Below are positions 1-64,000 of a stretch of 64,000 bases of DNA, one piece after another. Position numbers and translations under genes: made by a program. The first letter of the stretch is position 1. Each line of letters opens with the position of its first letter. The DNA is taken from positions 1 to 64,000 of the forward strand of contig JAKAFK010000008.1 in the NCBI GenBank assembly GCA_021817985.1. The letters run 5' to 3'. This DNA comes from Pseudomonadota bacterium (GTDB lineage Bacteria > Pseudomonadota > Gammaproteobacteria > Burkholderiales > JAKAFK01). Below the pieces are notes generated by a model. The model did no database searches. It had not been told where the DNA came from and saw only the letters and a list, made by a program, of their open reading frames with translations.

Positions 1-393
<393 letters not shown>

Positions 394-691
394 GACTGCT
401 CCCGCACTGGAGATGACCTTTGAATGGCCCCGGAACCCGATCGAGCGCCCATCGCGGTTCGCGCACCCGCCCTCAGGCGCTGGATCGCCGCTTCGCCTGG
501 GGGTAAACGGCCGCCAGGGCATGCAGCCGTCGGGTGGAACGCCGGAAAGTGGAAAGGTCGGGATGCATCGACGGACCGGGTGACCAGCGATCGGAACAGG
601 GGCACGCGAGCAATGCCTGAGAAAGCCTGGGCATCGGGGAAATATACTGAGTTTTAAGCACCCATGCAACGGCCGCGCCCCACCCGGACCT
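394..691. other. Non-coding gap between pssA and leuA
   Basis: About 300 bases with no convincing gene on either strand. It presumably carries the leuA leader and possibly a leuA promoter. I saw no leucine-rich leader peptide, no T-box-like structure and no hairpin followed by a T-run. Confidence 0.5.
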
Positions 692-1501
692 TCAGCCGGG
701 CCCATCTCCGCGGCGACGGCGAGGGGCGTCTGCCGGGTCCTGCGCCTGCGATCGCCCAGGCCCCTTCCACCAGGCCCACAGACTCATCACATAGCCCGAG
801 AGGGCATAAAGCACGAAACTGCCGAACAGGATCTCGGGCGGCCGGTACGAAATCAGCACGAAGGCCAGGACAATCAAGAGAATCACCACGAAAGGCACGC
901 TCTTCCGCAGATTGATCTCCTTGCCGCTGTAGTAGCGCAGGTTGCTGACCATGGACAGCCCGGCGAAGACCGTCACGAACCACGCCCAGATGGGCATATG
1001 GGTACCGGCGATGCCGTAGCTGTCCATCACCCACACGAGGCCCGCAATCAGGGCGGCCGCGGAAGGGCTGGGCAATCCCTGGAAGAAACGTTTGTCCGCC
1101 ACCTCGAGCTGGGTGTTGAAGCGCGCAAGCCGCAATGCCGCGCCCGCGCAGTAGACGAAGGCCGCGATCCAGCCCAGCTTGCCGAGCCCCCGCAGGGCCC
1201 AGACGTAGATGACCAGGGCCGGCGCAATGCCAAAGGACACCATGTCCGAAAGGCTGTCGTATTCCGCCCCGAAGGCGCTTTGCGTATGGGTCAGGCGCGC
1301 CACGCGCCCGTCGATGCCGTCAAGCACCATGGCCACATAGATCGCGATGGCGGCGGCCTGGAACCGGCCATTCATCGCTTGCACGATGGCGTAGAAACCT
1401 GCGAACAGGGCGCCGGTGGTGAACAGGTTGGGGACGAGGTAAAACCCGCGTCGGCGCAGCCGCGGGTCGAGCAAGGGGCGATGGTGGTGGAAATTCTGCA
1501 T
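692..1501 (-). CDS. pssA: CDP-diacylglycerol--serine O-phosphatidyltransferase
   Basis: Makes phosphatidylserine from CDP-diacylglycerol and serine at the inner membrane. The 269-residue protein has several hydrophobic helices and the CDP-alcohol phosphatidyltransferase signature D-G-x2-G-R-x2-R...G-x3-D-x3-D beginning at D61 ([10 protein letters not shown], then EYDSLSD). The C-terminus is a basic, proline-rich tail that looks soluble. It lies 53 bases after psd, so the enzyme and the decarboxylase that uses its product are co-transcribed. This is the membrane type II enzyme, not the peripheral E. coli type. Adjacency of psd-pssA to ilv genes is typical of betaproteobacteria. Confidence 0.93.
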
Positions 1502-1554
1502 GGAAGGTCAGGGTGTCAACACGTCCTCGCGATTCATCCCGTCGACGCGAGGGC

Positions 1555-2208
1555 TCACGCCGCGCCTTGAAGCTCTGCCAGAATCGTTTCGCCTGCCCGA
1601 ACGGTATCCCCGATGACCGCCTTGGCCCGGGCGCTCACCGGCAGATAGAGATCGAGGCGCGAGCCGAAACGGATGAACCCATAACGCTCCCCGCGCCGCA
1701 CATGAGCACCGGGCTCGACGTAGCACAGGATCCGGCGGGCCACCAGGCCCGCCACCTGCACGCTGGTGACATCCGCCCCGTCGTCGGTCTGAATCCACAA
1801 CGCGTTGCGCTCGTTCTCGACCGACGCCTTGGCAAGCGCCGCATTGAGGAACTTGCCCGCATTGTACCAGCGCTCCCGGACCGTACCCTCCACGGGGCTT
1901 CGGTTCGAGTGCACGTTGAATACGTTCATGAAGACGCTGATCTTGAGGGCTTCGCGATTCAGATAGGGGTCCTGGGTTCGTTCCACCGAAACCACCCGCC
2001 CGTCTGCGGGCGAGATGACAACACCCGGCTGGGTCGGCACGCGACGCGCCGGGTCGCGGAAGAACTGCGCCACGAACACCGTGATCAGCCAAAAGGGAGA
2101 CGCCCAACCGGCACCGGCGAATGCCGTCACGGCGATGGATAGCAGCACGGCCCCCAGAAGGAACGGCCAGCCCTCCCGGGCTATGTAAGGATGCGGATAA
2201 TCGTCCAT
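1555..2208 (-). CDS. psd: Phosphatidylserine decarboxylase (short form)
   Basis: Decarboxylates phosphatidylserine to phosphatidylethanolamine. The 217-residue protein has a hydrophobic N-terminal segment (about residues 15-45) and the short-form Psd core: SPADGRVV, an NVHSNRSPV-type segment, and [12 protein letters not shown] near the C-terminus, where self-cleavage at Gly-Ser generates the pyruvoyl cofactor. The frame is open further upstream into ilvC, but I chose the ATG at 2206-2208 (MDDYPHPY), which fits the family and leaves a normal 47-base gap after ilvC. It belongs to the short archaetidylserine-decarboxylase-like group common in alpha- and betaproteobacteria. Confidence 0.92.
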
Positions 2209-2255
2209 GAGCCTCTCGTCGAACGCCCGGGGGCGCCGAGGCGCCGCCCGTCGCA

Positions 2256-3320
<1,065 letters not shown>

Positions 3321-3523
3321 GTCGCACCCCGGGGAGGGATAGCACAGCCGCGATTCGGCTCCTGGTTCCCGCGCTCCTTTCTTGTCTTGTTGGCTATCTC
3401 AAAAAACCACAAAAACACCGCTTCCATCACATACGGCTGCTCTTGGCACACGCCATGCACCCGGCCGGGCCATCGCGCCCCTCCGGCCGCCACGGGGAAT
3501 AGGTGTTCCAAGCGCGAGGCGCA

Positions 3524-3529
3524 ATTATA
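3524..3529 (-). promoter_or_regulatory. Candidate -10 box for ilvC
   Basis: The minus strand reads TATAAT exactly, with no good -35 hexamer 16-18 bases upstream. It could give a transcript starting about 245 bases before ilvC. A single hexamer in this GC-rich background is suggestive only. Confidence 0.35.
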
Positions 3530-3591
3530 GTACAAAACCACACCTGGCACGCGGAACCCTCGCATCCTCGATGCCCGCGCACCGAGCCGCA

Positions 3592-4083
3592 CTAGACTTT
3601 CAGGACGCGATCGCCCCGCCCGACGCCGCACGCTCCCGTGCGAACCGTCTCGAGGATGGTGCCCTCTTCAAGGGCTTCCAGGAAGGCATCGAGCTTGGAT
3701 CCCGTCCCGGTGAGTTCGACGGTGTACGTCTTGTCCGTCACATCGATGATGCGGCCGCGAAAGATGTCGGCCATGCGCTTCATCTCTTCGCGGTCCTTGC
3801 CGGCCGCCTTGACCTTCACGAGCATCAGCTCGCGTTCGATATGGCTGCCTTCATTGAGGTCGACGACCTTGACGACATCGATCAGCTTGTTGAGCTGCTT
3901 GATGATCTGCTCGAGGACCTCGTCCGATCCGCGGGTGAGGATCGTCATTCGCGAGAGCGTCGCGTCCTCGGTCGGCGCCACCGTCAGGGACTCGATGTTA
4001 TAGCCACGCGCGGAGAACAACCCCGCCACGCGGGACAGCGCACCGGCTTCGTTTTCCATCAGGAGGGAAATTATATGTCGCAT
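3592..4083 (-). CDS. ilvH: Acetolactate synthase small (regulatory) subunit
   Basis: Regulatory subunit of acetohydroxyacid synthase; it activates the large subunit and mediates valine feedback. The 163-residue length is standard. An N-terminal ACT domain (about residues 1-75; MRHIISLLMENEAGALSRV, then GYNIESLTVAPTED) is followed by the C-terminal small-subunit domain. I took the ATG at 4081-4083, giving the usual MRHIIS start, over an in-frame TTG 21 bases upstream; an AAAGAAAGAG purine run precedes the ATG. It lies 60 bases after ilvB and is surely co-transcribed with it. Confidence 0.95.
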   Translation of the reverse strand: MRHIISLLMENEAGALSRVAGLFSARGYNIESLTVAPTEDATLSRMTILTRGSDEVLEQIIKQLNKLIDVVKVVDLNEGSHIERELMLVKVKAAGKDREEMKRMADIFRGRIIDVTDKTYTVELTGTGSKLDAFLEALEEGTILETVRTGACGVGRGDRVLKV

Positions 4084-4143
4084 GGTTCCAACTCTTTCTT
4101 TCAAGGCCTGCCACAGGCCGCATGCGGACCCCGCATGCGCGCA

Positions 4144-5841
4144 CTATACCAGGATCATTTCGCTCAAGCCCTTCCCGCTCGGCACCATCGGATAGACGTT
4201 CTCCGTCTGGTCCGTGATGAAATCCAGGAAAACCAGGCGTTCCTTCATCGAGAAGGCCTCCTTCAGGGCACCCTCGACGTCGCTGGGCGATTCGATGCGC
4301 ATGCCCACATGGCCATAGCTCTCCGCCAGCTTCACGAAATCCGGCAGCGCATCCACGTATGACTCGGCGTAGCGATTGCCATAGAAGAATTCCTGCCACT
4401 GCCTGACCATGCCCATGTAGCGGTTGTTCAGGTTCACGATCTTGATGGGCAGGTGGTACTGCTTGCACGTGGAGAGCTCCTGAATGCACATCTGGATGCT
4501 GGCCTCGCCCGTCACGCACGCGACCGTCGCGTCCGGATGCGCCAGCTGAACGCCCATGGCAGAAGGCAGGCCGAACCCCATCGTGCCGAGCCCCCCCGAG
4601 CTGATCCAGTGGCGCGGCTGCGCGAACTTGTAGAACTGCGCCGTCCACATCTGGTGTTGGCCGACGTCGGAGGTGACGAAGGCCGCCCCGTGGGTGACCG
4701 CATAGAGCTGCTCGATCACGGCTTGCGGCTTGATGAGCTTGGAGGTCCGGTCGAAGTGAAGGCAATCGCGGGAACGCCAGAGCTCGACTTGCGTCCACCA
4801 GGTCTTGAGCGCCGCCTCGTCCGGCTTCTCCTTGGCCCCCTTGATGAGCTTGAGCATCTCGCCCAGCACGTCTGACACACTGCCGACGATCGGCACATCC
4901 ACCCTGACGCGCTTGGAGATCGATGCCGGATCGATGTCGACGTGAATGATCTGCTTGGGCTCCTGGAAGAAATGATCCGGGTTCCCGATCACCCGGTCAT
5001 CGAAGCGCGCGCCGATGGCCAGCAGCACGTCGCAGTGCTGCATCGCCATATTGGCTTCGTAGGTGCCGTGCATGCCCAGCATGCCCAGAAAAAGGGGATC
5101 GGTCGCCGGGAACCCGCCGAGGCCCATGAGCGTGCTGGTACACGGAAAACCCAGCTCGCGCACCAGTTCGGTCAGCTGGGGGGCGCCATCGCTCAGGATC
5201 ACGCCGCCCCCGGTGTAGATCATCGGCCGCTTCGCGCCGAGCAGCAGCTGCACCGCCTTCTTGATCTGGCCGGGATGGCCTTTGGTGACCGGATTGTAGG
5301 AGCGCAGGCTCACCTTCTGCGGATAGGCAAACTCGGTCTTTTGCTGGGTGACGTCCTTGGGAATATCGACCAGCACAGGCCCCGGGCGCCCGCTGGCGGC
5401 GATATAGAACGCGCGCGCGAGGGTGTCGGCAAGCTGGGCAATGTCCTTGACGAGGAAATTATGCTTCACGCAGGGCCGCGTGATGCCCACCGTATCGACT
5501 TCCTGGAAGGCATCGAGTCCGATGGCCGGCGTCGGCACCTGGCCGCTGATGATCACCAGAGGAATGGAATCCATGTACGCGGTGGCAATGCCCGTGACGG
5601 CATTGGTCGCCCCGGGTCCCGAGGTCACCAGCGCGACGCCGATCTTCCCGGACGCGCGCGCATACCCGTCCGCGGCATGAACGGCCGCTTGTTCATGGCG
5701 CACGAGCACGTGCTTGAAGTGCTTCTGCTTGAAGATTTCGTCGTAGATATTGAGGACAGCCCCACCCGGGTAGCCGAAAACGAATTCCACCCCTTCTTCC
5801 TGCAAACAGCGAACCGTGATTTCCGCGCCCGTCAATTCCAT
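4144..5841 (-). CDS. ilvB: Acetolactate synthase large (catalytic) subunit
   Basis: ThDP- and FAD-dependent enzyme making acetolactate and acetohydroxybutyrate, the entry point to branched-chain amino acids. The 565-residue length is typical. It has the N-terminal ThDP pyrimidine-binding part with FVFGYPGGAVLNIYD and the catalytic Glu in VRHEQAAVHAADGYAR, a central FAD-binding domain, and the C-terminal ThDP-binding domain ending its motif at NLNNRYMGMV. The motif start reads G-E-A-S where most relatives have G-D-G-S or G-E-G-S. It heads the leftward operon, with a good sigma70-type promoter about 40-70 bases upstream. Confidence 0.97.
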   Translation of the reverse strand: MELTGAEITVRCLQEEGVEFVFGYPGGAVLNIYDEIFKQKHFKHVLVRHEQAAVHAADGYARASGKIGVALVTSGPGATNAVTGIATAYMDSIPLVIISGQVPTPAIGLDAFQEVDTVGITRPCVKHNFLVKDIAQLADTLARAFYIAASGRPGPVLVDIPKDVTQQKTEFAYPQKVSLRSYNPVTKGHPGQIKKAVQLLLGAKRPMIYTGGGVILSDGAPQLTELVRELGFPCTSTLMGLGGFPATDPLFLGMLGMHGTYEANMAMQHCDVLLAIGARFDDRVIGNPDHFFQEPKQIIHVDIDPASISKRVRVDVPIVGSVSDVLGEMLKLIKGAKEKPDEAALKTWWTQVELWRSRDCLHFDRTSKLIKPQAVIEQLYAVTHGAAFVTSDVGQHQMWTAQFYKFAQPRHWISSGGLGTMGFGLPSAMGVQLAHPDATVACVTGEASIQMCIQELSTCKQYHLPIKIVNLNNRYMGMVRQWQEFFYGNRYAESYVDALPDFVKLAESYGHVGMRIESPSDVEGALKEAFSMKERLVFLDFITDQTENVYPMVPSGKGLSEMILV

Positions 5842-5882
5842 AGTTAGATTGCCCTGAAAGCTGTATCCCGAGGAAACCTAGA

Positions 5883-5911
5883 ACACTAATGGTTGTATGC
5901 CGTTTGGTCAA
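5883..5911 (-). promoter_or_regulatory. Promoter of the ilvB operon
   Basis: On the minus strand TTGACC (5906-5911) and TAGTGT (5883-5888) are separated by exactly 17 bases. This predicts a start near 5876 and a leader of about 35 bases before ilvB. It is the best match in the ilvB upstream region. Confidence 0.6.
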
Positions 5912-5938
5912 GGGGCGTCAGCGTCCAGCCGGGACGGC

Positions 5939-5944
5939 TATAAT
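5939..5944 (+). promoter_or_regulatory. Candidate -10 box of the lipoprotein gene
   Basis: TATAAT lies 20 bases before the ATG of the plus-strand lipoprotein gene. No recognisable -35 element precedes it. A transcript starting about 7 bases downstream would have a leader of only about 14 bases, consistent with the weak ribosome site seen there. Confidence 0.4.
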
Positions 5945-5964
5945 GGATAACACGGTCCCGAGAT

Positions 5965-6525
5965 ATGCGTATGCGCCAAGAAGCCAAACAGCGACTCCGA
6001 TGCGTCCTCAAGGGGCGAAATCTTGCGCTTTTCTGCGCCTGCGTGCTCGTGCTGGCCGGCTGTGGAGGCGGGCCGCCCGAGCACTTTCTGGAGGAACGGT
6101 TCGGGCCGAACGGCGAGCATCGCCAAGTGTTCGACGCGCCGCCCGCCCGGGTGTGCGCGGCGGCGCAGGCGGCGCTGCTCGAGCAGGGGTATGTGCTGGC
6201 GTCCGTCTCGCCAGACCAGTTGACCCTGGTCGGCGCCAAGCAATTCCAAGAGAAGGACAATCGCTTCGCCACGCTTCAGGTCCAGGCCGCTTGCCGCCCG
6301 CAGGCCAAAGGGACGGCGCTTTTCGTCACCGCGGTGGAAAGCCGGTTCGACGTGGCGCAGCAAAAGGAAAAAAGCGGCATCGGCCTCCCGCTGGTGGGTC
6401 CGATCACCGTCACGAGCGCTTCGTCTTCCGAAGCCCAGGTGCAAAGAGGGGGCCAAACCGTCGAAGATCCTTCCTTCTACCGGCGATTCTTTGGCGCCGT
6501 CCGGCGAGCGTTGCGCCTGCCCTAA
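5965..6525 (+). CDS. Putative lipoprotein, DUF2242-like
   Basis: A 186-residue protein, probably anchored in the outer membrane as a lipoprotein. It has a basic N-terminus, a hydrophobic stretch (about residues 19-31) and a lipobox L-A-G-C at residues 30-33, followed by Gly-rich sequence. The body, with an ALLEQGYVL segment and regions resembling KxFQ, fits the DUF2242 family of uncharacterised proteobacterial lipoproteins as I remember it; the family call is tentative, the lipobox is clear. It is transcribed divergently from ilvB. A hairpin starts immediately after its stop codon. Function unknown. Confidence 0.75.
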   Translation: MRMRQEAKQRLRCVLKGRNLALFCACVLVLAGCGGGPPEHFLEERFGPNGEHRQVFDAPPARVCAAAQAALLEQGYVLASVSPDQLTLVGAKQFQEKDNRFATLQVQAACRPQAKGTALFVTAVESRFDVAQQKEKSGIGLPLVGPITVTSASSSEAQVQRGGQTVEDPSFYRRFFGAVRRALRLP

Positions 6526-6568
6526 GGCGGCGATGCCCGTACCCGCTGTCTCGTCGGGCATCGCCGCC
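6526..6568 (+). terminator. Long hairpin directly after the lipoprotein gene
   Basis: A perfect 14-base stem, 6526-6539 (GGCGGCGATGCCCG) against 6555-6568, with a 15-base loop. It begins at the first base after the stop codon. No T-run follows, so termination would need Rho, or the stem may protect the mRNA 3' end. Confidence 0.5.
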
Positions 6569-6602
6569 GGGCGGCAGGATCCTCGTTTCCCCGCAAGACG
6601 TA

Positions 6603-6629
6603 TTGGCACTCGCGAATTTTTGTTATGAT
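6603..6629 (+). promoter_or_regulatory. Promoter of the ECF sigma factor operon
   Basis: TTGGCA (6603-6608) and TATGAT (6624-6629) are 15 bases apart. The -10 is preceded by TG at -15/-14 (TGTTATGAT), an extended -10 element that compensates for the short spacer. A start near 6636 would give a leader of about 18 bases. Confidence 0.5.
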
Positions 6630-6653
6630 CGGGGCCTCTAACCGGGCGGCGGC

Positions 6654-7256
6654 ATGGCACTCCGCCAGGCCCATGCGAGGACGATCAAACTGGCCAGCCA
6701 TCAGGAACTCTCCGACTTTCTCGAGCAGATCGAGAGGCGCGCCTTCAAGTACGCCCTGTTCGCGGTGCGCGATGAGGAAGCCGCTCTGGACCTCGTCCAG
6801 GATGCTATGCTGAAGCTGGCCGAAAAATATGCCGGGAAGCCGGCCGATCAATTGCCGATGCTTTTCCACCGCATTCTGCAGAATAAGATTCGCAGTCATT
6901 TTCGCTGGCAAAAAATCCGATCCTTGTGGACGACACCCACCTCTTCGCTCATCCCGGGCGGCGAGGGCGAGGATGCCGATGCGCTGGAAACTTTTAGGCT
7001 CGAGGAAAGCTCTATAGCTTTGGAGCAACCTCCCGAGAGCCTTGCGCGCAGCCAGGTGGTCGATGCCATCGAGGAGGCGCTAAAAACTTTGCCGGCACGT
7101 CAACGCGAAGCCTTTCTGCTGCGTTATTGGGAGGATATGGACATCGCACAGACTGCGGCGGCGATGGGCTGTTCGGAGGGGAGTGTCAAGACCCATTGCT
7201 CACGGGCGGTCCACGCGCTCGCCGCAATCTTGAAAGCTAGAGGAGTCACACCGTGA
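6654..7256 (+). CDS. ECF-type RNA polymerase sigma factor
   Basis: A 200-residue sigma-70 family factor of the extracytoplasmic function group. Region 2 spans about residues 15-85, including the DLVQDAMLKL segment and an aromatic-rich melting stretch. Region 4 (about 135-195) has the helix-turn-helix ALKTLPARQREAFLLRYWE...AAAMGCSEGSVKTH. An acidic linker separates them. Its last codons overlap the start of a small membrane protein gene by four bases (GTGA), so the two are translationally coupled; a membrane partner next to an ECF factor is often its anti-sigma factor. The order sigma-DUF3619-DUF3106-RDD beside ilvB is a recurring betaproteobacterial neighbourhood. Target genes unknown. Confidence 0.88.
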   Translation: MALRQAHARTIKLASHQELSDFLEQIERRAFKYALFAVRDEEAALDLVQDAMLKLAEKYAGKPADQLPMLFHRILQNKIRSHFRWQKIRSLWTTPTSSLIPGGEGEDADALETFRLEESSIALEQPPESLARSQVVDAIEEALKTLPARQREAFLLRYWEDMDIAQTAAAMGCSEGSVKTHCSRAVHALAAILKARGVTP

Positions 7257-7639
7257 ACGAAGCCGAACTAGCTGAAAGAATCGCCGCCCGCATGAGCCGA
7301 GCGTTGAAGGATCTCGATCCGAAGATCACCGCACGCCTGCGCACCGCGCGCACCGACGCCCTCATGAGCCATCGCGCCCCGCAGCGTGCCCCGCGATTGG
7401 CCGGCGCCACGGCGCACATCCCCCCGCATGGCTGGAACTTGCTCGCCGACCACCGCCTGCGGGTCTCGCTGGCGGCACTGATCTTCGCGGTACTGACGCT
7501 GACCACCTGGAGAAGCACCCAGGTGGCGCCCCCCAGTGCGGGGGACATCGACGCGAGGCTGCTGTCGAGCGACCTTCCCCTTCAGGCCTATGTCGACAAC
7601 ACCTTCGCCAAATGGATAAACGCCTCTTCCGACAACTGA
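7253..7639 (+). CDS. DUF3619-like single-pass membrane protein (possible anti-sigma factor)
   Basis: A 128-residue protein with a soluble N-terminal half and one predicted membrane helix at about residues 70-86 (LRVSLAALIFAVLTLTTW), then a short C-terminal part ending in FAKWINASSDN. It matches the DUF3619 family in size, layout and position directly after an ECF sigma gene. Translation starts at a GTG overlapping the sigma stop codon, with AGAGGAG upstream. By context it may hold the sigma factor at the membrane, but no anti-sigma zinc motif is visible. It overlaps the next gene by 28 bases. Confidence 0.78.
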   Translation: MNEAELAERIAARMSRALKDLDPKITARLRTARTDALMSHRAPQRAPRLAGATAHIPPHGWNLLADHRLRVSLAALIFAVLTLTTWRSTQVAPPSAGDIDARLLSSDLPLQAYVDNTFAKWINASSDN

Positions 7640-8196
7640 TCGGCTTGTGGTTCTGGGTGGGTTTGGCGCATGCGCAGCCGGTCGCGCACCCCGCCGTGCC
7701 GGCGGCCCCGCAGCATGCGGGGCCGCCGGCCGTTGCGCACCCCGCGAGGGCGCCACATCCGGCGCCCCTGTCGTGGAACAGCCTGACGCCTGAGCAGCGC
7801 ACGGTCCTCGCGCCCGTCAGCCGGGAATGGAACACGCTGCCGCTCAAGTTGCGGCACTCGTTCGTGGTCGTCGCGAACCGGTACCCCAGGATGAATCCGG
7901 AGCAACAAGAACATGTTCGCGCGAACCTGATTGCCTGGAGCCGGCTGACCCCGCAGCAGCGCGCGCTCGCGCGCAAGAATTACGAACGGCTCAGGCGGCT
8001 AACGCCTGCCCAGCGCCGCGCGCTGAAGCTGAAATGGCTGCGACGGCATCGTGAACTCCTCCGTGAACGCCATGAACTGAAGATGCGGGAGCAAGCCGCT
8101 GCGCGCCATCCGGCGCGTGCCGTGGCCCCAAGCGCCTCTTCGACGCGACCCGCTGCCCCCGCTGCTCCCATCGCCCCCGCTGCCCCGCGTCCGTGA
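7612..8196 (+). CDS. DUF3106-like secreted protein
   Basis: A 194-residue exported protein. The signal peptide is short and ends near AHA-Q (about residue 21). The mature part starts Ala/Pro/His-rich, then has the DUF3106 core: repeated helices with LTPEQRTVLAPV, RYPRMNPEQQEHV, RLTPQQRALARKNYERLR and LTPAQRRALKLKW, and ends in an Ala/Pro tail. The charged helical repeats resemble periplasmic CpxP/Spy-type chaperone helices, but that is only a visual resemblance. It overlaps the preceding gene by 28 bases, so it is part of the sigma factor operon and may be one of its outputs. Confidence 0.78.
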   Translation: MDKRLFRQLIGLWFWVGLAHAQPVAHPAVPAAPQHAGPPAVAHPARAPHPAPLSWNSLTPEQRTVLAPVSREWNTLPLKLRHSFVVVANRYPRMNPEQQEHVRANLIAWSRLTPQQRALARKNYERLRRLTPAQRRALKLKWLRRHRELLRERHELKMREQAAARHPARAVAPSASSTRPAAPAAPIAPAAPRP

Positions 8197-8231
8197 GATC
8201 GCCGGCGCGCCCCACAGGAGGCGCGAAGCGC

Positions 8232-8564
8232 CTATTCGTGGGCCGCGGCCTCCACGGCGCAGACGAGCCGCTTGAGGGGAACCGAGCAGTTTTCCGCCAT
8301 GGCGACGACATTGGCCACATTGCAAACGGTCATCCGGCTCCCGCGCACGATCCAGCCTCGCGCCGGCGTCCAGCCGTTCATCTGTGCCAACAGCGAAAAC
8401 AGATCGGTATTGCCGCCGATCATGCGCCGGTAGGCATGGGCGAACTGCGCAAAGTGCCGCATGTTCGCCTCGTTCAGCCCCCCCAGCGATTCCATGATCG
8501 ACCCGTCGTCCTGCAAGCGGCAGGCGGCAAACACGCCGTCGGAAACGTCGAGATCTTTGAGCAT
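8232..8564 (-). CDS. DUF2173-like protein
   Basis: A 110-residue soluble protein resembling the DUF2173 family: an early hydrophobic segment GVFAACRLQDDGSI, a helical middle, and the late GWTPARGWIVRGSRMTVC segment characteristic of the family. Function unknown; relatives are frequent in sulfur-oxidising bacteria. It follows a second DUF2173 gene by 11 bases on the same strand, so the two are almost certainly co-expressed and may form a heteromer. It converges with the sigma factor operon. The start is the ATG at 8562-8564; the frame is open further upstream inside the neighbouring gene, but that extension has no family resemblance. Confidence 0.7.
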   Translation of the reverse strand: MLKDLDVSDGVFAACRLQDDGSIMESLGGLNEANMRHFAQFAHAYRRMIGGNTDLFSLLAQMNGWTPARGWIVRGSRMTVCNVANVVAMAENCSVPLKRLVCAVEAAAHE

Positions 8565-8575
8565 GGCGACCGCCC

Positions 8576-8920
8576 TCAGGGCTGAACCGGTTCCAGGGCA
8601 GCAAACGCCGCCTCGTAATCCAGCTGGCTGTTGTCGACGATGACCGCCTGGTGGTTTCCGGCGACCGCCGACCAATCGAGTCCGACCAGGGCGAAGGCCT
8701 GCAGCGGTTCGAAGCCGTCTTGCCCCGTCAATGCTTCCCACCCGCGCGCTTCCATGGTGGCGATCGCCATGTTCGCGACGCAAGTGTGCGCCAGCAAGTC
8801 GAGGACCTGCGGGGTAAACTCGGTGCCCGGCTTGATCGCATGGTCGGTCAGGTCACCCACGTCCGTATACTGAAAAGCCGCCAACGCACCCGGCACTTTC
8901 ATCAACCGATCAAGATTCAT
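8576..8920 (-). CDS. DUF2173-like protein (paralogue)
   Basis: A 114-residue soluble protein, paralogous in layout to the following gene: N-terminal LMKVPGALAAFQYTDVGDL, a helical middle with CVANMAIATME, and LVGLDWSAVAGNHQAVIVD in the place where its neighbour has the GWTP...RGS...VC segment. The family Trp-Thr-Pro motif is lost here, so the two copies have diverged. The start is the ATG at 8918-8920. Function unknown; by fold it may be a small regulatory or ligand-binding domain of roadblock-like size. Confidence 0.65.
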   Translation of the reverse strand: MNLDRLMKVPGALAAFQYTDVGDLTDHAIKPGTEFTPQVLDLLAHTCVANMAIATMEARGWEALTGQDGFEPLQAFALVGLDWSAVAGNHQAVIVDNSQLDYEAAFAALEPVQP

Positions 8921-9044
8921 GATGGTCTGCCTCACAGTCTGAAGGTCCGCAAACGGTGTTTGTGATGGCCTTCCCGCGCTGCACTGCTTTGCGCCCATCC
9001 TGCGACGACGGCGATCCCCAACGCCCGCCGTCCGCGAGTCCATG

Positions 9045-9053
9045 TGGTATACT
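9045..9053 (+). promoter_or_regulatory. Extended -10 element before the RDD gene
   Basis: TGGTATACT is a TGn-extended -10 (TATACT) with no clear -35. It points toward the RDD gene, giving a leader of about 140 bases. An AT-rich patch at 9122-9140 holds further -10-like hexamers on both strands, so the true start is uncertain. Confidence 0.3.
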
Positions 9054-9200
9054 GGGCTTTCGGGATGCGCCGCCTATGGGCCTGCGACCCGAAGGCGCGC
9101 TCGAACGCGCCAGCCGTTGGAAATTATGATTTTTTATAGCACACCCCACCGTTGTGCATGCGAAGCGCCGCGCGCCTGCCGCAGGGGCTTCCGGTAGAGG

Positions 9201-9761
9201 ATGACGTTCCCATTGGAGTTCAGAAGAATTCTGCGCCAGCTCGCGGGCCTCTTTTATGACGCGCTGCTCCTCCTGGCGGTGTGGATGGTGGCTTCCTTCC
9301 TCTTTGTCGCAGGACTCCATCTCGCCCACCTGGGCCCCAACACACAATCCCCCCACATCAAGCCGTTCTTTCAAGCCTACCTCCTGCTCGTCGCCGGCGC
9401 CTACTTCACGTGGTTCTGGCAGCATGGCGGCCAAACGCCGGCAATGAGGGCCTGGCGCCTGCGCGTGGAGCGGCGCGAGGGGGGCAGCATCGGATTTGCA
9501 CGGGCATGGATACGCTTCGCGAGCGCGGCCGCCCTTGCGCTGGGCGGACTCGGGCTGGCGTGGGCGCCGCCTCATCTCAGCCTGCTTTGGCGCCTGCTGC
9601 TGCTGTGTGCCGTAGGCGGCTTCGGAGTGGCATGGGCAGTGCTGCTGGATCCGGATCGGCAGTTCCTTCAGGACCGCCTGGCGCGCACGCGGGTGGTCGT
9701 CGACCCCCGTCCGCCCAAGGTGCGGCCCGGGTCCCCGGTCGCGGAAAGCGACACCCCCTAG
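9201..9761 (+). CDS. RDD family membrane protein
   Basis: A 186-residue inner-membrane protein with about four hydrophobic helices. It carries the family's defining Arg and Asp positions: R-x2-A-x3-D in the first helix (RQLAGLFYDALLLLA) and the C-terminal QFLQDRLARTRVVVD. RDD proteins have been linked to ion or small-molecule transport in a few bacteria, but the substrate here is unknown. The ATG at 9201 has AGAGG immediately upstream, closer than usual. The gene converges on lptG and the two stop codons overlap by four bases. Confidence 0.85.
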   Translation: MTFPLEFRRILRQLAGLFYDALLLLAVWMVASFLFVAGLHLAHLGPNTQSPHIKPFFQAYLLLVAGAYFTWFWQHGGQTPAMRAWRLRVERREGGSIGFARAWIRFASAAALALGGLGLAWAPPHLSLLWRLLLLCAVGGFGVAWAVLLDPDRQFLQDRLARTRVVVDPRPPKVRPGSPVAESDTP

Positions 9762-10831
9762 ACCCGCTCGACCCACCACATCATCGCGAGCGCGAGCGCG
9801 AGGAAAAAGATCGTCGGAAACATGGCGCTGAACATCGGGGGCCAGTCGTTGAGCAGTCCCAGATGCGCGAACAGGCGATTGAAGAGGTTAAATCCCAGGC
9901 CCAGCATGATCCCCGCGAACACCTTGGAACTCACGTTGCTCGTGCGGGAGCGGTGGTAGGCAAAAGGCAGGGCAAGCAGCATCATGACCATGACGGCCAA
10001 CGGAGAACTCAGCTTCGACCATAGGGCGATGGCATAGCGCGTCGCGCTCTGATGGTTCTCGCGCAAGTGCTGGATATAGGAATAGAGGCTCCAAGCCGAC
10101 ATCTGGTCCGGGACAACCAGCAACACGCTCAGAATGCTGGGGGTGAGCACCGAATGCCAATCCGCCTGGGGCGTCTGGCTCACTCGCGTGCGCCCGTTCT
10201 CGAAGTAGGTGTCCACCACCCCCTTGAGCCGCCACTCCCCCCGCCCGAGATAGGTCCCTTTTTGGGCATAGCGGATGTCCGTCAGCCGGTGCGCGCGATC
10301 GAACCGGTAGACATTCACGCCGACCAGCGTGGAGTCCGGGCGGATTTCCTTGACGTTCACGAAGCTTGATCCGTCCTTCACCCACAACCCCGAACGGAAT
10401 TGCTCGGCCACCACCGAATGCATGGACTTGAGCTTGAGCTGCTGCGCGGTGCGCTCGGTCCACGGCGCAATGAATTCGCCGAACACGAAGGTGATCAGCA
10501 CGAAGAGCACGCTGATCTGCACCAGCCAGAACCCCATGCGATGGATGGACAGGCCCGAAACGCGCATCACGGTGAACTCGGAATTGGCGACCAGCTTCGC
10601 CAGCGCGAACAACGTGCCGATCAACGCGGCGGTCGGGAACAGTTCATAGACATGGCCAGGTACGCTCAGCGCGACGAAGACAAAGATCTCCTTCAGGCGG
10701 TAGCCGCCTTTCCCCATGTCCCCGAGCTCATGAATCAGGTCGAAGAAGGCGAACAGCGAGAGGAGCGCCGCCAGCACGAAAAGGGTGCTGCCCAGGATTT
10801 CCCGCATCAGATAGCGGTTCAGGAGCTTCAT
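9758..10831 (-). CDS. lptG: LPS export permease LptG
   Basis: Inner-membrane half of the LptB2FG transporter that extracts lipopolysaccharide from the inner membrane and passes it to the LptC/LptA bridge. The 357-residue protein has the YjgP/YjgQ layout: three N-terminal helices (about 10-115), a periplasmic beta-jellyroll domain (about 130-265), and three C-terminal helices ending in MMWWVERV. The ATG at 10829-10831 overlaps the lptF stop codon by four bases (ATGA), so the subunits are translationally coupled and made in equal amounts. The frame is open further upstream within lptF, but that extension is not LptG-like. Confidence 0.94.
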   Translation of the reverse strand: MKLLNRYLMREILGSTLFVLAALLSLFAFFDLIHELGDMGKGGYRLKEIFVFVALSVPGHVYELFPTAALIGTLFALAKLVANSEFTVMRVSGLSIHRMGFWLVQISVLFVLITFVFGEFIAPWTERTAQQLKLKSMHSVVAEQFRSGLWVKDGSSFVNVKEIRPDSTLVGVNVYRFDRAHRLTDIRYAQKGTYLGRGEWRLKGVVDTYFENGRTRVSQTPQADWHSVLTPSILSVLLVVPDQMSAWSLYSYIQHLRENHQSATRYAIALWSKLSSPLAVMVMMLLALPFAYHRSRTSNVSSKVFAGIMLGLGFNLFNRLFAHLGLLNDWPPMFSAMFPTIFFLALALAMMWWVERV

Positions 10832-11985
10832 CGCGGCGTCCCCCGATCCGCGCGGGCGAAGGCCAGGCGTTCCTGCAGGCGCAGCCACGCCTGCGACCCG
10901 GCGCGCGAGAGCCACGACAAGGTGGAAGGCAGGCCGTAGAGGCGCCGATAAAACAGCCAGCCGAGCAGCGCCAGCATCAGGAGGTGGATCGCCCAGAACC
11001 CGATCAGCGGAGAGATGCGCCCGGACGCCACCCAGACCTGGCTGATGCTCAGCAGGTTGCTGTAGGTCATGTAGATAAAGAGCGCCATGAGCAGGCCTGC
11101 CGATCGGCCTGCACGCGGGTTGGCGAAGCTCAAGGGGATGGCAAGCAGCGCCAGGATGGTCGCGCTCAAAGGCAGATCGAGCCGCCACTGCAGTTCGGCG
11201 ACATTATCCGGCGTAGGCTGCCTAATCAGCGTGCCGGTGGTCTCCGATTTGGGAGAGCCCGCCGACACCCTGGCCTTCTGCTCCTCGATGCGCATGGCAT
11301 ATCGGGCAAATTCCAGCACCCGGTATTCCGGCGTTCCCGGCGTGCCTTCGTAGCGGCGGCCATCCAGCAACACGAGAAACTTATCCCCATTGGCCGCCGT
11401 GTGTTCGTAGCCCTTCTGGGCGACAATCACCCCCAGTTTGTGGTGCTGCAGGGATTGCACGAACACGTTGCGCACCGTGCGCGAGTTGCCCGCGAAGTTC
11501 TCGACGAAGTAGACGCGGTCCGCCCGCCGGGATTCCTTGAACACGCCCGGGGCGATGGTCGCGAAGTCGTTGCGCGCCTGCATCTGGGCACTCAGCTCAT
11601 TGGCCGTCCGCAACGCCCAGGGAGAGAGCACAAAACTGAGCATGGCGATGAGCGCCACGAAAGGCGCGCTGAACGCCAGCACCGGCCGGATCCAGGCCGT
11701 GAGCCCCATCCCTGCGCTGAACCAGACCACCATCTCGCTTTCCCGGTAGCTCCGGGTCACGGCCGCCAGGACGGCAATGAACAGCGTCAGAGACAACAGC
11801 ACCGGCATGTAATTGAGCAGGCTCAGCCATAGGAAGGCCCCGATGGCATCGGACGCGAAATCCCCGCTCGCCGCTGCCCCCAGCAGGCGGATAAAAAGTG
11901 TCGTGACCGTGATCGCAGCCAATACGGAGAAAACGGCGAGGGCATTGGTTGCAAGCTCCCTCACCAGGGCGCGTCTAAAGATCAT
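10828..11985 (-). CDS. lptF: LPS export permease LptF
   Basis: Partner of LptG in the LptB2FG lipopolysaccharide exporter. The 385-residue protein has an N-terminal membrane part (about residues 15-125 with the conserved YRESEMVVWFSAGMG coupling segment), a periplasmic domain (about 130-265) and C-terminal helices (about 275-350). A basic C-terminal tail follows. It is the first gene of the leftward lptFG pair and is divergent from pepA across about 100 bases, the usual arrangement in beta- and gammaproteobacteria. Confidence 0.95.
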   Translation of the reverse strand: MIFRRALVRELATNALAVFSVLAAITVTTLFIRLLGAAASGDFASDAIGAFLWLSLLNYMPVLLSLTLFIAVLAAVTRSYRESEMVVWFSAGMGLTAWIRPVLAFSAPFVALIAMLSFVLSPWALRTANELSAQMQARNDFATIAPGVFKESRRADRVYFVENFAGNSRTVRNVFVQSLQHHKLGVIVAQKGYEHTAANGDKFLVLLDGRRYEGTPGTPEYRVLEFARYAMRIEEQKARVSAGSPKSETTGTLIRQPTPDNVAELQWRLDLPLSATILALLAIPLSFANPRAGRSAGLLMALFIYMTYSNLLSISQVWVASGRISPLIGFWAIHLLMLALLGWLFYRRLYGLPSTLSWLSRAGSQAWLRLQERLAFARADRGTPR

Positions 11986-11998
11986 TTATGGAGTTTCT

Positions 11999-12027
11999 TT
12001 GACTTTTCCGGAGAATCTGCAAATAAT
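11999..12027 (+). promoter_or_regulatory. Promoter of pepA
   Basis: TTGACT (11999-12004) and AATAAT (12022-12027) with an ideal 17-base spacer in the lptF/pepA divergent region. It predicts a start near 12034 and a leader of about 54 bases. Confidence 0.6.
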
Positions 12028-12087
12028 TGCGAGAAACGTACTATTTGCCCACCTTGAACTCGATGTCGGATGGAAGGAACACAACAC

Positions 12088-13593
12088 GTGGAATTTAGCA
12101 TAAAAAGCGGCAGTCCGGAAAAGCAGCGCACAGCCTGCGTCGTGGTCGGCGTGTTCGAACCCCGTCGGCTGACGCTTCCGGCCGATCTCGTCGACCGCAC
12201 GTCCGAGGGGTACATTAGCGAGATTATCCGCCGCGGCGACATGGAAGGGAAGCTCGGGTCCACCTTGCTGCTCCATCATGTCCCCAATACCCTGTGCGAC
12301 CGGGTATTGCTGGTGGGATTGGGAAAGGAGCGCGATTTCCACGAGAGCCAGTACTGTGAGGCCGTGCGCGCGGCCATCAAGACGCTGCAGGACACCGGCT
12401 CCATGGAAGCGGTCATGTATCTGACCGAACTGCCCGTCAAGCGCCGCGAAATGGACTGGAAGATCGAGCAGACCGTGGTGTCGGCCATGGAGAGCACCTA
12501 CCGCTTCGATCGCCTGAAAAGCAAGCAGGAGGAGCTGCGCAGACCTCTGCGCAAGCTCACCCTGAGTGTGTCTCGGCGCAACGAGCTCGCACTCGGCGAG
12601 GAGGCCGTGCGGCGCGGCGTGGCGATCGCGCAAGGCATGAACCTGGCCAAGGATCTGGGCAACCTGCCGGGCAACATCTGCACGCCGAGCTATCTCGCCG
12701 ATCAGGCCGTGGGCCTCACCAAGACGCTCAACCTGACGACGCAGGTGCTCGAGCGCGACGAGTTGGAAAAGCTCGGCATGGGTGCCTTTCTTTCGGTGGC
12801 CAAGGGCAGCCGGCAGCCGCCCAAGCTCATCATCATCCAGTACGAAGGCGCCGGCCGCTCGCAAAAACCGATCGTGCTGGTGGGCAAGGGCATCACGTTC
12901 GATGCCGGGGGGATCTCCCTCAAGCCCGCGGCCGACATGGACGAGATGAAGTACGACATGTGCGGCGCGGCTTCGGTGCTGGGCACCCTGAAGGCCGTGG
13001 CGTCCTTGCAACTGCCGATCAACGTGGTCGGGATCATCCCCAGCTGCGAAAACCTGCCGGACGGCGCCGCCAACAAGCCGGGAGACGTGGTGACCAGCCT
13101 CTCCGGGCAAACGATCGAGATCCTCAACACCGACGCCGAAGGTCGCCTCATCCTGAGCGATGCCCTGACCTATGCCGAGCGCTTCGAGCCGGAGCTGGTC
13201 ATCGACGTCGCCACCCTGACGGGCGCTTGCGTCATCGCCCTGGGTCACCACGCCAGCGGCCTGTACAGCAACAATGACGCGCTGGCGCGCGAACTGCTCC
13301 ATGCGGCAGAGTACTCGAACGACCGCGCCTGGCACATGCCGCTGTGGGATGACTATCAGGAGCAGCTGAAGAGCAGCTTCGCCGACATGGCCAACATCGG
13401 CGGGCGGCCCGCGGGCAGCATCACCGCGGCGTGTTTCTTGTCGCGTTTTGCCAAGAAATTCGTCTGGGCCCACCTCGACATCGCCGGCACGGCATGGAAG
13501 TCGGGCGCCAACAAGGGCGCCACGGGGCGTCCGGTCCCGCTGCTGACGCAATTCCTGGTCCAGCGTGCCATGAGGAAGCAAACCGATCGCTGA
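12088..13593 (+). CDS. pepA: Leucyl aminopeptidase (M17)
   Basis: Dimanganese/dizinc aminopeptidase that removes N-terminal residues from peptides; in some bacteria it also binds DNA. The M17 catalytic domain shows KGITFDAGG with the metal-binding Lys near residue 267, [10 protein letters not shown], and the signature NTDAEGRL at about 347-354. I chose the GTG at 12088 ([13 protein letters not shown], 501 residues), the usual family start, with GGAAGGA 11 bases upstream, over the in-frame ATG at 12070. pepA-holC-valS is a classic conserved order, here interrupted before valS by four extra genes. Confidence 0.96.
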
Positions 13594-13674
13594 CGCCCGG
13601 CGTCCACCGGCGCGGTTCCATGGGAGCCACGCCGGCGCCGGCCGCCCGCCTCAGAACCTGCCAGAGCCTCGACC

Positions 13675-14130
13675 ATGACGCGCATCGATTTCTATACGCA
13701 TGTGAACAACACCCTCGATGTCGCGTGCCAACTCACCCTCAAGGCATACCGCCAAGGCTTGCGCGTCCTCATCCTCACGCCCGGCGCGCAAGCTTCGGAG
13801 GGCATCGATCACGAGCTTTGGCGCACGCCGGCGACCGGCTTCGTGCCGCATTGCATGCGCGATCATCCGCTCGCCGCGCAAACCCCGGTCCTGATCGACC
13901 ACGCGATGAGGGAGCCGCTTCACGATGAGGTCCTGCTCAACCTCCGCCCCGAACTGCCGCCTTTCTTCAGCCGCTTCCAGCGGCTGCTCGAGATCGTCGA
14001 CGCGGCGGAGGGCAGCACGGCGGACGCGCGCGGCCGCTACCGCTTCTATCGCGACCGCGGCTATGAAATTCATTCGCACGACGTGTCCAAGACGTCCGTC
14101 GCGCGCGCCACGATGCCGGCGCAACCCTAG
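13675..14130 (+). CDS. holC: DNA polymerase III chi subunit
   Basis: Accessory clamp-loader subunit that, with psi, links the polymerase to single-strand-binding protein. The 151-residue length is normal. The family pattern is visible: MTRIDFYTHVNN, AYRQGLRVLIL, DHELWRTPATGFVPHC, VLIDHAM, and a late RFQRLLEIVD followed by RYRFYRDRGYEIHSHD. It lies 81 bases after pepA and 20 bases before a small proline-rich gene. Confidence 0.92.
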   Translation: MTRIDFYTHVNNTLDVACQLTLKAYRQGLRVLILTPGAQASEGIDHELWRTPATGFVPHCMRDHPLAAQTPVLIDHAMREPLHDEVLLNLRPELPPFFSRFQRLLEIVDAAEGSTADARGRYRFYRDRGYEIHSHDVSKTSVARATMPAQP

Positions 14131-14150
14131 CCCGAGGAGGTCCTTACGCG

Positions 14151-14678
14151 ATGGCTGCCGATGAACTGTTCGAGAAGATGGATGCCTTGCTGCGCAAACA
14201 TCATCCGCAGCCCGCGCGCCCCGCGACGGATTTCCCCGAGATGCCCCCCACGCCCCAAGGCTTCGACCCGGACGGGGAACTGCCGACGATGAGCGCCATT
14301 CCCACGCTCACCGACATCGTCCGGCCCTTGGATGTCGACTATCCCTTCCCCGAGCGTCCAGCGCCTGCCGAACCGCCCACACATCCGGCCCCTACCCCTT
14401 GGGGTCTCGGGCCGGCCACGCCCCCCGCCATCGAGGATGCCTCGCCCATCAACGATTCGGCGACCGAGGTGCTCCTGCGCGCCGTCGACAAACACCTGGA
14501 AAAGTGCCTGCAGACGGTCATCGCCCCCCGCCTCGCCCAGTCCCTGGACGCCGCACTGTCCGCCATGATCGAGCAGTTCAGGATCCACATCGAGCACATC
14601 GTGCGCGAGACCGTGGCCAGCGAGCTGCGCAGATACCGCCAAGACCCGACCGACGACCCTGAGAAATCCGCTGAATAA
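14151..14678 (+). CDS. Hypothetical proline-rich protein with a C-terminal helix
   Basis: A 175-residue protein with no recognised catalytic motif. Residues 1-20 (LFEKMDALLRKHH) look helical, residues 20-110 are rich in Pro and Ala and probably disordered, and residues 110-165 form a likely amphipathic helix or coiled coil with alternating charges (LLRAVDKHLEKCLQTVI, AMIEQFRIHIEHIVRET). AGGAGG lies 8 bases before the ATG. Its position after holC suggests co-transcription with pepA-holC, and similar small hypothetical genes occur here in relatives. Function unknown. Confidence 0.75.
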   Translation: MAADELFEKMDALLRKHHPQPARPATDFPEMPPTPQGFDPDGELPTMSAIPTLTDIVRPLDVDYPFPERPAPAEPPTHPAPTPWGLGPATPPAIEDASPINDSATEVLLRAVDKHLEKCLQTVIAPRLAQSLDAALSAMIEQFRIHIEHIVRETVASELRRYRQDPTDDPEKSAE

Positions 14679-14864
14679 CAATATAACCATTTGATAATAC
14701 AGCTAAAGCAAAGGCTGTGCACCGCCGATATATAGGATGCTTCTATCCTCTAAAAGACGGTTCGAGCGGCGCCAATCGCGCCGGGTCCCGCAAACACCAC
14801 GCCGGGATGGATGCGTGCTCGGGGCGTGACTCGTCAGGCGTGACAGAAAAAGCCGGTGAATTCC
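14679..14864. other. AT-rich leader before the three-gene unknown operon
   Basis: 186 bases, distinctly AT-rich in its first 80 (AATATAACC, TTTGATAATAC, GATATATAGG), unlike the surrounding coding DNA. It contains -10-like hexamers (GATAAT, TATATA) and a small stem, AGGAT against ATCCT, at about 14737-14752. This is where a separate promoter for the downstream operon would be expected. No gene seen. Confidence 0.4.
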
Positions 14865-15191
14865 ATGCAGACCGTGAAACACGATCGCGGCAGGGCAGGT
14901 GCAATGGGCTGGCGCAAGGCGCAGGCCTGCGTCGATTATGTCGCCTACACCCATGCGCTGCCTTCCACCAATGACGGCGGATGGCAAGAGATAAGCACAC
15001 GGCTGCGCGTCCTGGGCATCTGCCAGGACACCGCCATCGGTGTGACCACTGTTCGAAATGACTGGGGTTTTTTCCAGATTCCGACGCGGAACTTCCCGGA
15101 ACTGAAGGTCACTTTCTTCCGGACCGCCCGTGTGGCCGACCGCAACAACGTGTTGGCGGCGATCGCCGCGATCCTGGAGCCGGCATCATGA
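14865..15191 (+). CDS. Protein of unknown function, first gene of a three-gene operon
   Basis: A 108-residue soluble protein I do not recognise. There is no signal peptide or membrane helix. The middle reads VDYVAYTHALPSTNDGGW and RLRVLGICQDTAIGV, and the C-terminal half is hydrophobic/aromatic (DWGFFQIPTRNFPELKV), suggesting a small alpha/beta domain. It has two cysteines. I used the ATG at 14865; an in-frame GTG nine bases upstream is possible. Its stop overlaps the next start by four bases (ATGA), so the operon is tightly coupled. Confidence 0.72.
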   Translation: MQTVKHDRGRAGAMGWRKAQACVDYVAYTHALPSTNDGGWQEISTRLRVLGICQDTAIGVTTVRNDWGFFQIPTRNFPELKVTFFRTARVADRNNVLAAIAAILEPAS

Positions 15192-16144
15192 GCCAAGGAC
15201 GGTCATTTCGCATCAATCTGCCTACGCTGTTCGAACGGGTCAACGCGCGCCGCAAGGCGCAAGGCTTGTCCACCGTCGAGCCCGCAGTGATGGCGGTCCG
15301 CGCCAGCATCAAGTTCGCGATCGACCGACAGCGCTACATGGACCTGCAGAACACGGAAATCGATCTGGAAAAGACCGACGCCGATGCCCTGTGCCACGCG
15401 CTGGGCGAACTGTTCAACGTCGACCTTCATCTGGACGATGACCCTCTGGCAGACAAGTCCGCCGCCCCTGCGGCGGCGGCCGGCGGCACGGAGGATGCCC
15501 GCCGTGTTCTTCCCATGTTCCAGTTCTACGCCGCGATCAATCGCCAACGCCGCGCCAAGGGCCTGCAGCCGGTGGAGCCGGCCGTGATCTCGGTGCACAC
15601 CGGCATCAAATTCTCCATCATGCGGCGACGCGCCCTGAATTTCCGTGAGGACAAGCTGATCGTGAGCGACGGCGACCTCGACGCGCTCGACGAGATCGTC
15701 GCCCAGCAATTCGACGTAGCCATCCCGGGTGGCTTGCGCAGCCTGTGCCCGGCGGTCGCGAAAGCGGCACCTCCCTCCACCGCCCCGGGCGTCGACGCCG
15801 GCGGCGAAGGGAAGCGCTTCCTCGGCCGGTTTCTGCACGGGATCACGGCCAAGGACGAATCCAGGATGCACACGCGCCATTACGCGCTGGACACCAACAA
15901 CCTGCTGCTGTCCATCATCACGCGCCGCGCCTATCTCGGACATCGCCCGATCACGCCGGACAAGGTCAAAAAGCGCTGCCGCGAAGCGCTGTCCGCAGAG
16001 CTTGAGCTGGAGGTGGACCTGAACGACGAACGGATCACACTGACGCCGGACCAACTCGACCGGTTCGCCGACCTCATCCGCAAGGAATTCGAGATCATGT
16101 TCGAGGACATGGGCGACCTGCTGGGCAAGAAAACAAAAACATAA
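15188..16144 (+). CDS. Three-repeat protein of unknown function
   Basis: A 318-residue soluble protein built from three copies of a module of about 75 residues: about 8-82 (NARRKAQGLSTVEPAVMAV), about 108-178 (NRQRRAKGLQPVEPAVISV) and about 230-305 (LGHRPITPDKVKKRC). Repeats 1 and 2 are closely similar; repeat 3 is divergent. Each has a basic helix, a V-[ED]-P/[IT]-P turn, a second basic helix, and an acidic segment ending in a hydrophobic helix such as LGELFNVDL or VAQQFDVAI. The linkers are Ala/Pro/Gly-rich. No catalytic residues or cysteine clusters are apparent; it looks like a scaffold or ligand-binding protein. Translationally coupled to the gene before it, 21 bases before the gene after it. 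Confidence 0.75.
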   Translation: MSQGRSFRINLPTLFERVNARRKAQGLSTVEPAVMAVRASIKFAIDRQRYMDLQNTEIDLEKTDADALCHALGELFNVDLHLDDDPLADKSAAPAAAAGGTEDARRVLPMFQFYAAINRQRRAKGLQPVEPAVISVHTGIKFSIMRRRALNFREDKLIVSDGDLDALDEIVAQQFDVAIPGGLRSLCPAVAKAAPPSTAPGVDAGGEGKRFLGRFLHGITAKDESRMHTRHYALDTNNLLLSIITRRAYLGHRPITPDKVKKRCREALSAELELEVDLNDERITLTPDQLDRFADLIRKEFEIMFEDMGDLLGKKTKT

Positions 16145-16165
16145 ACCGAGGACCGAGGACAACAC

Positions 16166-17359
16166 ATGAAGGAAACCCCCGAATACCAGCACGGCCAAGC
16201 CTTTCTCGGCGGCCTGAACCATGTGTATCACTGCAACCACTACAACGCCCACCTGCAGATGACGGTGATGCTCGCCGACGGCGTCGAAGGAGGCTTCGAT
16301 CCGCGCCGCCTGCTGCGCGACGGCGCAGCGCAGGTGGTCCAGGCCCTGAAAGCGCGCGGCTATGAACCGCAGGATCTGCGCGACGAGTTCACCTGGTGCG
16401 GGTTCGGCTACATCAAGGACGTCACGGCCGACCAGGTCGAATTGCCTGGATCGCACTACGGCCAGTCCACCTACCTGCTCGGCGTGCCTGAGAAATCGTG
16501 CTTCTTCAACGCCGGCTTCCTGCAAGGCATGACCGGCCGAGCCACTACCGAAACGGCATGCCGGCACACGAAGGCGCGCACCGACGTGTTCGATTTCGGC
16601 GCGCCCGCGCCGGCCCCCGACAACCCGTTCGTCAACCCGCCGCCGTTCACGCCGGTACCCCGGCGCTTCGATTTTCAGGGCTGCGAGATCGCCTCCACGC
16701 CGGTCGACGAAGACACGATCGTCGCCACCGTGGCCACCCTGCCGCTCTATGGCAAGCCGCCGAGCGAGAACGGCGACGGCCTGATCCCGGCCTTCGGCGT
16801 CGTGCTCACCAACCACTACGCCGACTACTACAACCTCATCAGCTACCAGACCTACGGGCACATGGTTCACGCCGGCGTGCCCGCCGACATGGCTCGGGAG
16901 GCGTTCGTCCAGTGCGGTCACGTGTGCGCATTCAACACCTTCGGCGGCATCATGGAAAGCCCGGAATTCCATGCGCTGGTGGTCCCGATGTGCCAGGATG
17001 TGGCCGACTGGATCCACGGCATGGTGGCCGTCATCAATGCCCTGGGTTGGGGGGCGTGGCGGGTGGAAAGGATCGTTCCCGGCAAGGAGCTGATCGTTCG
17101 GATATACAACTCCTACGAAGGGGTCGGCTACCGGCGTCTGCACCCTGCCGCACCCGAGAAGCAATTGTCCTTCCTGGCCATGGGCGCCGTGCGCGGCCTC
17201 GCGCATCTGTTCTGGAAGATCGACATCCGGGAGCGTCCCGGGCTGAGCCAGGATTACTACTTCAACGTGTTCAATTCGCACCAAGGCTACTGGAACGTCG
17301 AGCAGACCCATGCCATCGCGGCAGGCGACGGCTTCGACCGCATCGTCGCCTGGAAATGA
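16166..17359 (+). CDS. Duplicated V4R-like protein of unknown function
   Basis: A 397-residue soluble protein with two related halves. Each half begins with a His/Tyr/Asn-rich stretch (LNHVYHCNHYNAHLQ near residue 17; LTNHYADYYNLISY near 214) and ends in a segment resembling the tail of the V4R (4-vinyl-reductase) small-molecule-binding domain: GFLQGMTGRATTETACRHTKA near 117-137 and YWNVEQTHAIAAGDGFDRIV near 374-394. The first copy keeps the motif's Cys, the second has Ala. Homology to V4R is by eye only. It closes the three-gene operon. The aromatic/His-rich halves and loss of Cys in one copy suggest a ligand-binding or sensory role rather than an enzyme. Confidence 0.75.
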   Translation: MKETPEYQHGQAFLGGLNHVYHCNHYNAHLQMTVMLADGVEGGFDPRRLLRDGAAQVVQALKARGYEPQDLRDEFTWCGFGYIKDVTADQVELPGSHYGQSTYLLGVPEKSCFFNAGFLQGMTGRATTETACRHTKARTDVFDFGAPAPAPDNPFVNPPPFTPVPRRFDFQGCEIASTPVDEDTIVATVATLPLYGKPPSENGDGLIPAFGVVLTNHYADYYNLISYQTYGHMVHAGVPADMAREAFVQCGHVCAFNTFGGIMESPEFHALVVPMCQDVADWIHGMVAVINALGWGAWRVERIVPGKELIVRIYNSYEGVGYRRLHPAAPEKQLSFLAMGAVRGLAHLFWKIDIRERPGLSQDYYFNVFNSHQGYWNVEQTHAIAAGDGFDRIVAWK

Positions 17360-17511
17360 GCGCCGCGGGCGCCGGAGCCCCCGCGATCGTGCGCAGATTG
17401 CAGCGGCGCGCCCGGCTGTCCTGCCCACTGTGGGCTTCATCGGGTGCGCGGCGATGCACTCCTGCGCCGCGCGCAGCCGCCGAACGCATGGCCTTCCGCG
17501 GCATAGCAGAC

Positions 17512-17517
17512 TATAAT
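17512..17517 (+). promoter_or_regulatory. Candidate -10 box for valS
   Basis: A perfect TATAAT about 95 bases before the valS ATG in a 253-base gap after the unknown operon. The -35 region (TGGCCT or similar) is poor. It suggests valS is transcribed independently of the unknown operon. Confidence 0.4.
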
Positions 17518-17612
17518 TCCCCCCTCATTGGCCAGCGTGCGCGGACGGCTTGCCGCCCCGCATCGGCTCGCGCGGCGCCGCCTTCGCCGATTTAACGAAC
17601 CCCACGCCCGAC

Positions 17613-20348
17613 ATGGAACTTGCAAAAAGCTTCGAACCCCGCGAAATAGAAGAGCGCTGGTACCCGATCTGGGAGGCACGCGGCTACTTCAAGCCGGCCG
17701 GACACGCCGGTTCCGCCCCGTACTGCATCATGCTGCCGCCGCCCAACGTCACCGGCACCTTGCACATGGGCCATGCCTTCCAGGATACCCTGATGGATTG
17801 CCTCGTCCGCCTGCATCGCATGCGCGGGTTGCGCACCCTATGGCAGCCCGGAACGGACCATGCGGGCATCGCGACGCAACTGGTGGTGGAACGGCGACTC
17901 GAGCAGGAGCACCTCTCCCGCCGGACGCTCGGGCGCGAGGCCTTCGTGCGTCGGGTATGGTCCTGGAAGGAGGAATCGGGCTCGACGATCACCCGTCAAA
18001 TGCGCCGACTGGGCGCTTCGTGCGACTGGTCTCGCGAACGCTTCACGCTCGATGAAGGCTTGTCGCGCGCCGTCGTGGAGGTGTTCGTGAGCCTCTATGA
18101 GCAAGGCCTCATCTATCGCGGAAAACGCCTTGTCAACTGGGATCCCGTTTTGCAGACCGCCGTCTCCGACCTGGAAGTGGTCTCGCAGGAAGAAGATGGC
18201 TTCCTCTGGCATATCCGCTATCCGCTGGAGGACGGCGAGGGCTATGTTGAAGTCGCCACCACGCGCCCGGAGACCCTGCTGGGAGACGTCGCCGTCGCCG
18301 TCCACCCGGAGGATGCACGCTATCGGCAGCTCATCGGCCGCCACGTCCGCTTGCCGCTTTGCGAACGCACCATCCCCATCGTCGGTGACGAATACGTCGA
18401 CCCCAGCTTCGGCACCGGCTGCGTGAAAATCACGCCCGCCCACGACTTCAACGACTATCAGGTCGGCTTGCGCCACCACCTGGTGCCCATCAACATTTTC
18501 ACGCTGGACGCGCACCTGAACGAATTCGCCCCGGCCGAGTACCAGGGACTCGAGCGGAGCGTGGCGCGCCAGCGGATTCTCGACGACTTGCATGCACAAG
18601 GCAGCCTGGTGGCCGCCAAGCCCCATAAGCTGATGGTGCCGCGCGGCGAGCGCACGCACAGCATCATCGAACCGATGCTCACCGACCAGTGGTACGTGGC
18701 CATGGAAGAGCTCGCGCGTCCTGCGCTCGCGGCGCTCGATCAGGGGGAACTCGCCTTCGTTCCGGAAAACTGGGGCACGACGTATCGCCAGTGGCTCTCC
18801 GACATCCAGGATTGGTGCATCTCCCGACAGCTCTGGTGGGGCCACCGTATCCCCGCATGGTATGACGAGGACGGGAACGTTTATGTCGCGCGCAGCGCGG
18901 CGGAAGCGCAAACCCTGGCCGGCGGCAAGGCGCTCACGCAAGACGACGACGTGCTCGACACCTGGTTCAGCTCCGCGCTTTGGCCCTTCTCGACGCTGGG
19001 GTGGCCGGCGGCCACCGAGGAACTCGCCACGTTCCTGCCGACCAGCGTCCTCGTGACGGGCTTCGACATCATCTTCTTCTGGGTCGCCCGCATGGTGATG
19101 ATGGGCCTTCACTTCACAGGCAAGGTCCCCTTCCGCAAGGTCTACGTGCATGGGCTCGTGCGCGACGCCGAAGGCCAGAAGATGAGCAAGTCCAAGGGCA
19201 ACGTGCTCGATCCATTGGACCTCATCGACGGCATCGCGCTCGATCCGCTGATCCGCAAGCGGACCTCGAATCTCATGAATCCCGCGCAGGCCCAAAGCAT
19301 CGCCGACGCCACCCGCAAGCATTTCCCCGACGGCATTCCGGCGTTCGGAACCGATGCGCTGCGCTTCACCTTCGCAAGCCTCGCCACCCACGGACGGGAC
19401 ATCAAGTTCGACCTCGCCCGCTGCGAAGGCTACCGCAATTTCTGCAACAAGCTGTGGAACGCGACCCGCTTCGTGCTCATGAACGTCCAGAACCAGGCCA
19501 TTGGGTCCAGTGAGCGGGCATGCCGTTCTGAATTGGACCGCTGGATCCGAAGCCGCCTGGAGCGCGCCGTGGCCGAGGTCGCCGACCACTTCGACGCATA
19601 CCGCTTCGATCTTGCGGCGCGCGCCATCTACGAATTCGTCTGGGACGAGTATTGCGATTGGTATCTCGAAGCCGCCAAGGTCCAGATCGCCCAAGGCAGC
19701 GAGGACGAAGCGCGCGCGACCCGCCGCGTCCTCATCGAAGTTCTGGAAGCGGTCCTGCGGCTCGCGCACCCCCTGATGCCTTTCATCACCGAGGAACTCT
19801 GGCAGAAGGTGGCGCCCCTCGCCGGCGCCCAGGGCGAGAGCATCATGCTCCAGCCGTATCCCGCGCCGCAGGCCGATCGCCTGGATGAGAACGCCGAGGC
19901 ACAGGTGGCGTTCCTGAAGGAGATCGTCAATGCGGCCCGCGGACTGCGCTCCCAGATGGGGCTCACGCCCGCCAAGGCGGTGCCGCTTCATGGCGTGGGC
20001 AATGCCGAGGCGGTGCGCACCTTCACGCCCTACCTCAAGGCCTTGTGCAGACTGTCCGAGGTGGTCATCCACGAGGAGGAGCTGCCCCCCGACGATGCGC
20101 CGATCGCCATCGTCAGAGACATCAAGCTCATGCTCAAGATAGAGATCGACCGCGACGCCGAGAAGGCCCGTCTTTCCAAGGAAATCGACCGGCTAGGCCA
20201 GGAAATTGCCAAGGCGGCGGCCAAGCTCGCCAACCCCCATTTCGTCGACAAGGCGCCGGCCGCCGTCGTCGAGCAGGAGCGCAAGCGCCTGAGCGATTTC
20301 GGCAGCACCCTCGAAAAGCTGCAGGCGCAACTGGCGAAGCTCGCCTAA
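17613..20348 (+). CDS. valS: Valyl-tRNA synthetase
   Basis: Charges tRNA-Val and edits misacylated threonine. The 911-residue class I synthetase shows the HIGH-box variant HMGH at residues 51-54 ([13 protein letters not shown]), the CP1 editing domain (about 190-340), KMSKS at 523-527, an anticodon-binding domain (about 640-790), and a C-terminal coiled coil (about 845-911) with heptad-like charged repeats. I used the ATG at 17613 ([16 protein letters not shown]), which matches the family start. It converges on the diguanylate cyclase gene with only two bases between stop codons. Confidence 0.97.
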
Positions 20349-20350
20349 GC

Positions 20351-22435
20351 TCAGGACCCCACCCGCCGCCCCCCGACCCTCTCGGCCTGCCCTGCGGCGG
20401 CCACCTGGTTGCGCCCCGCGCGCTTGGCCTGGTACAACGCGCTGTCCGCGGAACGGAACACGTCCTGCCAGGTGCGCCCGTGCGTCGGCAAGGCGGCGAC
20501 CCCCAGGGACACGGTCACCGGCCCCAGCGCCGCGGTGCCATGAACCACCTGGAGATCGGCAGCGGCTTGGCGTATTCTTTCCGCGCGATCGAAGGCGGCT
20601 CGCGCGTCGGTGCCGGGCATGACCACCATGAATTCCTCTCCGCCAAACCGGCACGCCAGATCCCCTGCCCGGATCTGCTCGCGCAGGAACCTCCCGAAGC
20701 CGCGCAGCAGCGCATCCCCCGCGTCATGGCCATAGGTATCGTTGAACCGCTTGAAATGGTCGATGTCGATCAGGATCACGCCCATGACCGACCGGTCCTG
20801 CAGGGTGCGGCGCTCATAGCTCGCCAGCGTCTCCTCGAGGAAGCGCCGGTTGTAGAGCCCGGTCAGCGCATCGACATACGAACGCATGCGCCATTCCTCG
20901 CGAAGCCGGATGTTCGCGAGCGCGAGCGCGGTGCGCACGGCCAACGCCTCGGCCATCTTCCAGGTGGCCCGCCGGGCGCGCTCGCGGCTTCTCTTGAGCC
21001 CGGAAGGCTGCGCACAGTCGATGTGCAGCACGCCGATCGGCTGACCGTGCGCCACCAGCGGCACGCACAGGACGTGATGCGCACTGCGCCCCGGATTGCG
21101 GCACATGGGGGCACTTCCTCCTTCCGCGAAGGATGTGTTTGCGCAGCGGATGGCCCCGCACGCGTCGGGCGCACAAGGCGGCTGCAAGTCGTCGGCGTGG
21201 CCCCAGCGGCTGATGAGCTGGAACCGCCGAGCGCCCGCCGCAAGCATGAAGAGCGCGCCCCCTCGGGCGGCGGGCATGAGCCGGCTCGCGGCCTGCGCGA
21301 CGACCTCCCCCACGTCCCGATATTGCGCCGCGCTCTGGAGGAGTTCGCTCAGGGTACTGAGGGCCTGCGCTTCGCGCGCGCCGCGGCGGGTTTCCTTGAG
21401 CACGCGCTGCAACGTGCGATTCGCGCGCCTGAGATCGGCAGGCGTCGGCCGAGACTTGAGCGGCCGGAAGCGGCGCAGCCTCCTCAGGGCACGCCGCGCC
21501 CGGACCACGATGCGCATGCGCACGGCACCCGGCCGGCGGCCACGCGCGCGCACAAACCAGGCGCGCGCGGTGGGGATGCCTCCGGCGGTGACCCAGACCC
21601 CGAGCGCCAAACCGAGCAGGATGCTTTCCAGCGCCAGCCCGATCTCTGTCCACATGACGCGTCTAGGCGCCGGGATCCCTACGGCGAAATAGACCCCGGG
21701 CAACGGCACTCCCAACATCGGGGCCAGGGCAAACAGCCAGTCACGGCGGTGCGGCAAGGCAATGCGTACGAGAGACGCCCGCCCTGCCTCGGCAGCGCGC
21801 AGCGCCGGCATGCGTCCATCGAGGGCCTCTGGCGCACTCTCGTCCGAGAGCAGCGTCATCGACACGGGTCCGTCGCCCAACCGCGATGCGAGTCGGGCCA
21901 AACGGCCGCCCATGTCGAGGGTGCCGAATACGCTCCCCGCGGGCATCCCGCTGGATTGCGGGATCGGCAGGCCGAAGACGATCTCCTGCTGCCCGATGCC
22001 GCTGCCCCTCAAAAAAGCCCAGGGGTGCCCTGACGCGGCTCGCGCGGCAACTTGCAAGGCGAGAGAAGCGGTCACAGGATGAGCGGTGCAGAAGATGCGG
22101 CCTTGCTTGAGCAGGCCGAAATTGGCGTAGGCGTGAAACCGATCCAATTCCCGCGCAAGGAAGCGGGCGCATCGTCGAGGCGTGGGTTCGGACAATGCCG
22201 GCGAGCCGATCAGGGTCAACAGGCGGTACCCGCGTGCCAGGCCTCCCCCTTCTTCACTAGCCGCGCTGCGTGCGAGCAGCAAGAGCGCGGACGACGCCTG
22301 GTTAGTGCTGTCATGCAGGTGGGCAACGGTCATGCCCATGATGAGCAGGAGAAGCGGCGTCAGGACAATCGGCCCGTAGACCGCTGCGAACCGCGAGAAG
22401 GGCTTGCCAAAGAAATCTCCCAGAACGCTCGTCAT
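20351..22435 (-). CDS. Membrane-anchored GAF-GGDEF diguanylate cyclase
   Basis: A 694-residue sensor making cyclic di-GMP from two GTP. A first membrane helix (about 20-38), a periplasmic sensing region of about 200 residues, and a second hydrophobic segment (about 265-285) are followed by a basic linker, a GAF-like domain (about 365-510) and the GGDEF domain (about 530-690). The active site is intact as GGEEF at 598-602, and the product-inhibition I-site RAGD lies at 589-592, so it should be active and feedback-limited. The cytoplasmic GAF domain contains several cysteines (PPCAPDACGAIRC), which could bind a metal or sense redox. It is last in a leftward gene series with the lipoate-ligase-like and receiver-like genes. 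Confidence 0.9.
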   Translation of the reverse strand: MTSVLGDFFGKPFSRFAAVYGPIVLTPLLLLIMGMTVAHLHDSTNQASSALLLLARSAASEEGGGLARGYRLLTLIGSPALSEPTPRRCARFLARELDRFHAYANFGLLKQGRIFCTAHPVTASLALQVAARAASGHPWAFLRGSGIGQQEIVFGLPIPQSSGMPAGSVFGTLDMGGRLARLASRLGDGPVSMTLLSDESAPEALDGRMPALRAAEAGRASLVRIALPHRRDWLFALAPMLGVPLPGVYFAVGIPAPRRVMWTEIGLALESILLGLALGVWVTAGGIPTARAWFVRARGRRPGAVRMRIVVRARRALRRLRRFRPLKSRPTPADLRRANRTLQRVLKETRRGAREAQALSTLSELLQSAAQYRDVGEVVAQAASRLMPAARGGALFMLAAGARRFQLISRWGHADDLQPPCAPDACGAIRCANTSFAEGGSAPMCRNPGRSAHHVLCVPLVAHGQPIGVLHIDCAQPSGLKRSRERARRATWKMAEALAVRTALALANIRLREEWRMRSYVDALTGLYNRRFLEETLASYERRTLQDRSVMGVILIDIDHFKRFNDTYGHDAGDALLRGFGRFLREQIRAGDLACRFGGEEFMVVMPGTDARAAFDRAERIRQAAADLQVVHGTAALGPVTVSLGVAALPTHGRTWQDVFRSADSALYQAKRAGRNQVAAAGQAERVGGRRVGS

Positions 22436-22598
22436 GGCGCCAAAGCCTCTCTCCGTGGTCCATGTTATATGATGAATGCGTTTTGAGGGATGCTAGCACA
22501 AGGCCTTGCATCAGGGCGTTACGGTGCCGTAATGAGCCACGCGAGGTCCGACGGCGGACGCATGCCCGCATGGCGCGCACCTCGCAAACGCTTGGCGT

Positions 22599-22997
22599 TC
22601 AGTCCGCCTCCTCCCCCCAGCGGTATTGGTCGCAAAACAGCCGTACTTTTTCCGCGACCTCGTCTCGCTCGAAGAAGCGGTCTGCTCTCGCGAGCCTGGC
22701 CGCATCGCGCAAGGCCTGACTTCCGCCGAAACAGAAAATCGGCACGTTGAGCATGTGTTCCCGTCGCACCGTGTCGATGATATCCAGCGGATCGAAGGCC
22801 GCTTGTTCGTCCAGGTCGAGGAATAGAAACCGAAACAGCAAGATGTCCTGATATTCGCCGAGCGTCTCCAGATCCAGCGCCTCCACCATTTCCCAGGCGG
22901 CGGGAAGGTCACGCCTCAATCGCTCGAGGAGCGCTTCGTCGGTCGTCATCACGACGAAGCGGCGCCTGAGGCGCGAGGCAATGGTCGGTGCCGTCAT
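22599..22997 (-). CDS. Receiver-like domain protein
   Basis: A 132-residue soluble protein with the alternating pattern of a CheY-like fold: VVMTTDEALLERLRRDL, LLFRFLFLDLDEQAAFDPLD with an Asp where the phosphoacceptor would be, NVPIFCFGG, and a late RFFERDEVAEKVRLF in the position of the conserved Lys helix, which reads R instead of K-P. It is therefore likely a degenerate receiver that may not be phosphorylated. It starts four bases after the lipoate-ligase-like gene and precedes the diguanylate cyclase, suggesting a shared regulatory or assembly role. The specific function is unknown. Confidence 0.7.
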   Translation of the reverse strand: MTAPTIASRLRRRFVVMTTDEALLERLRRDLPAAWEMVEALDLETLGEYQDILLFRFLFLDLDEQAAFDPLDIIDTVRREHMLNVPIFCFGGSQALRDAARLARADRFFERDEVAEKVRLFCDQYRWGEEAD

Positions 22998-23001
22998 GAC
23001 G

Positions 23002-24024
23002 TCAGTCCGCGTGGAAGCAGGCGGTGTCGAGAATGAGCCGCGCCCAATCCTCGGCGTCCTCCCGGGGCACGAAACCGGCTAGGGAGCGGCGCAAGGCGTC
23101 GAGTTCCGGCGGACAGGCGCGAAGGACCGCATCGGCGGCCTCGGGAAGGCAGGCGGACAGGGCAATGGCCTCGAAGCGGCCAGAACGGGTCAGCACGCGG
23201 GCGAAACGCTCCCCTACATGACACTCCGTCAGGAAAACATCCTTCTTCACCTTGATCCCGTGCGGCACCCGCCGCGCGCGTCGATCCGCCTCCACCGCGT
23301 CCCATTCGGCGCGGCCTTGCTCGATGGCTTGCGCTTCGGCGGGGGCCACCGCATCCTCGGCGAGCGCCCAGCCCAGCGTCTGCTCCAGGGCCTGCCGGAA
23401 CGCGAGACGCAGAACGTCCTCGGAGGGTGCCGGCAAATGGCTTTCCCAGTCGGTCAGGCAGTCGCGCAGGGCGCGGACAAGCCAACCGGTGAACGCCTGC
23501 GAGGGCGCGGCGATGCACGCCGCGAAGCGCTCGACCGGGAAGCGCAGGAGAAAGCTTGATCCCAACACGGCGCATGAGCCGATCGTCGCGGCCCCGCTGC
23601 CTGCGATCTTTCGTCCCCCAAGACTCAGGTCCTGGGCCTCACGCACGACATTGAGCCCGAACGCCGCGTAGGTCCGCACGGCGGGCGCCAAGCCCCACGC
23701 AAACCACTCGCTGGGGCGAGACTTAAGCGCCGCCAAGGGCATGATCAGCACGTAACAACACTGCGACTCGTCGACCCAGGCCGCCCCGCCGCCCAGGGGG
23801 CGGCGAACCACGGGTACGTCCAGCGAAGACTTGAGCTCGGTGCCCGCATCCTGGTGTATCCCCAATGCGATATGGGGCGCCACCCGCGCCCATACGACGA
23901 TGGGCCGCGCCCCCTCCGGCTGGGCCGCAGCCAGGCCTGCATAGGTGGCATGGAACCGCGAGGGCGCCACATGCCCCAGATCGATCCATCGGGCGGGCAC
24001 CGCCCGGACACTCCGGCTCGCCAT
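23002..24024 (-). CDS. Lipoate--protein ligase-like protein (BPL/LPL family)
   Basis: A 340-residue member of the biotin/lipoate ligase family. It has the lipoate-ligase hallmarks: RRPLGGGAAWVDE at residues 74-86 and GGRKIAGSGAA around the conserved Lys at 139. Family members activate lipoate or octanoate as the AMP ester and attach it to a lysine of an acceptor protein such as GcvH, E2 or LbpA. A C-terminal region (about 210-340) has alternating charged helices. I chose the ATG at 24022-24024; a GTG 21 bases upstream is also open. It is distinct from the ligase in the sHdr operon, so the window encodes two. Acceptor unknown; LbpA is the obvious candidate. Confidence 0.82.
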   Translation of the reverse strand: MASRSVRAVPARWIDLGHVAPSRFHATYAGLAAAQPEGARPIVVWARVAPHIALGIHQDAGTELKSSLDVPVVRRPLGGGAAWVDESQCCYVLIMPLAALKSRPSEWFAWGLAPAVRTYAAFGLNVVREAQDLSLGGRKIAGSGAATIGSCAVLGSSFLLRFPVERFAACIAAPSQAFTGWLVRALRDCLTDWESHLPAPSEDVLRLAFRQALEQTLGWALAEDAVAPAEAQAIEQGRAEWDAVEADRRARRVPHGIKVKKDVFLTECHVGERFARVLTRSGRFEAIALSACLPEAADAVLRACPPELDALRRSLAGFVPREDAEDWARLILDTACFHAD

Positions 24025-24037
24025 CGGGCGCGCCGCC

Positions 24038-24448
24038 TCAGCCACCGTCTGCCGTCTCGGGCGGGCCCGAGCGCTCCGGTCGGAAAAACTTCTCCAAGTA
24101 GAAGTCCCGCTGGGCCAGGCGCGAAAGCTCGCCCGCCCGTTCTTCCACGCCCTGCTTCAGGATCTGCGCCAGGTATCGGGCCTGCTCGCCGTCGAGCACG
24201 TGGATCTGGCTCATGAGATCCTCATCGAGGTCGATCAGGTGGGCGCCCAACCCTTCCGGATACGCGAGGTGGAGCAGATACGCCTGGCACTGGGGATCGT
24301 GGGGATCGAGCGGCGCCAGCGTGATTTTTCCCAGCCAGGCAAGGCGCGCCGCCTGGTTGAACTGCCGGATGTCGAGCTTCTTCCCCTTCTTGTACTTGTT
24401 GAGCTCGTTCCTGAGCTGCCCCACATCGGTGATGGCCATCGGCTTCAT
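24038..24448 (-). CDS. Hypothetical protein upstream of the ligase-like gene
   Basis: A 136-residue soluble protein I do not recognise. It has a basic N-terminal helix (LRNELNKYKKGKKLDIRQF), a central alpha/beta part (WLGKITLAPLDPHDPQCQAYLLHLAYPEG), and a C-terminal helix with ARYLAQILKQGVEERAGELSRL. It has no signal peptide. The start at the ATG 24446-24448 is preceded by GGTGGG; an ATG nine bases further in is also possible. It lies 14 bases before the chosen start of the lipoate-ligase-like gene on the same strand, so it is probably its operon partner. Confidence 0.65.
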   Translation of the reverse strand: MKPMAITDVGQLRNELNKYKKGKKLDIRQFNQAARLAWLGKITLAPLDPHDPQCQAYLLHLAYPEGLGAHLIDLDEDLMSQIHVLDGEQARYLAQILKQGVEERAGELSRLAQRDFYLEKFFRPERSGPPETADGG

Positions 24449-24543
24449 CGCACCCACCCGCCGCCGAAAATTTCAGTTTGGCCAAAAAGGGGCGCAACGG
24501 CAAGTGATCCGGCCGTGCCGATGCGTGCGCGCCCCCGCCGCAC

Positions 24544-25983
24544 CTAGAACAGGTAGGTATAGAGCGCCTGGAAATTGTGCTGGCTGTGGGTCGTCGTGAT
24601 CCCCTGGCCATCGGTCACCGAGACCTGGGGCGCATAGGTTGCGGCGAGGTCGACGCTGGAAGCCTTGGTCAGCCGGAATCCGAGCCCGGCGGTCACGTGA
24701 TTCTGGATCGTGGCGGGAAACAACGGATTTTCGTACTTGTCGGGCACCGGGTTGTTGGCCACATTGACGCCGCCGCGCAAGGTCACGACCCCGGTCAGCC
24801 GGTAGGCCGCCCCCAGTTCGAGGACGTTCTGGTTCTTCCAGCGCTGGTAAAGGCTCGAATCCAGCACCTTGCCCGCGAACGGGGCCGCCGCGGCATTGGG
24901 CTGGCTACTGTTGGCGGTAAAGGTCATGCGAAAGTTCTGCATGACGCTCGCCCAGTTGATCCATTTGTAGTCGGCAACCACCAGCCAGCGCGCCGAGGGA
25001 CGGTAGGCAAGCCCCACGCCCACGGTCTGCGGCCACTGGAAGTCGCGCACCGCGATCTTGCCCGCCACGGGAATGGTGGTTGCGGTATAGCCCCCGCCAC
25101 CATTGCTCACATTGGCGTTGAAAGAGACCGTCGCCTGATTCGCGCTCATGTCGCCCACTCGGGTCTTGCTCTGGTACATCGCCCCGAGCGAGAGCCGATC
25201 GTTCACCTTGAACAGGATGCCGAGCTTGCCGGCATACCCTGTGGAATTCGCCTGACCGGTGTACTTGCTGCCATTCGCGAAGTCGTAATACCCCCAGTTG
25301 ACCGGATTGGCGGGGTTCATCATTCCCCCCGCAACGGCGCCCTGGAAGGCAGTGACGAGACTCCCGCTCGCCTGCCCGTAGGTTTGGCTGCCGCCGGGCA
25401 TCATATCGAGAAACTGGCTGCCGGAGAGCGCCATCTTGAGGTTCAAGCCCATCCAGACGTAGTCCAGGGAGCCGCCGATGATCACGCGCGAGTTGAGGTC
25501 GTAGGTCACCGGAAAAATCACCCGCCCGACCGAAAGCGCGGACATGTTCTCAAGTCCGGGGGAAGGCGACTGGTTGGCCGGGTTGGAGAAGATCGACCCG
25601 GAATCGTAATCCGTGCCCATGCCGCCCTGGCCGTATACCCCCGCGCCGAAAGCCACGGCGCCGGATTTGTGCATGAAGCCCACTGCCGGCATGGAAAAGG
25701 CATCCGACTGCGAGGTCGAGGAGTGTCCCGCCACCGAGGACTTGACATCCGGGCCGAGGAACCCGTAGGCGAGATCGAACCGGTTCCCCTCCTTCATGAG
25801 CCCCAGGGTGGCCGGATTGTTCATCATCGCGGCTGTTCCGTTGTCATATGCCATCGAGGCGCCGCCCATGCCGGCAGCAATCGCTCCGTATCCCTCCATG
25901 TCCATCCCGTCCGTGGCGTGCGCGAATCCGGGAAGGCACAAGCCGGCCCAGAACAGGGCCTGCATCATCGTTTTGTATCTCAT
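24544..25983 (-). CDS. FadL-type outer membrane porin (copy 1)
   Basis: A 479-residue outer-membrane beta-barrel of the OMPP1/FadL/TodX family, which moves hydrophobic molecules across the outer membrane. It has a signal peptide ending near FAHA (residue 22), then the FadL N-terminal hatch signature GYGAIAAGMGGASMAYDNGTAAMMNNPATL, and a C-terminal Phe (YTYLF) typical of barrel insertion. The Gly/Asn-rich strands look normal. It lies at the end of a four-gene block flanked by a second FadL gene. A hairpin with a U-run sits just before its start, so expression may depend on readthrough. The substrate is unknown; in this sulfur-oxidising context hydrophobic sulfur species are a reasonable guess. 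Confidence 0.88.
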   Translation of the reverse strand: MRYKTMMQALFWAGLCLPGFAHATDGMDMEGYGAIAAGMGGASMAYDNGTAAMMNNPATLGLMKEGNRFDLAYGFLGPDVKSSVAGHSSTSQSDAFSMPAVGFMHKSGAVAFGAGVYGQGGMGTDYDSGSIFSNPANQSPSPGLENMSALSVGRVIFPVTYDLNSRVIIGGSLDYVWMGLNLKMALSGSQFLDMMPGGSQTYGQASGSLVTAFQGAVAGGMMNPANPVNWGYYDFANGSKYTGQANSTGYAGKLGILFKVNDRLSLGAMYQSKTRVGDMSANQATVSFNANVSNGGGGYTATTIPVAGKIAVRDFQWPQTVGVGLAYRPSARWLVVADYKWINWASVMQNFRMTFTANSSQPNAAAAPFAGKVLDSSLYQRWKNQNVLELGAAYRLTGVVTLRGGVNVANNPVPDKYENPLFPATIQNHVTAGLGFRLTKASSVDLAATYAPQVSVTDGQGITTTHSQHNFQALYTYLF

Positions 25984-26006
25984 GTCTCTATCTGCTGCGG
26001 TTGGTC

Positions 26007-26038
26007 AAAAAAAAAGGCTGCGCCAAGAGATCGCAGCC
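26007..26038 (-). terminator. Intrinsic terminator or attenuator in the fadL copy 1 leader
   Basis: On the minus strand a 7-base stem GGCTGCG/CGCAGCC (26032-26038 with 26016-26022) with a 9-base loop is followed by nine consecutive T (26015-26007). It is a textbook Rho-independent terminator, but it ends only 24 bases before the fadL start codon, too close for a promoter in between. Transcription of fadL must therefore pass through it. Confidence 0.7.
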
Positions 26039-26136
26039 CATGCCGACGTTCTCGATCACCCAATGCAGCGGCACTGCGGCGCTCGCCGTCCGTGCTTCCG
26101 CATCTTCTTCCGTGTTGCCCGGAAAATACGCCCGCA

Positions 26137-26156
26137 CGGGGCCCCCCAGGGCCCCG
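26137..26156 (-). terminator. GC hairpin after the first DUF302-like gene
   Basis: Stem CGGGGCCC (26137-26144) against GGGCCCCG (26149-26156) with a 4-base loop, 12 bases beyond the stop codon of the DUF302-like gene on the minus strand. No T-run follows. It could stabilise the upstream mRNA or pause polymerase. Confidence 0.4.
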
Positions 26157-26167
26157 GACGAAGGCGG

Positions 26168-27064
26168 CTAGAAGGCGCTCGACTTCTCGTACACGCCGCC
26201 TGCGACGGCAGTGAGCGTCTCCAGCACGTCATCGGGCGCCGAACTGATCTCCATGAAGGTACCCATCCCGAGCGAAGGCCAGGCCAACGCGATGCGGTAA
26301 CGGCCATAGAGCGCGTAGACCCGCGGCCCGACGACGTAGATCTCCCAAGGAAGCGCCGCAATGTGATCGGCGCCGATCTTCTTGATCCACCACGCTTCGC
26401 CCGACGACCGGGCGCCGTTCATCGCCACCCCGAAAACCGCGATGGAGCGGGCGGGGAGGCTCACCTCGTAGACCTTCGACACATGGTCCACGCCCTTGGC
26501 GAGATTGGCATTGACTGCCGCCACGGCTGCCGCGAAGCTCGGGTAGGTCTTGAGCTGGTCCTTGTCGTCGTCGAATCGTTCCATGCCGATCATGTAACGA
26601 TAATCGGGAAGGTCCGAGGCCGACACGTTGCCACCGAAGTCGCGTACCCTCCCCAAGGCACGGGCCAACGAATTCGATGCCGCCGCGACCGCGGCCTGGG
26701 CCGTCGGGAATTGGCGGCGGAAGTAGGCGCGCAGCCAATAATCGGGGTTCTCGTAGGTCACCGTGCCGTCGCTTTGGACGCCCACGCGAAGTCCCGCGCC
26801 CACGATCGTAGCCCCGCCCATCGCGCTGATGGCGTTGAGAATGCCTTGATCGGTCACCACCACGGTGCCGTATTGCGGAAGCCCCACGGGCGTGTAGCGC
26901 CCGACGACCCGGAATCCGGCGTGGGTGAGCTTCGCTTCCACCTGCGCCATCACCGAGCGCACCGAGCCGGGCGCCACCTTGTTGGCGACCACATAGGGAC
27001 TCAGGGCAAAAGCCGCCGGAGCCCATACCATCACCGCGATCCAGACCAGGAGCTGCTTCATCAT
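26168..27064 (-). CDS. Secreted DUF302-like protein (copy A)
   Basis: A 298-residue exported protein. The signal peptide ends near AFA-L (about residue 20). The N-terminal domain (about 25-130) resembles the DUF302 pattern: AKLTHAGFRVVGRYTP, GTVVVTDQGIL, and TYENPDYWLRAYFRR. The C-terminal domain (about 150-290), with YRYMIGMERFDDDKDQL, VSKVYEVSLP and VYALYGRYRIALAWP, is shared with the neighbouring copy B. Two tandem ATGs follow a strong GGGAGG ribosome site. Function unknown; the co-orientation with two FadL porins suggests a periplasmic or surface partner of a hydrophobic-substrate uptake system. Confidence 0.75.
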   Translation of the reverse strand: MMKQLLVWIAVMVWAPAAFALSPYVVANKVAPGSVRSVMAQVEAKLTHAGFRVVGRYTPVGLPQYGTVVVTDQGILNAISAMGGATIVGAGLRVGVQSDGTVTYENPDYWLRAYFRRQFPTAQAAVAAASNSLARALGRVRDFGGNVSASDLPDYRYMIGMERFDDDKDQLKTYPSFAAAVAAVNANLAKGVDHVSKVYEVSLPARSIAVFGVAMNGARSSGEAWWIKKIGADHIAALPWEIYVVGPRVYALYGRYRIALAWPSLGMGTFMEISSAPDDVLETLTAVAGGVYEKSSAF

Positions 27065-27089
27065 CGTTCCTCCCTTCTGCTGAAGTGGC

Positions 27090-27117
27090 CCCGGACGCGC
27101 CACCGTGCGCGTCCGGG
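27090..27117 (-). promoter_or_regulatory. Strong hairpin between the two DUF302-like genes
   Basis: A perfect 11-base stem CCCGGACGCGC/GCGCGTCCGGG (27090-27100 and 27107-27117) with a 6-base loop, just upstream of the ribosome site of copy A. With no T-run it looks like an intercistronic mRNA-stability or pause element. Confidence 0.5.
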
Positions 27118-27139
27118 TACGGCCCAATGAGGTGACGCC

Positions 27140-28060
27140 TTAGAACATGTTCTTGCGTTCCTTGCCGCCTGCCGCGACGACCAGCGCCTTGCGAATGGCC
27201 TCGGGTGAACTCATGATGTTCACGAAGCTATGCGCGCCGATCATCGCAAGGTCCGGAAAGTCGATCGCGATGCGGAAGCGGGCATAAAGCGCGAGGACCT
27301 TGTTTCCGTCGACCAGCATCTCGTAGGGTAGGTGGGCCGTCGACTTGATGGGCCTGAAGTCGATCTGGCTCATGATGTAATGGTCATCCATGCTCTTGTT
27401 GCCGCCCGGTCCGGCCCGCATGGCGACTCCGAATTCCGTCTGCTGGGCACCTGGAATGTCGATCCGGTAAACCTCCGAGACGCCGCCTTTGCCCGCACGC
27501 AGATTGGCCTGCACGGCCGCAACCGCCGCTTGATAACTGGGGTAGGTGGCAAGCACCGAGGGGTCGGTGAAATATTCCATGCCGAACATGTAGTGATAGC
27601 GCCGCAACTGCGAAGCGGTGAGGCCGTGCGCGCCGAACGCCTGTTCATCGCCGAGCGCGGTCTTGAGCTTGGCCGCAACGGGTTCCAGCGTGTCCTTCAT
27701 GCGATAGGCGTTCGCCATGTACACCGGGTTCACATAGGAGACCTGGATGTTGGAGCCCACCTGGGTAAGCGCCACCCGCTCGGCCGCGCCGAACCCGCCC
27801 ATGGGCGAAAGGGTGGCATTGTGGAGCATCTCGGCATTGGTCACGCACACGACGGTGGCACCCGCATAAGGCGAGTAAGAGCCCGCGAGGGTGAAGCCTG
27901 CCTTCTGCAGCGCCGCCTTGGTCTGTGCGACTTGCGCCGCCATATTGCCGGGCGCATTCGATGCCAGGATGAAGGGCTTCAGAAGATCGCTGGCCTGGAC
28001 GCTGGCCGCCGCGGCCAGTCCAAGGGCCAGAACACATAGATGCTTAAGGGTCATTTTCAT
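27140..28060 (-). CDS. Secreted DUF302-like protein (copy B)
   Basis: A 306-residue exported protein, paralogue of copy A over its whole length. The signal peptide ends near VQA-S (about residue 23). The N-terminal domain has ALQKAGFTLAGSYSPYAGATV, VVCVTNAEML and VSYVNPVYMANAYRM, again DUF302-like; the C-terminal domain has YHYMFGMEYFTDPSVLATYP, VSEVYRIDIP and VLALYARFRIAIDFPDLAM. GGAGG lies five bases before the ATG at 28058-28060. Conservation of both domains in two tandem copies argues for a heteromeric complex or two specialised versions. Function unknown. Confidence 0.75.
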   Translation of the reverse strand: MKMTLKHLCVLALGLAAAASVQASDLLKPFILASNAPGNMAAQVAQTKAALQKAGFTLAGSYSPYAGATVVCVTNAEMLHNATLSPMGGFGAAERVALTQVGSNIQVSYVNPVYMANAYRMKDTLEPVAAKLKTALGDEQAFGAHGLTASQLRRYHYMFGMEYFTDPSVLATYPSYQAAVAAVQANLRAGKGGVSEVYRIDIPGAQQTEFGVAMRAGPGGNKSMDDHYIMSQIDFRPIKSTAHLPYEMLVDGNKVLALYARFRIAIDFPDLAMIGAHSFVNIMSSPEAIRKALVVAAGGKERKNMF

Positions 28061-28121
28061 GGTCGCCTCCACGACGTTTTTTTCGGATGAAGCAGCAAGC
28101 GGGCGCCGCATCCATAGCAAG

Positions 28122-28154
28122 AAGGGCTGAAGGCGTCTTTCGCCTTCAGCCCTT
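28122..28154 (-). terminator. Perfect 14-base hairpin after fadL copy 2
   Basis: AAGGGCTGAAGGCG (28122-28135) pairs perfectly with 28141-28154 around a 5-base loop. It lies between the stop codon of fadL copy 2 and the start of DUF302-like copy B on the same strand. On the minus strand only a few T follow, so it may be a partial terminator that sets a step in expression between the porin and the downstream genes. Confidence 0.55.
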
Positions 28155-28200
28155 GATGCGTTTGCTTGAGTGACTCAGGCAAGCCTTCTTGCGGCCGACG

Positions 28201-29490
28201 TTAGAACTTCACGTCGTAGGCCACGCCGAAGGAGTCTTCGTACATCTTGATGGTATCCGTGCCCCCGAATACCGGATCGGGCCCGGTCACGGAGTTTTGC
28301 ATGGCGTGCATATACGCGGCGGTCAGCTGCGAAGATTTGGAAAGATTGTAGGTCGCACCCAGGGTATAGTGGTCCTGGACAACGCCCGGGGCCAAGATAT
28401 TGAACACGACATTGGTCGCCTGAATCGGGTTGTCGCTGTGATTATAGCCGGCCCGCAAAGTCCACTGGTCGTTCAAGGCATACTGGAACCCGAGCTTCCA
28501 GACGTTCACATCCGACCACCCGAAACCCGGGCCGCCGCTTGCGCCGAGTTTGGTTCCCGCGAAGAGGACACTGGTGCTCTGGTCGCCGATGGAGCCCACT
28601 TGGCTGTAGTTGATGCGCATATAGTCTAGTGCCACGAGCGCTTGCGGCGTGATCTTGTAGGCGAGACCCACGCCATAATTCTCAGGAATGTCGAACTTCC
28701 CACCGTCCGCAAACAATCCTTGGTACTTATTGAAACTGCTCATATCCATCTTGGATGCATAAGCAGCCCCCAAACTCAGCCGGTCGGTGATTTTGCCCAT
28801 CCAGCCCACGCGCACGCCCCACCCCGTCGATGTGTCATGGCCGTTGTTGGTCAGGTTGCTAGGACTGCTCGAGTAGTTGGAAAATCCCTGAAGCCCGCTG
28901 GCCGCGAACGTCTGATAGCCGAATAAGGGCGCAATGCCGATGGCGTTGTTGGCATTGAACTTGTATGCGAAAGTGGGCGCAATGATCAGTTGCTCGAGGT
29001 CAACACCAAGCCCTGTCGAGCCGCCAAGCATGTTCGCGTTCCCGCCCGCATCGGTACCACCTGGATAGTCGGTATTCATGCCGCCATTGCCGTAAATCGT
29101 CACGCCTACCGACATATTGGAGGCCAGCATGTGGTTGTACCCGAGCTCTGGGACGTAGAAGTAGTTGCTTCCGCTGTTCGTGGAGTTATCGAATGCGCCT
29201 GCGCCGTAGGCGTTGCACGGATAGCCGGCGCCGCATGATCCGGTACGGCTCGCGCCACGGTGCGGACTGAAGATGGTCAAGCCGAGATCCAGCCGATCGC
29301 CTGCGAACACCATGCTGGCGGGGTTGTTGGCGCCCCCCATCGCGTCGTCGGCAATCGCCAGCGCCGCACCGCCCATGCCGGCCGCCTTCATGCCGTAGCC
29401 ATGCGAGAAATAGCCGTCCGTCGCCGACGCAATGCCAGGAACGATCAAGCCCGCGAATGCCAAGCTCCCTACCAATGTTCTGATTTTCAT
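28201..29490 (-). CDS. FadL-type outer membrane porin (copy 2)
   Basis: A 429-residue FadL/OMPP1-family barrel. The signal peptide ends near ASA-T (about residue 23). The N-terminal hatch motif reads GYFSHGYGMKAAGMGGAALAI...MGGANNPASMVFAGDRLDLG, and the protein ends with a Phe after alternating strands (YEDSFGVAYDVKF). A segment of about 20 residues with two Cys (GSCGAGYPC) is inserted early. The ATG at 29488-29490 has AGGAAG upstream; the frame is open far beyond but without family resemblance. It heads a leftward block of four envelope genes, so expression of all four may depend on its promoter. Confidence 0.88.
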   Translation of the reverse strand: MKIRTLVGSLAFAGLIVPGIASATDGYFSHGYGMKAAGMGGAALAIADDAMGGANNPASMVFAGDRLDLGLTIFSPHRGASRTGSCGAGYPCNAYGAGAFDNSTNSGSNYFYVPELGYNHMLASNMSVGVTIYGNGGMNTDYPGGTDAGGNANMLGGSTGLGVDLEQLIIAPTFAYKFNANNAIGIAPLFGYQTFAASGLQGFSNYSSSPSNLTNNGHDTSTGWGVRVGWMGKITDRLSLGAAYASKMDMSSFNKYQGLFADGGKFDIPENYGVGLAYKITPQALVALDYMRINYSQVGSIGDQSTSVLFAGTKLGASGGPGFGWSDVNVWKLGFQYALNDQWTLRAGYNHSDNPIQATNVVFNILAPGVVQDHYTLGATYNLSKSSQLTAAYMHAMQNSVTGPDPVFGGTDTIKMYEDSFGVAYDVKF

Positions 29491-29662
29491 CGAGAATCTT
29501 CCTCCAGCCTGTGGATTTGTTTTAGAGATTTGCCACTTATAATCATGGTTATGTGCAGCTACGGACGTGACGCTTTTTGGCCGCCGCCAAGCGTTTCTGT
29601 GGGGGTCATGATACACGAAACAGTAAGGGCCGCAAGGGTATTCACCCCTTTCGATCAGGAAT

Positions 29663-29674
29663 TTGTTGCAACAA
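29663..29674. promoter_or_regulatory. 12-base perfect palindrome TTGTTGCAACAA
   Basis: A perfect inverted repeat in the divergent region between the fadL block and the ClC gene. It has the size and symmetry of an operator. A related symmetric motif, GCAACAGTTGC, occurs in the tusA promoter region at 47093-47103. Confidence 0.35.
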
Positions 29675-29709
29675 TGCGACAAAACTTTTCTATGAATCAA
29701 AAATATTTT

Positions 29710-29738
29710 TTGATCCGTGCAACCCCCCTGAATATTGG
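29710..29738 (+). promoter_or_regulatory. Possible promoter for the ClC gene
   Basis: TTGATC (29710-29715) and TATTGG (29733-29738) with a 17-base spacer. Both hexamers match consensus at four of six positions. It would give a leader of more than 200 bases. Confidence 0.3.
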
Positions 29739-29975
29739 AGAGATTCAAGACCGGCGTCGGCGCCGATGGACCTGCGCCCGGCGCGGAAAGACCCGGCAGA
29801 CCACTGCGGCATCCAATGGCCGTGTGTCGCCGTGTTGGCGCCGTTATCGTCGGATGTTAAACTCGGGAAAAGGATCGCCTTCTTTCGTCGTAAAACATGA
29901 CCTCCCAGGGGTTGCCCGGTCGGCGCTCCATCATGGCAACCCCATGGGGAGTCAAACACTCGGCCCCTTCTGATC

Positions 29976-31388
29976 GTGTCTCAACGGTATGCCTACACGC
30001 AAATCCTGCACGGCATGGGCCACCACCTCGTGGCGCTGCTGCGGCTCGCGCGTCGGCATCTTCACCGTACGTGGCTGCGGTTCGGTGTCTTATGGGTAGG
30101 CTCGCTCATCGTCGGCCTGCTCGGGGTACTCTTCGCCAATTGGAGCAACGACGCCTCGGCAATCTTTCTGAAGTGGATCGCCGGGCGCTCCTGGCTTGCG
30201 CTCCTCATCACCCCCGCGCTTGCGGCCAGCGGCGCGTGGCTCACGGGGCGATGGTTCAGGGGCAGCGAGGGCAGTGGCATTCCCCAAGTCATCGGCGCCA
30301 TCCATGCGCCCCGCGACCCTGCACGCATCGACGGCCTGTTCGGGCCGCGCATCATCATCGGCAAGATCGGCCTGGGCCTGATGGGCCTCTTGGGCGGCCT
30401 CACGATCGGGCGGGAAGGCCCGACGGTGCACATCGGCGCATCGGTCATGTACATGATGCGCCGCTTCTTTCCGCGGGTCTCGGTGCCCACCGAGCGCCTC
30501 CTCCTGCTGGCCGGCGCCGCCTCCGGTCTGTCGGCCGCGTTCAACACGCCGCTCGCCGGCATCCTGTTCGCGATCGAAGAGCTGAGCAGAAGCTTCGAAG
30601 TGCGGACCAACGGCGTGCTGATCACCAGCATCATCTTCTCCGGCCTCATGTCCCTGGCGCTGGCCGGAAATTACCTCTACTTCGGCCAGATCAGCGCCCC
30701 TACCCTCTTCCCGCTCGGATTCTCGGTGCCGGTCATCGTGGCGTCCGTGCTGTGCGGGCTCGCCGGAGCCCTCTTCAACCTGGCGCTGCTGCGGCCGGCA
30801 CGCTGGATTCCGCGGACAGTGCTGACATGGCGGTCCAAGTCGCCCCTCCTCTGGGGCGCCGGCCTCGGCCTTCTGGTCGCGATCATCGGCGTCACGCTCG
30901 GCGGTCAGACCTGGGGCAGTGGGTACGATCAGGCTCGGCACCTGCTGATGAACCAGGGCCCCCAGGTGGGCTGGTACTATCCGCTGGCCAAGCTCGCCAC
31001 GACGGTACTGTCCTACATCATCGGCATCCCAGGCGGCCTTTTTTCGCCGTCGCTGTCGGTGGGCGCCGGGTTCGGCCAATGGATGAGCCTCTGGTTCGGC
31101 CGATATCCCCAGCCCGCGCTCGTCGCGGTGTGCATGGTCGGCTACCTCGCCGCCGTAACCCAATCCCCGCTGACCTCCTTCGTGATCGTCATGGAGATGG
31201 TCAATGGCGGCGGCCTCGTGATTCCCCTCATGGCCAGCGCCTTGGTCAGCAGCTGGGTCGCGCGGTTCTTCACGCCCCCGCTCTATGAGGCCCTCGCCGA
31301 GCAGAAATATTTTGGGGAACCGCATCAATCGCACACGCCGGTCCCGGCGCCTGCAACCGCGGCGGCAGACGCCGAGAAGGCCGGCTGA
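29976..31388 (+). CDS. ClC family chloride/proton antiporter
   Basis: A 470-residue ClC-type membrane protein. The selectivity motifs are intact: GSGIP at 99-103, GREGP at 145-149 with the gating Glu at 147, and GGLFSPSLS near residue 355. The internal Glu of proton-coupled members is present in FAIEELSR near 201, so it should exchange Cl- for H+ rather than act as a channel. There is no C-terminal CBS pair, only a short Ala/Pro tail. In acid-tolerant organisms ClC antiporters support acid resistance. The start is uncertain: GTG at 29976 has a poor ribosome site, and the next in-frame ATG is at 30015. Confidence 0.9.
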   Translation: MSQRYAYTQILHGMGHHLVALLRLARRHLHRTWLRFGVLWVGSLIVGLLGVLFANWSNDASAIFLKWIAGRSWLALLITPALAASGAWLTGRWFRGSEGSGIPQVIGAIHAPRDPARIDGLFGPRIIIGKIGLGLMGLLGGLTIGREGPTVHIGASVMYMMRRFFPRVSVPTERLLLLAGAASGLSAAFNTPLAGILFAIEELSRSFEVRTNGVLITSIIFSGLMSLALAGNYLYFGQISAPTLFPLGFSVPVIVASVLCGLAGALFNLALLRPARWIPRTVLTWRSKSPLLWGAGLGLLVAIIGVTLGGQTWGSGYDQARHLLMNQGPQVGWYYPLAKLATTVLSYIIGIPGGLFSPSLSVGAGFGQWMSLWFGRYPQPALVAVCMVGYLAAVTQSPLTSFVIVMEMVNGGGLVIPLMASALVSSWVARFFTPPLYEALAEQKYFGEPHQSHTPVPAPATAAADAEKAG

Positions 31389-31607
31389 ACCTCGCGCGCG
31401 AGCCGCGCCGGGCCTAATCGGCCCGGGCATCCATTATGAGCGACATTGGATCAGAGGCCATCGGCGAAACGGCGGGCGCGCCATGCCCGCTCAATCTCAG
31501 AGCGCCTAAGAAATCGGAAAAGGAACCACAAGCATGCCCAGGCCAGAAGGGCCTCTGAACGCCCTCCTCGATATCCACGCTGCGCGGCCGACTCGCCCCC
31601 AGGCGCC

Positions 31608-32747
31608 CTAAAAAAACCCTGCGCCGACGTCCTCGCCCGCCATCTGGCGCTTGACCGCCGCGACATCCAGCGCCTCGAGCGCGAACGGGAAAGACAGGAT
31701 ATCCGTCGGCGTGGAATCGCCATAAGGCCGGTTGCAGGCCGAGACCGTTTCATCGAGGCTCCCGGGACATCCCGAAGTCTGGAAGGGCTTTCCGGATTGG
31801 ATCTGGGCCTCGAGCGCCGACTTCTCCATGCCGAAATCCGTCACCCGCCCCGCCCCGTCGAAGGCCATGCGCGTCACGTGTCCGCCCGCATAGTCGATGA
31901 GAAAGCGCGCAAGCTGCACGCGTCGCCACTGCCCCCGGTCCACCGGGGGCCACTCCTCCATCAGAGACCCGCGTTCGGGGAAGAAGGCGAACATGTGGTT
32001 GTGCCCTCCCATCTCCTTGATGCGCTGGCAGGTCTCCAGGATCTCGCGTTCGGTTTCCCCCATGCCGCAGATCAAGTGTGCGCCAAACTTCTCCGGCCCA
32101 AAGATCTCGGCCGCCCACTCGATGGCCTCCCAATACTTCTCGTAGCGATGTGGGGAGTCCACGGTCTTGCCCCGCGTGCGCTCGAAAATCGTCGGCGTCA
32201 CGGCGTCCAGCGCCACCGTAAAGATGTCGGCACCCAGCGACTTCAGTTCGATGAGATCCTCGCGCGTCATGGTCGTCGGATTCGACAGAATCGACACCGG
32301 AATCCCAGGCAATGCCGCAACCCAGCGTGCAAGCAGAACCCGCGTGTCGGCGTCCGATGCCGGATGGGTGATCATGGAGATGCACATCCGCTGAAAGCGC
32401 CCTTGATCGCCCCCCGCCTTGACTCGCGCGATCACCTCCTCGAAGCGGGCCGTCGGCCAGTCCACCCGGATGAAGTTGCGATCCGCGAAGTCGCGCGCTT
32501 CCTCGCGATGGCGGGCAAGGCCGCAATAGGAGCAGTTGGCGCGGCATCCTTCCGGGTAGGTGACCAACAGGTTCAAGCAATGCGTGCAGCCCGTCCGATG
32601 CATGAGCCCCGGAACGAGCCCCAGCGTGATCGCCGCCGCCGTGCTCATCTGGACATATTCCGGCGAGCGCATCTGGGGCGTCTTGACATGGTAGTTCGGC
32701 CGGTACACGTGGACCGGCTGGACCTGCTCAGCACCGCCATTCATCAT
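31608..32747 (-). CDS. Radical SAM protein of lipoyl synthesis (LipS2-like)
   Basis: A 379-residue radical SAM enzyme. The cluster-binding C-x3-C-x2-C lies at C68, C72 and C75 (GCRANCSYCGLAR), with a further Cys pair at 54 and 57 (GCTHC) that may bind an auxiliary cluster. It ends the long leftward sHdr operon, next to a flavoprotein, a two-domain lipoate ligase, a second radical SAM gene and two lbpA genes. In such clusters two radical SAM proteins, LipS1 and LipS2, together replace LipA and insert sulfur into protein-bound octanoyl groups. I assign it as LipS2-like by position; the two could be swapped. A GAGGGG ribosome site precedes tandem ATGs at 32742-32747. Confidence 0.8.
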   Translation of the reverse strand: MMNGGAEQVQPVHVYRPNYHVKTPQMRSPEYVQMSTAAAITLGLVPGLMHRTGCTHCLNLLVTYPEGCRANCSYCGLARHREEARDFADRNFIRVDWPTARFEEVIARVKAGGDQGRFQRMCISMITHPASDADTRVLLARWVAALPGIPVSILSNPTTMTREDLIELKSLGADIFTVALDAVTPTIFERTRGKTVDSPHRYEKYWEAIEWAAEIFGPEKFGAHLICGMGETEREILETCQRIKEMGGHNHMFAFFPERGSLMEEWPPVDRGQWRRVQLARFLIDYAGGHVTRMAFDGAGRVTDFGMEKSALEAQIQSGKPFQTSGCPGSLDETVSACNRPYGDSTPTDILSFPFALEALDVAAVKRQMAGEDVGAGFF

Positions 32748-32797
32748 GGTTCCCCTCTGTTCCAATCCGTCTGCGGGCGCTTCCAGCGCCTCGCGCC

Positions 32798-33883
32798 CTA
32801 CGGGATCGACGGCCCCTCGGCGAAATATTCCGGAAACGCGATCCATCCCCGGCGATGCACGTCGTCACGCTGCGCCAAATCGCGTCCCCAACAGCGCTCA
32901 AGCTCCTTGCGCCGCACCACCGCGCGCGCGAGCGTGGTCTCGAACTGGTCGCGCACATCCTCTTCGAATGCGGCGAGCGCAACCTCCGGGGCACCGCGCG
33001 CCGCTTGCGCGACCGCCTCGCCGGCGCGCTCGCCGGAGATGACCGCGGCCGCAATGCCGGCACCCGACACCGGGTGAGTAAGCCCGGCAGCGTCTCCGAC
33101 CAGGAGAACGCTTCCCACCACCAACCGTTCGCGCAAGCCGCCCACCGGAATCATTCCGCCTGTACGGCTCATGATCCCGGGGCGCACGCGCCCCTCTTCC
33201 ACGAGCCGCCGGTGCAGGGCGTCGAGCGGTCGCTTGAGGTCACGCGCAAAGCGCTTGTCGACACCCAGGCCGATGTTCGCAACCGACCCTTTCGGAAACA
33301 GCCACGCATAGCCCCCCGGATAATCCCCCGACAGCCAGATGCTGGTGTCTTGGTCGCGCTCGTTGAGCGCCACCGTGTACTGCCGGGCATGAACCGTCTC
33401 CAGCGGCTTGAGCCCCAGGGCGTGCGCGACAGACGAGTGCGGGCCGTCCGCCGCGATGAGCCACCGGAAGCGGATCTCCCGCTCCGAACGGAGCCCGGCG
33501 ATGCGCGCCGCACAAGCCCCCGGATCGAGTCCCGCAAGCCGCGTCGACAGCGCCAACCGCGCACCGGCGCGTTCGGCCGTGGCCGCCAGCGCCTGGTCGA
33601 AGCGCGCCCGGTCAATCATGAGGCCGCGCGCTTCCGATCGAAAAACAGCCCCAGAGGGCAGGCAAGTCCTCATGCCCAGAATCTTCTGGGCGCTCACCCC
33701 GTCGGCCTGCGCGTATGCGCCAAGCGGCGCCGGAATCCACTCCGCGCATTGCACGGGCACACCGATCTCCGCACGCCGCTCGACGGCCAGGACGGACAAC
33801 CCCAGCGCGGCAGCGACAGCGGCGGCCGCTGCCCCGGCGGGCCCCAGGCCGACGACCAGCACGTCGGCATGACTGTGGCTCAT
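32798..33883 (-). CDS. FAD-dependent oxidoreductase, geranylgeranyl-reductase-like (LipT-like)
   Basis: A 361-residue flavoprotein. The N-terminal FAD-binding motif is GLGPAGAAAAAVAAAL at residues 12-27, with the acidic residue ending beta-2 in AVERRAEIG. A later VLLVGDAAGLTHPVSGAGI segment is the second FAD motif of the geranylgeranyl reductase/monooxygenase group, and SGDYPGGYAWLFPKG is also typical. Genes of this family sit in lipS1/lipS2/slpl clusters and have been called lipT; an electron donor role for the radical SAM lipoyl synthases is plausible. The start overlaps the slpl(AB) stop codon by four bases (ATGA), so it is translationally coupled. Confidence 0.82.
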   Translation of the reverse strand: MSHSHADVLVVGLGPAGAAAAAVAAALGLSVLAVERRAEIGVPVQCAEWIPAPLGAYAQADGVSAQKILGMRTCLPSGAVFRSEARGLMIDRARFDQALAATAERAGARLALSTRLAGLDPGACAARIAGLRSEREIRFRWLIAADGPHSSVAHALGLKPLETVHARQYTVALNERDQDTSIWLSGDYPGGYAWLFPKGSVANIGLGVDKRFARDLKRPLDALHRRLVEEGRVRPGIMSRTGGMIPVGGLRERLVVGSVLLVGDAAGLTHPVSGAGIAAAVISGERAGEAVAQAARGAPEVALAAFEEDVRDQFETTLARAVVRRKELERCWGRDLAQRDDVHRRGWIAFPEYFAEGPSIP

Positions 33884-34962
33884 GCGGCCGTTCCCGGTGC
33901 GAGGGCCGGCGCCTCCAGCGCCGCGCGCACGACCCATGCGAAGTCGGCGGGTCGAAGTCCGAGCATGTCGACCCCGCGTCCTTCGAAAAACGCTTCGATG
34001 CGTGCCTCCAGCCCTTCCAGCGCGGTATCGCGCAAGGCGGCCTCGAGGTCGGCCACCGTCCGCCGCGGGCTGATGAAGAAATCGCCCGTAAACCAGACCT
34101 GCTTGAGCCGCCCGCTCGGCACATCGAACCGCGCGCGGGCTCTGAGAAGGCCGCCCGATGTCTTCACCCAGGCTTCATGAAGGGGCTGATCGCCTGTGGG
34201 GCGATCGATCAGGCGCACCCAGTCTTCCCCGTCAATCTCGGCCAGCGTCTGCTCGAGGCGCCCTCGCTCGGCGCGGTTCAGGGTGCCCTCGACCCCGCTC
34301 ACGCCGAATTCGCGTTCAAACGCGCCGAGAAGCCTCGCCTTGACCTCCGGAAGGGCGGGGGGCGAGCCCAGGATGTCCTTGAGGCTCGATACCCGATCGC
34401 GCGCCGACGCGATCGCCTTGTCGGAGAGCTTCTCGGCCGGAATCTTGAGGACGCGCAGCATCCTCTCGATGTCGAATTCAATCAGCAGCGTGCCCTGGTA
34501 CAACAGCGCATCGCCTTCGAAAATCCCGCCCGTCCCGGAGATCTTGCGGCCGTCCACTTCGATGTCGTTGCGCGGCCGAAACGCCGCATCGACCCCCAAC
34601 GTCCGGATGCCGGCCACCGCCGCCTGGCAGATTCGCTCCGAGATGACCGCCAGGCTCGCATGGCCGAAATCGCGCTTGTGCGCATAAAGTTCCCACCCGA
34701 GCTGCGCCTCATCGCAGTAGATCGCCCCGCCGCCCGTGATCCGCCTCGACACGGCGATCCCTTGCGCCCGGCAGTAGTCGAGGTCGAGCTCTTGGTCGAC
34801 GCTTTGATGAAAGCCCAGCAGCGCGCACGGGCGAAACCGGAGGAAGCGCAGTGTGGGCGGCGCCTCGCCCGAAGCCAGCGCATCCAGCAGCGCACGGTTC
34901 AAGGCAATGTTTTCGGCCGCCTCGCGCACCCCGGTATCCAGCACGCGCCACGTCGGGCTCAT
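33880..34962 (-). CDS. Lipoate--protein ligase sLpl(AB)
   Basis: A 360-residue ligase containing both the LplA catalytic domain and the C-terminal accessory (LplB-type) domain. The catalytic part shows SRRITGGGAIYCDE at 72-85 and NDIEVDGRKISGTGG at about 132-146, with the active-site Lys at 140. The accessory domain starts near residue 255 (TSGGLLRARARFDVPSGRLKQVWFTGDFF). This family attaches lipoate or octanoate to LbpA, the lipoylated carrier of sHdr. It lies between the lipS1-like gene (nine bases upstream) and the flavoprotein gene (overlapping), all in the sHdr operon. Confidence 0.87.
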   Translation of the reverse strand: MSPTWRVLDTGVREAAENIALNRALLDALASGEAPPTLRFLRFRPCALLGFHQSVDQELDLDYCRAQGIAVSRRITGGGAIYCDEAQLGWELYAHKRDFGHASLAVISERICQAAVAGIRTLGVDAAFRPRNDIEVDGRKISGTGGIFEGDALLYQGTLLIEFDIERMLRVLKIPAEKLSDKAIASARDRVSSLKDILGSPPALPEVKARLLGAFEREFGVSGVEGTLNRAERGRLEQTLAEIDGEDWVRLIDRPTGDQPLHEAWVKTSGGLLRARARFDVPSGRLKQVWFTGDFFISPRRTVADLEAALRDTALEGLEARIEAFFEGRGVDMLGLRPADFAWVVRAALEAPALAPGTAA

Positions 34963-34971
34963 GTCTGGCCC

Positions 34972-36114
34972 CTAGCCGCCACGGGCTGCAAGGACGACCG
35001 GGACGCCCGCCAGGCGCCCGGCAAAGCGGCGGGCGCGCTCGTGCGCCACGATTTGGTCGAGATCGAGGATCAGTCCGGAGTTCTCCGCGCGGGTCGCCAG
35101 CACTTCATCGCCCACGGCGATTGAACAGCACGAGGGCGTGACGCGCACCTGGCGACCGAGGCGCGCAGCGAGTTCCACCACGCCATCCGCGGGGTGGGCA
35201 ACGCCATTGAGCCCGGCCATCACGGCATAGGCGTCGATGGCCACTTTTGCGCGACCGGACGGGCGTGCGCAACCCAGCAGGAGCGGGATGTCCGGCAGTG
35301 CCGCGCGGGCATCCATGAAGAAGCGGCCGATCTCCCCGCTTTCGGGCACCGAGAAAGGGCGCTTCGCGGGCGCATAGAACGGCATCGCCACCACGAGCAC
35401 CACGGCGGCGGGCACATGACGGCCGACGATCTCAAGCGCCGCCCGTTCCCCCAGAAAACGCCCGTAGTGAAGGCCCAGCACGATGTGCGGCACCACCTTG
35501 AGGCGCGTCGCGACCAGATGTTCGAGGCTGCGCTCGAAATCGTCCACGGTGCGGCGCAGGTGATACACCTGCGTGATGGTCTCCTGCGCGCCGATCACGT
35601 CCATCATGGCGGCATCGATCCCGCAATCCTCCATGCGATGGGCGATGTCGCGATCGACCAGCGCGGTATGCATCGCGATCTTGAACTGCGGGAAAGTGTC
35701 CTTGATCCGGCGAATGGTCGGATAATAGGGGCCGTACTCCACTTCGTTGCGGAGGTTCGAACCGCCGGTCAGCAGCATGCCGCGGGCGCCGGCGGCGATG
35801 CTGTCGTTGACCGCGCGCCACAGGGCCTCGGGCGTGCGCGCCGGGATCATGGGTTCGAGGATCTTGGCCTTGCAGTGGTCGCACTTGAGCTTGCACTCGG
35901 CCCCGGTGATCGACACGGCCGGCCACGTGTTCCGGCCGCAGGCCGAAATTTCGGAGGTGGCATAGGCCTTGAACGAAGGCGTATAGAAATTCACGCCCTC
36001 GGACGGGCGCCCTTTCCTCTCGCCGAAACGCCTCTCCAGCCCGGAAACGATCTGCGCATCGAGCCGGAGGTCGTCCAGCGGTTCAATCTGTTCGACGATC
36101 GAAAGCCAGTCCAT
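34972..36114 (-). CDS. Radical SAM protein of lipoyl synthesis (LipS1-like)
   Basis: A 380-residue radical SAM enzyme with C-x3-C-x2-C at C74, C78 and C81 (ECKLKCDHCKAK), preceded by a Cys at 59 (EISACGRNTW). The C-terminal region contains TPSCCSIAVGDEV, another Cys pair possibly for an auxiliary cluster. It is unrelated to classical LipA, which has two N-terminal Cys triads. By context it is one half of the LipS1/LipS2 lipoyl synthase pair; the other half is at the end of the operon. The ATG at 36112-36114 (MDWLSIVEQIEP) is the sensible start. Confidence 0.8.
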   Translation of the reverse strand: MDWLSIVEQIEPLDDLRLDAQIVSGLERRFGERKGRPSEGVNFYTPSFKAYATSEISACGRNTWPAVSITGAECKLKCDHCKAKILEPMIPARTPEALWRAVNDSIAAGARGMLLTGGSNLRNEVEYGPYYPTIRRIKDTFPQFKIAMHTALVDRDIAHRMEDCGIDAAMMDVIGAQETITQVYHLRRTVDDFERSLEHLVATRLKVVPHIVLGLHYGRFLGERAALEIVGRHVPAAVVLVVAMPFYAPAKRPFSVPESGEIGRFFMDARAALPDIPLLLGCARPSGRAKVAIDAYAVMAGLNGVAHPADGVVELAARLGRQVRVTPSCCSIAVGDEVLATRAENSGLILDLDQIVAHERARRFAGRLAGVPVVLAARGG

Positions 36115-36220
36115 CGTGCAACGCCCCCTTCGCCGGCGTTCGGTTTCAGGTCCCGAAAAACAGGAGGGCGATGTTCGTCGCACCGCCCCCCCTGTCGCGC
36201 CAATCGGCCGCATGCCGCCA

Positions 36221-36658
36221 TCAGCAACCGCCAAACCCCTCGGCATTCATCTTGGCTTCGAAGGCCGCCGCCACCGCCGCACCGGTGATGAGGACGCCCG
36301 CCTCGGCGTCCCAATCGACAGGCTTCATCCGGACCAGCCAGCCCGCATGGTAGGGATCCCCATTGATCGTGCCCGGCTTCGCCGCCACGGCATCATTGGA
36401 GGCCAGGATCTCGCCCGTCACCGGTGCCTTCACCGGGCCGACCCATTTGCCGGACTCGACGGTCGCCACCGACTTGTTCTGGTCGATCGACTTGCCCGCT
36501 TTCTTCGGCGTGTAGGAGACGATTTCCCCGGCCAGCGAACAGGCATAGGCGGTCATGCCCACGGTGATCGTGCCGTCCGCCTCGCGGCGCGCCCAGACAT
36601 TGTTCTCGACGTTGTAGTAAAGATCGTCGGGGAGATTGCAGCCGCGCACCGTTGCCAT
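36221..36658 (-). CDS. lbpA: Lipoate-binding protein (second LbpA)
   Basis: A 145-residue GcvH-like carrier. The lipoylated Lys is K71 in VATVESGKWVGPVKAPVTGEIL, the hallmark hairpin, preceded by ITVGMTAYACSLAGEIV. In sHdr organisms LbpA is not part of glycine cleavage but the sulfur-carrying partner of the sHdr complex, and no gcvP/gcvT genes are near. It is shorter and less divergent than the other lbpA in this operon, from which it is separated by a dsrE-like gene. A Cys at position 7 and a C-terminal Cys are unusual. It is the natural substrate of the neighbouring ligase and radical SAM pair. Confidence 0.9.
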   Translation of the reverse strand: MATVRGCNLPDDLYYNVENNVWARREADGTITVGMTAYACSLAGEIVSYTPKKAGKSIDQNKSVATVESGKWVGPVKAPVTGEILASNDAVAAKPGTINGDPYHAGWLVRMKPVDWDAEAGVLITGAAVAAAFEAKMNAEGFGGC

Positions 36659-36872
36659 TGCTTTTACGCCTTTCGAATCAAGTGAAAGAAGGAACTCACT
36701 TCGCCGACGGGTTCTTCGTCGGCCGCTCGTCTCGCAAGCATCCCGGCTGCTTTGTTTTCTGGTGCGCGAAGGCAACGGGGCACGCCGGGCGTTGAATCTT
36801 GATGCCCGCGACGGCGCCATGCTTCAGTCTAGACCATCGCTGCGCGCTCTCCCGCAGCGTCTTGCGCCCGCT

Positions 36873-37268
36873 TTAGAAGAAAAGCGCCTTGTCGCAGCTC
36901 AAGATCAGATCGGCAAGCGTGCTCGCATTCGAAATCTCGTCGATTTCTTCGATCACATCGCCCACCTCGATGTCGTAACCGGGCAGCGCGGGCTTGCACA
37001 GATGAAGCTTCACGCCGGCAGCCTTCGCATCGCGCATGAAGTCGAGGATTGTCTTGCCCCCCTTCATCGCTGTCAAGTCTTGCGCAACGCCATGCTTGCC
37101 GAGGAGCACACCTTCCATGGTGAAAAAGACTTTGACCTCGACGTCCATCGAGGCGAGGATCGCGCCGATATAAAAAGGCGTTGCGCACCGATGGGGCGTG
37201 GACGGGCCGCTCGTCATCACAATGACGACGGATTTCTCTTCGTTCTCGACATAGCGGGCATCCGTCAT
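36873..37268 (-). CDS. DsrE-family sulfur carrier protein (DsrE3-like)
   Basis: A 131-residue DsrE/DsrF-like protein with the alpha/beta pattern VVIVMTSGPSTPHRCATPFYIGA, VEVKVFFTMEGVLL and VKLHLCKPALPG. Cysteines lie at 28, 91 and 125; C91, in the loop before the last strand pair, is in the usual sulfane-sulfur-carrying position. Proteins of this family shuttle persulfide sulfur in the cytoplasm together with TusA. Its start overlaps the stop codon of the upstream lbpA by four bases (ATGA). The subgroup label is by context and needs phylogeny. Confidence 0.82.
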   Translation of the reverse strand: MTDARYVENEEKSVVIVMTSGPSTPHRCATPFYIGAILASMDVEVKVFFTMEGVLLGKHGVAQDLTAMKGGKTILDFMRDAKAAGVKLHLCKPALPGYDIEVGDVIEEIDEISNASTLADLILSCDKALFF

Positions 37269-37741
37269 TCGGAGATCCCTTCCCCACGGGTACAGTAGAT
37301 TTCTTCGCGCCCGGCGCGTTCGCAATACCCTGTCTTCGCGGCGCTGCCGATCAGCAGATGCGAAAGAGCCTCCGCGATGCCGGCCTGCGGCCGCACGCGC
37401 GCAATCCAGGCATCGTACGGTGCATCGTTGAGAAGACCCGGATTGTCCAGCACGTCAGGATTCGCATCGACGATGACGCAATCGAAGACATTCGGCACCG
37501 GCCCGGCCCATTTCCCGCTCTCGATGGTTGCCACCGGCTTGCCGCTCGGGCGAGCCGTCCCGGGCTTGCGCACGCGCACATGCAAGATCTTGCCGGCGAT
37601 CGCCTGCGAAAGATCGGTCATGCCGATCGACAGGAGACCGCCGGCCTCTGGCCGCACCCAGATCTGGTACTGGTCGTCATAATAAAGCTCGGGGCGAAAT
37701 TCGCAACCGTTGCACTCGTCCAGCCGCTTTGCAGGCATCAT
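37265..37741 (-). CDS. lbpA: Lipoate-binding protein (first LbpA)
   Basis: A 158-residue GcvH-like carrier with the lipoyl Lys at K77 in PVATIESGKWAGPVPNVFDC. The N-terminus has a Cys pair (ECNGCEF, C10 and C13) not found in GcvH, and the C-terminus is extended (SAAKTGYCERAGREEIYC). It follows hdrB2, the usual place of lbpA in sHdr operons, and is coupled to the dsrE-like gene. Compared with the second copy it is more divergent from GcvH, which suggests specialisation, for example docking to sHdr versus delivery. Confidence 0.88.
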   Translation of the reverse strand: MMPAKRLDECNGCEFRPELYYDDQYQIWVRPEAGGLLSIGMTDLSQAIAGKILHVRVRKPGTARPSGKPVATIESGKWAGPVPNVFDCVIVDANPDVLDNPGLLNDAPYDAWIARVRPQAGIAEALSHLLIGSAAKTGYCERAGREEIYCTRGEGISE

Positions 37742-37888
37742 GGCTCCCGTTCGAGGCCACCGACGCGGAGAATGCGGAACCGGCCCCTTCGCCCACGGCG
37801 CAAGCTGGCTCGAGAGGTTCTCCCGCGCGATCCGCCCGCCCGTCGTTCCGGAAGTCCCCTTATAGGCCCGGCAGGCCCGAGACGCAGG

Positions 37889-38800
37889 CTAGATGATACC
37901 TTTCCCGTGCAAAAAATCGAGCGAGTCGCTCACATTCTCATGAATGGCCAGCTTGCGGGCGGACAGGCCCAGCGCAAGACCGAGCAGCTGCGTGAAGTAG
38001 AGGACCTTGACCCCGGTCTTGATGCCGAACTCCGTCTCGGCCCGCACCTGATGCATCTCGAGGCCGGAATGGCAGGTCGGGCATTCGGTGGCGATCACTT
38101 CCGCGCCGCATTCTTCGGCGGCCTGCAGGATATTGAGCACCAGCTGGGTAGACGTGTCCGAGTCCGACAGCGTATGCGCGCCCCCGCAGCAAGCCGTCTT
38201 CAGTGGAAAATCGACGTTCACCGCGCCGGCCGCCGCCAGCAGGTCGTCCATGAAGTGCGGCTTGTGGCTCGACTCCGAGCCTGGGCCTTGGTCCTTCTCC
38301 GGGAAGATCTGGCGCGGCCGCGTGTACATGCACCCGTAATAGTTGGCGATTCGGATCCCGTTGAGGTTCTTCGTAAGTCTCGCCTTGATGCCTTCTGCGC
38401 CGACCGCCTCGATCAGCCACTCGAGCAGATGAACGGTCCGCACGTCCCCCTGATAGACCGGATCGTCCGCCCGTCTCGCGAGATCCTGCACGGTGGCAAG
38501 CGCCGTCTCGGAGGTCGCGAGCTCGTACTCGGCTTTCTTGAGATTGTGGTAGCAGCCGTTGCACGGGGCCATGACCGTGTCGTAGCCCATCTTGTCGGCG
38601 GCGATCGCCATGTTCCGCGCCGACATGTACGTCTGCAGCATGGGATGGATGTTCTTCACCTCCATGGCGCCGCAGCAGTTCCAGTCGTGCAAGGTCTCCA
38701 TCTCGAGTTCGAGCGCCTTGACCAGTGCGCGTGTCGAGCGGTCGTACGGCCCCCCGGAGCCCTCCAGGGCACAGCCGGGATAATACGCCACTTTAGGCAT
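37889..38800 (-). CDS. hdrB2: sHdr subunit B2
   Basis: Heterodisulfide-reductase-like subunit B2 of the sulfur-oxidising sHdr complex. The 303-residue protein contains two complete CCG domains for the non-cubane [4Fe-4S] clusters: YYPGC...DWNCCGAM...APCNGC and NYYGC...TACCGG...TECPTC. In methanogen HdrB this pair binds the disulfide; here it is thought to act on sulfane sulfur during oxidation to sulfite. The start codon overlaps the end of hdrC2 by eight bases. Order hdrC1-B1-A-hyp-C2-B2 is the diagnostic sHdr arrangement. Confidence 0.95.
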   Translation of the reverse strand: MPKVAYYPGCALEGSGGPYDRSTRALVKALELEMETLHDWNCCGAMEVKNIHPMLQTYMSARNMAIAADKMGYDTVMAPCNGCYHNLKKAEYELATSETALATVQDLARRADDPVYQGDVRTVHLLEWLIEAVGAEGIKARLTKNLNGIRIANYYGCMYTRPRQIFPEKDQGPGSESSHKPHFMDDLLAAAGAVNVDFPLKTACCGGAHTLSDSDTSTQLVLNILQAAEECGAEVIATECPTCHSGLEMHQVRAETEFGIKTGVKVLYFTQLLGLALGLSARKLAIHENVSDSLDFLHGKGII

Positions 38801-39563
38801 GCGCGGCCTCCTTTTGCTCTTGCACGTACTGGCGCAGGACTTCGCCGGTGCGTCCCCAGGATTGCGTGCGCGGCTTGAACAGCCGGTGCGCCAGCATGCG
38901 CACGGGCCCGGCCACCGGCACGCGGGCCAGAAACTTCGCCAAGTGCCCCTCGGCAAGCAGCGGCCACTTGCCCATGCGCGCCACGAAAACCCCCAGCCAG
39001 CCGCGCCGGACGAGCGCAACGAGGCTTTGGCGGGTATCGCGGAAGAAGCGGGTCATCAGCTCGGTGTCCTCGATCCGGCCACGGTCCAGGCATTGGCGCG
39101 TGAATTCCTCGTCAAACAAGGAAGAATGGGACTTCTCGCGGTACCCTTCGTCCTCGATCCAATGGGCCAGCGCCTTCATAACCCCCTCCGGACGCACGTC
39201 CTTCGGGCAGATGTTCGTGCACTTGTTGCAGGAGACGCATTGCCAGATGATGTCCCGGTCCTTGAGGAGTTCCTGCTTGAGCCCGAGGAGCGTCAGATAG
39301 ATCCAGTAGCGCGGGTTGAAATCGGTATTGAGCGCATACATCGTGCACGAATTGGTGCATGAGCCGCATTGCCAGCAGCGATGGACGTTCTCCGCCCCGC
39401 CGTAGCGCTCGATGACGTTCTGGAAATCCGGATCGTAGTCCTTCAAGGTGCGCGGCAGGATCATGGTATTCCATTGGCCCGACACGTCGACCCCGTCGAC
39501 CACCAGCTTGTCGCTCGTGAGCAGCCGATCCGGATCGATCAGCGTCTTCTCGTGAATCGTCAC
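38793..39563 (-). CDS. hdrC2: sHdr subunit C2
   Basis: Iron-sulfur electron-transfer subunit of sHdr. The 256-residue protein has two ferredoxin-type clusters: C-x2-C-x2-C-x3-C at about 63-73 (RCWQCGSCTNSC) and about 109-119 (WQCVSCNKCTNICP). The N- and C-terminal extensions are soluble and charged. It starts at a GTG (39561-39563) with GGAGG eight bases upstream, 18 bases after the hyp gene. It passes electrons between the HdrB-type subunits and the HdrA flavin. Confidence 0.94.
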   Translation of the reverse strand: MTIHEKTLIDPDRLLTSDKLVVDGVDVSGQWNTMILPRTLKDYDPDFQNVIERYGGAENVHRCWQCGSCTNSCTMYALNTDFNPRYWIYLTLLGLKQELLKDRDIIWQCVSCNKCTNICPKDVRPEGVMKALAHWIEDEGYREKSHSSLFDEEFTRQCLDRGRIEDTELMTRFFRDTRQSLVALVRRGWLGVFVARMGKWPLLAEGHLAKFLARVPVAGPVRMLAHRLFKPRTQSWGRTGEVLRQYVQEQKEAAHA

Positions 39564-39581
39564 CGTTGCGCCCTCCTGGCC

Positions 39582-40448
39582 CTACGCGGGGCCATCTGCA
39601 AGCCCGTCCGATTTCCGGACGCGGGAGCGGCGCCCCCGCGCCTCGTCAATGCCCAGGAACTGGGTGATCGCATCGATGGGTTCGACCCCGCGTCCGAACT
39701 CCATGGACACCATGCCGCGCGCCATCGCGTGGAAATACGCGGCGTAGGCACTTGCCAGAACAATGTCGACGATCAAGGGGAGGTCGCGGTAGATGCCTTG
39801 GCCGGCCACTTGCGTCGCAAGCCAGCTGCGTGCGTCCTCGAACATTTCCGGCGCCATGCCGAGGGAAATTTCCGCCCCCGACTCTCCGCCGGCGACGAAT
39901 TCGCGCAGCGCGCCCGAGGCCGTCGCCTGATCCCATACCCAGCACGTCATCAAGGGATGGCTCAAGGGATCGTTGAAGTGGAGGCACTCGGCCGCAAAAT
40001 CCCGCGCCGCCCGCCGAAGCTTCTGCGCTTGCCGGGCGTGTGCCCCGTCGGCCCCTGCCCCTGCGCCGAGGCTGTCTGCGAAGGCCTCCACTCGGGCGCG
40101 CAAGGCGGATCGTCCGTACAGCAGGTCGCGCAAGGCGACCCGGAGCCGGTCGGCCCCCAGCCGCGCAAGCGCCGGGAAGATCCGCCGTCTTGCGGTGAAA
40201 ACGCGATCCAGCAAGACTTCCAGGCCGTCGAGATCGATCCGATCCAGGGCGTCCGGTGCCAGGGCCTCTTGAAAGAGCGCCCCCTTGGCGGCCAGGGCCT
40301 CCACGAGGGCGGCAAGGCCGGGAACCTCTCCGCAATCCCGCAGGCAAGCCGCCCAGCGCGCCTGAAAAAGCCCCTCGTCCAAGGGCAGCGTCGGCGCGAC
40401 GCGGGCGTCCTGGGGTGCCGGCTCATGCCGCCTGATGGTCCAGAGCAC
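39582..40448 (-). CDS. Conserved hypothetical protein of the sHdr cluster
   Basis: A 288-residue, mostly helical soluble protein that occupies the 'hyp' position between hdrA and hdrC2 in sHdr operons. It has Ala/Leu/Arg-rich helices, no signal peptide, and few cysteines (C35, C39, C155, C169). The C-terminal half has ECLHFNDPLSHPLMTCWVWDQ and a hydrophobic DLPLIVDIVLASAYAAYF segment. I infer a GTG start at 40448 overlapping hdrA by 26 bases. Conservation of its position suggests a structural or assembly role in the complex; no activity can be read from the sequence. Confidence 0.82.
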   Translation of the reverse strand: MLWTIRRHEPAPQDARVAPTLPLDEGLFQARWAACLRDCGEVPGLAALVEALAAKGALFQEALAPDALDRIDLDGLEVLLDRVFTARRRIFPALARLGADRLRVALRDLLYGRSALRARVEAFADSLGAGAGADGAHARQAQKLRRAARDFAAECLHFNDPLSHPLMTCWVWDQATASGALREFVAGGESGAEISLGMAPEMFEDARSWLATQVAGQGIYRDLPLIVDIVLASAYAAYFHAMARGMVSMEFGRGVEPIDAITQFLGIDEARGRRSRVRKSDGLADGPA

Positions 40449-41472
40449 CGAGATCCCCTACGGCACGCAGTGCCATCGCGAGCCCGTGCGAGATGCTGGA
40501 ATCGATGTCCTCCGGTCCCAGTGCGGCGCCCCCGACATAGATGCCGCGGCGGGTGCTGGAGAACGTGTTCGTATAGTGCTCGCCGCGGTCAAGAAAACCG
40601 TGCCGCTCCAGCCCGACGCCGAAGACCTTGGCGATCTGCGGGTTCTCGAGGTTCGGATCCATCCCGATGGCGTGCACCACGAGGTCCATGGGGATCACGA
40701 TCGGCCGCTTCACCAGGGTATCCTCGCCCTTCAGCAAAAGCCGCCCGTCGGGCGCCCGCGTCACCTCCGCGATGCGCGCCTTGACGAACTTGGTCTTGAA
40801 CTCTTCCTGGCTTTTCCAGTAGAACTTGTCTTCGTACAGGCCGAAGGTGCGGATGTCCATGTAGTAGATGAAAACGTCCGTCTTGGGCGAGAGCTCCTTG
40901 ATTTCCATGGCGAGGTTGGTCGACACCGTGCAGCAGATCTTGGAACACCATTCGCGCCCGATCTGGCGATCCCGCGAGCCCACGCACAGGAGAATCGCCA
41001 CGCGCTCGGGCACCCGCCCGTCCGACGGGCAGGCGATCCTGCCGGCGGCCACCATCTGCTCGACCTGCGTCGTGGTCACCACGTCCTCGAACGTTCCGAA
41101 ACCCCACTCCGGCTTGTTGATCGAATCGAAGTGGGTGAACCCGGTCCCCAGGATGATGGCGCCGGCGCTGATCGTCTGGCCGTTGGTGAGGGTCGCGGTG
41201 AACCGGCCCGCCTCGCCGTCCAGCTGCGCCACCTTGGCGTTCTTGTGGATGGTCACGGCAGGATTGGCCTCGACGCGGCCGACCATGCGGCCGATGGCGT
41301 CCTTCGCCCATTCGCCGGAAGGCACCAGCCGGGCATAGCCGGAGATGATCGGCGCACCGCCCAGGATATTTTCCTTCTCGACCAGCACGACCTTCTTGCC
41401 GACCGCGGCGATGCCCGCGGCAGCCGACAAGCCGGTCGGCCCGGCGCCCACGACCAAGACGGTATCTGGCAT
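40423..41472 (-). CDS. hdrA: sHdr subunit A (flavoprotein)
   Basis: FAD-binding core of sHdr, 349 residues. The N-terminal dinucleotide fold has GAGPTGLSAAAGIA at 9-22 and the acid-ended second strand VLVEKE. An internal cysteine group, CVGSRD...EWCSKICC (C163, C176, C180, C181), matches the cluster-binding site of HdrA-type proteins. It ends with the flavin-binding TRRGIYVGGAALGPEDI. Much shorter than methanogen HdrA: the C-terminal ferredoxin part is absent, as in other sulfur oxidisers. Its ATG overlaps the hdrB1 stop by one base (TGATG). Confidence 0.94.
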   Translation of the reverse strand: MPDTVLVVGAGPTGLSAAAGIAAVGKKVVLVEKENILGGAPIISGYARLVPSGEWAKDAIGRMVGRVEANPAVTIHKNAKVAQLDGEAGRFTATLTNGQTISAGAIILGTGFTHFDSINKPEWGFGTFEDVVTTTQVEQMVAAGRIACPSDGRVPERVAILLCVGSRDRQIGREWCSKICCTVSTNLAMEIKELSPKTDVFIYYMDIRTFGLYEDKFYWKSQEEFKTKFVKARIAEVTRAPDGRLLLKGEDTLVKRPIVIPMDLVVHAIGMDPNLENPQIAKVFGVGLERHGFLDRGEHYTNTFSSTRRGIYVGGAALGPEDIDSSISHGLAMALRAVGDLGALDHQAA

Positions 41473-42812
41473 CAGCGGCCTCCCAGCGCGAGTTCCGGAT
41501 TGTAGAGATATTCGATATGCCCGGCCTCGACCTCCTTCAGATAGCTTTCGAAGTTCTTCTTGGCCTGGTTCCACGAAATGCCCATCTTCTCGACCAGTTC
41601 CTCGCACGGCGAGGCATGCCATTGCAGCTGGACGATCTTGAACGGGTCGGCCCCGCAGGCCAGCGCCGCGAACTGGATATCCGCCATGATGGGAACCGAG
41701 AAATTGGCCTCGTGCGCACGGCCGATCCACTGGTTCTTGTCCAGCGTGGTAATGCAGCCCGTGTCGTTGCCCAGCATCACGTCCGCGTTCGCCTCTTCCC
41801 GCGCCACGCGGATCTTGCGGTCCATGGTGAACGAGCGGGTGAATTCCCGCTCGGAGATGATGTGGCGGAAACCGAAGCCGCAGCAGTCGTACCAGGTCGA
41901 ATAATCGATGAGCTGCGCGCCGAGGGCGAGCGCCACCGAACTGCCCACCGCCGTGCGGTTGCCGTCCAGTACGGTGGGGTCATAGATCGCATCCTCGTGC
42001 ACCATCTTGTAATAATGGCAGGCGGTATGCACGGTCACGCGAAGGTGCGACACGTCGATGGTCTGGAGTTCGGCGGCAATCCGGTTGCGCATGACATGCA
42101 GCCACTCGGAATAGTGGATCACCTCTTCCGGGATCACGATCTTGCCATCCACGAGCCGCCCGAGCTTTCCCAGGATCTTCTTCACGCGTTCGCGCAACTC
42201 GGCCGACTCGATCAGATACTTGCGGACCTCCTTGTAATTGCCGAAGGACGTGCCGCAATGCACCAGCGGATAGAAATGGCCCAGCTCGTGGCCGTGCGCC
42301 TTGCCGCAGACGTATGCTTGATGGAAATTGCGCAGGAAGACCGCCGCCAGCGACTCCACGTTCCCGATGCCCGAGCCATGATAGTTCCAGGCGGTGCAGG
42401 AGGTCTGGTCGGTCTCGTCCAGGTAATCGCGGCCCGGCTCGAAGCCCAGCTTGTTCATGGTCCAAAGGAGGGAGGTCGGATAGCCGGGGATGTTGCCGCA
42501 CTGGCCGCAGGACTTGTGGTGCCAAAGCTGCTTGGTGGGTATTTTCTTCTTCCAGCCGAACAGCGTCTCGACCTCCACCGGTTCATGCGCCGCTGCCACG
42601 CGATGGACGATGATCTCGCCGTCTTTTTCCAGCTCCCACATATGGTCGCGGATGTCGTCCATGCGGCTGCCCAGATCGATCGTGCGCCGATCGACATGGC
42701 GGCGCACCCAGGCGGTGGCCGTCTCGGCATCCGAGGGAGACAGGTGGGTTTGCTGAAAGAAAGCGCCGTGCCCGGCGATGCCTTGTCCGCCGGCAGAGTC
42801 GGATGTGCTCAT
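41472..42812 (-). CDS. hdrB1: sHdr subunit B1
   Basis: Heterodisulfide-reductase-like subunit B1, 446 residues, longer than HdrB2. It has HKSCGQCGN near residue 100, VHTACHYYK, and the CCG motif YDCCGFGFRH near residue 325, followed by a GNDTGCITTL segment. The first CCG domain is incomplete compared with HdrB2, as usual for B1 subunits. The ATG at 42810-42812 has AGCAGG upstream. An IS607-type element now ends only about 15-20 bases before this start; reading frame and ribosome site are intact, so the gene probably still functions. Confidence 0.93.
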   Translation of the reverse strand: MSTSDSAGGQGIAGHGAFFQQTHLSPSDAETATAWVRRHVDRRTIDLGSRMDDIRDHMWELEKDGEIIVHRVAAAHEPVEVETLFGWKKKIPTKQLWHHKSCGQCGNIPGYPTSLLWTMNKLGFEPGRDYLDETDQTSCTAWNYHGSGIGNVESLAAVFLRNFHQAYVCGKAHGHELGHFYPLVHCGTSFGNYKEVRKYLIESAELRERVKKILGKLGRLVDGKIVIPEEVIHYSEWLHVMRNRIAAELQTIDVSHLRVTVHTACHYYKMVHEDAIYDPTVLDGNRTAVGSSVALALGAQLIDYSTWYDCCGFGFRHIISEREFTRSFTMDRKIRVAREEANADVMLGNDTGCITTLDKNQWIGRAHEANFSVPIMADIQFAALACGADPFKIVQLQWHASPCEELVEKMGISWNQAKKNFESYLKEVEAGHIEYLYNPELALGGR

Positions 42813-42825
42813 CGATATAGCCTGC

Positions 42826-42990
42826 TATCAAGAAAGTGCGCGAACGTGCGCGCAGTTCTTTTCCTGCCCCGAGTTCCTTACTGGCTTAGGCTCGTCACTG
42901 ACAGGCGTTACTTTCCCGGCTGCGACAGGAACCTCTCCTGCCGCAGCGCCGCCGTTGCCGGACGGACTCGCCACGGGTAGGGCAGTTGCG
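42826..42990 (-). ncRNA. Predicted omega RNA (reRNA) at the tnpB 3' end
   Basis: TnpB families use a guide RNA that overlaps the 3' end of tnpB and runs into the element's right end; the guide is the flanking DNA. The last about 45 codons of this tnpB are the Gly/Pro/Val-rich low-complexity stretch typical of that overlap, and a stem (42837-42854) sits at the boundary. The guide portion would then read the hdrB1 leader and start (below 42826). Limits are inferred, not observed. Confidence 0.4.
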
Positions 42991-44168
42991 GTTGCCAGCC
43001 GTTTCAGGTTCAGCGCCGCGTTGAGGTCACGGTCATGACGCGTCCCGCATTCCGCGCACGTCCATTCCCGGTCCCGCAACTTCAGTGCTTCGTGCTTCCA
43101 TCCACAGACTGAACACAGGCGACTGCTTGGATACCAGCGATCGGCAATGATCAGCCGCGTATCATAGCGTTTGGCCTTGTATTCGATCTGCGAACGGAAC
43201 ATCCCGAAACCCACGTCGCTGATCGCCCGGGCCATCCGGTCGTTGGCCAGCATGCCCTTGACGTGCAGATCCTCGATCACCACCGCTTGGTTTTCGCGGC
43301 AGAGCCGGGTCGTGAGCTTATGGGTGAAATCCGCTCGGACATTGGCCACGCGGGCGTGTAGCTTTGCCAATGTCGCAGCGGACTTTTTACGGTTGTTTGA
43401 AACGGGCAGCCGAGTGCCCTTTGGCAGATTGGCCCCTGGCGCGAGACCTGCCACCACCTTGGCCGCCGCCAGCTTGCGGCTGACGCGCCGGCCTCTGATT
43501 TTCAACCGACGCAGCGCCGCTTTGAGGGGCTTGGGCGCAGCCACCGATTCGCCGCTGGAGATCGTCGCGGCAGCCTTGATGCCCAGGTCGACGCCGCTGA
43601 TCGCATCCGCCGTGCGCTGGCGGTAGAACTGCGCATCGGGCATTTCTACCTGCACCGCGACAAACCAGCGATGCGCCGTGCGGGATACCGTAGCACCGAG
43701 AACCTTCCCCCCGAAGCGCAAGACCTCCGTCATGGCCACAGCGCCGATTTTTGGCAGGCGGATCGTCTTGCCGTCCAGACCGAACTTGTCATTCGCCACA
43801 TAAAAGCTGTCGCGGCAACGCCCCTTTTTCTTGAAGTGGGGTTCGTGCGCGGGTTGTCCAGCCTTGATGTCGGCGAAGAACCGCCTCCAGGCTTTGGCAA
43901 GATGAGCGAATGGCTGGGCGTGAGCGTCCCGGTGAATGTCGCGCAACCACGGCTGTCCATTCTCGTCAAGCCATTGCGGGTCGGCGTATTTGATCGCGTT
44001 GAATTGCTTCTTCAACGCCATCGCGTTGGGTTTCCGCCCAGCCGCGTATTGCCGGTTCCACTCATCCAGCGCCCAATTCCAGACGCGCCGCACCGTGCCG
44101 CAAGCGCGTTCGAAGTAGCCGGCCTGTTCGCAGGTCGGGCAAAGGGCGATTTTGTGAGTGAGTTGCAT
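42828..44168 (-). CDS. tnpB: TnpB RNA-guided nuclease
   Basis: A 446-residue TnpB, the ancestor group of Cas12. The split RuvC site is intact: Asp194 in SGVDLGIKAAAT, Glu299 in AVVIEDLHVKGM and Asp381 in RHDRDLNAALNL. The zinc-ribbon cysteines are present at 352, 355, 371 and 374 (LCSVCGW and TCAECGT). It should therefore be an active nuclease that uses an RNA from its own 3' end to cut the empty donor site and help keep the element. The low-complexity C-terminal tail overlaps that RNA. It starts about 35 bases after tnpA. Confidence 0.92.
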   Translation of the reverse strand: MQLTHKIALCPTCEQAGYFERACGTVRRVWNWALDEWNRQYAAGRKPNAMALKKQFNAIKYADPQWLDENGQPWLRDIHRDAHAQPFAHLAKAWRRFFADIKAGQPAHEPHFKKKGRCRDSFYVANDKFGLDGKTIRLPKIGAVAMTEVLRFGGKVLGATVSRTAHRWFVAVQVEMPDAQFYRQRTADAISGVDLGIKAAATISSGESVAAPKPLKAALRRLKIRGRRVSRKLAAAKVVAGLAPGANLPKGTRLPVSNNRKKSAATLAKLHARVANVRADFTHKLTTRLCRENQAVVIEDLHVKGMLANDRMARAISDVGFGMFRSQIEYKAKRYDTRLIIADRWYPSSRLCSVCGWKHEALKLRDREWTCAECGTRHDRDLNAALNLKRLATATALPVASPSGNGGAAAGEVPVAAGKVTPVSDEPKPVRNSGQEKNCAHVRALS

Positions 44169-44202
44169 GGTTACTCGTATTCTTCAAAGGCCCGATTCGA
44201 TT

Positions 44203-44829
44203 CTATATCTCATGAACCGCATCCTGTTTCAGCGCCTCATCCAGCTCTTTTCGGTAGTTCCGCAACCCGTACAGCCTGGACGAAAAGCCATGCACGATCG
44301 TCATCAGATCCTGCACCATTTCCCGTTCGGGTGACAGACGTTCCTGGTTGAGCACGAGCACTTCGCATCCATTCGACTTGGCATAGTGCTCGAACCACTC
44401 GAAACCAAACCGGGTGAGGCGATCGCGATGCGCAAGAACCAGGGTCTTTATTTCCCGCCGGCCGATCTCGTCCATCAGGGCCAGAAACCGCTTGCGCTTG
44501 AAGTTCAAACCCCCACCGACTTCCTCGACGAACTCAACCCCAGCCAGACCCCTCGCCACGACAAATTCTTCCAACACCTTGCGCTGATTCGCCAGGTCCG
44601 GTTTTTGCGCCGCACTCGATACCCGGCAGTACGCCACTATCTTCTCTGGCGCGTGAGGATTCAGCCGCAGTCCAATAAATTCGCGGATTTGCGTCTCCGT
44701 GTAAAGACGGCGATTGCTATCGGTTCGCGCGACAGGGATCAACCGTCCTTCACGCTCCCAACGCTGCAAGGTCTTTACCGATACGCCCAACAGCTTAGCT
44801 GCTCTGCCTGTGCCAATAGTGTTCTCCAT
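44203..44829 (-). CDS. tnpA: IS607-type serine recombinase TnpA
   Basis: Transposase of the IS607 group, 208 residues. An N-terminal MerR-like helix-turn-helix (about 5-50; GRAAKLLGVSVKTLQRWEREGRL, with RTDSNRRLY) is followed by a small serine recombinase catalytic domain with the nucleophile Ser at about 71-72 in YCRVSSAAQKPDLANQ, and LVLAHRDRLTRFGFE. It ends with RNYRKELDEAL. I chose the ATG at 44827-44829; an upstream start four codons earlier is possible. The promoter is at 44837-44863 and overlaps the hdrC1 stop codon. Confidence 0.93.
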   Translation of the reverse strand: MENTIGTGRAAKLLGVSVKTLQRWEREGRLIPVARTDSNRRLYTETQIREFIGLRLNPHAPEKIVAYCRVSSAAQKPDLANQRKVLEEFVVARGLAGVEFVEEVGGGLNFKRKRFLALMDEIGRREIKTLVLAHRDRLTRFGFEWFEHYAKSNGCEVLVLNQERLSPEREMVQDLMTIVHGFSSRLYGLRNYRKELDEALKQDAVHEI

Positions 44830-44836
44830 GAGCACT

Positions 44837-44863
44837 ACCATACACTCGAATACACTATGTCAA
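44837..44863 (-). promoter_or_regulatory. Promoter of tnpA overlapping the hdrC1 stop codon
   Basis: On the minus strand a perfect TTGACA (44858-44863) is followed after 15 bases by TATGGT (44837-44842). The TGA inside TTGACA (44860-44862) is the hdrC1 stop codon. The short spacer weakens it, but the -35 is consensus. It could also feed transcription into hdrB1 and the rest of the operon. Confidence 0.5.
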
Positions 44864-45546
44864 ATACTAGAGTTTAGCTCCTCTAGCCAGTCCGCGTATT
44901 CTTCGCGCTTCTCGTCGATGAAATCCTCGATGACATCGAACAGGTTCTCGTCCATCGCCTCCAGCGAGCTCAGAACGCCGGTCATCTCCCAGATCGTGTA
45001 CATCTCGACCGAGGTCTTGAGCGAGACCTCCCACGCCGTATCGGTCGTCTGCAGGGTGCGCAGGGGAATGGCCTTGCGCAGGATCTTGAGATCCCCTTCG
45101 ACCTTCTGGATGTTGGGGCCCCAGTCGGGGAAGTGATCCGGCTGGATCATGTCGGGAGACAGCTGGTTGCCGGTGGTGATGAGCTTGAGCATCACGCGCC
45201 CGAAGGGCCGCAGGACGTCCTTTGCGGACTGCATGCCATGCTTGATCGCCACTTCGCGCAGGATCATGATGAGCCCGCCGGGAGAGTTCTTGAAGGGACA
45301 GCGGTCGGCGCAGGTCATGCATTGCGCGCAGGCCCAAATCTTCTCCTGCATCGCATCGTAGATCTGCTCGACGTTCTCGGTCCAAAGCAGCTGGACGATT
45401 TCCCGCGGACTGAAGTCGTAGAACTGGGCGGAGGGGCAGGTTGCGGTACAGATCCCGCAGTTCAGGCAGCCGTTGAGCTCGTGGTCGTAGCGAAAATCAT
45501 TCCGGATGTCGTTGAAGATCTCCTGCATCTCGGCATATGTCGCCAT
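44860..45546 (-). CDS. hdrC1: sHdr subunit C1
   Basis: Iron-sulfur subunit that begins the sHdr gene set. The 228-residue protein has two [4Fe-4S] motifs: GCLNCGICTATCP near residues 27-39 and WACAQCMTCADRCP near 73-86. The rest is helical, with a C-terminal acidic region ending DWLEELNSSI. The last few residues and the stop codon probably come from the inserted IS element, since the TGA is within the element's promoter; the core is untouched. The ATG at 45544-45546 has GGAGG eight bases upstream. A 0.48-kb leader separates it from dsrE2. Confidence 0.94.
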   Translation of the reverse strand: MATYAEMQEIFNDIRNDFRYDHELNGCLNCGICTATCPSAQFYDFSPREIVQLLWTENVEQIYDAMQEKIWACAQCMTCADRCPFKNSPGGLIMILREVAIKHGMQSAKDVLRPFGRVMLKLITTGNQLSPDMIQPDHFPDWGPNIQKVEGDLKILRKAIPLRTLQTTDTAWEVSLKTSVEMYTIWEMTGVLSSLEAMDENLFDVIEDFIDEKREEYADWLEELNSSI

Positions 45547-46028
45547 GATTGAAGCCTCCGCGGGATACCGGCGCCCGGTGGACGGGAATACTTGAGTCAA
45601 TCACTATGATTTACGATACACCAAAAGCGCGACAGGAGCAAAGCCGCACGCGCGCAAGCCTCACGCACGCATGCGTTGTCCGGACGCAACCTATGGGGTC
45701 ACATTCCTGGAGAGGTTCCAGGCTGCTTGTCGGCGGGGCGGACGCCATGGCCGATTGGCCGCGTCTGGGTCCGGAAGCCACGGAGGGGCATTTCAAGGGC
45801 TGGGGGTTCGCCATTCCGATGCCGGGTCCGCAGGCCGCGTCCGTCCAAGACCCGCGCCAAGGCGTTCCCGCTAAGCTTCCGCCTGCGCCTGAACCTCGGG
45901 TGCGGCCCATCGATACGGCGGCCCAAGCAAGCGCAGGGGCTGACTGGGCGGCATAGGCTGAAAACGACCGCGGCCCACACCCCACAAGGGGCTGGGCCGC
46001 GGCGCAAGTCCTGGGATTCGGACGGGAT
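45547..46028. other. Leader between dsrE2 and hdrC1
   Basis: 482 bases that should hold the sHdr operon promoter, since a hairpin terminator lies at its upstream end. I found no convincing -35/-10 pair. A possible small plus-strand gene (45747-45956, 69 codons, Pro/Ala-rich) lies here but has no supporting evidence beyond an open frame and an ATG. Confidence 0.45.
45962..46002 (-). terminator. Terminator after dsrE2
   Basis: A 10-base perfect stem CCGCGGCCCA/TGGGCCGCGG (45968-45977 with 45993-46002) with an extra inner CCCC/GGGG pairing. On the minus strand it is followed by TCGTTTT, and it lies about 27 bases beyond the dsrE2 stop codon. It probably separates tusA-dsrE2 transcription from the hdr genes. 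Confidence 0.65.
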
Positions 46029-46538
46029 TTAGATGAACAGACAGATGTCCGACTCACCGGCGAATTCGAAGAACATCGCCGCACCGGCATATTCCATGCC
46101 GTCGATGAAGTCGCTGTGCTCGAAGCCGAACAACTCGACCGTCATCTGGCAGGCGATGAACTTGACTTCCGCCTCCTGGCAAAGCGAGCGCAGGTCTTCG
46201 AGCGAGGCCACCCCATTGTTCCGGATGGTCTGCTTCATGAACGACGTGGCCATGGACTCATAGCCAGGAATCAACGACTGCACGGCATTCGGAATGTTCC
46301 AGTTGATGCCCCGGAACCATTTCGGCCCGAAAGGCATCTTCATGGGCATCCCGGGGTTCCCGAGAGGGCTTACCTTGAGGCCGTTCAGGCTCTTGCGCAC
46401 AAGTTGCAGTCCGTAGAACGTGAAGAAAATCTGCACCTCGTAGCCCAGCGCCGCTGCGGTAGAGGCCAGAATGAAGGGCGGATAAGCCCAATCCAGCGTT
46501 CCCTTCGTGGCAATGATCGCGAGTTTTTTGGTATCCAT
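46029..46538 (-). CDS. DsrE2-type sulfur transfer protein
   Basis: A 169-residue protein of the DsrE2 (DsrE/DsrF/DrsH-like) group, found with tusA and sHdr genes in many sulfur oxidisers. It has the alpha/beta start KLAIIATKGTLDW, a hydrophobic segment YEVQIFFTFYGLQLV, and the functional Cys130 in FIACQMTVELFG, the conserved C-Q-M-T site; C120 lies ten residues earlier. It is thought to exchange sulfane sulfur with TusA in the cytoplasm or at the membrane. It follows tusA by 74 bases and is itself followed by a hairpin terminator. Confidence 0.88.
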   Translation of the reverse strand: MDTKKLAIIATKGTLDWAYPPFILASTAAALGYEVQIFFTFYGLQLVRKSLNGLKVSPLGNPGMPMKMPFGPKWFRGINWNIPNAVQSLIPGYESMATSFMKQTIRNNGVASLEDLRSLCQEAEVKFIACQMTVELFGFEHSDFIDGMEYAGAAMFFEFAGESDICLFI

Positions 46539-46612
46539 GCCCTTCTCTTCCTCTCCTAGTCGTCCCGGTCGGGGCTTAATCGCCCTCTGCCATTAAATCC
46601 CGGACGAGATGT

Positions 46613-46840
46613 TTATTTTTTCTTCATGAAGAACACGAATTCGCCCCCGGCTTCGGCCGACGACATGAGCTCGTTGCCGGTCTGCTTGGCAAAGGCCTGC
46701 ATGTCCTTGACTGCGCCCGGGTCGGTCGCAACGATCTTGAGCACCTGGCCTGCGCCGAGTTCGCCCAATGCTTTCTTGGTCCGCAGAATGGGCAACGGGC
46801 AGTTCAGTCCACGGGCATCGAGTTCCTTGTCGAAATTCAT
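46613..46840 (-). CDS. tusA: TusA sulfur carrier protein
   Basis: A 75-residue sulfur carrier. The family motif C-P-x-P is C14-P-L-P in DARGLNCPLPILRTKKAL; C14 carries the persulfide. In sulfur oxidisers TusA delivers sulfur toward sHdr, receiving it from rhodaneses and DsrE proteins. AAGGAG lies about 11 bases before the ATG. It is the first gene of the sulfur core and has two candidate promoters in the 328-base gap upstream. Confidence 0.95.
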   Translation of the reverse strand: MNFDKELDARGLNCPLPILRTKKALGELGAGQVLKIVATDPGAVKDMQAFAKQTGNELMSSAEAGGEFVFFMKKK

Positions 46841-46915
46841 TTTCTCTAGTCTCCTTAAAACGCCTCATCCACTAAAAAACAATAACAGCAAGCCGCTGCC
46901 ACCGAAAAAAATTTC

Positions 46916-46944
46916 TTTATAATCCAGTTAAACAGGGAATGCAA
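46916..46944 (-). promoter_or_regulatory. Proximal tusA promoter candidate
   Basis: TTGCAT (46939-46944) and TATAAA (46916-46921) on the minus strand with a 17-base spacer. The start would be near 46909, giving a leader of about 70 bases. Confidence 0.4.
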
Positions 46945-47077
46945 CCACCGGCTGACGAAGGGCCTTTTGGGGTTCGTCGTGTGCCGGATACGGGAAGCGC
47001 GCCTTCGATCGCCAAACCCTCCGCCGCGCTGGCGCGAAGCGCCTTCCGCCACCCTAGGATAAGGGTTAAAGGGTCCT

Positions 47078-47105
47078 AATATAGCAAAATTCGCAACAGT
47101 TGCAA
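47078..47105 (-). promoter_or_regulatory. Distal tusA promoter candidate with inverted repeat
   Basis: TTGCAA (47100-47105) and TATATT (47078-47083) are 16 bases apart on the minus strand, and the -10 is preceded by TGC (extended -10). The inverted repeat GCAACAGTTGC (47093-47103) overlaps the -35 box, a good position for a repressor site. Confidence 0.5.
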
Positions 47106-47168
47106 ATGTGCGCCGATCGCGTGTGCAAGACCTGCGCCGCGCGACGTCCTCGCCCCCGCTTGCGGACG

Positions 47169-48038
47169 CTATCGGCTGCGCAGATACAAGGCAAACAGCC
47201 CCTCGTGCGCATGACGCAATCGGCGCCTGGCCGCGACGAGTTCCGTGTGGCGCCCCTGACGCTCAAGCACCAGCAGGTCCATGATCAAGCGCGCGCAGCG
47301 TTCCGGAGGGGCATGGCTGCCCGGTTCGGCCCCCCGGAGCGCTTCGGCCAGACGGCCCTCTTCGATCAGAACCCAGGCGGGGAACCACGCGAATCCGTCG
47401 GAGGCCTCGCTGCCGTCGAACTCACGCTCAAAACGACGAACCCAATGTCCGAACTGAACCAACGGCAGCCGCGGCAACAAGGCCTTGGCGCGCGCCGGCG
47501 CCATCCACGCGAGCTCTGCGGCCAACGGCCAGATCCTTGCCGCATCGTCGACAGGGGCGCGCGCTTCGATCATCCATGCCACAGGCACGGGCTGCCGGCG
47601 CCATGAAGGGATGGATTCGATGTGGGCGATCGCTGCTCGCCAGTCGCCCCCGCGCAGAAAGCACGGCACCGCGTGCACGTCCTCATCGCAAGGATCAAAG
47701 GCCAGATTGGCCAGCGCACGAGCGAGCTCGCACCACAACGGCGCAAGCCACGCCTTCGCATCGTCCCCGAAAACGCGTCGGGCCGCAGGGTCAACCGCCT
47801 CCTCGGCAGCCTTCAACACCGTCGCGGCTGCGGGCCGGGCAAGCGCGCCGGCCAGAGGCCTCCTGCGCAGCCGCTCGCACAGCACCGCCATGGCGGGCAG
47901 CCAGGGATCGGCGGCGTGATGGCTCGCCAAGCCCGCCAAGGCGGTTTCTGCGGCAGCCGCATCGTAACGCCTCAGCGCCTCCACGACCGCATTGCGCAGC
48001 ATCACGTCACGGCCGTGTTCAAAAAGGTCGAGCTGCAT
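47169..48038 (-). CDS. Conserved hypothetical protein
   Basis: A 289-residue soluble, helical protein. The N-terminus MQLDLFEHGRDVMLRNAVVEAL is distinctive and, as I recall, recurs in uncharacterised betaproteobacterial proteins. It is Ala/Arg/Trp-rich with helical pairs (RYDAAAAETALAGL, GDWRAAIAHIESIP, RLAEALRGAEP) that look TPR-like, suggesting a protein-binding scaffold. No catalytic motif was seen. It is divergent from the next small gene and is not clearly part of the sulfur operon, since tusA has its own promoters. Confidence 0.78.
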   Translation of the reverse strand: MQLDLFEHGRDVMLRNAVVEALRRYDAAAAETALAGLASHHAADPWLPAMAVLCERLRRRPLAGALARPAAATVLKAAEEAVDPAARRVFGDDAKAWLAPLWCELARALANLAFDPCDEDVHAVPCFLRGGDWRAAIAHIESIPSWRRQPVPVAWMIEARAPVDDAARIWPLAAELAWMAPARAKALLPRLPLVQFGHWVRRFEREFDGSEASDGFAWFPAWVLIEEGRLAEALRGAEPGSHAPPERCARLIMDLLVLERQGRHTELVAARRRLRHAHEGLFALYLRSR

Positions 48039-48165
48039 CACGAAGGACCTCGTTGACCGCGTTCCCCAAGGCAGGCGCATCCCCTTCGTTGCGCGCCCTG
48101 GCCCGAACTGCTAGTGTACAAGTGCATCGGACAGTTCGCCTGCCCAAGGGCAGCAGGAGCTCATC

Positions 48166-48471
48166 GTGGACAAGAGTGCCTTCCAGGCCGATACGCGCTA
48201 TACGATCACGCGGCGCGAGAGCAGCGGCACGCTGCGGCCCGCCAACATTTATGTCTATCGCCTGTACGAAGCCTTCATGATCGCGCGGCTCACCGAAGGC
48301 GACGGTTTCCTGTACAAGATCCCCTACGGCGACATCGTGAAGATTGTCAGCGTGCAGCCGGTCGCCCGGCAGGATCGGTTCGCCATTCCGGCCGCGGTCC
48401 TGGACGAGAAGAACTGGCAGGACCGCACGGTCATGGCCCGCTATTCGACGGCCCCCCACATGGGGAAGTAG
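48166..48471 (+). CDS. Small hypothetical protein
   Basis: A 101-residue soluble protein, probably mostly beta-strand: RYTITRRESSGTLRPANIYVYRLYEAFMIARL, then FLYKIPYGDIVKIVSVQPV. It starts at GTG 48166 with AGGAG eight bases upstream. No homologue recognised. It is divergent from the helical hypothetical gene and converges on moaC. Confidence 0.68.
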   Translation: MDKSAFQADTRYTITRRESSGTLRPANIYVYRLYEAFMIARLTEGDGFLYKIPYGDIVKIVSVQPVARQDRFAIPAAVLDEKNWQDRTVMARYSTAPHMGK

Positions 48472-48539
48472 CTCGCGGGAAGACGCCGGCGCATAAAGGC
48501 GTCGCCCTCGGGGCGACCAAGGCCGGACGGACACGGGGC

Positions 48540-49019
48540 TCAACCCTCCGCCAGCCACCGTCCCGAGCGGCCGCCGGCTTTCTCCAGCAAGCGGACGGCC
48601 TCGATGTGCATGCCCCGATCGACGGCCTTGCACATGTCGTAAATGGTCAGCAGACCGGCGCTGACGCCGCTCAAGGCCTCCATCTCGACCCCGGTTCGCC
48701 CGACCGTCTGCGCCGTCACGCGGCACTCGATGGCGCATGCCGCCTCATCCACCGCGAATTCCACCGCCACTCGCGTGAGCGACAACGGGTGGCACAGTGG
48801 AATCAAGTCGGCCGCGCGCTTCGCGCCCTGGATGGCCGCGATGCGGGCCACCCCGAGCACATCGCCTTTGTGCGTGTCGCCCTCGACAATCAGGCGCAGC
48901 GTCGCGGACTCCATCCGGATGCGCCCGGACGCGCGGGCGAGCCGGTGCGTCTCCGGCTTGTCGTCCACGCCGACCATATGGGCCTGGCCGGCCGCATCGA
49001 AGTGAGTAAGACTCGTCAT
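48540..49019 (-). CDS. moaC: Cyclic pyranopterin monophosphate synthase
   Basis: Second step of molybdenum cofactor synthesis; converts the MoaA product to cyclic pyranopterin monophosphate. The 159-residue length is normal. The family motifs are present: [26 protein letters not shown] near residue 74, [24 protein letters not shown] near 109-132, and the closing GGRSGRW. I chose the ATG at 49017-49019 ([11 protein letters not shown]). It is divergent from the M48 protease gene by 51 bases. Confidence 0.95.
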
Positions 49020-49070
49020 AACGCGTTCAGGCGCATAGGAAGCCCACGATGAAAGGGTTATCATAGCATC

Positions 49071-50600
49071 ATGCGTCTTGCCCACCTATTGCTCCTTTTC
49101 ATCTGCATCACGCCGCTTGCTCTCGCCTCGGATCTGCCGGACCTGGGAGACCCCTCGCAGGCCATCGTCTCCAACGAGAAGCTCGCGCGAATCGGCAACC
49201 TCATGATGGCGCACTACCGCGCCCAACCCAACTTCGTGCGCGATCCGGAACTCACGGACTACCTCGATGCCCTCGGCGCGCGGCTGGCCGCAGCCAGCCC
49301 GGACCCCACGCTGAGGCTCCATTTCTTCGTGCTGGAAGACAGCACGATCAATGCCTTTGCCATGCCCGGGAATTATGTGGCCGTCCAGACCGGCCTCATC
49401 ACCGCGACCCAGAACGAATCCGAGCTTGCCGCCGTCCTCGCCCACGAAATCTCGCACATCACCCAGCACCATATCGCGCGCATGGTCGCCCGCGAGAGCC
49501 AGATGTCCTGGCCGAGCCTTGCGGCCATGGCGCTCGCCATCCTCGCCGCCCGCTCCAACAGCGACGTGTCGGGGGCCGCGATCGCCGCCTCCACCGCCGG
49601 CTCGCTGCAGGCACAGCTCGCGTACAGCCGCGGACACGAAGCCGAAGCCGATCGCATCGGCATTCAGACGCTGACCCGCGCAGGCTTCGACCCGCGCGCG
49701 ATGGTCAGCTTCTTCCAGCGCCTCGAGGAGGAAACCCGGATCGACCAATCCATCGCGCCCGCCTATTTGCGCGACCACCCCCTCACCTGGCAGCGCATCG
49801 CGGACATGCAAAACCGCGTCGACCTCCTGCCGTACCGCCAGGTCCCGAGCAGCCTCGACTACGCACTCTTGCGCGCCAAGGTCCGCGTCATGGCGGCACC
49901 CGCGGAGCAGGCCATCGAGACCTTCAGCGACGCGCTGGCCCAGGGCCGGTACACGAGCCGTCCGGCCACGCTCTACGGCCTGTCCTATGCACTGTTCCGC
50001 GACGGCCAGTATGCAAAGGCTGCACGTGAGGCAGCGATCCTCGCCCGGTCCGGCCCCGCCAATCCCATCGTCGACAACCTGCGCGCGATGATCGCCGAAG
50101 GCCTCGGAAACGTCCCGGGCGCGCTCGCGATCTACCGCGCGGCCGCGCCGCGCTTTCCCGCGCAGCGCGCCCTCCGCTTCGGCGAGATCCGCGCATACTT
50201 CAAGCTCCATCGGATTCAAGACGCCCTCGAGGCGACGCACTCGGCGCTTGCGGCTTTTCCGAACGATCCTCAGCTGTACCGGCTGGAGGCGCAATGCTAT
50301 GCGGTCCAAGGCCATCTGCTGCTCGAACACCAGGCGCTGGCGAAGGCCTACGAGAAGCTGCACGAACTGAGCGCCGCCATTGAACAGCTCTCGATCGCAA
50401 GCCGCAGCGGCGACGGCAACTTCTACCAGCGCTCCATCGTCGAGGCCGAACTCAGGACCCTGCGCCGACGCGCCGCCCTCGAGAAGTCGCTCAACCCACC
50501 GCAACCCAGGAAGCCGCCACTCGACCTCGAAGGCCCGGGAGTGGCCGCCGCCCGATACCCGCCCCCCGCCGTGAGTTTAGGCCCTGCCCGCTCCCGCTAA
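49071..50600 (+). CDS. M48 family metalloprotease with TPR repeats (BepA-like)
   Basis: A 509-residue periplasmic zinc protease. The signal peptide ends near ALA-S (residue 20). The protease domain (about 30-260) has HEISH at 125-129 and the third ligand Glu in [11 protein letters not shown] near 195. The C-terminal half (about 270-440) is TPR-like helices ([36 protein letters not shown]). This layout matches BepA, which clears stalled outer-membrane proteins such as LptD. It neighbours moaC in betaproteobacteria. The tail is Pro-rich. Confidence 0.92.
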
Positions 50601-50668
50601 CGCACCAACGAAATCTGGTACAAGTGTACTACCCTTTGAAAATACAAGCATTTCCATAAAAAAAATAC

Positions 50669-50698
50669 TTGCATGAGACGATTTCTTTTAAGTATCCT
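50669..50698 (+). promoter_or_regulatory. Candidate promoter of soxXYZA
   Basis: TTGCAT (50669-50674) and TATCCT (50693-50698) with an 18-base spacer in an AT-rich 181-base gap before soxX. A short inverted repeat ATACTT...AAGTAT brackets the spacer. The -10 is a weak match. Confidence 0.35.
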
Positions 50699-50781
50699 TT
50701 CACCATCCGCTCATGGATATGTCATTCGGCGGGCATGGAATGGCCCCCTGACAGGACTCAGAAAAAATATTTGGAGGTGAC

Positions 50782-51189
50782 ATGTTGAAATGCACTTCGC
50801 TCATCCTGGCAATGGGCCTTGCCTTAAGCGCTGCCGGCGCGGCTCATGCGGACGCAGCCGCGGCGGCGGCGGGCAAGACGGGAGTCAAGGACAGCGGTTG
50901 CCTGCTGGAGAAGAACATGCCCGGCAAGCTCATCGCCTTCGACCGGTCGAAGGGGAACTGCCTGGCCTGCCATGCGATGCCCAATCAGCCCGATGCGGTG
51001 GCCGCCGGCACCATCGGCCCCGCGCTCGTCAACATGAAGCTGCGCTTCCCCGACAAGGCAGTGCTGCGCGAGCACATCTACGACGAGATGCGCTTCAATC
51101 CGAACACGGCCATGCCGCCGTTCGGCCTGAACAAGATTCTGACCCCGCATGAGATCGATGAGGTCACCGACTTCATCTACGGGCTTTGA
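50782..51189 (+). CDS. soxX: SoxX, monoheme c-type cytochrome of the Sox system
   Basis: Small subunit of SoxAX, which oxidatively joins thiosulfate to the SoxY cysteine. The 135-residue protein has a signal peptide ending near AHA-D (about residue 23), one heme site CLACH at 60-64, and a Met ligand in NTAMPPFG (M111). A very strong GGAGGTGAC ribosome site precedes the ATG. It opens soxXYZA. Confidence 0.95.
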   Translation: MLKCTSLILAMGLALSAAGAAHADAAAAAAGKTGVKDSGCLLEKNMPGKLIAFDRSKGNCLACHAMPNQPDAVAAGTIGPALVNMKLRFPDKAVLREHIYDEMRFNPNTAMPPFGLNKILTPHEIDEVTDFIYGL

Positions 51190-51214
51190 TCGACACCACG
51201 GAGATATAGAGAAG

Positions 51215-51679
51215 ATGAACGAGCATCGCAGAAAATTCATTCAGGGCACCGGCACGGCGGGCGCCCTAGGCGTCTCCCTCGCAGCCGGTCTGTTGCCGAC
51301 ACGCGCTTTCGCGGCCTGGAACAAGGGCGCCTTCAGCGCGACCTCGGTGCCCGCGGTCGAGAAGATCCTGGGGATCACGGGCGCGGTCAACAGCAATCAA
51401 ATCACGATCAATGCCCCCGATATCGCCGAGGATGCCCGCATCGTCCAGATCGAGGTGTCGAGCACGCTGCCCAACGTGCAATCGATCAAGCTCGTCGTCG
51501 ACAAGAACCCCGATCCGCTGGCCGCCGATTTCACTCTCGCAAACGGCATGGAACCCTACGTCACCACCCGCATCAAGATGAAGGAAACCTCCATGGTGCG
51601 CGCCTTCGTGACGTCCGGCGGACGCACCTATACCGCGGCCAAGCAGGTCAAGGTCACCATCGGCGGCTGCGGCGGCTAA
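51215..51679 (+). CDS. soxY: SoxY, sulfur-carrying subunit
   Basis: Sulfur substrate carrier of the Sox cycle. The 154-residue protein has a Tat-type signal (RRKFIQGTG with a hydrophobic stretch, cleavage near AFA-A) and the C-terminal swinging arm ending GGCGG, with Cys152 carrying the sulfur intermediates. Forms the SoxYZ heterodimer with the next gene, whose start is 34 bases downstream. The GAGATATAGAGAAG purine run serves as ribosome site. Confidence 0.95.
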   Translation: MNEHRRKFIQGTGTAGALGVSLAAGLLPTRAFAAWNKGAFSATSVPAVEKILGITGAVNSNQITINAPDIAEDARIVQIEVSSTLPNVQSIKLVVDKNPDPLAADFTLANGMEPYVTTRIKMKETSMVRAFVTSGGRTYTAAKQVKVTIGGCGG

Positions 51680-51712
51680 TCGACGAACACTAGAGTTAAG
51701 GATCCGACAAAT

Positions 51713-52030
51713 ATGGGAAATATCAGAATTCGCGCGGTGATGAATGGCGACTACGCCGACATCAAATGCCTCATGCTTCATCCCGAGGATACGGGACTCG
51801 TGAAGAACAAGGCGACCGGCAAGCTCATCCCCGCCCACTTCATCACCAACGTGACCGCCACCATCAACGGGAAGACGGTGCTCTCGGCGCAATGGGGCAT
51901 CGCGATCTCGAAGAACCCGTTCCTCGCCTTCCGCGTCAATGGCGCCAAGGCGGGAGACAAGCTGGTCATCAGTTGGGTCGACAACCTGGGCGAGAGCGCG
52001 TCCGGAACGGCCACGATCGCCGCCAGCTAG
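51713..52030 (+). CDS. soxZ: SoxZ, partner of SoxY
   Basis: The 105-residue SoxZ has the immunoglobulin-like beta-sandwich pattern: RIRAVMNGDYADIKCLMLHPEDTG, IPAHFITNVTATINGK, WGIAISKNPFLAFRV and GDKLVISWVDNLGES. No signal peptide, as usual; it is exported with SoxY by the Tat route. It lies between soxY and soxA in the soxXYZA operon. Confidence 0.95.
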   Translation: MGNIRIRAVMNGDYADIKCLMLHPEDTGLVKNKATGKLIPAHFITNVTATINGKTVLSAQWGIAISKNPFLAFRVNGAKAGDKLVISWVDNLGESASGTATIAAS

Positions 52031-52092
52031 AAGAACCGAGGGGGCAGCGCACTTTGCGCATGTCCCCCAATGTCTTGAGGAAAGGAGGCTCG

Positions 52093-52923
52093 ATGAACAA
52101 GGTACTTTTGGCACTTCTGGGCGCAGGTTCGCTGCTGGGCGCCCTACCGGCCCATGCCGCGCCGGCACAGGACCTCTCGCAGATGCGGGCGTATTTCCAG
52201 CACAAGTATCCCAACGTGAAGCTCAAGAACTATGTGTATGGCGTCTACGCCTTCGATGCGGACGCCATGAGCCAATACAAGAACATCATGGAGTTTCCGC
52301 CCTTCGACAACGTCATCCAAAAGGGCAAGAAGATGTGGGATACGCCCTTTCCCAACGGCAAGACCTATGCCAGCTGCTTCCCCAACGGCGGCAAGGACGT
52401 GGTGGGGAATTATCCCTATTACGATCCCAAGCTCAAGCAGGTGGTCGACTTCGAGATGGCGCTCAACCAGTGCCGCGTGAAGAACGGAGAGAAGCCCTAC
52501 AAGCTGGGCGACATGAAGACCATGGGAGTCCTCGATTCCTATGCGCGCACGCTGTCCGACGGCATGCTCATGAACGTCAAGGTGGACAGTCCGGGCGCCC
52601 TGGCGGCCTATCGGAAGGGCAAGGACTTCTTCTTCCGCCGCGAGGGGCAGATGAACTTCGCCTGCGCGACCTGCCATTACCTCTACGCCGGCCAGCGCCT
52701 GCGCTCGCAGACCCTCTCCCCGTTCATCGGGCAGGCCACGCATTGGCCGGTCTTCCGCGGAGGGGACAAGCTCTTCACCCTGCAGAAGCGCTTCGTCGGC
52801 TGCCAGAAGAAAGTGCGCGCCGCACCGTACAAGATCGGTTCGGTTCAGTACGCCGATCTCGAATACTTCCTGTCCTACATGAGCAACGGACTGCGGCTCA
52901 AGGCCGACGTCTTCCGTCAATAA
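52093..52923 (+). CDS. soxA: SoxA, monoheme-type c-type cytochrome
   Basis: Catalytic heme subunit of SoxAX, 276 residues. The signal peptide ends near AHA-A (about 22). Only one C-x2-C-H is present, CATCH at 191-195; the N-terminal heme position of diheme SoxA is replaced by two lone cysteines (C95 in YASCFPN and C127), which fits the monoheme group where they form a disulfide. The active-site Cys that becomes persulfidated is C237 in RFVGCQ. AAAGGAGG precedes the ATG. An intrinsic terminator follows after 22 bases. Confidence 0.95.
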   Translation: MNKVLLALLGAGSLLGALPAHAAPAQDLSQMRAYFQHKYPNVKLKNYVYGVYAFDADAMSQYKNIMEFPPFDNVIQKGKKMWDTPFPNGKTYASCFPNGGKDVVGNYPYYDPKLKQVVDFEMALNQCRVKNGEKPYKLGDMKTMGVLDSYARTLSDGMLMNVKVDSPGALAAYRKGKDFFFRREGQMNFACATCHYLYAGQRLRSQTLSPFIGQATHWPVFRGGDKLFTLQKRFVGCQKKVRAAPYKIGSVQYADLEYFLSYMSNGLRLKADVFRQ

Positions 52924-52945
52924 TACGGTTTCAGGCCGGCTTCAG

Positions 52946-52970
52946 AGGGGACACGCCGTGTCCCCTTTTT
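52946..52970 (+). terminator. Rho-independent terminator after soxA
   Basis: Stem GGGGACAC (52947-52954), 3-base loop, GTGTCCCC (52958-52965), then TTTTT. A clean intrinsic terminator 23 bases after soxA, which ends the soxXYZA transcript before soxB. Confidence 0.85.
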
Positions 52971-53499
52971 ATTGGGTGCGCCGGATGATCCTGTACCGGC
53001 GAACGAGACCATCCCCAAAGAGAGGCGGTCCAGTTGCCAGCGTTCTGAACGGCCGGGGGCGATCGATGAAGAGGACCACGTCCTTGTGGCTCGCCAGCGC
53101 CCAGCCCCGTAGAGCCTCCTCCTCCCGGTCTTCGGGAGGGCCGCAGACGCTCTCACCAGTGACGGCTTCCCCACTCAGAGCCCAATCTCGATCCGACCGA
53201 TCGGAAGCCCGAAGGGCTCCTCTCGACAGGGCGCCGCGCCCCTTGAGCGTGCCCGCGATCCCGGGATCGGCTCGCCTGTCGCCCGGCCAAGCGCCGGATA
53301 GCCCGTTTCTTCTCCGCACACGGCTCATTCGTGCGCCGCGCGTAGTCAATCCCTACCATTTCACAGCCTAATTTCTTTCGATAAAATAACGCCTTAAGTA
53401 GATACGCCGGGTTGCTCCCGCCATCCGGGCCCCGGCGCGACGCAGATGCATCATCCGAGCACTCGCATGATGCGACCACTTTTCAGGAGGTTGTTCCCA
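52971..53499. other. Gap between soxA terminator and soxB
   Basis: About 530 bases with no supported gene. Open frames exist on both strands, but they are Arg/Ser/Pro-rich and of low complexity, as expected of GC-rich non-coding sequence. The region should contain the soxB promoter; the AT-rich patch at 53360-53400 (TTTCGATAAAATAACG) is the likeliest site. No repeats or terminal inverted repeats were seen that would explain the separation of soxB. Confidence 0.5.
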
Positions 53500-55215
53500 A
53501 TGTCGATGACGCGCCGCGAATTCCTGCAAGCCCTGGCCGTAGCCGCCGGCTCCGGCTTCGCACTCGATAGCGAGGCCGTGCTGGCGGGCCACCTGCCGAG
53601 CCATTTCTATGAACTGCCGAAATTCGGGAACGTGTCGCTCCTGCACTTCACGGATTGCCATGCGCAGCTCCTGCCGATCGATTTCCGTGAGCCTTCGGTC
53701 AATATCGGCGTCGGCAGCCACAGCGGCAAGCCACCCCACCTCGTGGGTGAGCATTTCCTCAATTACTTCGGGTTCAAGCCGCACACGCCGGAGGCATATG
53801 CCTTCACCTATCTCGATTTCACGCATGCGGCCCGCGTCTATGGAAAAATGGGCGGCTTCGCGCATCTGTCGACGCTCATCCAAAAGATGCGCGCCCAGCG
53901 CCCGGGCGCTTTGCTCCTGGACGGCGGCGATACCTGGCAAGGCTCCGCGACGAGCCTTTGGACCAAGGGCCAGGACATGGTCGAAGCCCAAAAGCTCCTG
54001 GGCGTCGACATCATGACCGCCCACTGGGAGTTCACCTATGGCGCAGACCGCGTCAAGCATGTCGTCGACAACGACCTGAAGGGCCATGTCGACTTCCTGG
54101 CGCAAAACGTGAAGACTGCGGACTTCGGTGACCCTGTGTTCGAGCCCTATGTCATCCGCGAGATCAACGGCGTCCCGGTCGCGATCATCGGCCAGGCCTT
54201 CCCCTATACGCCGGTTGCCAACCCGCGCTACATGATCCCCGACTGGACCTTCGGCATCGACGACCATCACCTGCAGCGGATGGTCCACGAAGTGCGTGCG
54301 AAGGGCGCGCAAGTCGTGGTGGTGCTCTCCCACAACGGCATGGACGTCGACCTCAAGCTGGCAAGCCGCGTCTCCGGGATCGACGCGATTCTCGGCGGCC
54401 ATACCCACGATGGCGTGCCCCGTCCCGCCGTGGTCAAGAACGCGGGGGGACAGACGCTCGTCACGAACGCGGGCTCGAACGGCAAATTCCTCGCCGTGCT
54501 GGACTTCGACGTCCGGGATGGTGGCATCAAGGGTTACCAGTACCGCCTGCTGCCGGTGTTCTCCAACCTGTTGCCGGCCGATGCCGCGATGAGCGAACTC
54601 ATCCGGAAGCATCGCGCGCCGTTCGAATCCAAGCTCAACGAAAAGCTCGCGGTCACCGAGGGCCTGCTCTACCGCCGAGGCAACTTCAACGGCACCTTCG
54701 ATCAGGTGATCCTCAATGCCATGATGGCGGTCAAGGGCGCCGATCTCGCGTTCTCCCCGGGTTTCCGGTGGGGCACTTCGCTGCTGCCGGGCGAGCCCAT
54801 CACCATGGAGGACGTCATGGATCAGACGGCGATCACCTATCCGTACAGCACCCTCACGGAAATGACGGGATCGCAGATCCACGCGACCATGGAAGACGTG
54901 TGCGACAACCTCTTCAATCCGGATCCGTACTACCAGCAAGGCGGCGATATGGTGCGGGTCGGCGGGCTCGAGTACACCTGCACCCCCGGCCAGACGATCG
55001 GCAAGCGCATCACCAACATGCGGCTGAACGGGAAACTGCTCGATCCGAACAAGACATACAAGGTCGCGGGCTGGGCGCCGGTTCACGAAGGCGCGACCGG
55101 CGAACCCATCTGGGATGTCGTCGCGGGCTACCTGCGGGACAAGAAGGTGATCGAGCCGGTGAAGCTCAATACGCCAAGCCTGATCGGCGAGAAAGGCAAC
55201 CCCGGATTGGCGTAA
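53500..55215 (+). CDS. soxB: SoxB, thiosulfohydrolase
   Basis: Periplasmic dimanganese enzyme that hydrolyses the sulfone group from SoxY-Cys-S-sulfonate, releasing sulfate. The 571-residue protein has a Tat signal (MSMTRREFLQALAV, cleavage near LAG), then the 5'-nucleotidase-fold motifs LHFTDCHAQ (D52, H54), DGGDTWQGS at 141-149, SHNGMD and GGHTHDG at 299-305. I chose the ATG at 53500, nine bases after AGGAGG; the frame is open to 53446. No soxCD genes follow, which suggests the truncated Sox system that deposits sulfur. Confidence 0.95.
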   Translation: MSMTRREFLQALAVAAGSGFALDSEAVLAGHLPSHFYELPKFGNVSLLHFTDCHAQLLPIDFREPSVNIGVGSHSGKPPHLVGEHFLNYFGFKPHTPEAYAFTYLDFTHAARVYGKMGGFAHLSTLIQKMRAQRPGALLLDGGDTWQGSATSLWTKGQDMVEAQKLLGVDIMTAHWEFTYGADRVKHVVDNDLKGHVDFLAQNVKTADFGDPVFEPYVIREINGVPVAIIGQAFPYTPVANPRYMIPDWTFGIDDHHLQRMVHEVRAKGAQVVVVLSHNGMDVDLKLASRVSGIDAILGGHTHDGVPRPAVVKNAGGQTLVTNAGSNGKFLAVLDFDVRDGGIKGYQYRLLPVFSNLLPADAAMSELIRKHRAPFESKLNEKLAVTEGLLYRRGNFNGTFDQVILNAMMAVKGADLAFSPGFRWGTSLLPGEPITMEDVMDQTAITYPYSTLTEMTGSQIHATMEDVCDNLFNPDPYYQQGGDMVRVGGLEYTCTPGQTIGKRITNMRLNGKLLDPNKTYKVAGWAPVHEGATGEPIWDVVAGYLRDKKVIEPVKLNTPSLIGEKGNPGLA

Positions 55216-55557
55216 GCGCGCCTGACCTTGCGGCATCGCTGGGAGGCAATGTTATTGGACCTCCCGGCGGAGCCCCTGCGGCCTCCTGCCGAAAGCGAGC
55301 GCACACGGCCTCGCCCGCACCACGTGCCGGACTTGCGCTCCGGGCATCCGCTGACGGTGACTTTCTCAGGGAGCACGACGAGCCTGCGCAAAAGCTGAAC
55401 GAATTCCCAGGTTCTGGACGCACCGCCCCTTGCCGCCATTGTCTGCCATCGTCCCGAGGGCAGCACTCGCACCGGCCTATCGCATCGCGATAAGCCGCGC
55501 CATCCCACGCAACGTCTCCGCCCGCGCCTGGCAATTCCCGGAGGCAAGCCGGCTGGA
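55216..55557. other. Convergent gap after soxB
   Basis: 342 bases between the soxB stop and the stop codon of the leftward membrane protein gene. No supported gene and no clear hairpin plus T-run on either strand. Confidence 0.45.
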
Positions 55558-57312
55558 TCACGCATCCGGTGCATGCGCGACGGGAACATAATCGTCACGA
55601 ATCTGCGCGAAGTCGGCACGCAGCCCCCCGCGAACACGGGGGTTGGCAAGCGGCGCATTGAGTATCCCCGTCAGCTCCGCGCCCGGGAGCTTGCAGTATC
55701 CCTTCGCCTGACAATCGCCCAAGGCGATCAGCGCGCTCGTATTGCTCGCCCAGGGCGCAGCCCGGAGCAGGCGGGTTTTCAGCTCCGAGATCCAGGCAGG
55801 CTGGGGGCTGCCACCCGACTCGTAACTCAGCATGATGAGGGCCACCAGCGCCTCGGCGTCCCCGCTTCGCACATCGACCGAACGCTGAAGATACCGGTAC
55901 GCGAGGCGCAACTCCTCATGGCGCCTATTGTGCACATACTCGTCGAAGTACTGGCGCCCCAGCTCGTAGTTGGCCCGCACCGAAAGGGGGTGGTGGCGCG
56001 CCTCGGCCTGCGCAAGCTTCAACGGGCTCGCCCACTGCCCTGCCCGTACCCAGGTGGTGCCGGCAAGGAACATGATGAAGGCGATGGCCAGGACAATCCT
56101 GGCACGCACCAGAAGCGCCAGCGTCCTGGGATGGAACAGGTAGTAGAACGCGGCAAAGAGGATCCCATACATGGGAAGGTAGTTGCGGTGCTCGAAGACG
56201 AGTTCGAGCGGAATGAACGTCGATTCCATCGCGTGCCCGACGAAGAACCAGAGCAGTCCGAAGGCCAGGATCGGGGCGCGCTTCAGGGACGCGAGCGCGA
56301 CTCCCAGCAAGCCCGCCAAGCCGGCGATCGCCCAAAACGTCGCCGGGGGATTGAAAAGGCCTTTGGAAATCACGTAATCGTCGTGGAAAATCCCCATCAC
56401 GGAAAGATCGGGGGCGAACATGAGCCGCAGGTAGAACCAGAGGACCCTGGGCTCGGTCATGAGACGTTCCTGGAGGGTGAAGGAGCGCCCGACGTAGCCG
56501 GCGGTCAACCATTCGGGGCGCAGGAGCAAGAACGCCGCCAGCGCGCACAAGGGCAACAAGAGGAACAGTGCGTAGAACCCGTACAGGAAGCGCCGCGCGC
56601 CGGCCCCGGGGGTCTCAAACCGAAAGAAGGTGACCTCAATCACGGCGAGGAACGCGGGCAGCAGGGCACCATTTTCCTTGGTGAGCGTGGCCATGAGCCC
56701 CAGCACAAGAAATCCGGCCAAGAGAATCGCCAGTCCACCCTTCTTGCCCGCATTGATCCGCAGCCTGCCCCACACGTAAGTAATGACCGCGCACACGGTG
56801 AAGAACGCCGCGAGACTCGCCATTCGCTGGACAATGTACAGGACGCCGGTCAGATTGAGGGGATGAAGGAGCCATGCCGCCGAAATGGCGACGGGAAGCC
56901 AGCGCTCATAGCCCTCGGACAACCCGCCGGGCACGCGTTCGCGGTACGCACGAAGGAGCAAGCGTGTGAGCCCCCACAGGGCGAGCCCGGTCAGGAGATG
57001 AATGGCGAGATTCGTTTCCTTGAAATACAGCGGATTGAGATGCCCGAAGTAGTAATTGATGGCGAAGCTGATCGATGCGATCGGGCGCTTCAGGGGACCC
57101 GCATCACCGGACATGGCGGCATGATAAAGGTTCGACCAATCGAGCCGGGTGATGTGCAGTCCACGCTCGTCGACGATGCTTGTATAGTCGTCGAGTTCGA
57201 AGCCGCCAAAAAGGCCTCGAAAGTAGGCGGCTATCGTACTGAAGATTGTTAAGAGCAATATGGCGAACGGCGCGTATCGGCTTCTGAGCATGTAAAATAT
57301 CGGAAAATCCAT
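55558..57312 (-). CDS. Multi-pass membrane protein resembling TMTC/GT-C glycosyltransferases
   Basis: A 584-residue protein with about ten membrane helices (residues about 10-420) and a soluble C-terminal TPR-like part (about 445-584). The first loop reads GGFELDDYTSIVDE, in the position of the acidic residues of GT-C enzymes, followed by KRPIASISFAINYYFGHLNP, also typical of O-mannosyltransferase-like proteins with TPRs. GT-C enzymes use lipid-phosphate sugars. The acceptor and sugar are unknown. The start is uncertain among ATG 57312 and ATG 57291, neither with a good ribosome site. It is next to transposon remains and the polysaccharide cluster. Confidence 0.75.
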   Translation of the reverse strand: MDFPIFYMLRSRYAPFAILLLTIFSTIAAYFRGLFGGFELDDYTSIVDERGLHITRLDWSNLYHAAMSGDAGPLKRPIASISFAINYYFGHLNPLYFKETNLAIHLLTGLALWGLTRLLLRAYRERVPGGLSEGYERWLPVAISAAWLLHPLNLTGVLYIVQRMASLAAFFTVCAVITYVWGRLRINAGKKGGLAILLAGFLVLGLMATLTKENGALLPAFLAVIEVTFFRFETPGAGARRFLYGFYALFLLLPLCALAAFLLLRPEWLTAGYVGRSFTLQERLMTEPRVLWFYLRLMFAPDLSVMGIFHDDYVISKGLFNPPATFWAIAGLAGLLGVALASLKRAPILAFGLLWFFVGHAMESTFIPLELVFEHRNYLPMYGILFAAFYYLFHPRTLALLVRARIVLAIAFIMFLAGTTWVRAGQWASPLKLAQAEARHHPLSVRANYELGRQYFDEYVHNRRHEELRLAYRYLQRSVDVRSGDAEALVALIMLSYESGGSPQPAWISELKTRLLRAAPWASNTSALIALGDCQAKGYCKLPGAELTGILNAPLANPRVRGGLRADFAQIRDDYVPVAHAPDA

Positions 57313-57421
57313 CGCAGGCACTGGGCAGGCAGTATACCACCTAGGGATTCTCTGATTAACCTGTCATCGAGACCGGCTGGACACGCGTTGAATGGATAAC
57401 GTCACGACAGGGATAAGAACG

Positions 57422-58119
57422 ATGAAACAACTGACCCTTGCCTCGGCCAATGACACGGCCAAAAAGAAGACCACGCGGCGCGAGAAATTCCTCGCCCAGA
57501 TGGACGCGGTAACGTCGTGGGCAAGGCTGGTTGCCGTGATCGAACCGCACTATCCGAAGGCCTGCGCCAAGGGTGCCGCCCGACGCTCGGACTGAACCAG
57601 ATGTTGCGGGTGTACTGACTGCAACAGTGGTTTTCGCTGTCCGATCCGGCCATGGAGGAGGCGCTCTACGACATGGGATCGAAGCGCCGTTTCGTCGGCA
57701 TCGAGTTGAACGAGGATGCCATCCTGGACGAGACCACCATCCTCGAGTTCCGCCACCTGCTCGAATGCCACGGCCTGACGGATAGGATCTTCTCCGAGGT
57801 CAACGCACTGGTCAGGGAGCGGGGTCTTCTGCTGCGGGAAGGCACGCTGGTGGATGCGACGCTGATCAATGCACCATCATCGACCAAGAGCGCCAGCGGC
57901 ACCCGCGACCCGGAGATGTCGCAGACCAGGAAGGGCAACCAGTGGTACTTCGGCATGAAGGCGCACATCGGGGTCCACGCCGACAGCGGCCTGGTGCACA
58001 CCCTCCTGGGCACCACGGCGAGGACGGCGGACATAGCGGTGTTCGATGAACTGCTGCATGGGGATGAAGAAGGGGTGAGCGCCGACCGGGGCTACGACTA
58101 CCCGCAGGCGCGCGAGTGA
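57422..58119 (+). pseudogene. Frameshifted and truncated IS5-family transposase
   Basis: The first part (57422-57595) matches the IS5 transposase N-terminus: TRREKFLAQMDAVTSWARLVAVIEPHYPK. Homology then jumps frame and runs to MLRVY-stop-LQQWFSLSDPAMEEALYDMG, where a TGA replaces the usual Phe codon, and continues to KGNQWYFGMKAHIGVHADSGLVHT and ADRGYDYPQARE. There are thus at least one frameshift and one nonsense mutation. The C-terminus is missing, replaced at 58120 by what looks like another element's end. It cannot make an active transposase. Confidence 0.85.
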
Positions 58120-58165
58120 AGTGGACCCCACTGTCAAGACAAAACTGTGCCGAGTTTAAGCTGGT
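58115..58165. repeat. Possible IS3-family terminal end
   Basis: TGAAGTGGACCCCACTGTCAAGACA, right where the IS5 transposase stops, resembles the outer inverted repeat of IS150/IS3-group elements (TGAACTGACCCCC...). No matching transposase frame follows, so it would be a solo end left by an insertion and deletion. By eye only. Confidence 0.35.
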
Positions 58166-59047
58166 GCGCACTCATCACATGCAGCTGGCCGCGGCACGCC
58201 GCTTGAAGCGGGTCACGGGATATGCGAGACTTCCGTTCGGGCTGTTCCATTTCGGTCGAGCTTTGCCTTCAGCCTCTGCTCCCAGCAGTATGGGCGAGAA
58301 CATGCCGGACCAGCATTGAGGGAAGCCCTCGGCGCCGCCGAGGGAATCGTGCAAATGCTCCCGAATCCTGACAACACCAATAGGCTCAAGATGGAACCGA
58401 CCGTGGCTAGCAGGGTGATGAAAAACTTTTCAATTTTCGTTTTTGGCCCTGATTTACGACCTTCGGTGACTAGTCGAGGGCTTTGCGACAATTGCAAATC
58501 AGTGGATTACAAACATACCGCGTGCAACAAGCTGGCGGACTCGGGTGACTTTGCGAGTTTTTCATCAGCCTGCTAGTCGCCGACACCCATATGCCATCGG
58601 ACGCGTCACTGGTATCGGGCGTTTTGGCTCGTGGCTTACCTGCAACCGTCGGGAGAGCCACAAGACACGTCGTAGCGTTACTGAGACCAGGGCGCAGGTT
58701 CCCCGTGTGTGTGGCAATGCTGGCGCCTGTGCCGCAGCGGTGTCCCCGACTCATTCACGACATATTGACGGTTGAGGCTAACCTTTGAAAGCCCTATTCG
58801 AGCTCGCAAAAGCCGCCCCAACCTCTGGCATGTGTCCCGGATTGCGACGTGCCCCGGCTATAGGTTGCCCACTGACAACGTCGTGCAGCAACATTAGCCA
58901 TGCACCAAGTGTGGCTATAGCTTATCGGTACCGCCTATCACCCCGATTGTCGTACGATACCGATCTCGCCACCGTGTACATTTCTGGTCAGACGACGCAT
59001 AGGGCACGACCACGTGGCAAAATTCTGACTGAACAAACGGACCCAAA
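58120..59047. other. Gene-poor transposon graveyard
   Basis: About 930 bases with no supported gene. It includes the IS3-like end, a MITE (58411-58572) and, after 58580, mixed-composition sequence with scattered stop codons in all frames. GC drops toward 59 kb, where the polysaccharide genes begin. Likely a decayed insertion hotspot. Confidence 0.55.
58411..58572. repeat. 162-bp MITE-like element with CTAG duplications
   Basis: The left end CAGGGTGATGAAAAACT (58411-58427) is matched, with one mismatch, by the reverse complement of the right end (CAGGCTGATGAAAAACT, to 58572). Both sides are flanked by CTAG (58407-58410 and 58573-58576), a 4-base target duplication. Inside there is no transposase. 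This is the profile of a non-autonomous element mobilised by an autonomous relative elsewhere. A short 4-base duplication of CTAG occurs with IS5-group elements. Confidence 0.65.
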
Positions 59048-60160
59048 ATGACGAGTCGTGATCCAATTTACGTCACCCGGCCATACCTCCCGAGCCTGGA
59101 TGCCTTTATTCCTTATCTCAAGAACATTTGGCAGAGCAAGATCCTCACCAACTCTGGCCCATATCACCAACAATTGGAGCAAAGACTCTGCAAACACCTA
59201 GGGGTCGAATATATTTCGCTGTTCACGAATGGCACGATAGCGCTGCTGACAGCCATCCAAGCGCTTGGGCTATCCGGAGAAGTGATCACTACGCCATACT
59301 CCTTCGTAGCCACGTCACATTCCCTCCTATGGAACGGGCTCCAGCCGGTGTTTGTGGACATTGACCCATCCACCTTCAACCTTGATCCATCGAAGATCGA
59401 GGGGGCTATTACGCGTGATACGACCGCAATTCTTCCCGTTCATTGCTATGGCAATCCATGTGATGTCGAAGCGATCAGCCAAATAGCGAGCCGGCATAAT
59501 CTCCGCGTGGTCTACGATGCCGCACATGCATTTGGAGTAAATTATCGAGGAACGAGCCTTCTGTCGCATGGAGACCTTTCAATATTGAGTTTTCACGCGA
59601 CAAAGGTTTTCAATACATTCGAAGGCGGCGCCATCGTCTGTCACGATAAAGAAACGAAGCATCGAATAGACCAACTCAAAAACTTCGGCTTCGTCGACGA
59701 GGTGACTGTCTCGGACGTGGGTATCAACGGAAAAATGAGCGAGATCAATGCAGCCTTTGGGTTGTTGGAGCTTTCTTCCATTGAGGAAGCGCTTGCCGAA
59801 CGCGAAAAGATCGACGCTCAATATCGCAGCGGCCTCGCGGGCATCAACGGACTAACGATCTACCGGAGGATATCGGATGCTCGCCCCAATTTCTCATATT
59901 TTCCTGTACTCGTGGATAACAGCTACCCGATCAGCAGGGATGACTTATACAATAAGCTAAAAGAGCAAGACATATACGCAAGACGCTATTTCTATCCCCT
60001 GATCAGCGAGTTTCCAATGTATCGCACACTGTCCAGTGCACGGGAAGAAAACTTGCCACGCGCAACACAGGTGGCCCGCCAGATTTTGTGTCTGCCAATT
60101 TATTCCGGGCTTTCGTCCAGTGATGTCCATCGCATCATCAGCCTGATCAGAGACGTCTAG
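59048..60160 (+). CDS. DegT/DnrJ/EryC1 family sugar aminotransferase
   Basis: A 370-residue PLP enzyme that aminates a nucleotide-linked keto-sugar for surface polysaccharide. The catalytic Lys is K186 in SFHATKVFNTFEGGA, with D157 (YDAAHAF) binding the PLP ring nitrogen. The HATKVFNTFEGGA form, as opposed to HPxKxLTTGEGG, is seen in VioA-type dTDP-4-amino-4,6-dideoxyglucose enzymes, so that is a reasonable guess. It is followed immediately by an acyltransferase (TAG then ATG), suggesting an N-acylated amino sugar. GC content is lower than in the rest of the window. Confidence 0.85.
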   Translation: MTSRDPIYVTRPYLPSLDAFIPYLKNIWQSKILTNSGPYHQQLEQRLCKHLGVEYISLFTNGTIALLTAIQALGLSGEVITTPYSFVATSHSLLWNGLQPVFVDIDPSTFNLDPSKIEGAITRDTTAILPVHCYGNPCDVEAISQIASRHNLRVVYDAAHAFGVNYRGTSLLSHGDLSILSFHATKVFNTFEGGAIVCHDKETKHRIDQLKNFGFVDEVTVSDVGINGKMSEINAAFGLLELSSIEEALAEREKIDAQYRSGLAGINGLTIYRRISDARPNFSYFPVLVDNSYPISRDDLYNKLKEQDIYARRYFYPLISEFPMYRTLSSAREENLPRATQVARQILCLPIYSGLSSSDVHRIISLIRDV

Positions 60161-60727
60161 ATGTCATACTTAACGTGCTCCGAGCTTGAGAAAATAGGAT
60201 TCAAGTCCATAGGCCGCGACGCGCGGCTATCAAGTCGCGCGTCCTTTTATAACGCCGGGAACATTGAGATCGGCGATAACGTTCGCATTGATGATTTCTG
60301 TGTCTTGTCAGCAGGTCCCGGAGGAATAAAAATCGCTAATAATGTCCATATTGCAGTATTTTCATCGCTGATCGGCCGAGACACGATATTGTTGTCAGAG
60401 TTTTGCAACTTGTCATCGCGCGTGTCCATATATTCCAGCAATGACGACTATTCCGGCACGACGATGACCAACCCGACCATCCCCGAGGCGTTCACGGGCG
60501 TCGCTCATGCGCCAGTTTTCTTGCGCAAGCATGTCATTGTAGGCTCGGGCTCCGTGATTCTCCCTGGGGTCACTCTGGACGAGGGGGTGGCAATCGGTGC
60601 ACTCAGCCTAGTAAAGGATAACTGCCACCCTTTCGGAATCTATGCCGGTTGCCCAGCGCGCTTCATTCGGGAACGAAAGCGCGACCTGCTCACGCTTGAG
60701 GAAACCTTCCGACAGACGCTTGAATAG
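60161..60727 (+). CDS. Hexapeptide-repeat acyltransferase
   Basis: A 188-residue left-handed beta-helix acyltransferase. The repeats are visible: NIEIGDNVRIDDFCVLSAGPGGIKIANNVHI, and later RKHVIVGSGSVILPGVTLDEGVAIGALSLV, ending with the family's FGIYAGCPARFIRERK. Such enzymes acetylate or otherwise acylate sugars. Its start codon directly abuts the aminotransferase stop codon, so it likely acylates the amino group that enzyme installs. Confidence 0.87.
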   Translation: MSYLTCSELEKIGFKSIGRDARLSSRASFYNAGNIEIGDNVRIDDFCVLSAGPGGIKIANNVHIAVFSSLIGRDTILLSEFCNLSSRVSIYSSNDDYSGTTMTNPTIPEAFTGVAHAPVFLRKHVIVGSGSVILPGVTLDEGVAIGALSLVKDNCHPFGIYAGCPARFIRERKRDLLTLEETFRQTLE

Positions 60728-60829
60728 CCTCATCAGAAAGTCGTGTAACCTGCCTAGGCTCCCGCCCGTTGGTTCTTTAAGATCCCCCCTTTGGAGAAGT
60801 CGTGATTCGCATCGTTCAGAAGACGGGGG

Positions 60830-61741
60830 TCACCTCAACCAAGATGCGAAAGTCCGCCGCATCGACGTAAATGCGATTTCCATTACATTCAGCGCAATTA
60901 CGGCCAAACCAATCGATTTTATGGCCGAGATTGCCGCCCTTACCTTGAAATAGTTGGCATTATCGCAATCCTTGACTCGCGAGTAGTAGGCCGCTAGCGC
61001 AGAGCGCGTGTAGAATGCCATATCTAATTTGGTTCTGCGCGATTTTGCTGAGAATACTCCGCCAGCATGCAACCGGTATCTTGCGGGAGTGATGGCGTCG
61101 ATGTATTTCCCTTTCCCATAATGGCCCAGCAAGGACCATAGGCAGAGATCACCAAAACGTGCTGCGGCCAGTTCCGGTGGAAACTCTCTGACCACGTTGC
61201 GAAAGCAGGTAGTCAGGGTGAAAAGCGGAGTAGCGTGTTGAAGCTCAAGGGCGGACAAATCACGCCGCGCCCCTTTGAAATCGATGTCGACATCGCCGTG
61301 CTCATCGAAGGGCTGTGAGCGATGGTAGGTGATGACATATTCGGGATGCTCCTCCAGGAAACGCCCCTGTGTCTCGAGCTTCGATGGGTCCGTCCAATAG
61401 TCATCGCCCTCGCAGTAGGCGACGTATTCCCCTCTCGTGTGCGAGAGCGCCAATGAGACAACGCGCTCGCCCTGCGAGAACTGATTGCGTTCATTGACAA
61501 TATGTCTAATCAAGCGGGGATAACGCTCGCGATAGCGCTCGACGATCGCGGTCGTTTCATCGGTCGAAGCGTCGTTGTAGACGACGATCTCGAACGGAAA
61601 CGAGGTCTCTTGCATCAAGAAGCCCTCGAGGGCTTGGGCAATGTAAGGCGCGTGATTGAATGTCAAGCAAAGAACCGTGATAACGGGCTTTTCGGTCCCT
61701 TGCCACTCCGCCATGATCTGCGACTCTGTGCGTTCAGCCAT
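60830..61741 (-). CDS. Family 2 glycosyltransferase
   Basis: A 303-residue GT-A fold glycosyltransferase. The N-terminal domain has VLCLTFNHAPYIAQALEGFL, the nucleotide-binding YNDASTDETTAIV and EGDDYWTDPSKLE, the acidic motif for metal and sugar-nucleotide binding. The C-terminal region ends with a hydrophobic segment (IGLAVIALNVMEIAF), perhaps membrane-associated. It builds the surface polysaccharide repeat. The ATG overlaps the flippase gene's end by eight bases. Confidence 0.88.
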   Translation of the reverse strand: MAERTESQIMAEWQGTEKPVITVLCLTFNHAPYIAQALEGFLMQETSFPFEIVVYNDASTDETTAIVERYRERYPRLIRHIVNERNQFSQGERVVSLALSHTRGEYVAYCEGDDYWTDPSKLETQGRFLEEHPEYVITYHRSQPFDEHGDVDIDFKGARRDLSALELQHATPLFTLTTCFRNVVREFPPELAAARFGDLCLWSLLGHYGKGKYIDAITPARYRLHAGGVFSAKSRRTKLDMAFYTRSALAAYYSRVKDCDNANYFKVRAAISAIKSIGLAVIALNVMEIAFTSMRRTFASWLR

Positions 61742-63254
61742 GAGCCGTTCCGATTCTAGTAAGGACTCTCAAGAGGTAAGGCCGGCATACGCTCGACGCC
61801 ATGGCACTCATTACGAGCATGCCGAAGGCTAAACTCGCCAGAACAAGCATGACCTCGAAACGGCCCGCACCCACCAACATGTGCCTCACGGTACCCGCGA
61901 GTACCGCAGAAATTCCTGAAGCGATCGCAATAGGCCCAATGTCTTGCAGAAGCCACTTTTTGTGTATCCCGGGCGCAAAAATGCGGTGAACGATTGGTGA
62001 CCAGACCACGAATGAGACTGTCCGAAGGATGAACCACGCGAGCGCCGCGCCATAGGCCCCAAAATGATAGGCCGCAAACACGATGACCGGAGTCTGGATC
62101 ACCACATCCACGGTCGACGTCATCACATGGAAAGCGACCTTCCCATGTGCGTATTGCAGATAATACTGAAAAGCATTGAGCGCCAACACCGCATTGCCGA
62201 GAGCCAGCCATACCAGCATTGGCGCTGCCCAACGGGCCGCTTGGTGATCTCCCGTCCAAGCAAAGATCACGTCCCGCGGGAGCATAGCCACGAGCGCGGA
62301 GAGCGGGAGGACGACGACGGCAACAATTTGCGTCGATTGCCGATAGAGGGCCAGCATGGACTCACCCTGTCCTTGCGCAAGCAACCAGGTCATGCGAGGC
62401 AGAACAGCCGTACTCACCGGACCAGCCAAGGTAATGAGCCCGCCGGCAATAAGCGCAACAAGGGCAAAATAACCATATTCCCACAGAGGAAGCACATGGG
62501 ACAGAATCAGCTTATCGGCTTGCGTCAGCACGATCCATACAAGAGCGGCATACGCCGTTCCAGCAGCAAAAGGCAGGATCTGGGTCAAAGGCGCGAGAGA
62601 AAGCGCTTGCTTCTGTTCCCGCGTACGTGGAAGCAATCGATGTAGGCCATAGTTCAACAGGGCTGTCTCACCCAAGCTGACGCCTACCTCATAGCCAAAG
62701 AAGTAACGCGGGTCATGCGTAACCCAGACCAACAGCATTAATGCGCCAAAATAGCGGAACGTGGCAATGACCATGTTGGCACCGTTTAGCCATACTTGGC
62801 GTTCCATCCCCTGGATGGCGCTTCGATAGAAAGCCGCCAACCAACGAAGACTCGCCGCAAGTCCCATGAGCATCACACATTCCGTCACCTCGCTTAAGGC
62901 CAAATGCCGGAAATGCAGCCAGTGGGCTGCAATCCAAGGACTTACGTTCCAAACAATGATGCTAGACAAAGCCGCAAGGCCAATAAACAAGGACTCGATC
63001 GCACGCACAAGTGCTCCCGTCTCGCGGTAGGCCGCATCCGAAAGTCCCCGCGCGTGGGAAATCTGCCGCGCTGCCGCAGGTGATAGCCCCATATCGAGCA
63101 TGCGAAGCCACGATTGCAACATCACAAAGAAGCCGACCAACCCATACGCTTCTGCGCCAAGTTCGCGCAAATACAACGGCAACATGATCAATGCAATCGT
63201 CGCCACATAGGTTTGGCCGACGAAGTTAGCGGCGGTGTTCGTTCTAACAGCCAT
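61734..63254 (-). CDS. Wzx-type polysaccharide flippase
   Basis: A 506-residue inner-membrane protein with 12-14 helices of the MOP/polysaccharide-transport type. The N-terminus (NFVGQTYVATIALIMLPLYLRELGAEAYGL) is characteristic of Wzx. It moves undecaprenyl-linked oligosaccharide repeats across the inner membrane for O-antigen or capsule assembly. It precedes the glycosyltransferase on the same strand with an eight-base overlap. No Wzy polymerase is visible in the window. Confidence 0.88.
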   Translation of the reverse strand: MAVRTNTAANFVGQTYVATIALIMLPLYLRELGAEAYGLVGFFVMLQSWLRMLDMGLSPAAARQISHARGLSDAAYRETGALVRAIESLFIGLAALSSIIVWNVSPWIAAHWLHFRHLALSEVTECVMLMGLAASLRWLAAFYRSAIQGMERQVWLNGANMVIATFRYFGALMLLVWVTHDPRYFFGYEVGVSLGETALLNYGLHRLLPRTREQKQALSLAPLTQILPFAAGTAYAALVWIVLTQADKLILSHVLPLWEYGYFALVALIAGGLITLAGPVSTAVLPRMTWLLAQGQGESMLALYRQSTQIVAVVVLPLSALVAMLPRDVIFAWTGDHQAARWAAPMLVWLALGNAVLALNAFQYYLQYAHGKVAFHVMTSTVDVVIQTPVIVFAAYHFGAYGAALAWFILRTVSFVVWSPIVHRIFAPGIHKKWLLQDIGPIAIASGISAVLAGTVRHMLVGAGRFEVMLVLASLAFGMLVMSAMASSVCRPYLLRVLTRIGTAHG

Positions 63255-63340
63255 AGCAGTTCAGCAACTGGACCTTTCCGGGAAAGAACAACATGCACCG
63301 CACGCGCCGCGATCGGGCACCATGTACTGCCCGCCTGCTA

Positions 63341-64000
63341 TCATTTGCTCACCACATACAGAATACTTGTGCGCTTTAACCCCAGCCTGTGAAAAGCCTC
63401 TTCCCCGAAATGCTGTACCCCCAGTTCTTCGAGATGAAAGCCGTGGCTCCTAATCTTATTGGTATAGTCGTTGTGCGCATAAAGTCTTACGTGGTCGTTC
63501 TGGCCATAAAGGCGCCAACGATCAGCCTCATTGGTGGCGCCAGGATTCTCTACCGTCTTCGCTAATCCCACGACGATGGGCGCCATCAGAATGCCGCATC
63601 CGCCACACCTGGTAATCCTATACAGTTCCTTAATTGCCTGGTCGTCATTAGGCACGTGCTCCAGGACGTGACTGCAAACGAAAAAGTCAAAACGTTGGTC
63701 TTCAAAAGGCAAGTCCATCATATCCGCTTTGAAGTCAACGCCACGCATCCAGAGATCGGCCGTCTTATAGTCGAACAGTCCAAAACGGCTTAGTTTCCTC
63801 GATAAGGGAGCCTCGGGTGCGAAATGAATCGCACTCATTCCCGGCGAGAAGCGTCCTTTCTCGATTTCCTGGTCCATCCAGAGTGCGTATAGGCGTTCGC
63901 GGTCACTTGCACCACAATTGGTACACGTATAGGTCTCAATTGGCGTCATCTCCCACTTGCCGTGATGCGCGTGCCCATAGCGGCGCGCATTCTTCTCGTA
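63341..64000 (-). CDS. Class I SAM-dependent methyltransferase (N-terminus cut off)
   Basis: At least 220 codons, open to the window edge; the first ATG in view (63947-63949) is probably internal, since the frame continues upstream with sensible sequence (KNARRYGHAHHGKWEM). It has a zinc-ribbon-like CTNCGASDRERLY, a short SAM-binding region with FKADMMDLPFED, and FDFFVCSHVLEHVPNDD, as in methyltransferases of polysaccharide clusters. The ribbon plus DRERLY start resembles enzymes of the CP-C-x-RxRHRL group. It likely methylates a sugar of the same surface polymer. Confidence 0.82.
   Translation of the reverse strand, partial: YEKNARRYGHAHHGKWEMTPIETYTCTNCGASDRERLYALWMDQEIEKGRFSPGMSAIHFAPEAPLSRKLSRFGLFDYKTADLWMRGVDFKADMMDLPFEDQRFDFFVCSHVLEHVPNDDQAIKELYRITRCGGCGILMAPIVVGLAKTVENPGATNEADRWRLYGQNDHVRLYAHNDYTNKIRSHGFHLEELGVQHFGEEAFHRLGLKRTSILYVVSK

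Follow-up and report, generated by a model that had tools for sequence, protein, structure and literature searches.

Hydrophobic molecules are the presumed ligands of V4R domains, which are believed to signal in cis or in trans (PMC2253512). The closest described relatives of P3, the third product of the operon analyzed here, are the XylR_N plus V4R regulators MopR, PoxR and DmpR, followed by TRAPP Bet3/TRAPPC3 and the Asgard TRAPPC3-like proteins. The zinc ligands of DmpR are C151, E172, C177 and C185 (PMC7264223), and a DmpR-like zinc site and ligand cavities are common to Asgard TRAPPC3 and PoxR (PMC10933270). P3 resembles the MopR/PoxR/DmpR group, its top fold match, in the presence of a V4R C-terminal motif, in the C-E-C zinc-ligand positions of its first half and in a putative small-molecule pocket. 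However, the 397 residues of P3 are filled by two V4R-like halves, with no AAA+ or DNA-binding domain, the second half has no zinc site, and the protein is too distant for a Pfam match. With TRAPP it shares the superfamily fold and a dimeric arrangement, which in P3 would plausibly be formed within a single chain; association with membranes would be a further likeness, proposed here for P1, P2 and P3 together. TRAPP combines a Bet3-type subunit with longin-domain subunits; P1 and P2 are not recognizable as longin-domain proteins in profile searches, nor P2 in a fold search, and vesicle tethering is a role shown for TRAPP, not for P3. For P2 the described counterpart is the tail of MinD, an amphipathic membrane-targeting helix (PMC8155659).

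The operon was found in a stretch of 64,000 nucleotides that was analyzed as a whole (the window), and its features are listed in the table below. P1 and P2 overlap by ATGA and a gap of 21 bases separates P2 from P3, so the three open reading frames and couplings given in a preliminary description of this DNA stand. Comparison with a congener, the other genome of the genus in the analysis, gave dN/dS values of ∼0.24 for P1, ∼0.21 for P2 and ∼0.10 for P3. All three are therefore real coding genes, and they are under purifying selection. The operon lies downstream of holC (PF04364) and one hypothetical gene (14151–14678, no Pfam match) and upstream of valS. This hypothetical gene has weak similarity (26%) to a gene at the same site in another genome (G007, locus L105). 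In E. coli the order is pepA-holC-valS. When pepA/holC and operon genes were sought within the flank around valS in 18 further relatives from the same order, most had pepA and/or holC upstream of valS together with no operon genes. The best reading is thus that the operon is an insertion in this genus, in line with the earlier statement that it interrupts the common gene order. The AT-rich leader noted there is present but modest, with a GC minimum of 0.43 at 14650–14749; no sigma-70-like promoter was found on its forward strand, and an Rfam search of the leader and operon gave no match.

Table. Positions of the operon, its leader and the repeats and domains of its products in the window
Feature	Position	Strand	Description
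Intergenic leader 5′ of P1	14679–14864	+	First ∼70 bases AT-rich
P1	14865–15191	+	108 aa, orphan small protein; no family or PDB match
P2	15188–16144	+	318 aa, three beta-alpha-alpha-beta-alpha repeats; Gammaproteobacteria orthologues single-repeat
P2 repeat 1	15203–15415	+	Residues 6–76; AlphaFold secondary structure, P2 profile match
P2 repeat 2	15503–15712	+	Residues 106–175; the one to which the sole repeat of gamma homologues aligns
P2 internal amphipathic segment GGEGKRFLGRFLHGI	15800–15844	+	Between repeats 2 and 3
P2 repeat 3	15881–16090	+	Residues 232–301; divergent, outside the reach of the P2 profile
P3	16166–17359	+	397 aa, tandem V4R-superfamily protein
P3 N-terminal V4R-like half	16178–16615	+	C112, E129, C132 (and D140) at V4R zinc-ligand positions; invariant H22-C23, H97
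P3 C-terminal V4R-like half	16700–17356	+	Zinc ligands gone; invariant C254, C276, H284

P3 consists of two V4R-superfamily domains fused in tandem. The protein itself has no match in Pfam, and P3 of a related locus (L026) reached 16 bits against PF02830, for which the curated cut-off is 31. In a homologue encoded as a split pair on a contig labeled Woesearchaeota (L008), both halves match this family with E values of 1.7e-6 and 1.7e-5 and with bit scores, 28.5 and 25.3, just below the cut-off. At related loci two adjacent genes, for proteins of ∼171 and ∼195 aa, each match one half of P3. Profiles of these split genes aligned in hhalign with the N-terminal half of P3 (E 3e-19), with its C-terminal half (E 2e-45) and with each other (E 5.5e-9). 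The split pairs at L024, L031, L032 and L082 differ from P3 in being separate genes and in clustering without P1 or P2. In a Foldseek search with the AlphaFold model of P3 (pLDDT 86, pTM 0.89), the top folds were the sensor domains of MopR, PoxR and DmpR, with TRAPP Bet3 after them (probability 1.00, best E 6e-4, target-normalized TM 0.54–0.67). Three of the four zinc ligands of DmpR are kept in the first half of P3, with the conserved D140 near the fourth position, and none is present in the second; in the L008 homologue, as judged by eye, both halves have Cys/Glu zinc ligands. The preliminary description had called P3 a duplicated V4R-like protein, which the split homologues, hhalign alignments and fold matches bear out. 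It had also left all three proteins unplaced. This still applies to P1 and P2, which match no family, but P3 can now be assigned to the V4R/TRAPP superfamily.

Secondary structure in the AlphaFold model of P2 agrees with the triple-repeat protein described earlier; confidence is fair inside the repeats, and the linkers are disordered (pTM 0.36). A fold search with the model gave no significant match, and weak matches of P2 to Npun_F5560, GvpQ and cGMP kinase were judged to be due to chance. In the gammaproteobacterial orthologues a single repeat is followed by a variable linker and then by a tail that is basic and amphipathic. In a pattern search, 25 of 32 single-repeat proteins ended in a short hydrophobic/basic motif with a net charge of +1 to +5. 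One of these tails, GFLGKIKSLFGG, is similar in sequence and position to the KGFLKRLFGG tail of E. coli MinD (taken from the genome). Unlike MinD, P2 has no ATPase domain; the shared motif is short and probably convergent, and membrane binding by P2 is putative. In the P2 of the window, GGEGKRFLGRFLHGI occupies the site of the C-terminal GF(F/L)xK(I/V)KGFF tail of single-repeat orthologues, so that the amphipathic segment is internal, and it is weaker than its counterpart in the gamma proteins. The earlier designation of the products as soluble needs to be qualified for P2, which is probably peripheral to the membrane. The conserved core of P1 comprises C22, Y25, G51, V60, P73, P78 and F84, with the motif GFFxxPxxGFPExKxTFF. 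Profile searches with P1–P3 in Pfam, NCBIfam, PADLOC and PHROGs returned nothing usable, in agreement with their reported uncharacterized status, and family-alignment profiles of P1 and P2 matched no Pfam family and no PDB sequence. P1 and P2 may be two protein families not described before.

The three genes form a conserved unit. Of 41 loci with sufficient sequence, profile searches place P2 next to P3 at 38; P1 lies ahead of P2 at 19 loci, and the order is invariably P1-P2-P3 (both counts made by hand). This arrangement is therefore not due to chance, and an outcome that the preliminary description would have taken as refutation, no joint occurrence of the three genes in other genomes, is ruled out. 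At one locus (L037, 719–1465) a single open reading frame spans P1 and P2 and may be a natural fusion. P2 is duplicated 5′ of P3 at L052 and L068, and a second copy lies 3′ of P3 at L044; these are local expansions of the P2 family. The genomic contexts of the operon differ and include, as read off translations, gnd/zwf, an ABC exporter, gluQ-RS and the DNA polymerase III alpha gene, among others. A search for recurrent neighbors found zwf at four loci and phasin at four loci, neither of them general. Because the neighbors are mostly unrelated housekeeping genes, no output partner was identified there.

P3 is present in both genomes of this genus, in Hydrogenophilales-like MAGs, in one other proteobacterial MAG and on the L008 contig, which may be misbinned. 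In the genome samples, P3 was found in 6 of 399 genomes of its own order (P3-only homologues in family f37 included), in 5 of 274 genomes of the class sample (its own genome counted) and in 3 of 117 genomes of one beta family. It is widespread, at 30 of 43 genomes, in the gammaproteobacterial order of genome G574, probably Beggiatoales; two other orders of Gammaproteobacteria also contain it, one in 2 of 20 genomes and the other in 2 of 5. A phylum-wide sample contained no P3 except in its own genome; P3 is therefore not a general proteobacterial gene. One genome (G1036), which lacks dsrA, encodes a divergent P3 homologue without P1 or P2. In the P3 tree all beta sequences, which come from a few Hydrogenophilales-like bacteria that include the present genome, form one supported clade inside the gamma diversity, a topology consistent with transfer. 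A phage or plasmid origin of the operon was rejected, P3 being absent from the phages, plasmids and viral contigs searched; with no PADLOC match and no PHROG of known function, a role in anti-phage defense or as a toxin or mobile element was likewise dismissed.

Genomes with the operon are associated with dsrA. The gene is present in 29 of 31 host genomes tested, the two exceptions being <85% complete, against a background of 87 of 274 genomes in the class sample. Within the order of G574, dsrA was found in 20/20 hosts and 6/9 non-hosts (p ∼0.02), an association that is only moderate because the hosts share ancestry. All host lineages tested have dsrA where the genomes are near complete. In the genome studied here dsrA is located on another contig (G000:C46), and the window contains an sHdr-type cluster (32000–46540) with an HdrB-like CCG protein, a GcvH-like lipoate-binding protein, DsrE_2 and a 4Fe-4S protein; the genome thus seems to have both sulfur pathways. 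Two genes inside this cluster, at 42828–44841, one TnpB-like and the other encoding a MerR-type serine resolvase (both read from translations), resemble an IS607-family element. In the papers searched, no text joins V4R to Beggiatoa, sulfur-oxidizing operons or reverse Dsr.

Several paralogues and split homologues of P3 are located beside regulatory genes. At L024 (1203–8472) the split V4R-like pair is followed by three Roadblock-domain genes, the first for a Roadblock protein and the others for Roadblock-similar proteins, one of which has a receiver domain as well, and then by a gene for a PAS histidine kinase. The whole is a predicted V4R-Roadblock signaling cluster. At L028 an extra P3 copy has two response-regulator genes and a gene for a dCache-HAMP kinase as neighbors, and the L008 split pair (4250–6036) adjoins an HxlR regulator.

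The V4R literature, these signaling neighbors and the dsrA counts favor a membrane-tethered V4R sensor/adaptor. We assign a probability of roughly 0.45 to the reading that the operon encodes an inner-membrane-tethered, ligand-sensing complex of this kind in reverse-Dsr sulfur oxidizers, which signals in trans. P1, P2 and P3 would form a cytoplasmic complex tethered to the inner membrane. P3 would be a single-chain V4R dimer, its first domain probably holding a structural metal, and the two domains would enclose a putative pocket able to hold a small metabolite, either hydrophobic or linked to sulfur. P2 would be the dedicated partner of P3 and its membrane anchor, through the MinD-like amphipathic helix, and P1 a small accessory subunit acting with P2. 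Ligand binding would alter the complex and pass a signal to another regulator; transfer in trans is proposed since P1, P2 and P3 all lack an output domain. Set beside the described systems, the operon would be a novel variant of V4R-based sensing. A wider formulation, possible though doubtful, is that P1-P2-P3 is an undescribed membrane-tethered V4R complex that in large sulfur bacteria would be dedicated to intracellular sulfur metabolism, either as its sensor or as a scaffold of a trafficking-like kind; it would be the bacterial equivalent of V4R assemblies of the TRAPP type that work at membranes.

Among the alternatives, the one that survives best, which we nevertheless consider unlikely, is a structural role as scaffold or tether. 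A V4R assembly resembling TRAPP or BcsD would then organize a complex at the inner membrane or at a granule surface (sulfur globule, PHA granule or vacuole) and would not sense a ligand. This reading would account for the Foldseek matches of P3 to Bet3 and BcsD, for the amphipathic tail of P2, for the growth of P2 from one repeat to three, which is typical of scaffolds, and for the phasin gene that at L064, L066, L070 and L075 lies just 3′ of the operon in the opposite orientation (PF09361 in the three of these tested). However, ligand sensors rank above Bet3 among the structural matches, P3 paralogues are located in signaling clusters, and the phasin adjacency is missing elsewhere and may reflect lineage inheritance.

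Less probable again is a function in cofactor or sulfur-carrier handling, in which His and Cys residues of P3 would bind a tetrapyrrole, a metal or a persulfide and aid the maturation or regulation of reverse Dsr enzymes. BchJ, a V4R protein of bacteriochlorophyll synthesis, offers a comparison. H22, C23, H97, C254, C276 and H284 are invariant and C112, C132, H217 and H252 near-invariant, a pattern that suggests a further metal or redox role and that fits this alternative, as do the H-NOX matches in Foldseek and the presence of dsrA in host genomes. Yet the H-NOX matches are weak (TM ∼0.45), no linkage of P3 to dsr genes was seen, and most dsrA genomes of the class sample lack P3, which is therefore not required for Dsr. 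The least likely reading is an orphan regulator that would serve general housekeeping or the stress response and have a purely phylogenetic link to sulfur oxidation, kept in one order and passed by few transfers among organisms that share habitats: one order does hold most hosts, transfers are few and genomic contexts unrelated, but dsrA in all the near-complete host lineages would arise by chance with a probability of only ∼0.001 if the six lineages are independent.

The analysis thus points to a compact module of three genes, conserved but without annotation, that occurs widely in one order of sulfur bacteria (probably giant ones); outside this order it was found almost exclusively in genomes that have reverse Dsr. 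The module is a concrete candidate for sensing or regulating internal sulfur in sulfur bacteria. To the V4R superfamily, the proposed ancestor of TRAPP Bet3, it adds a form in which two domains are fused in tandem and which may function at bacterial membranes.
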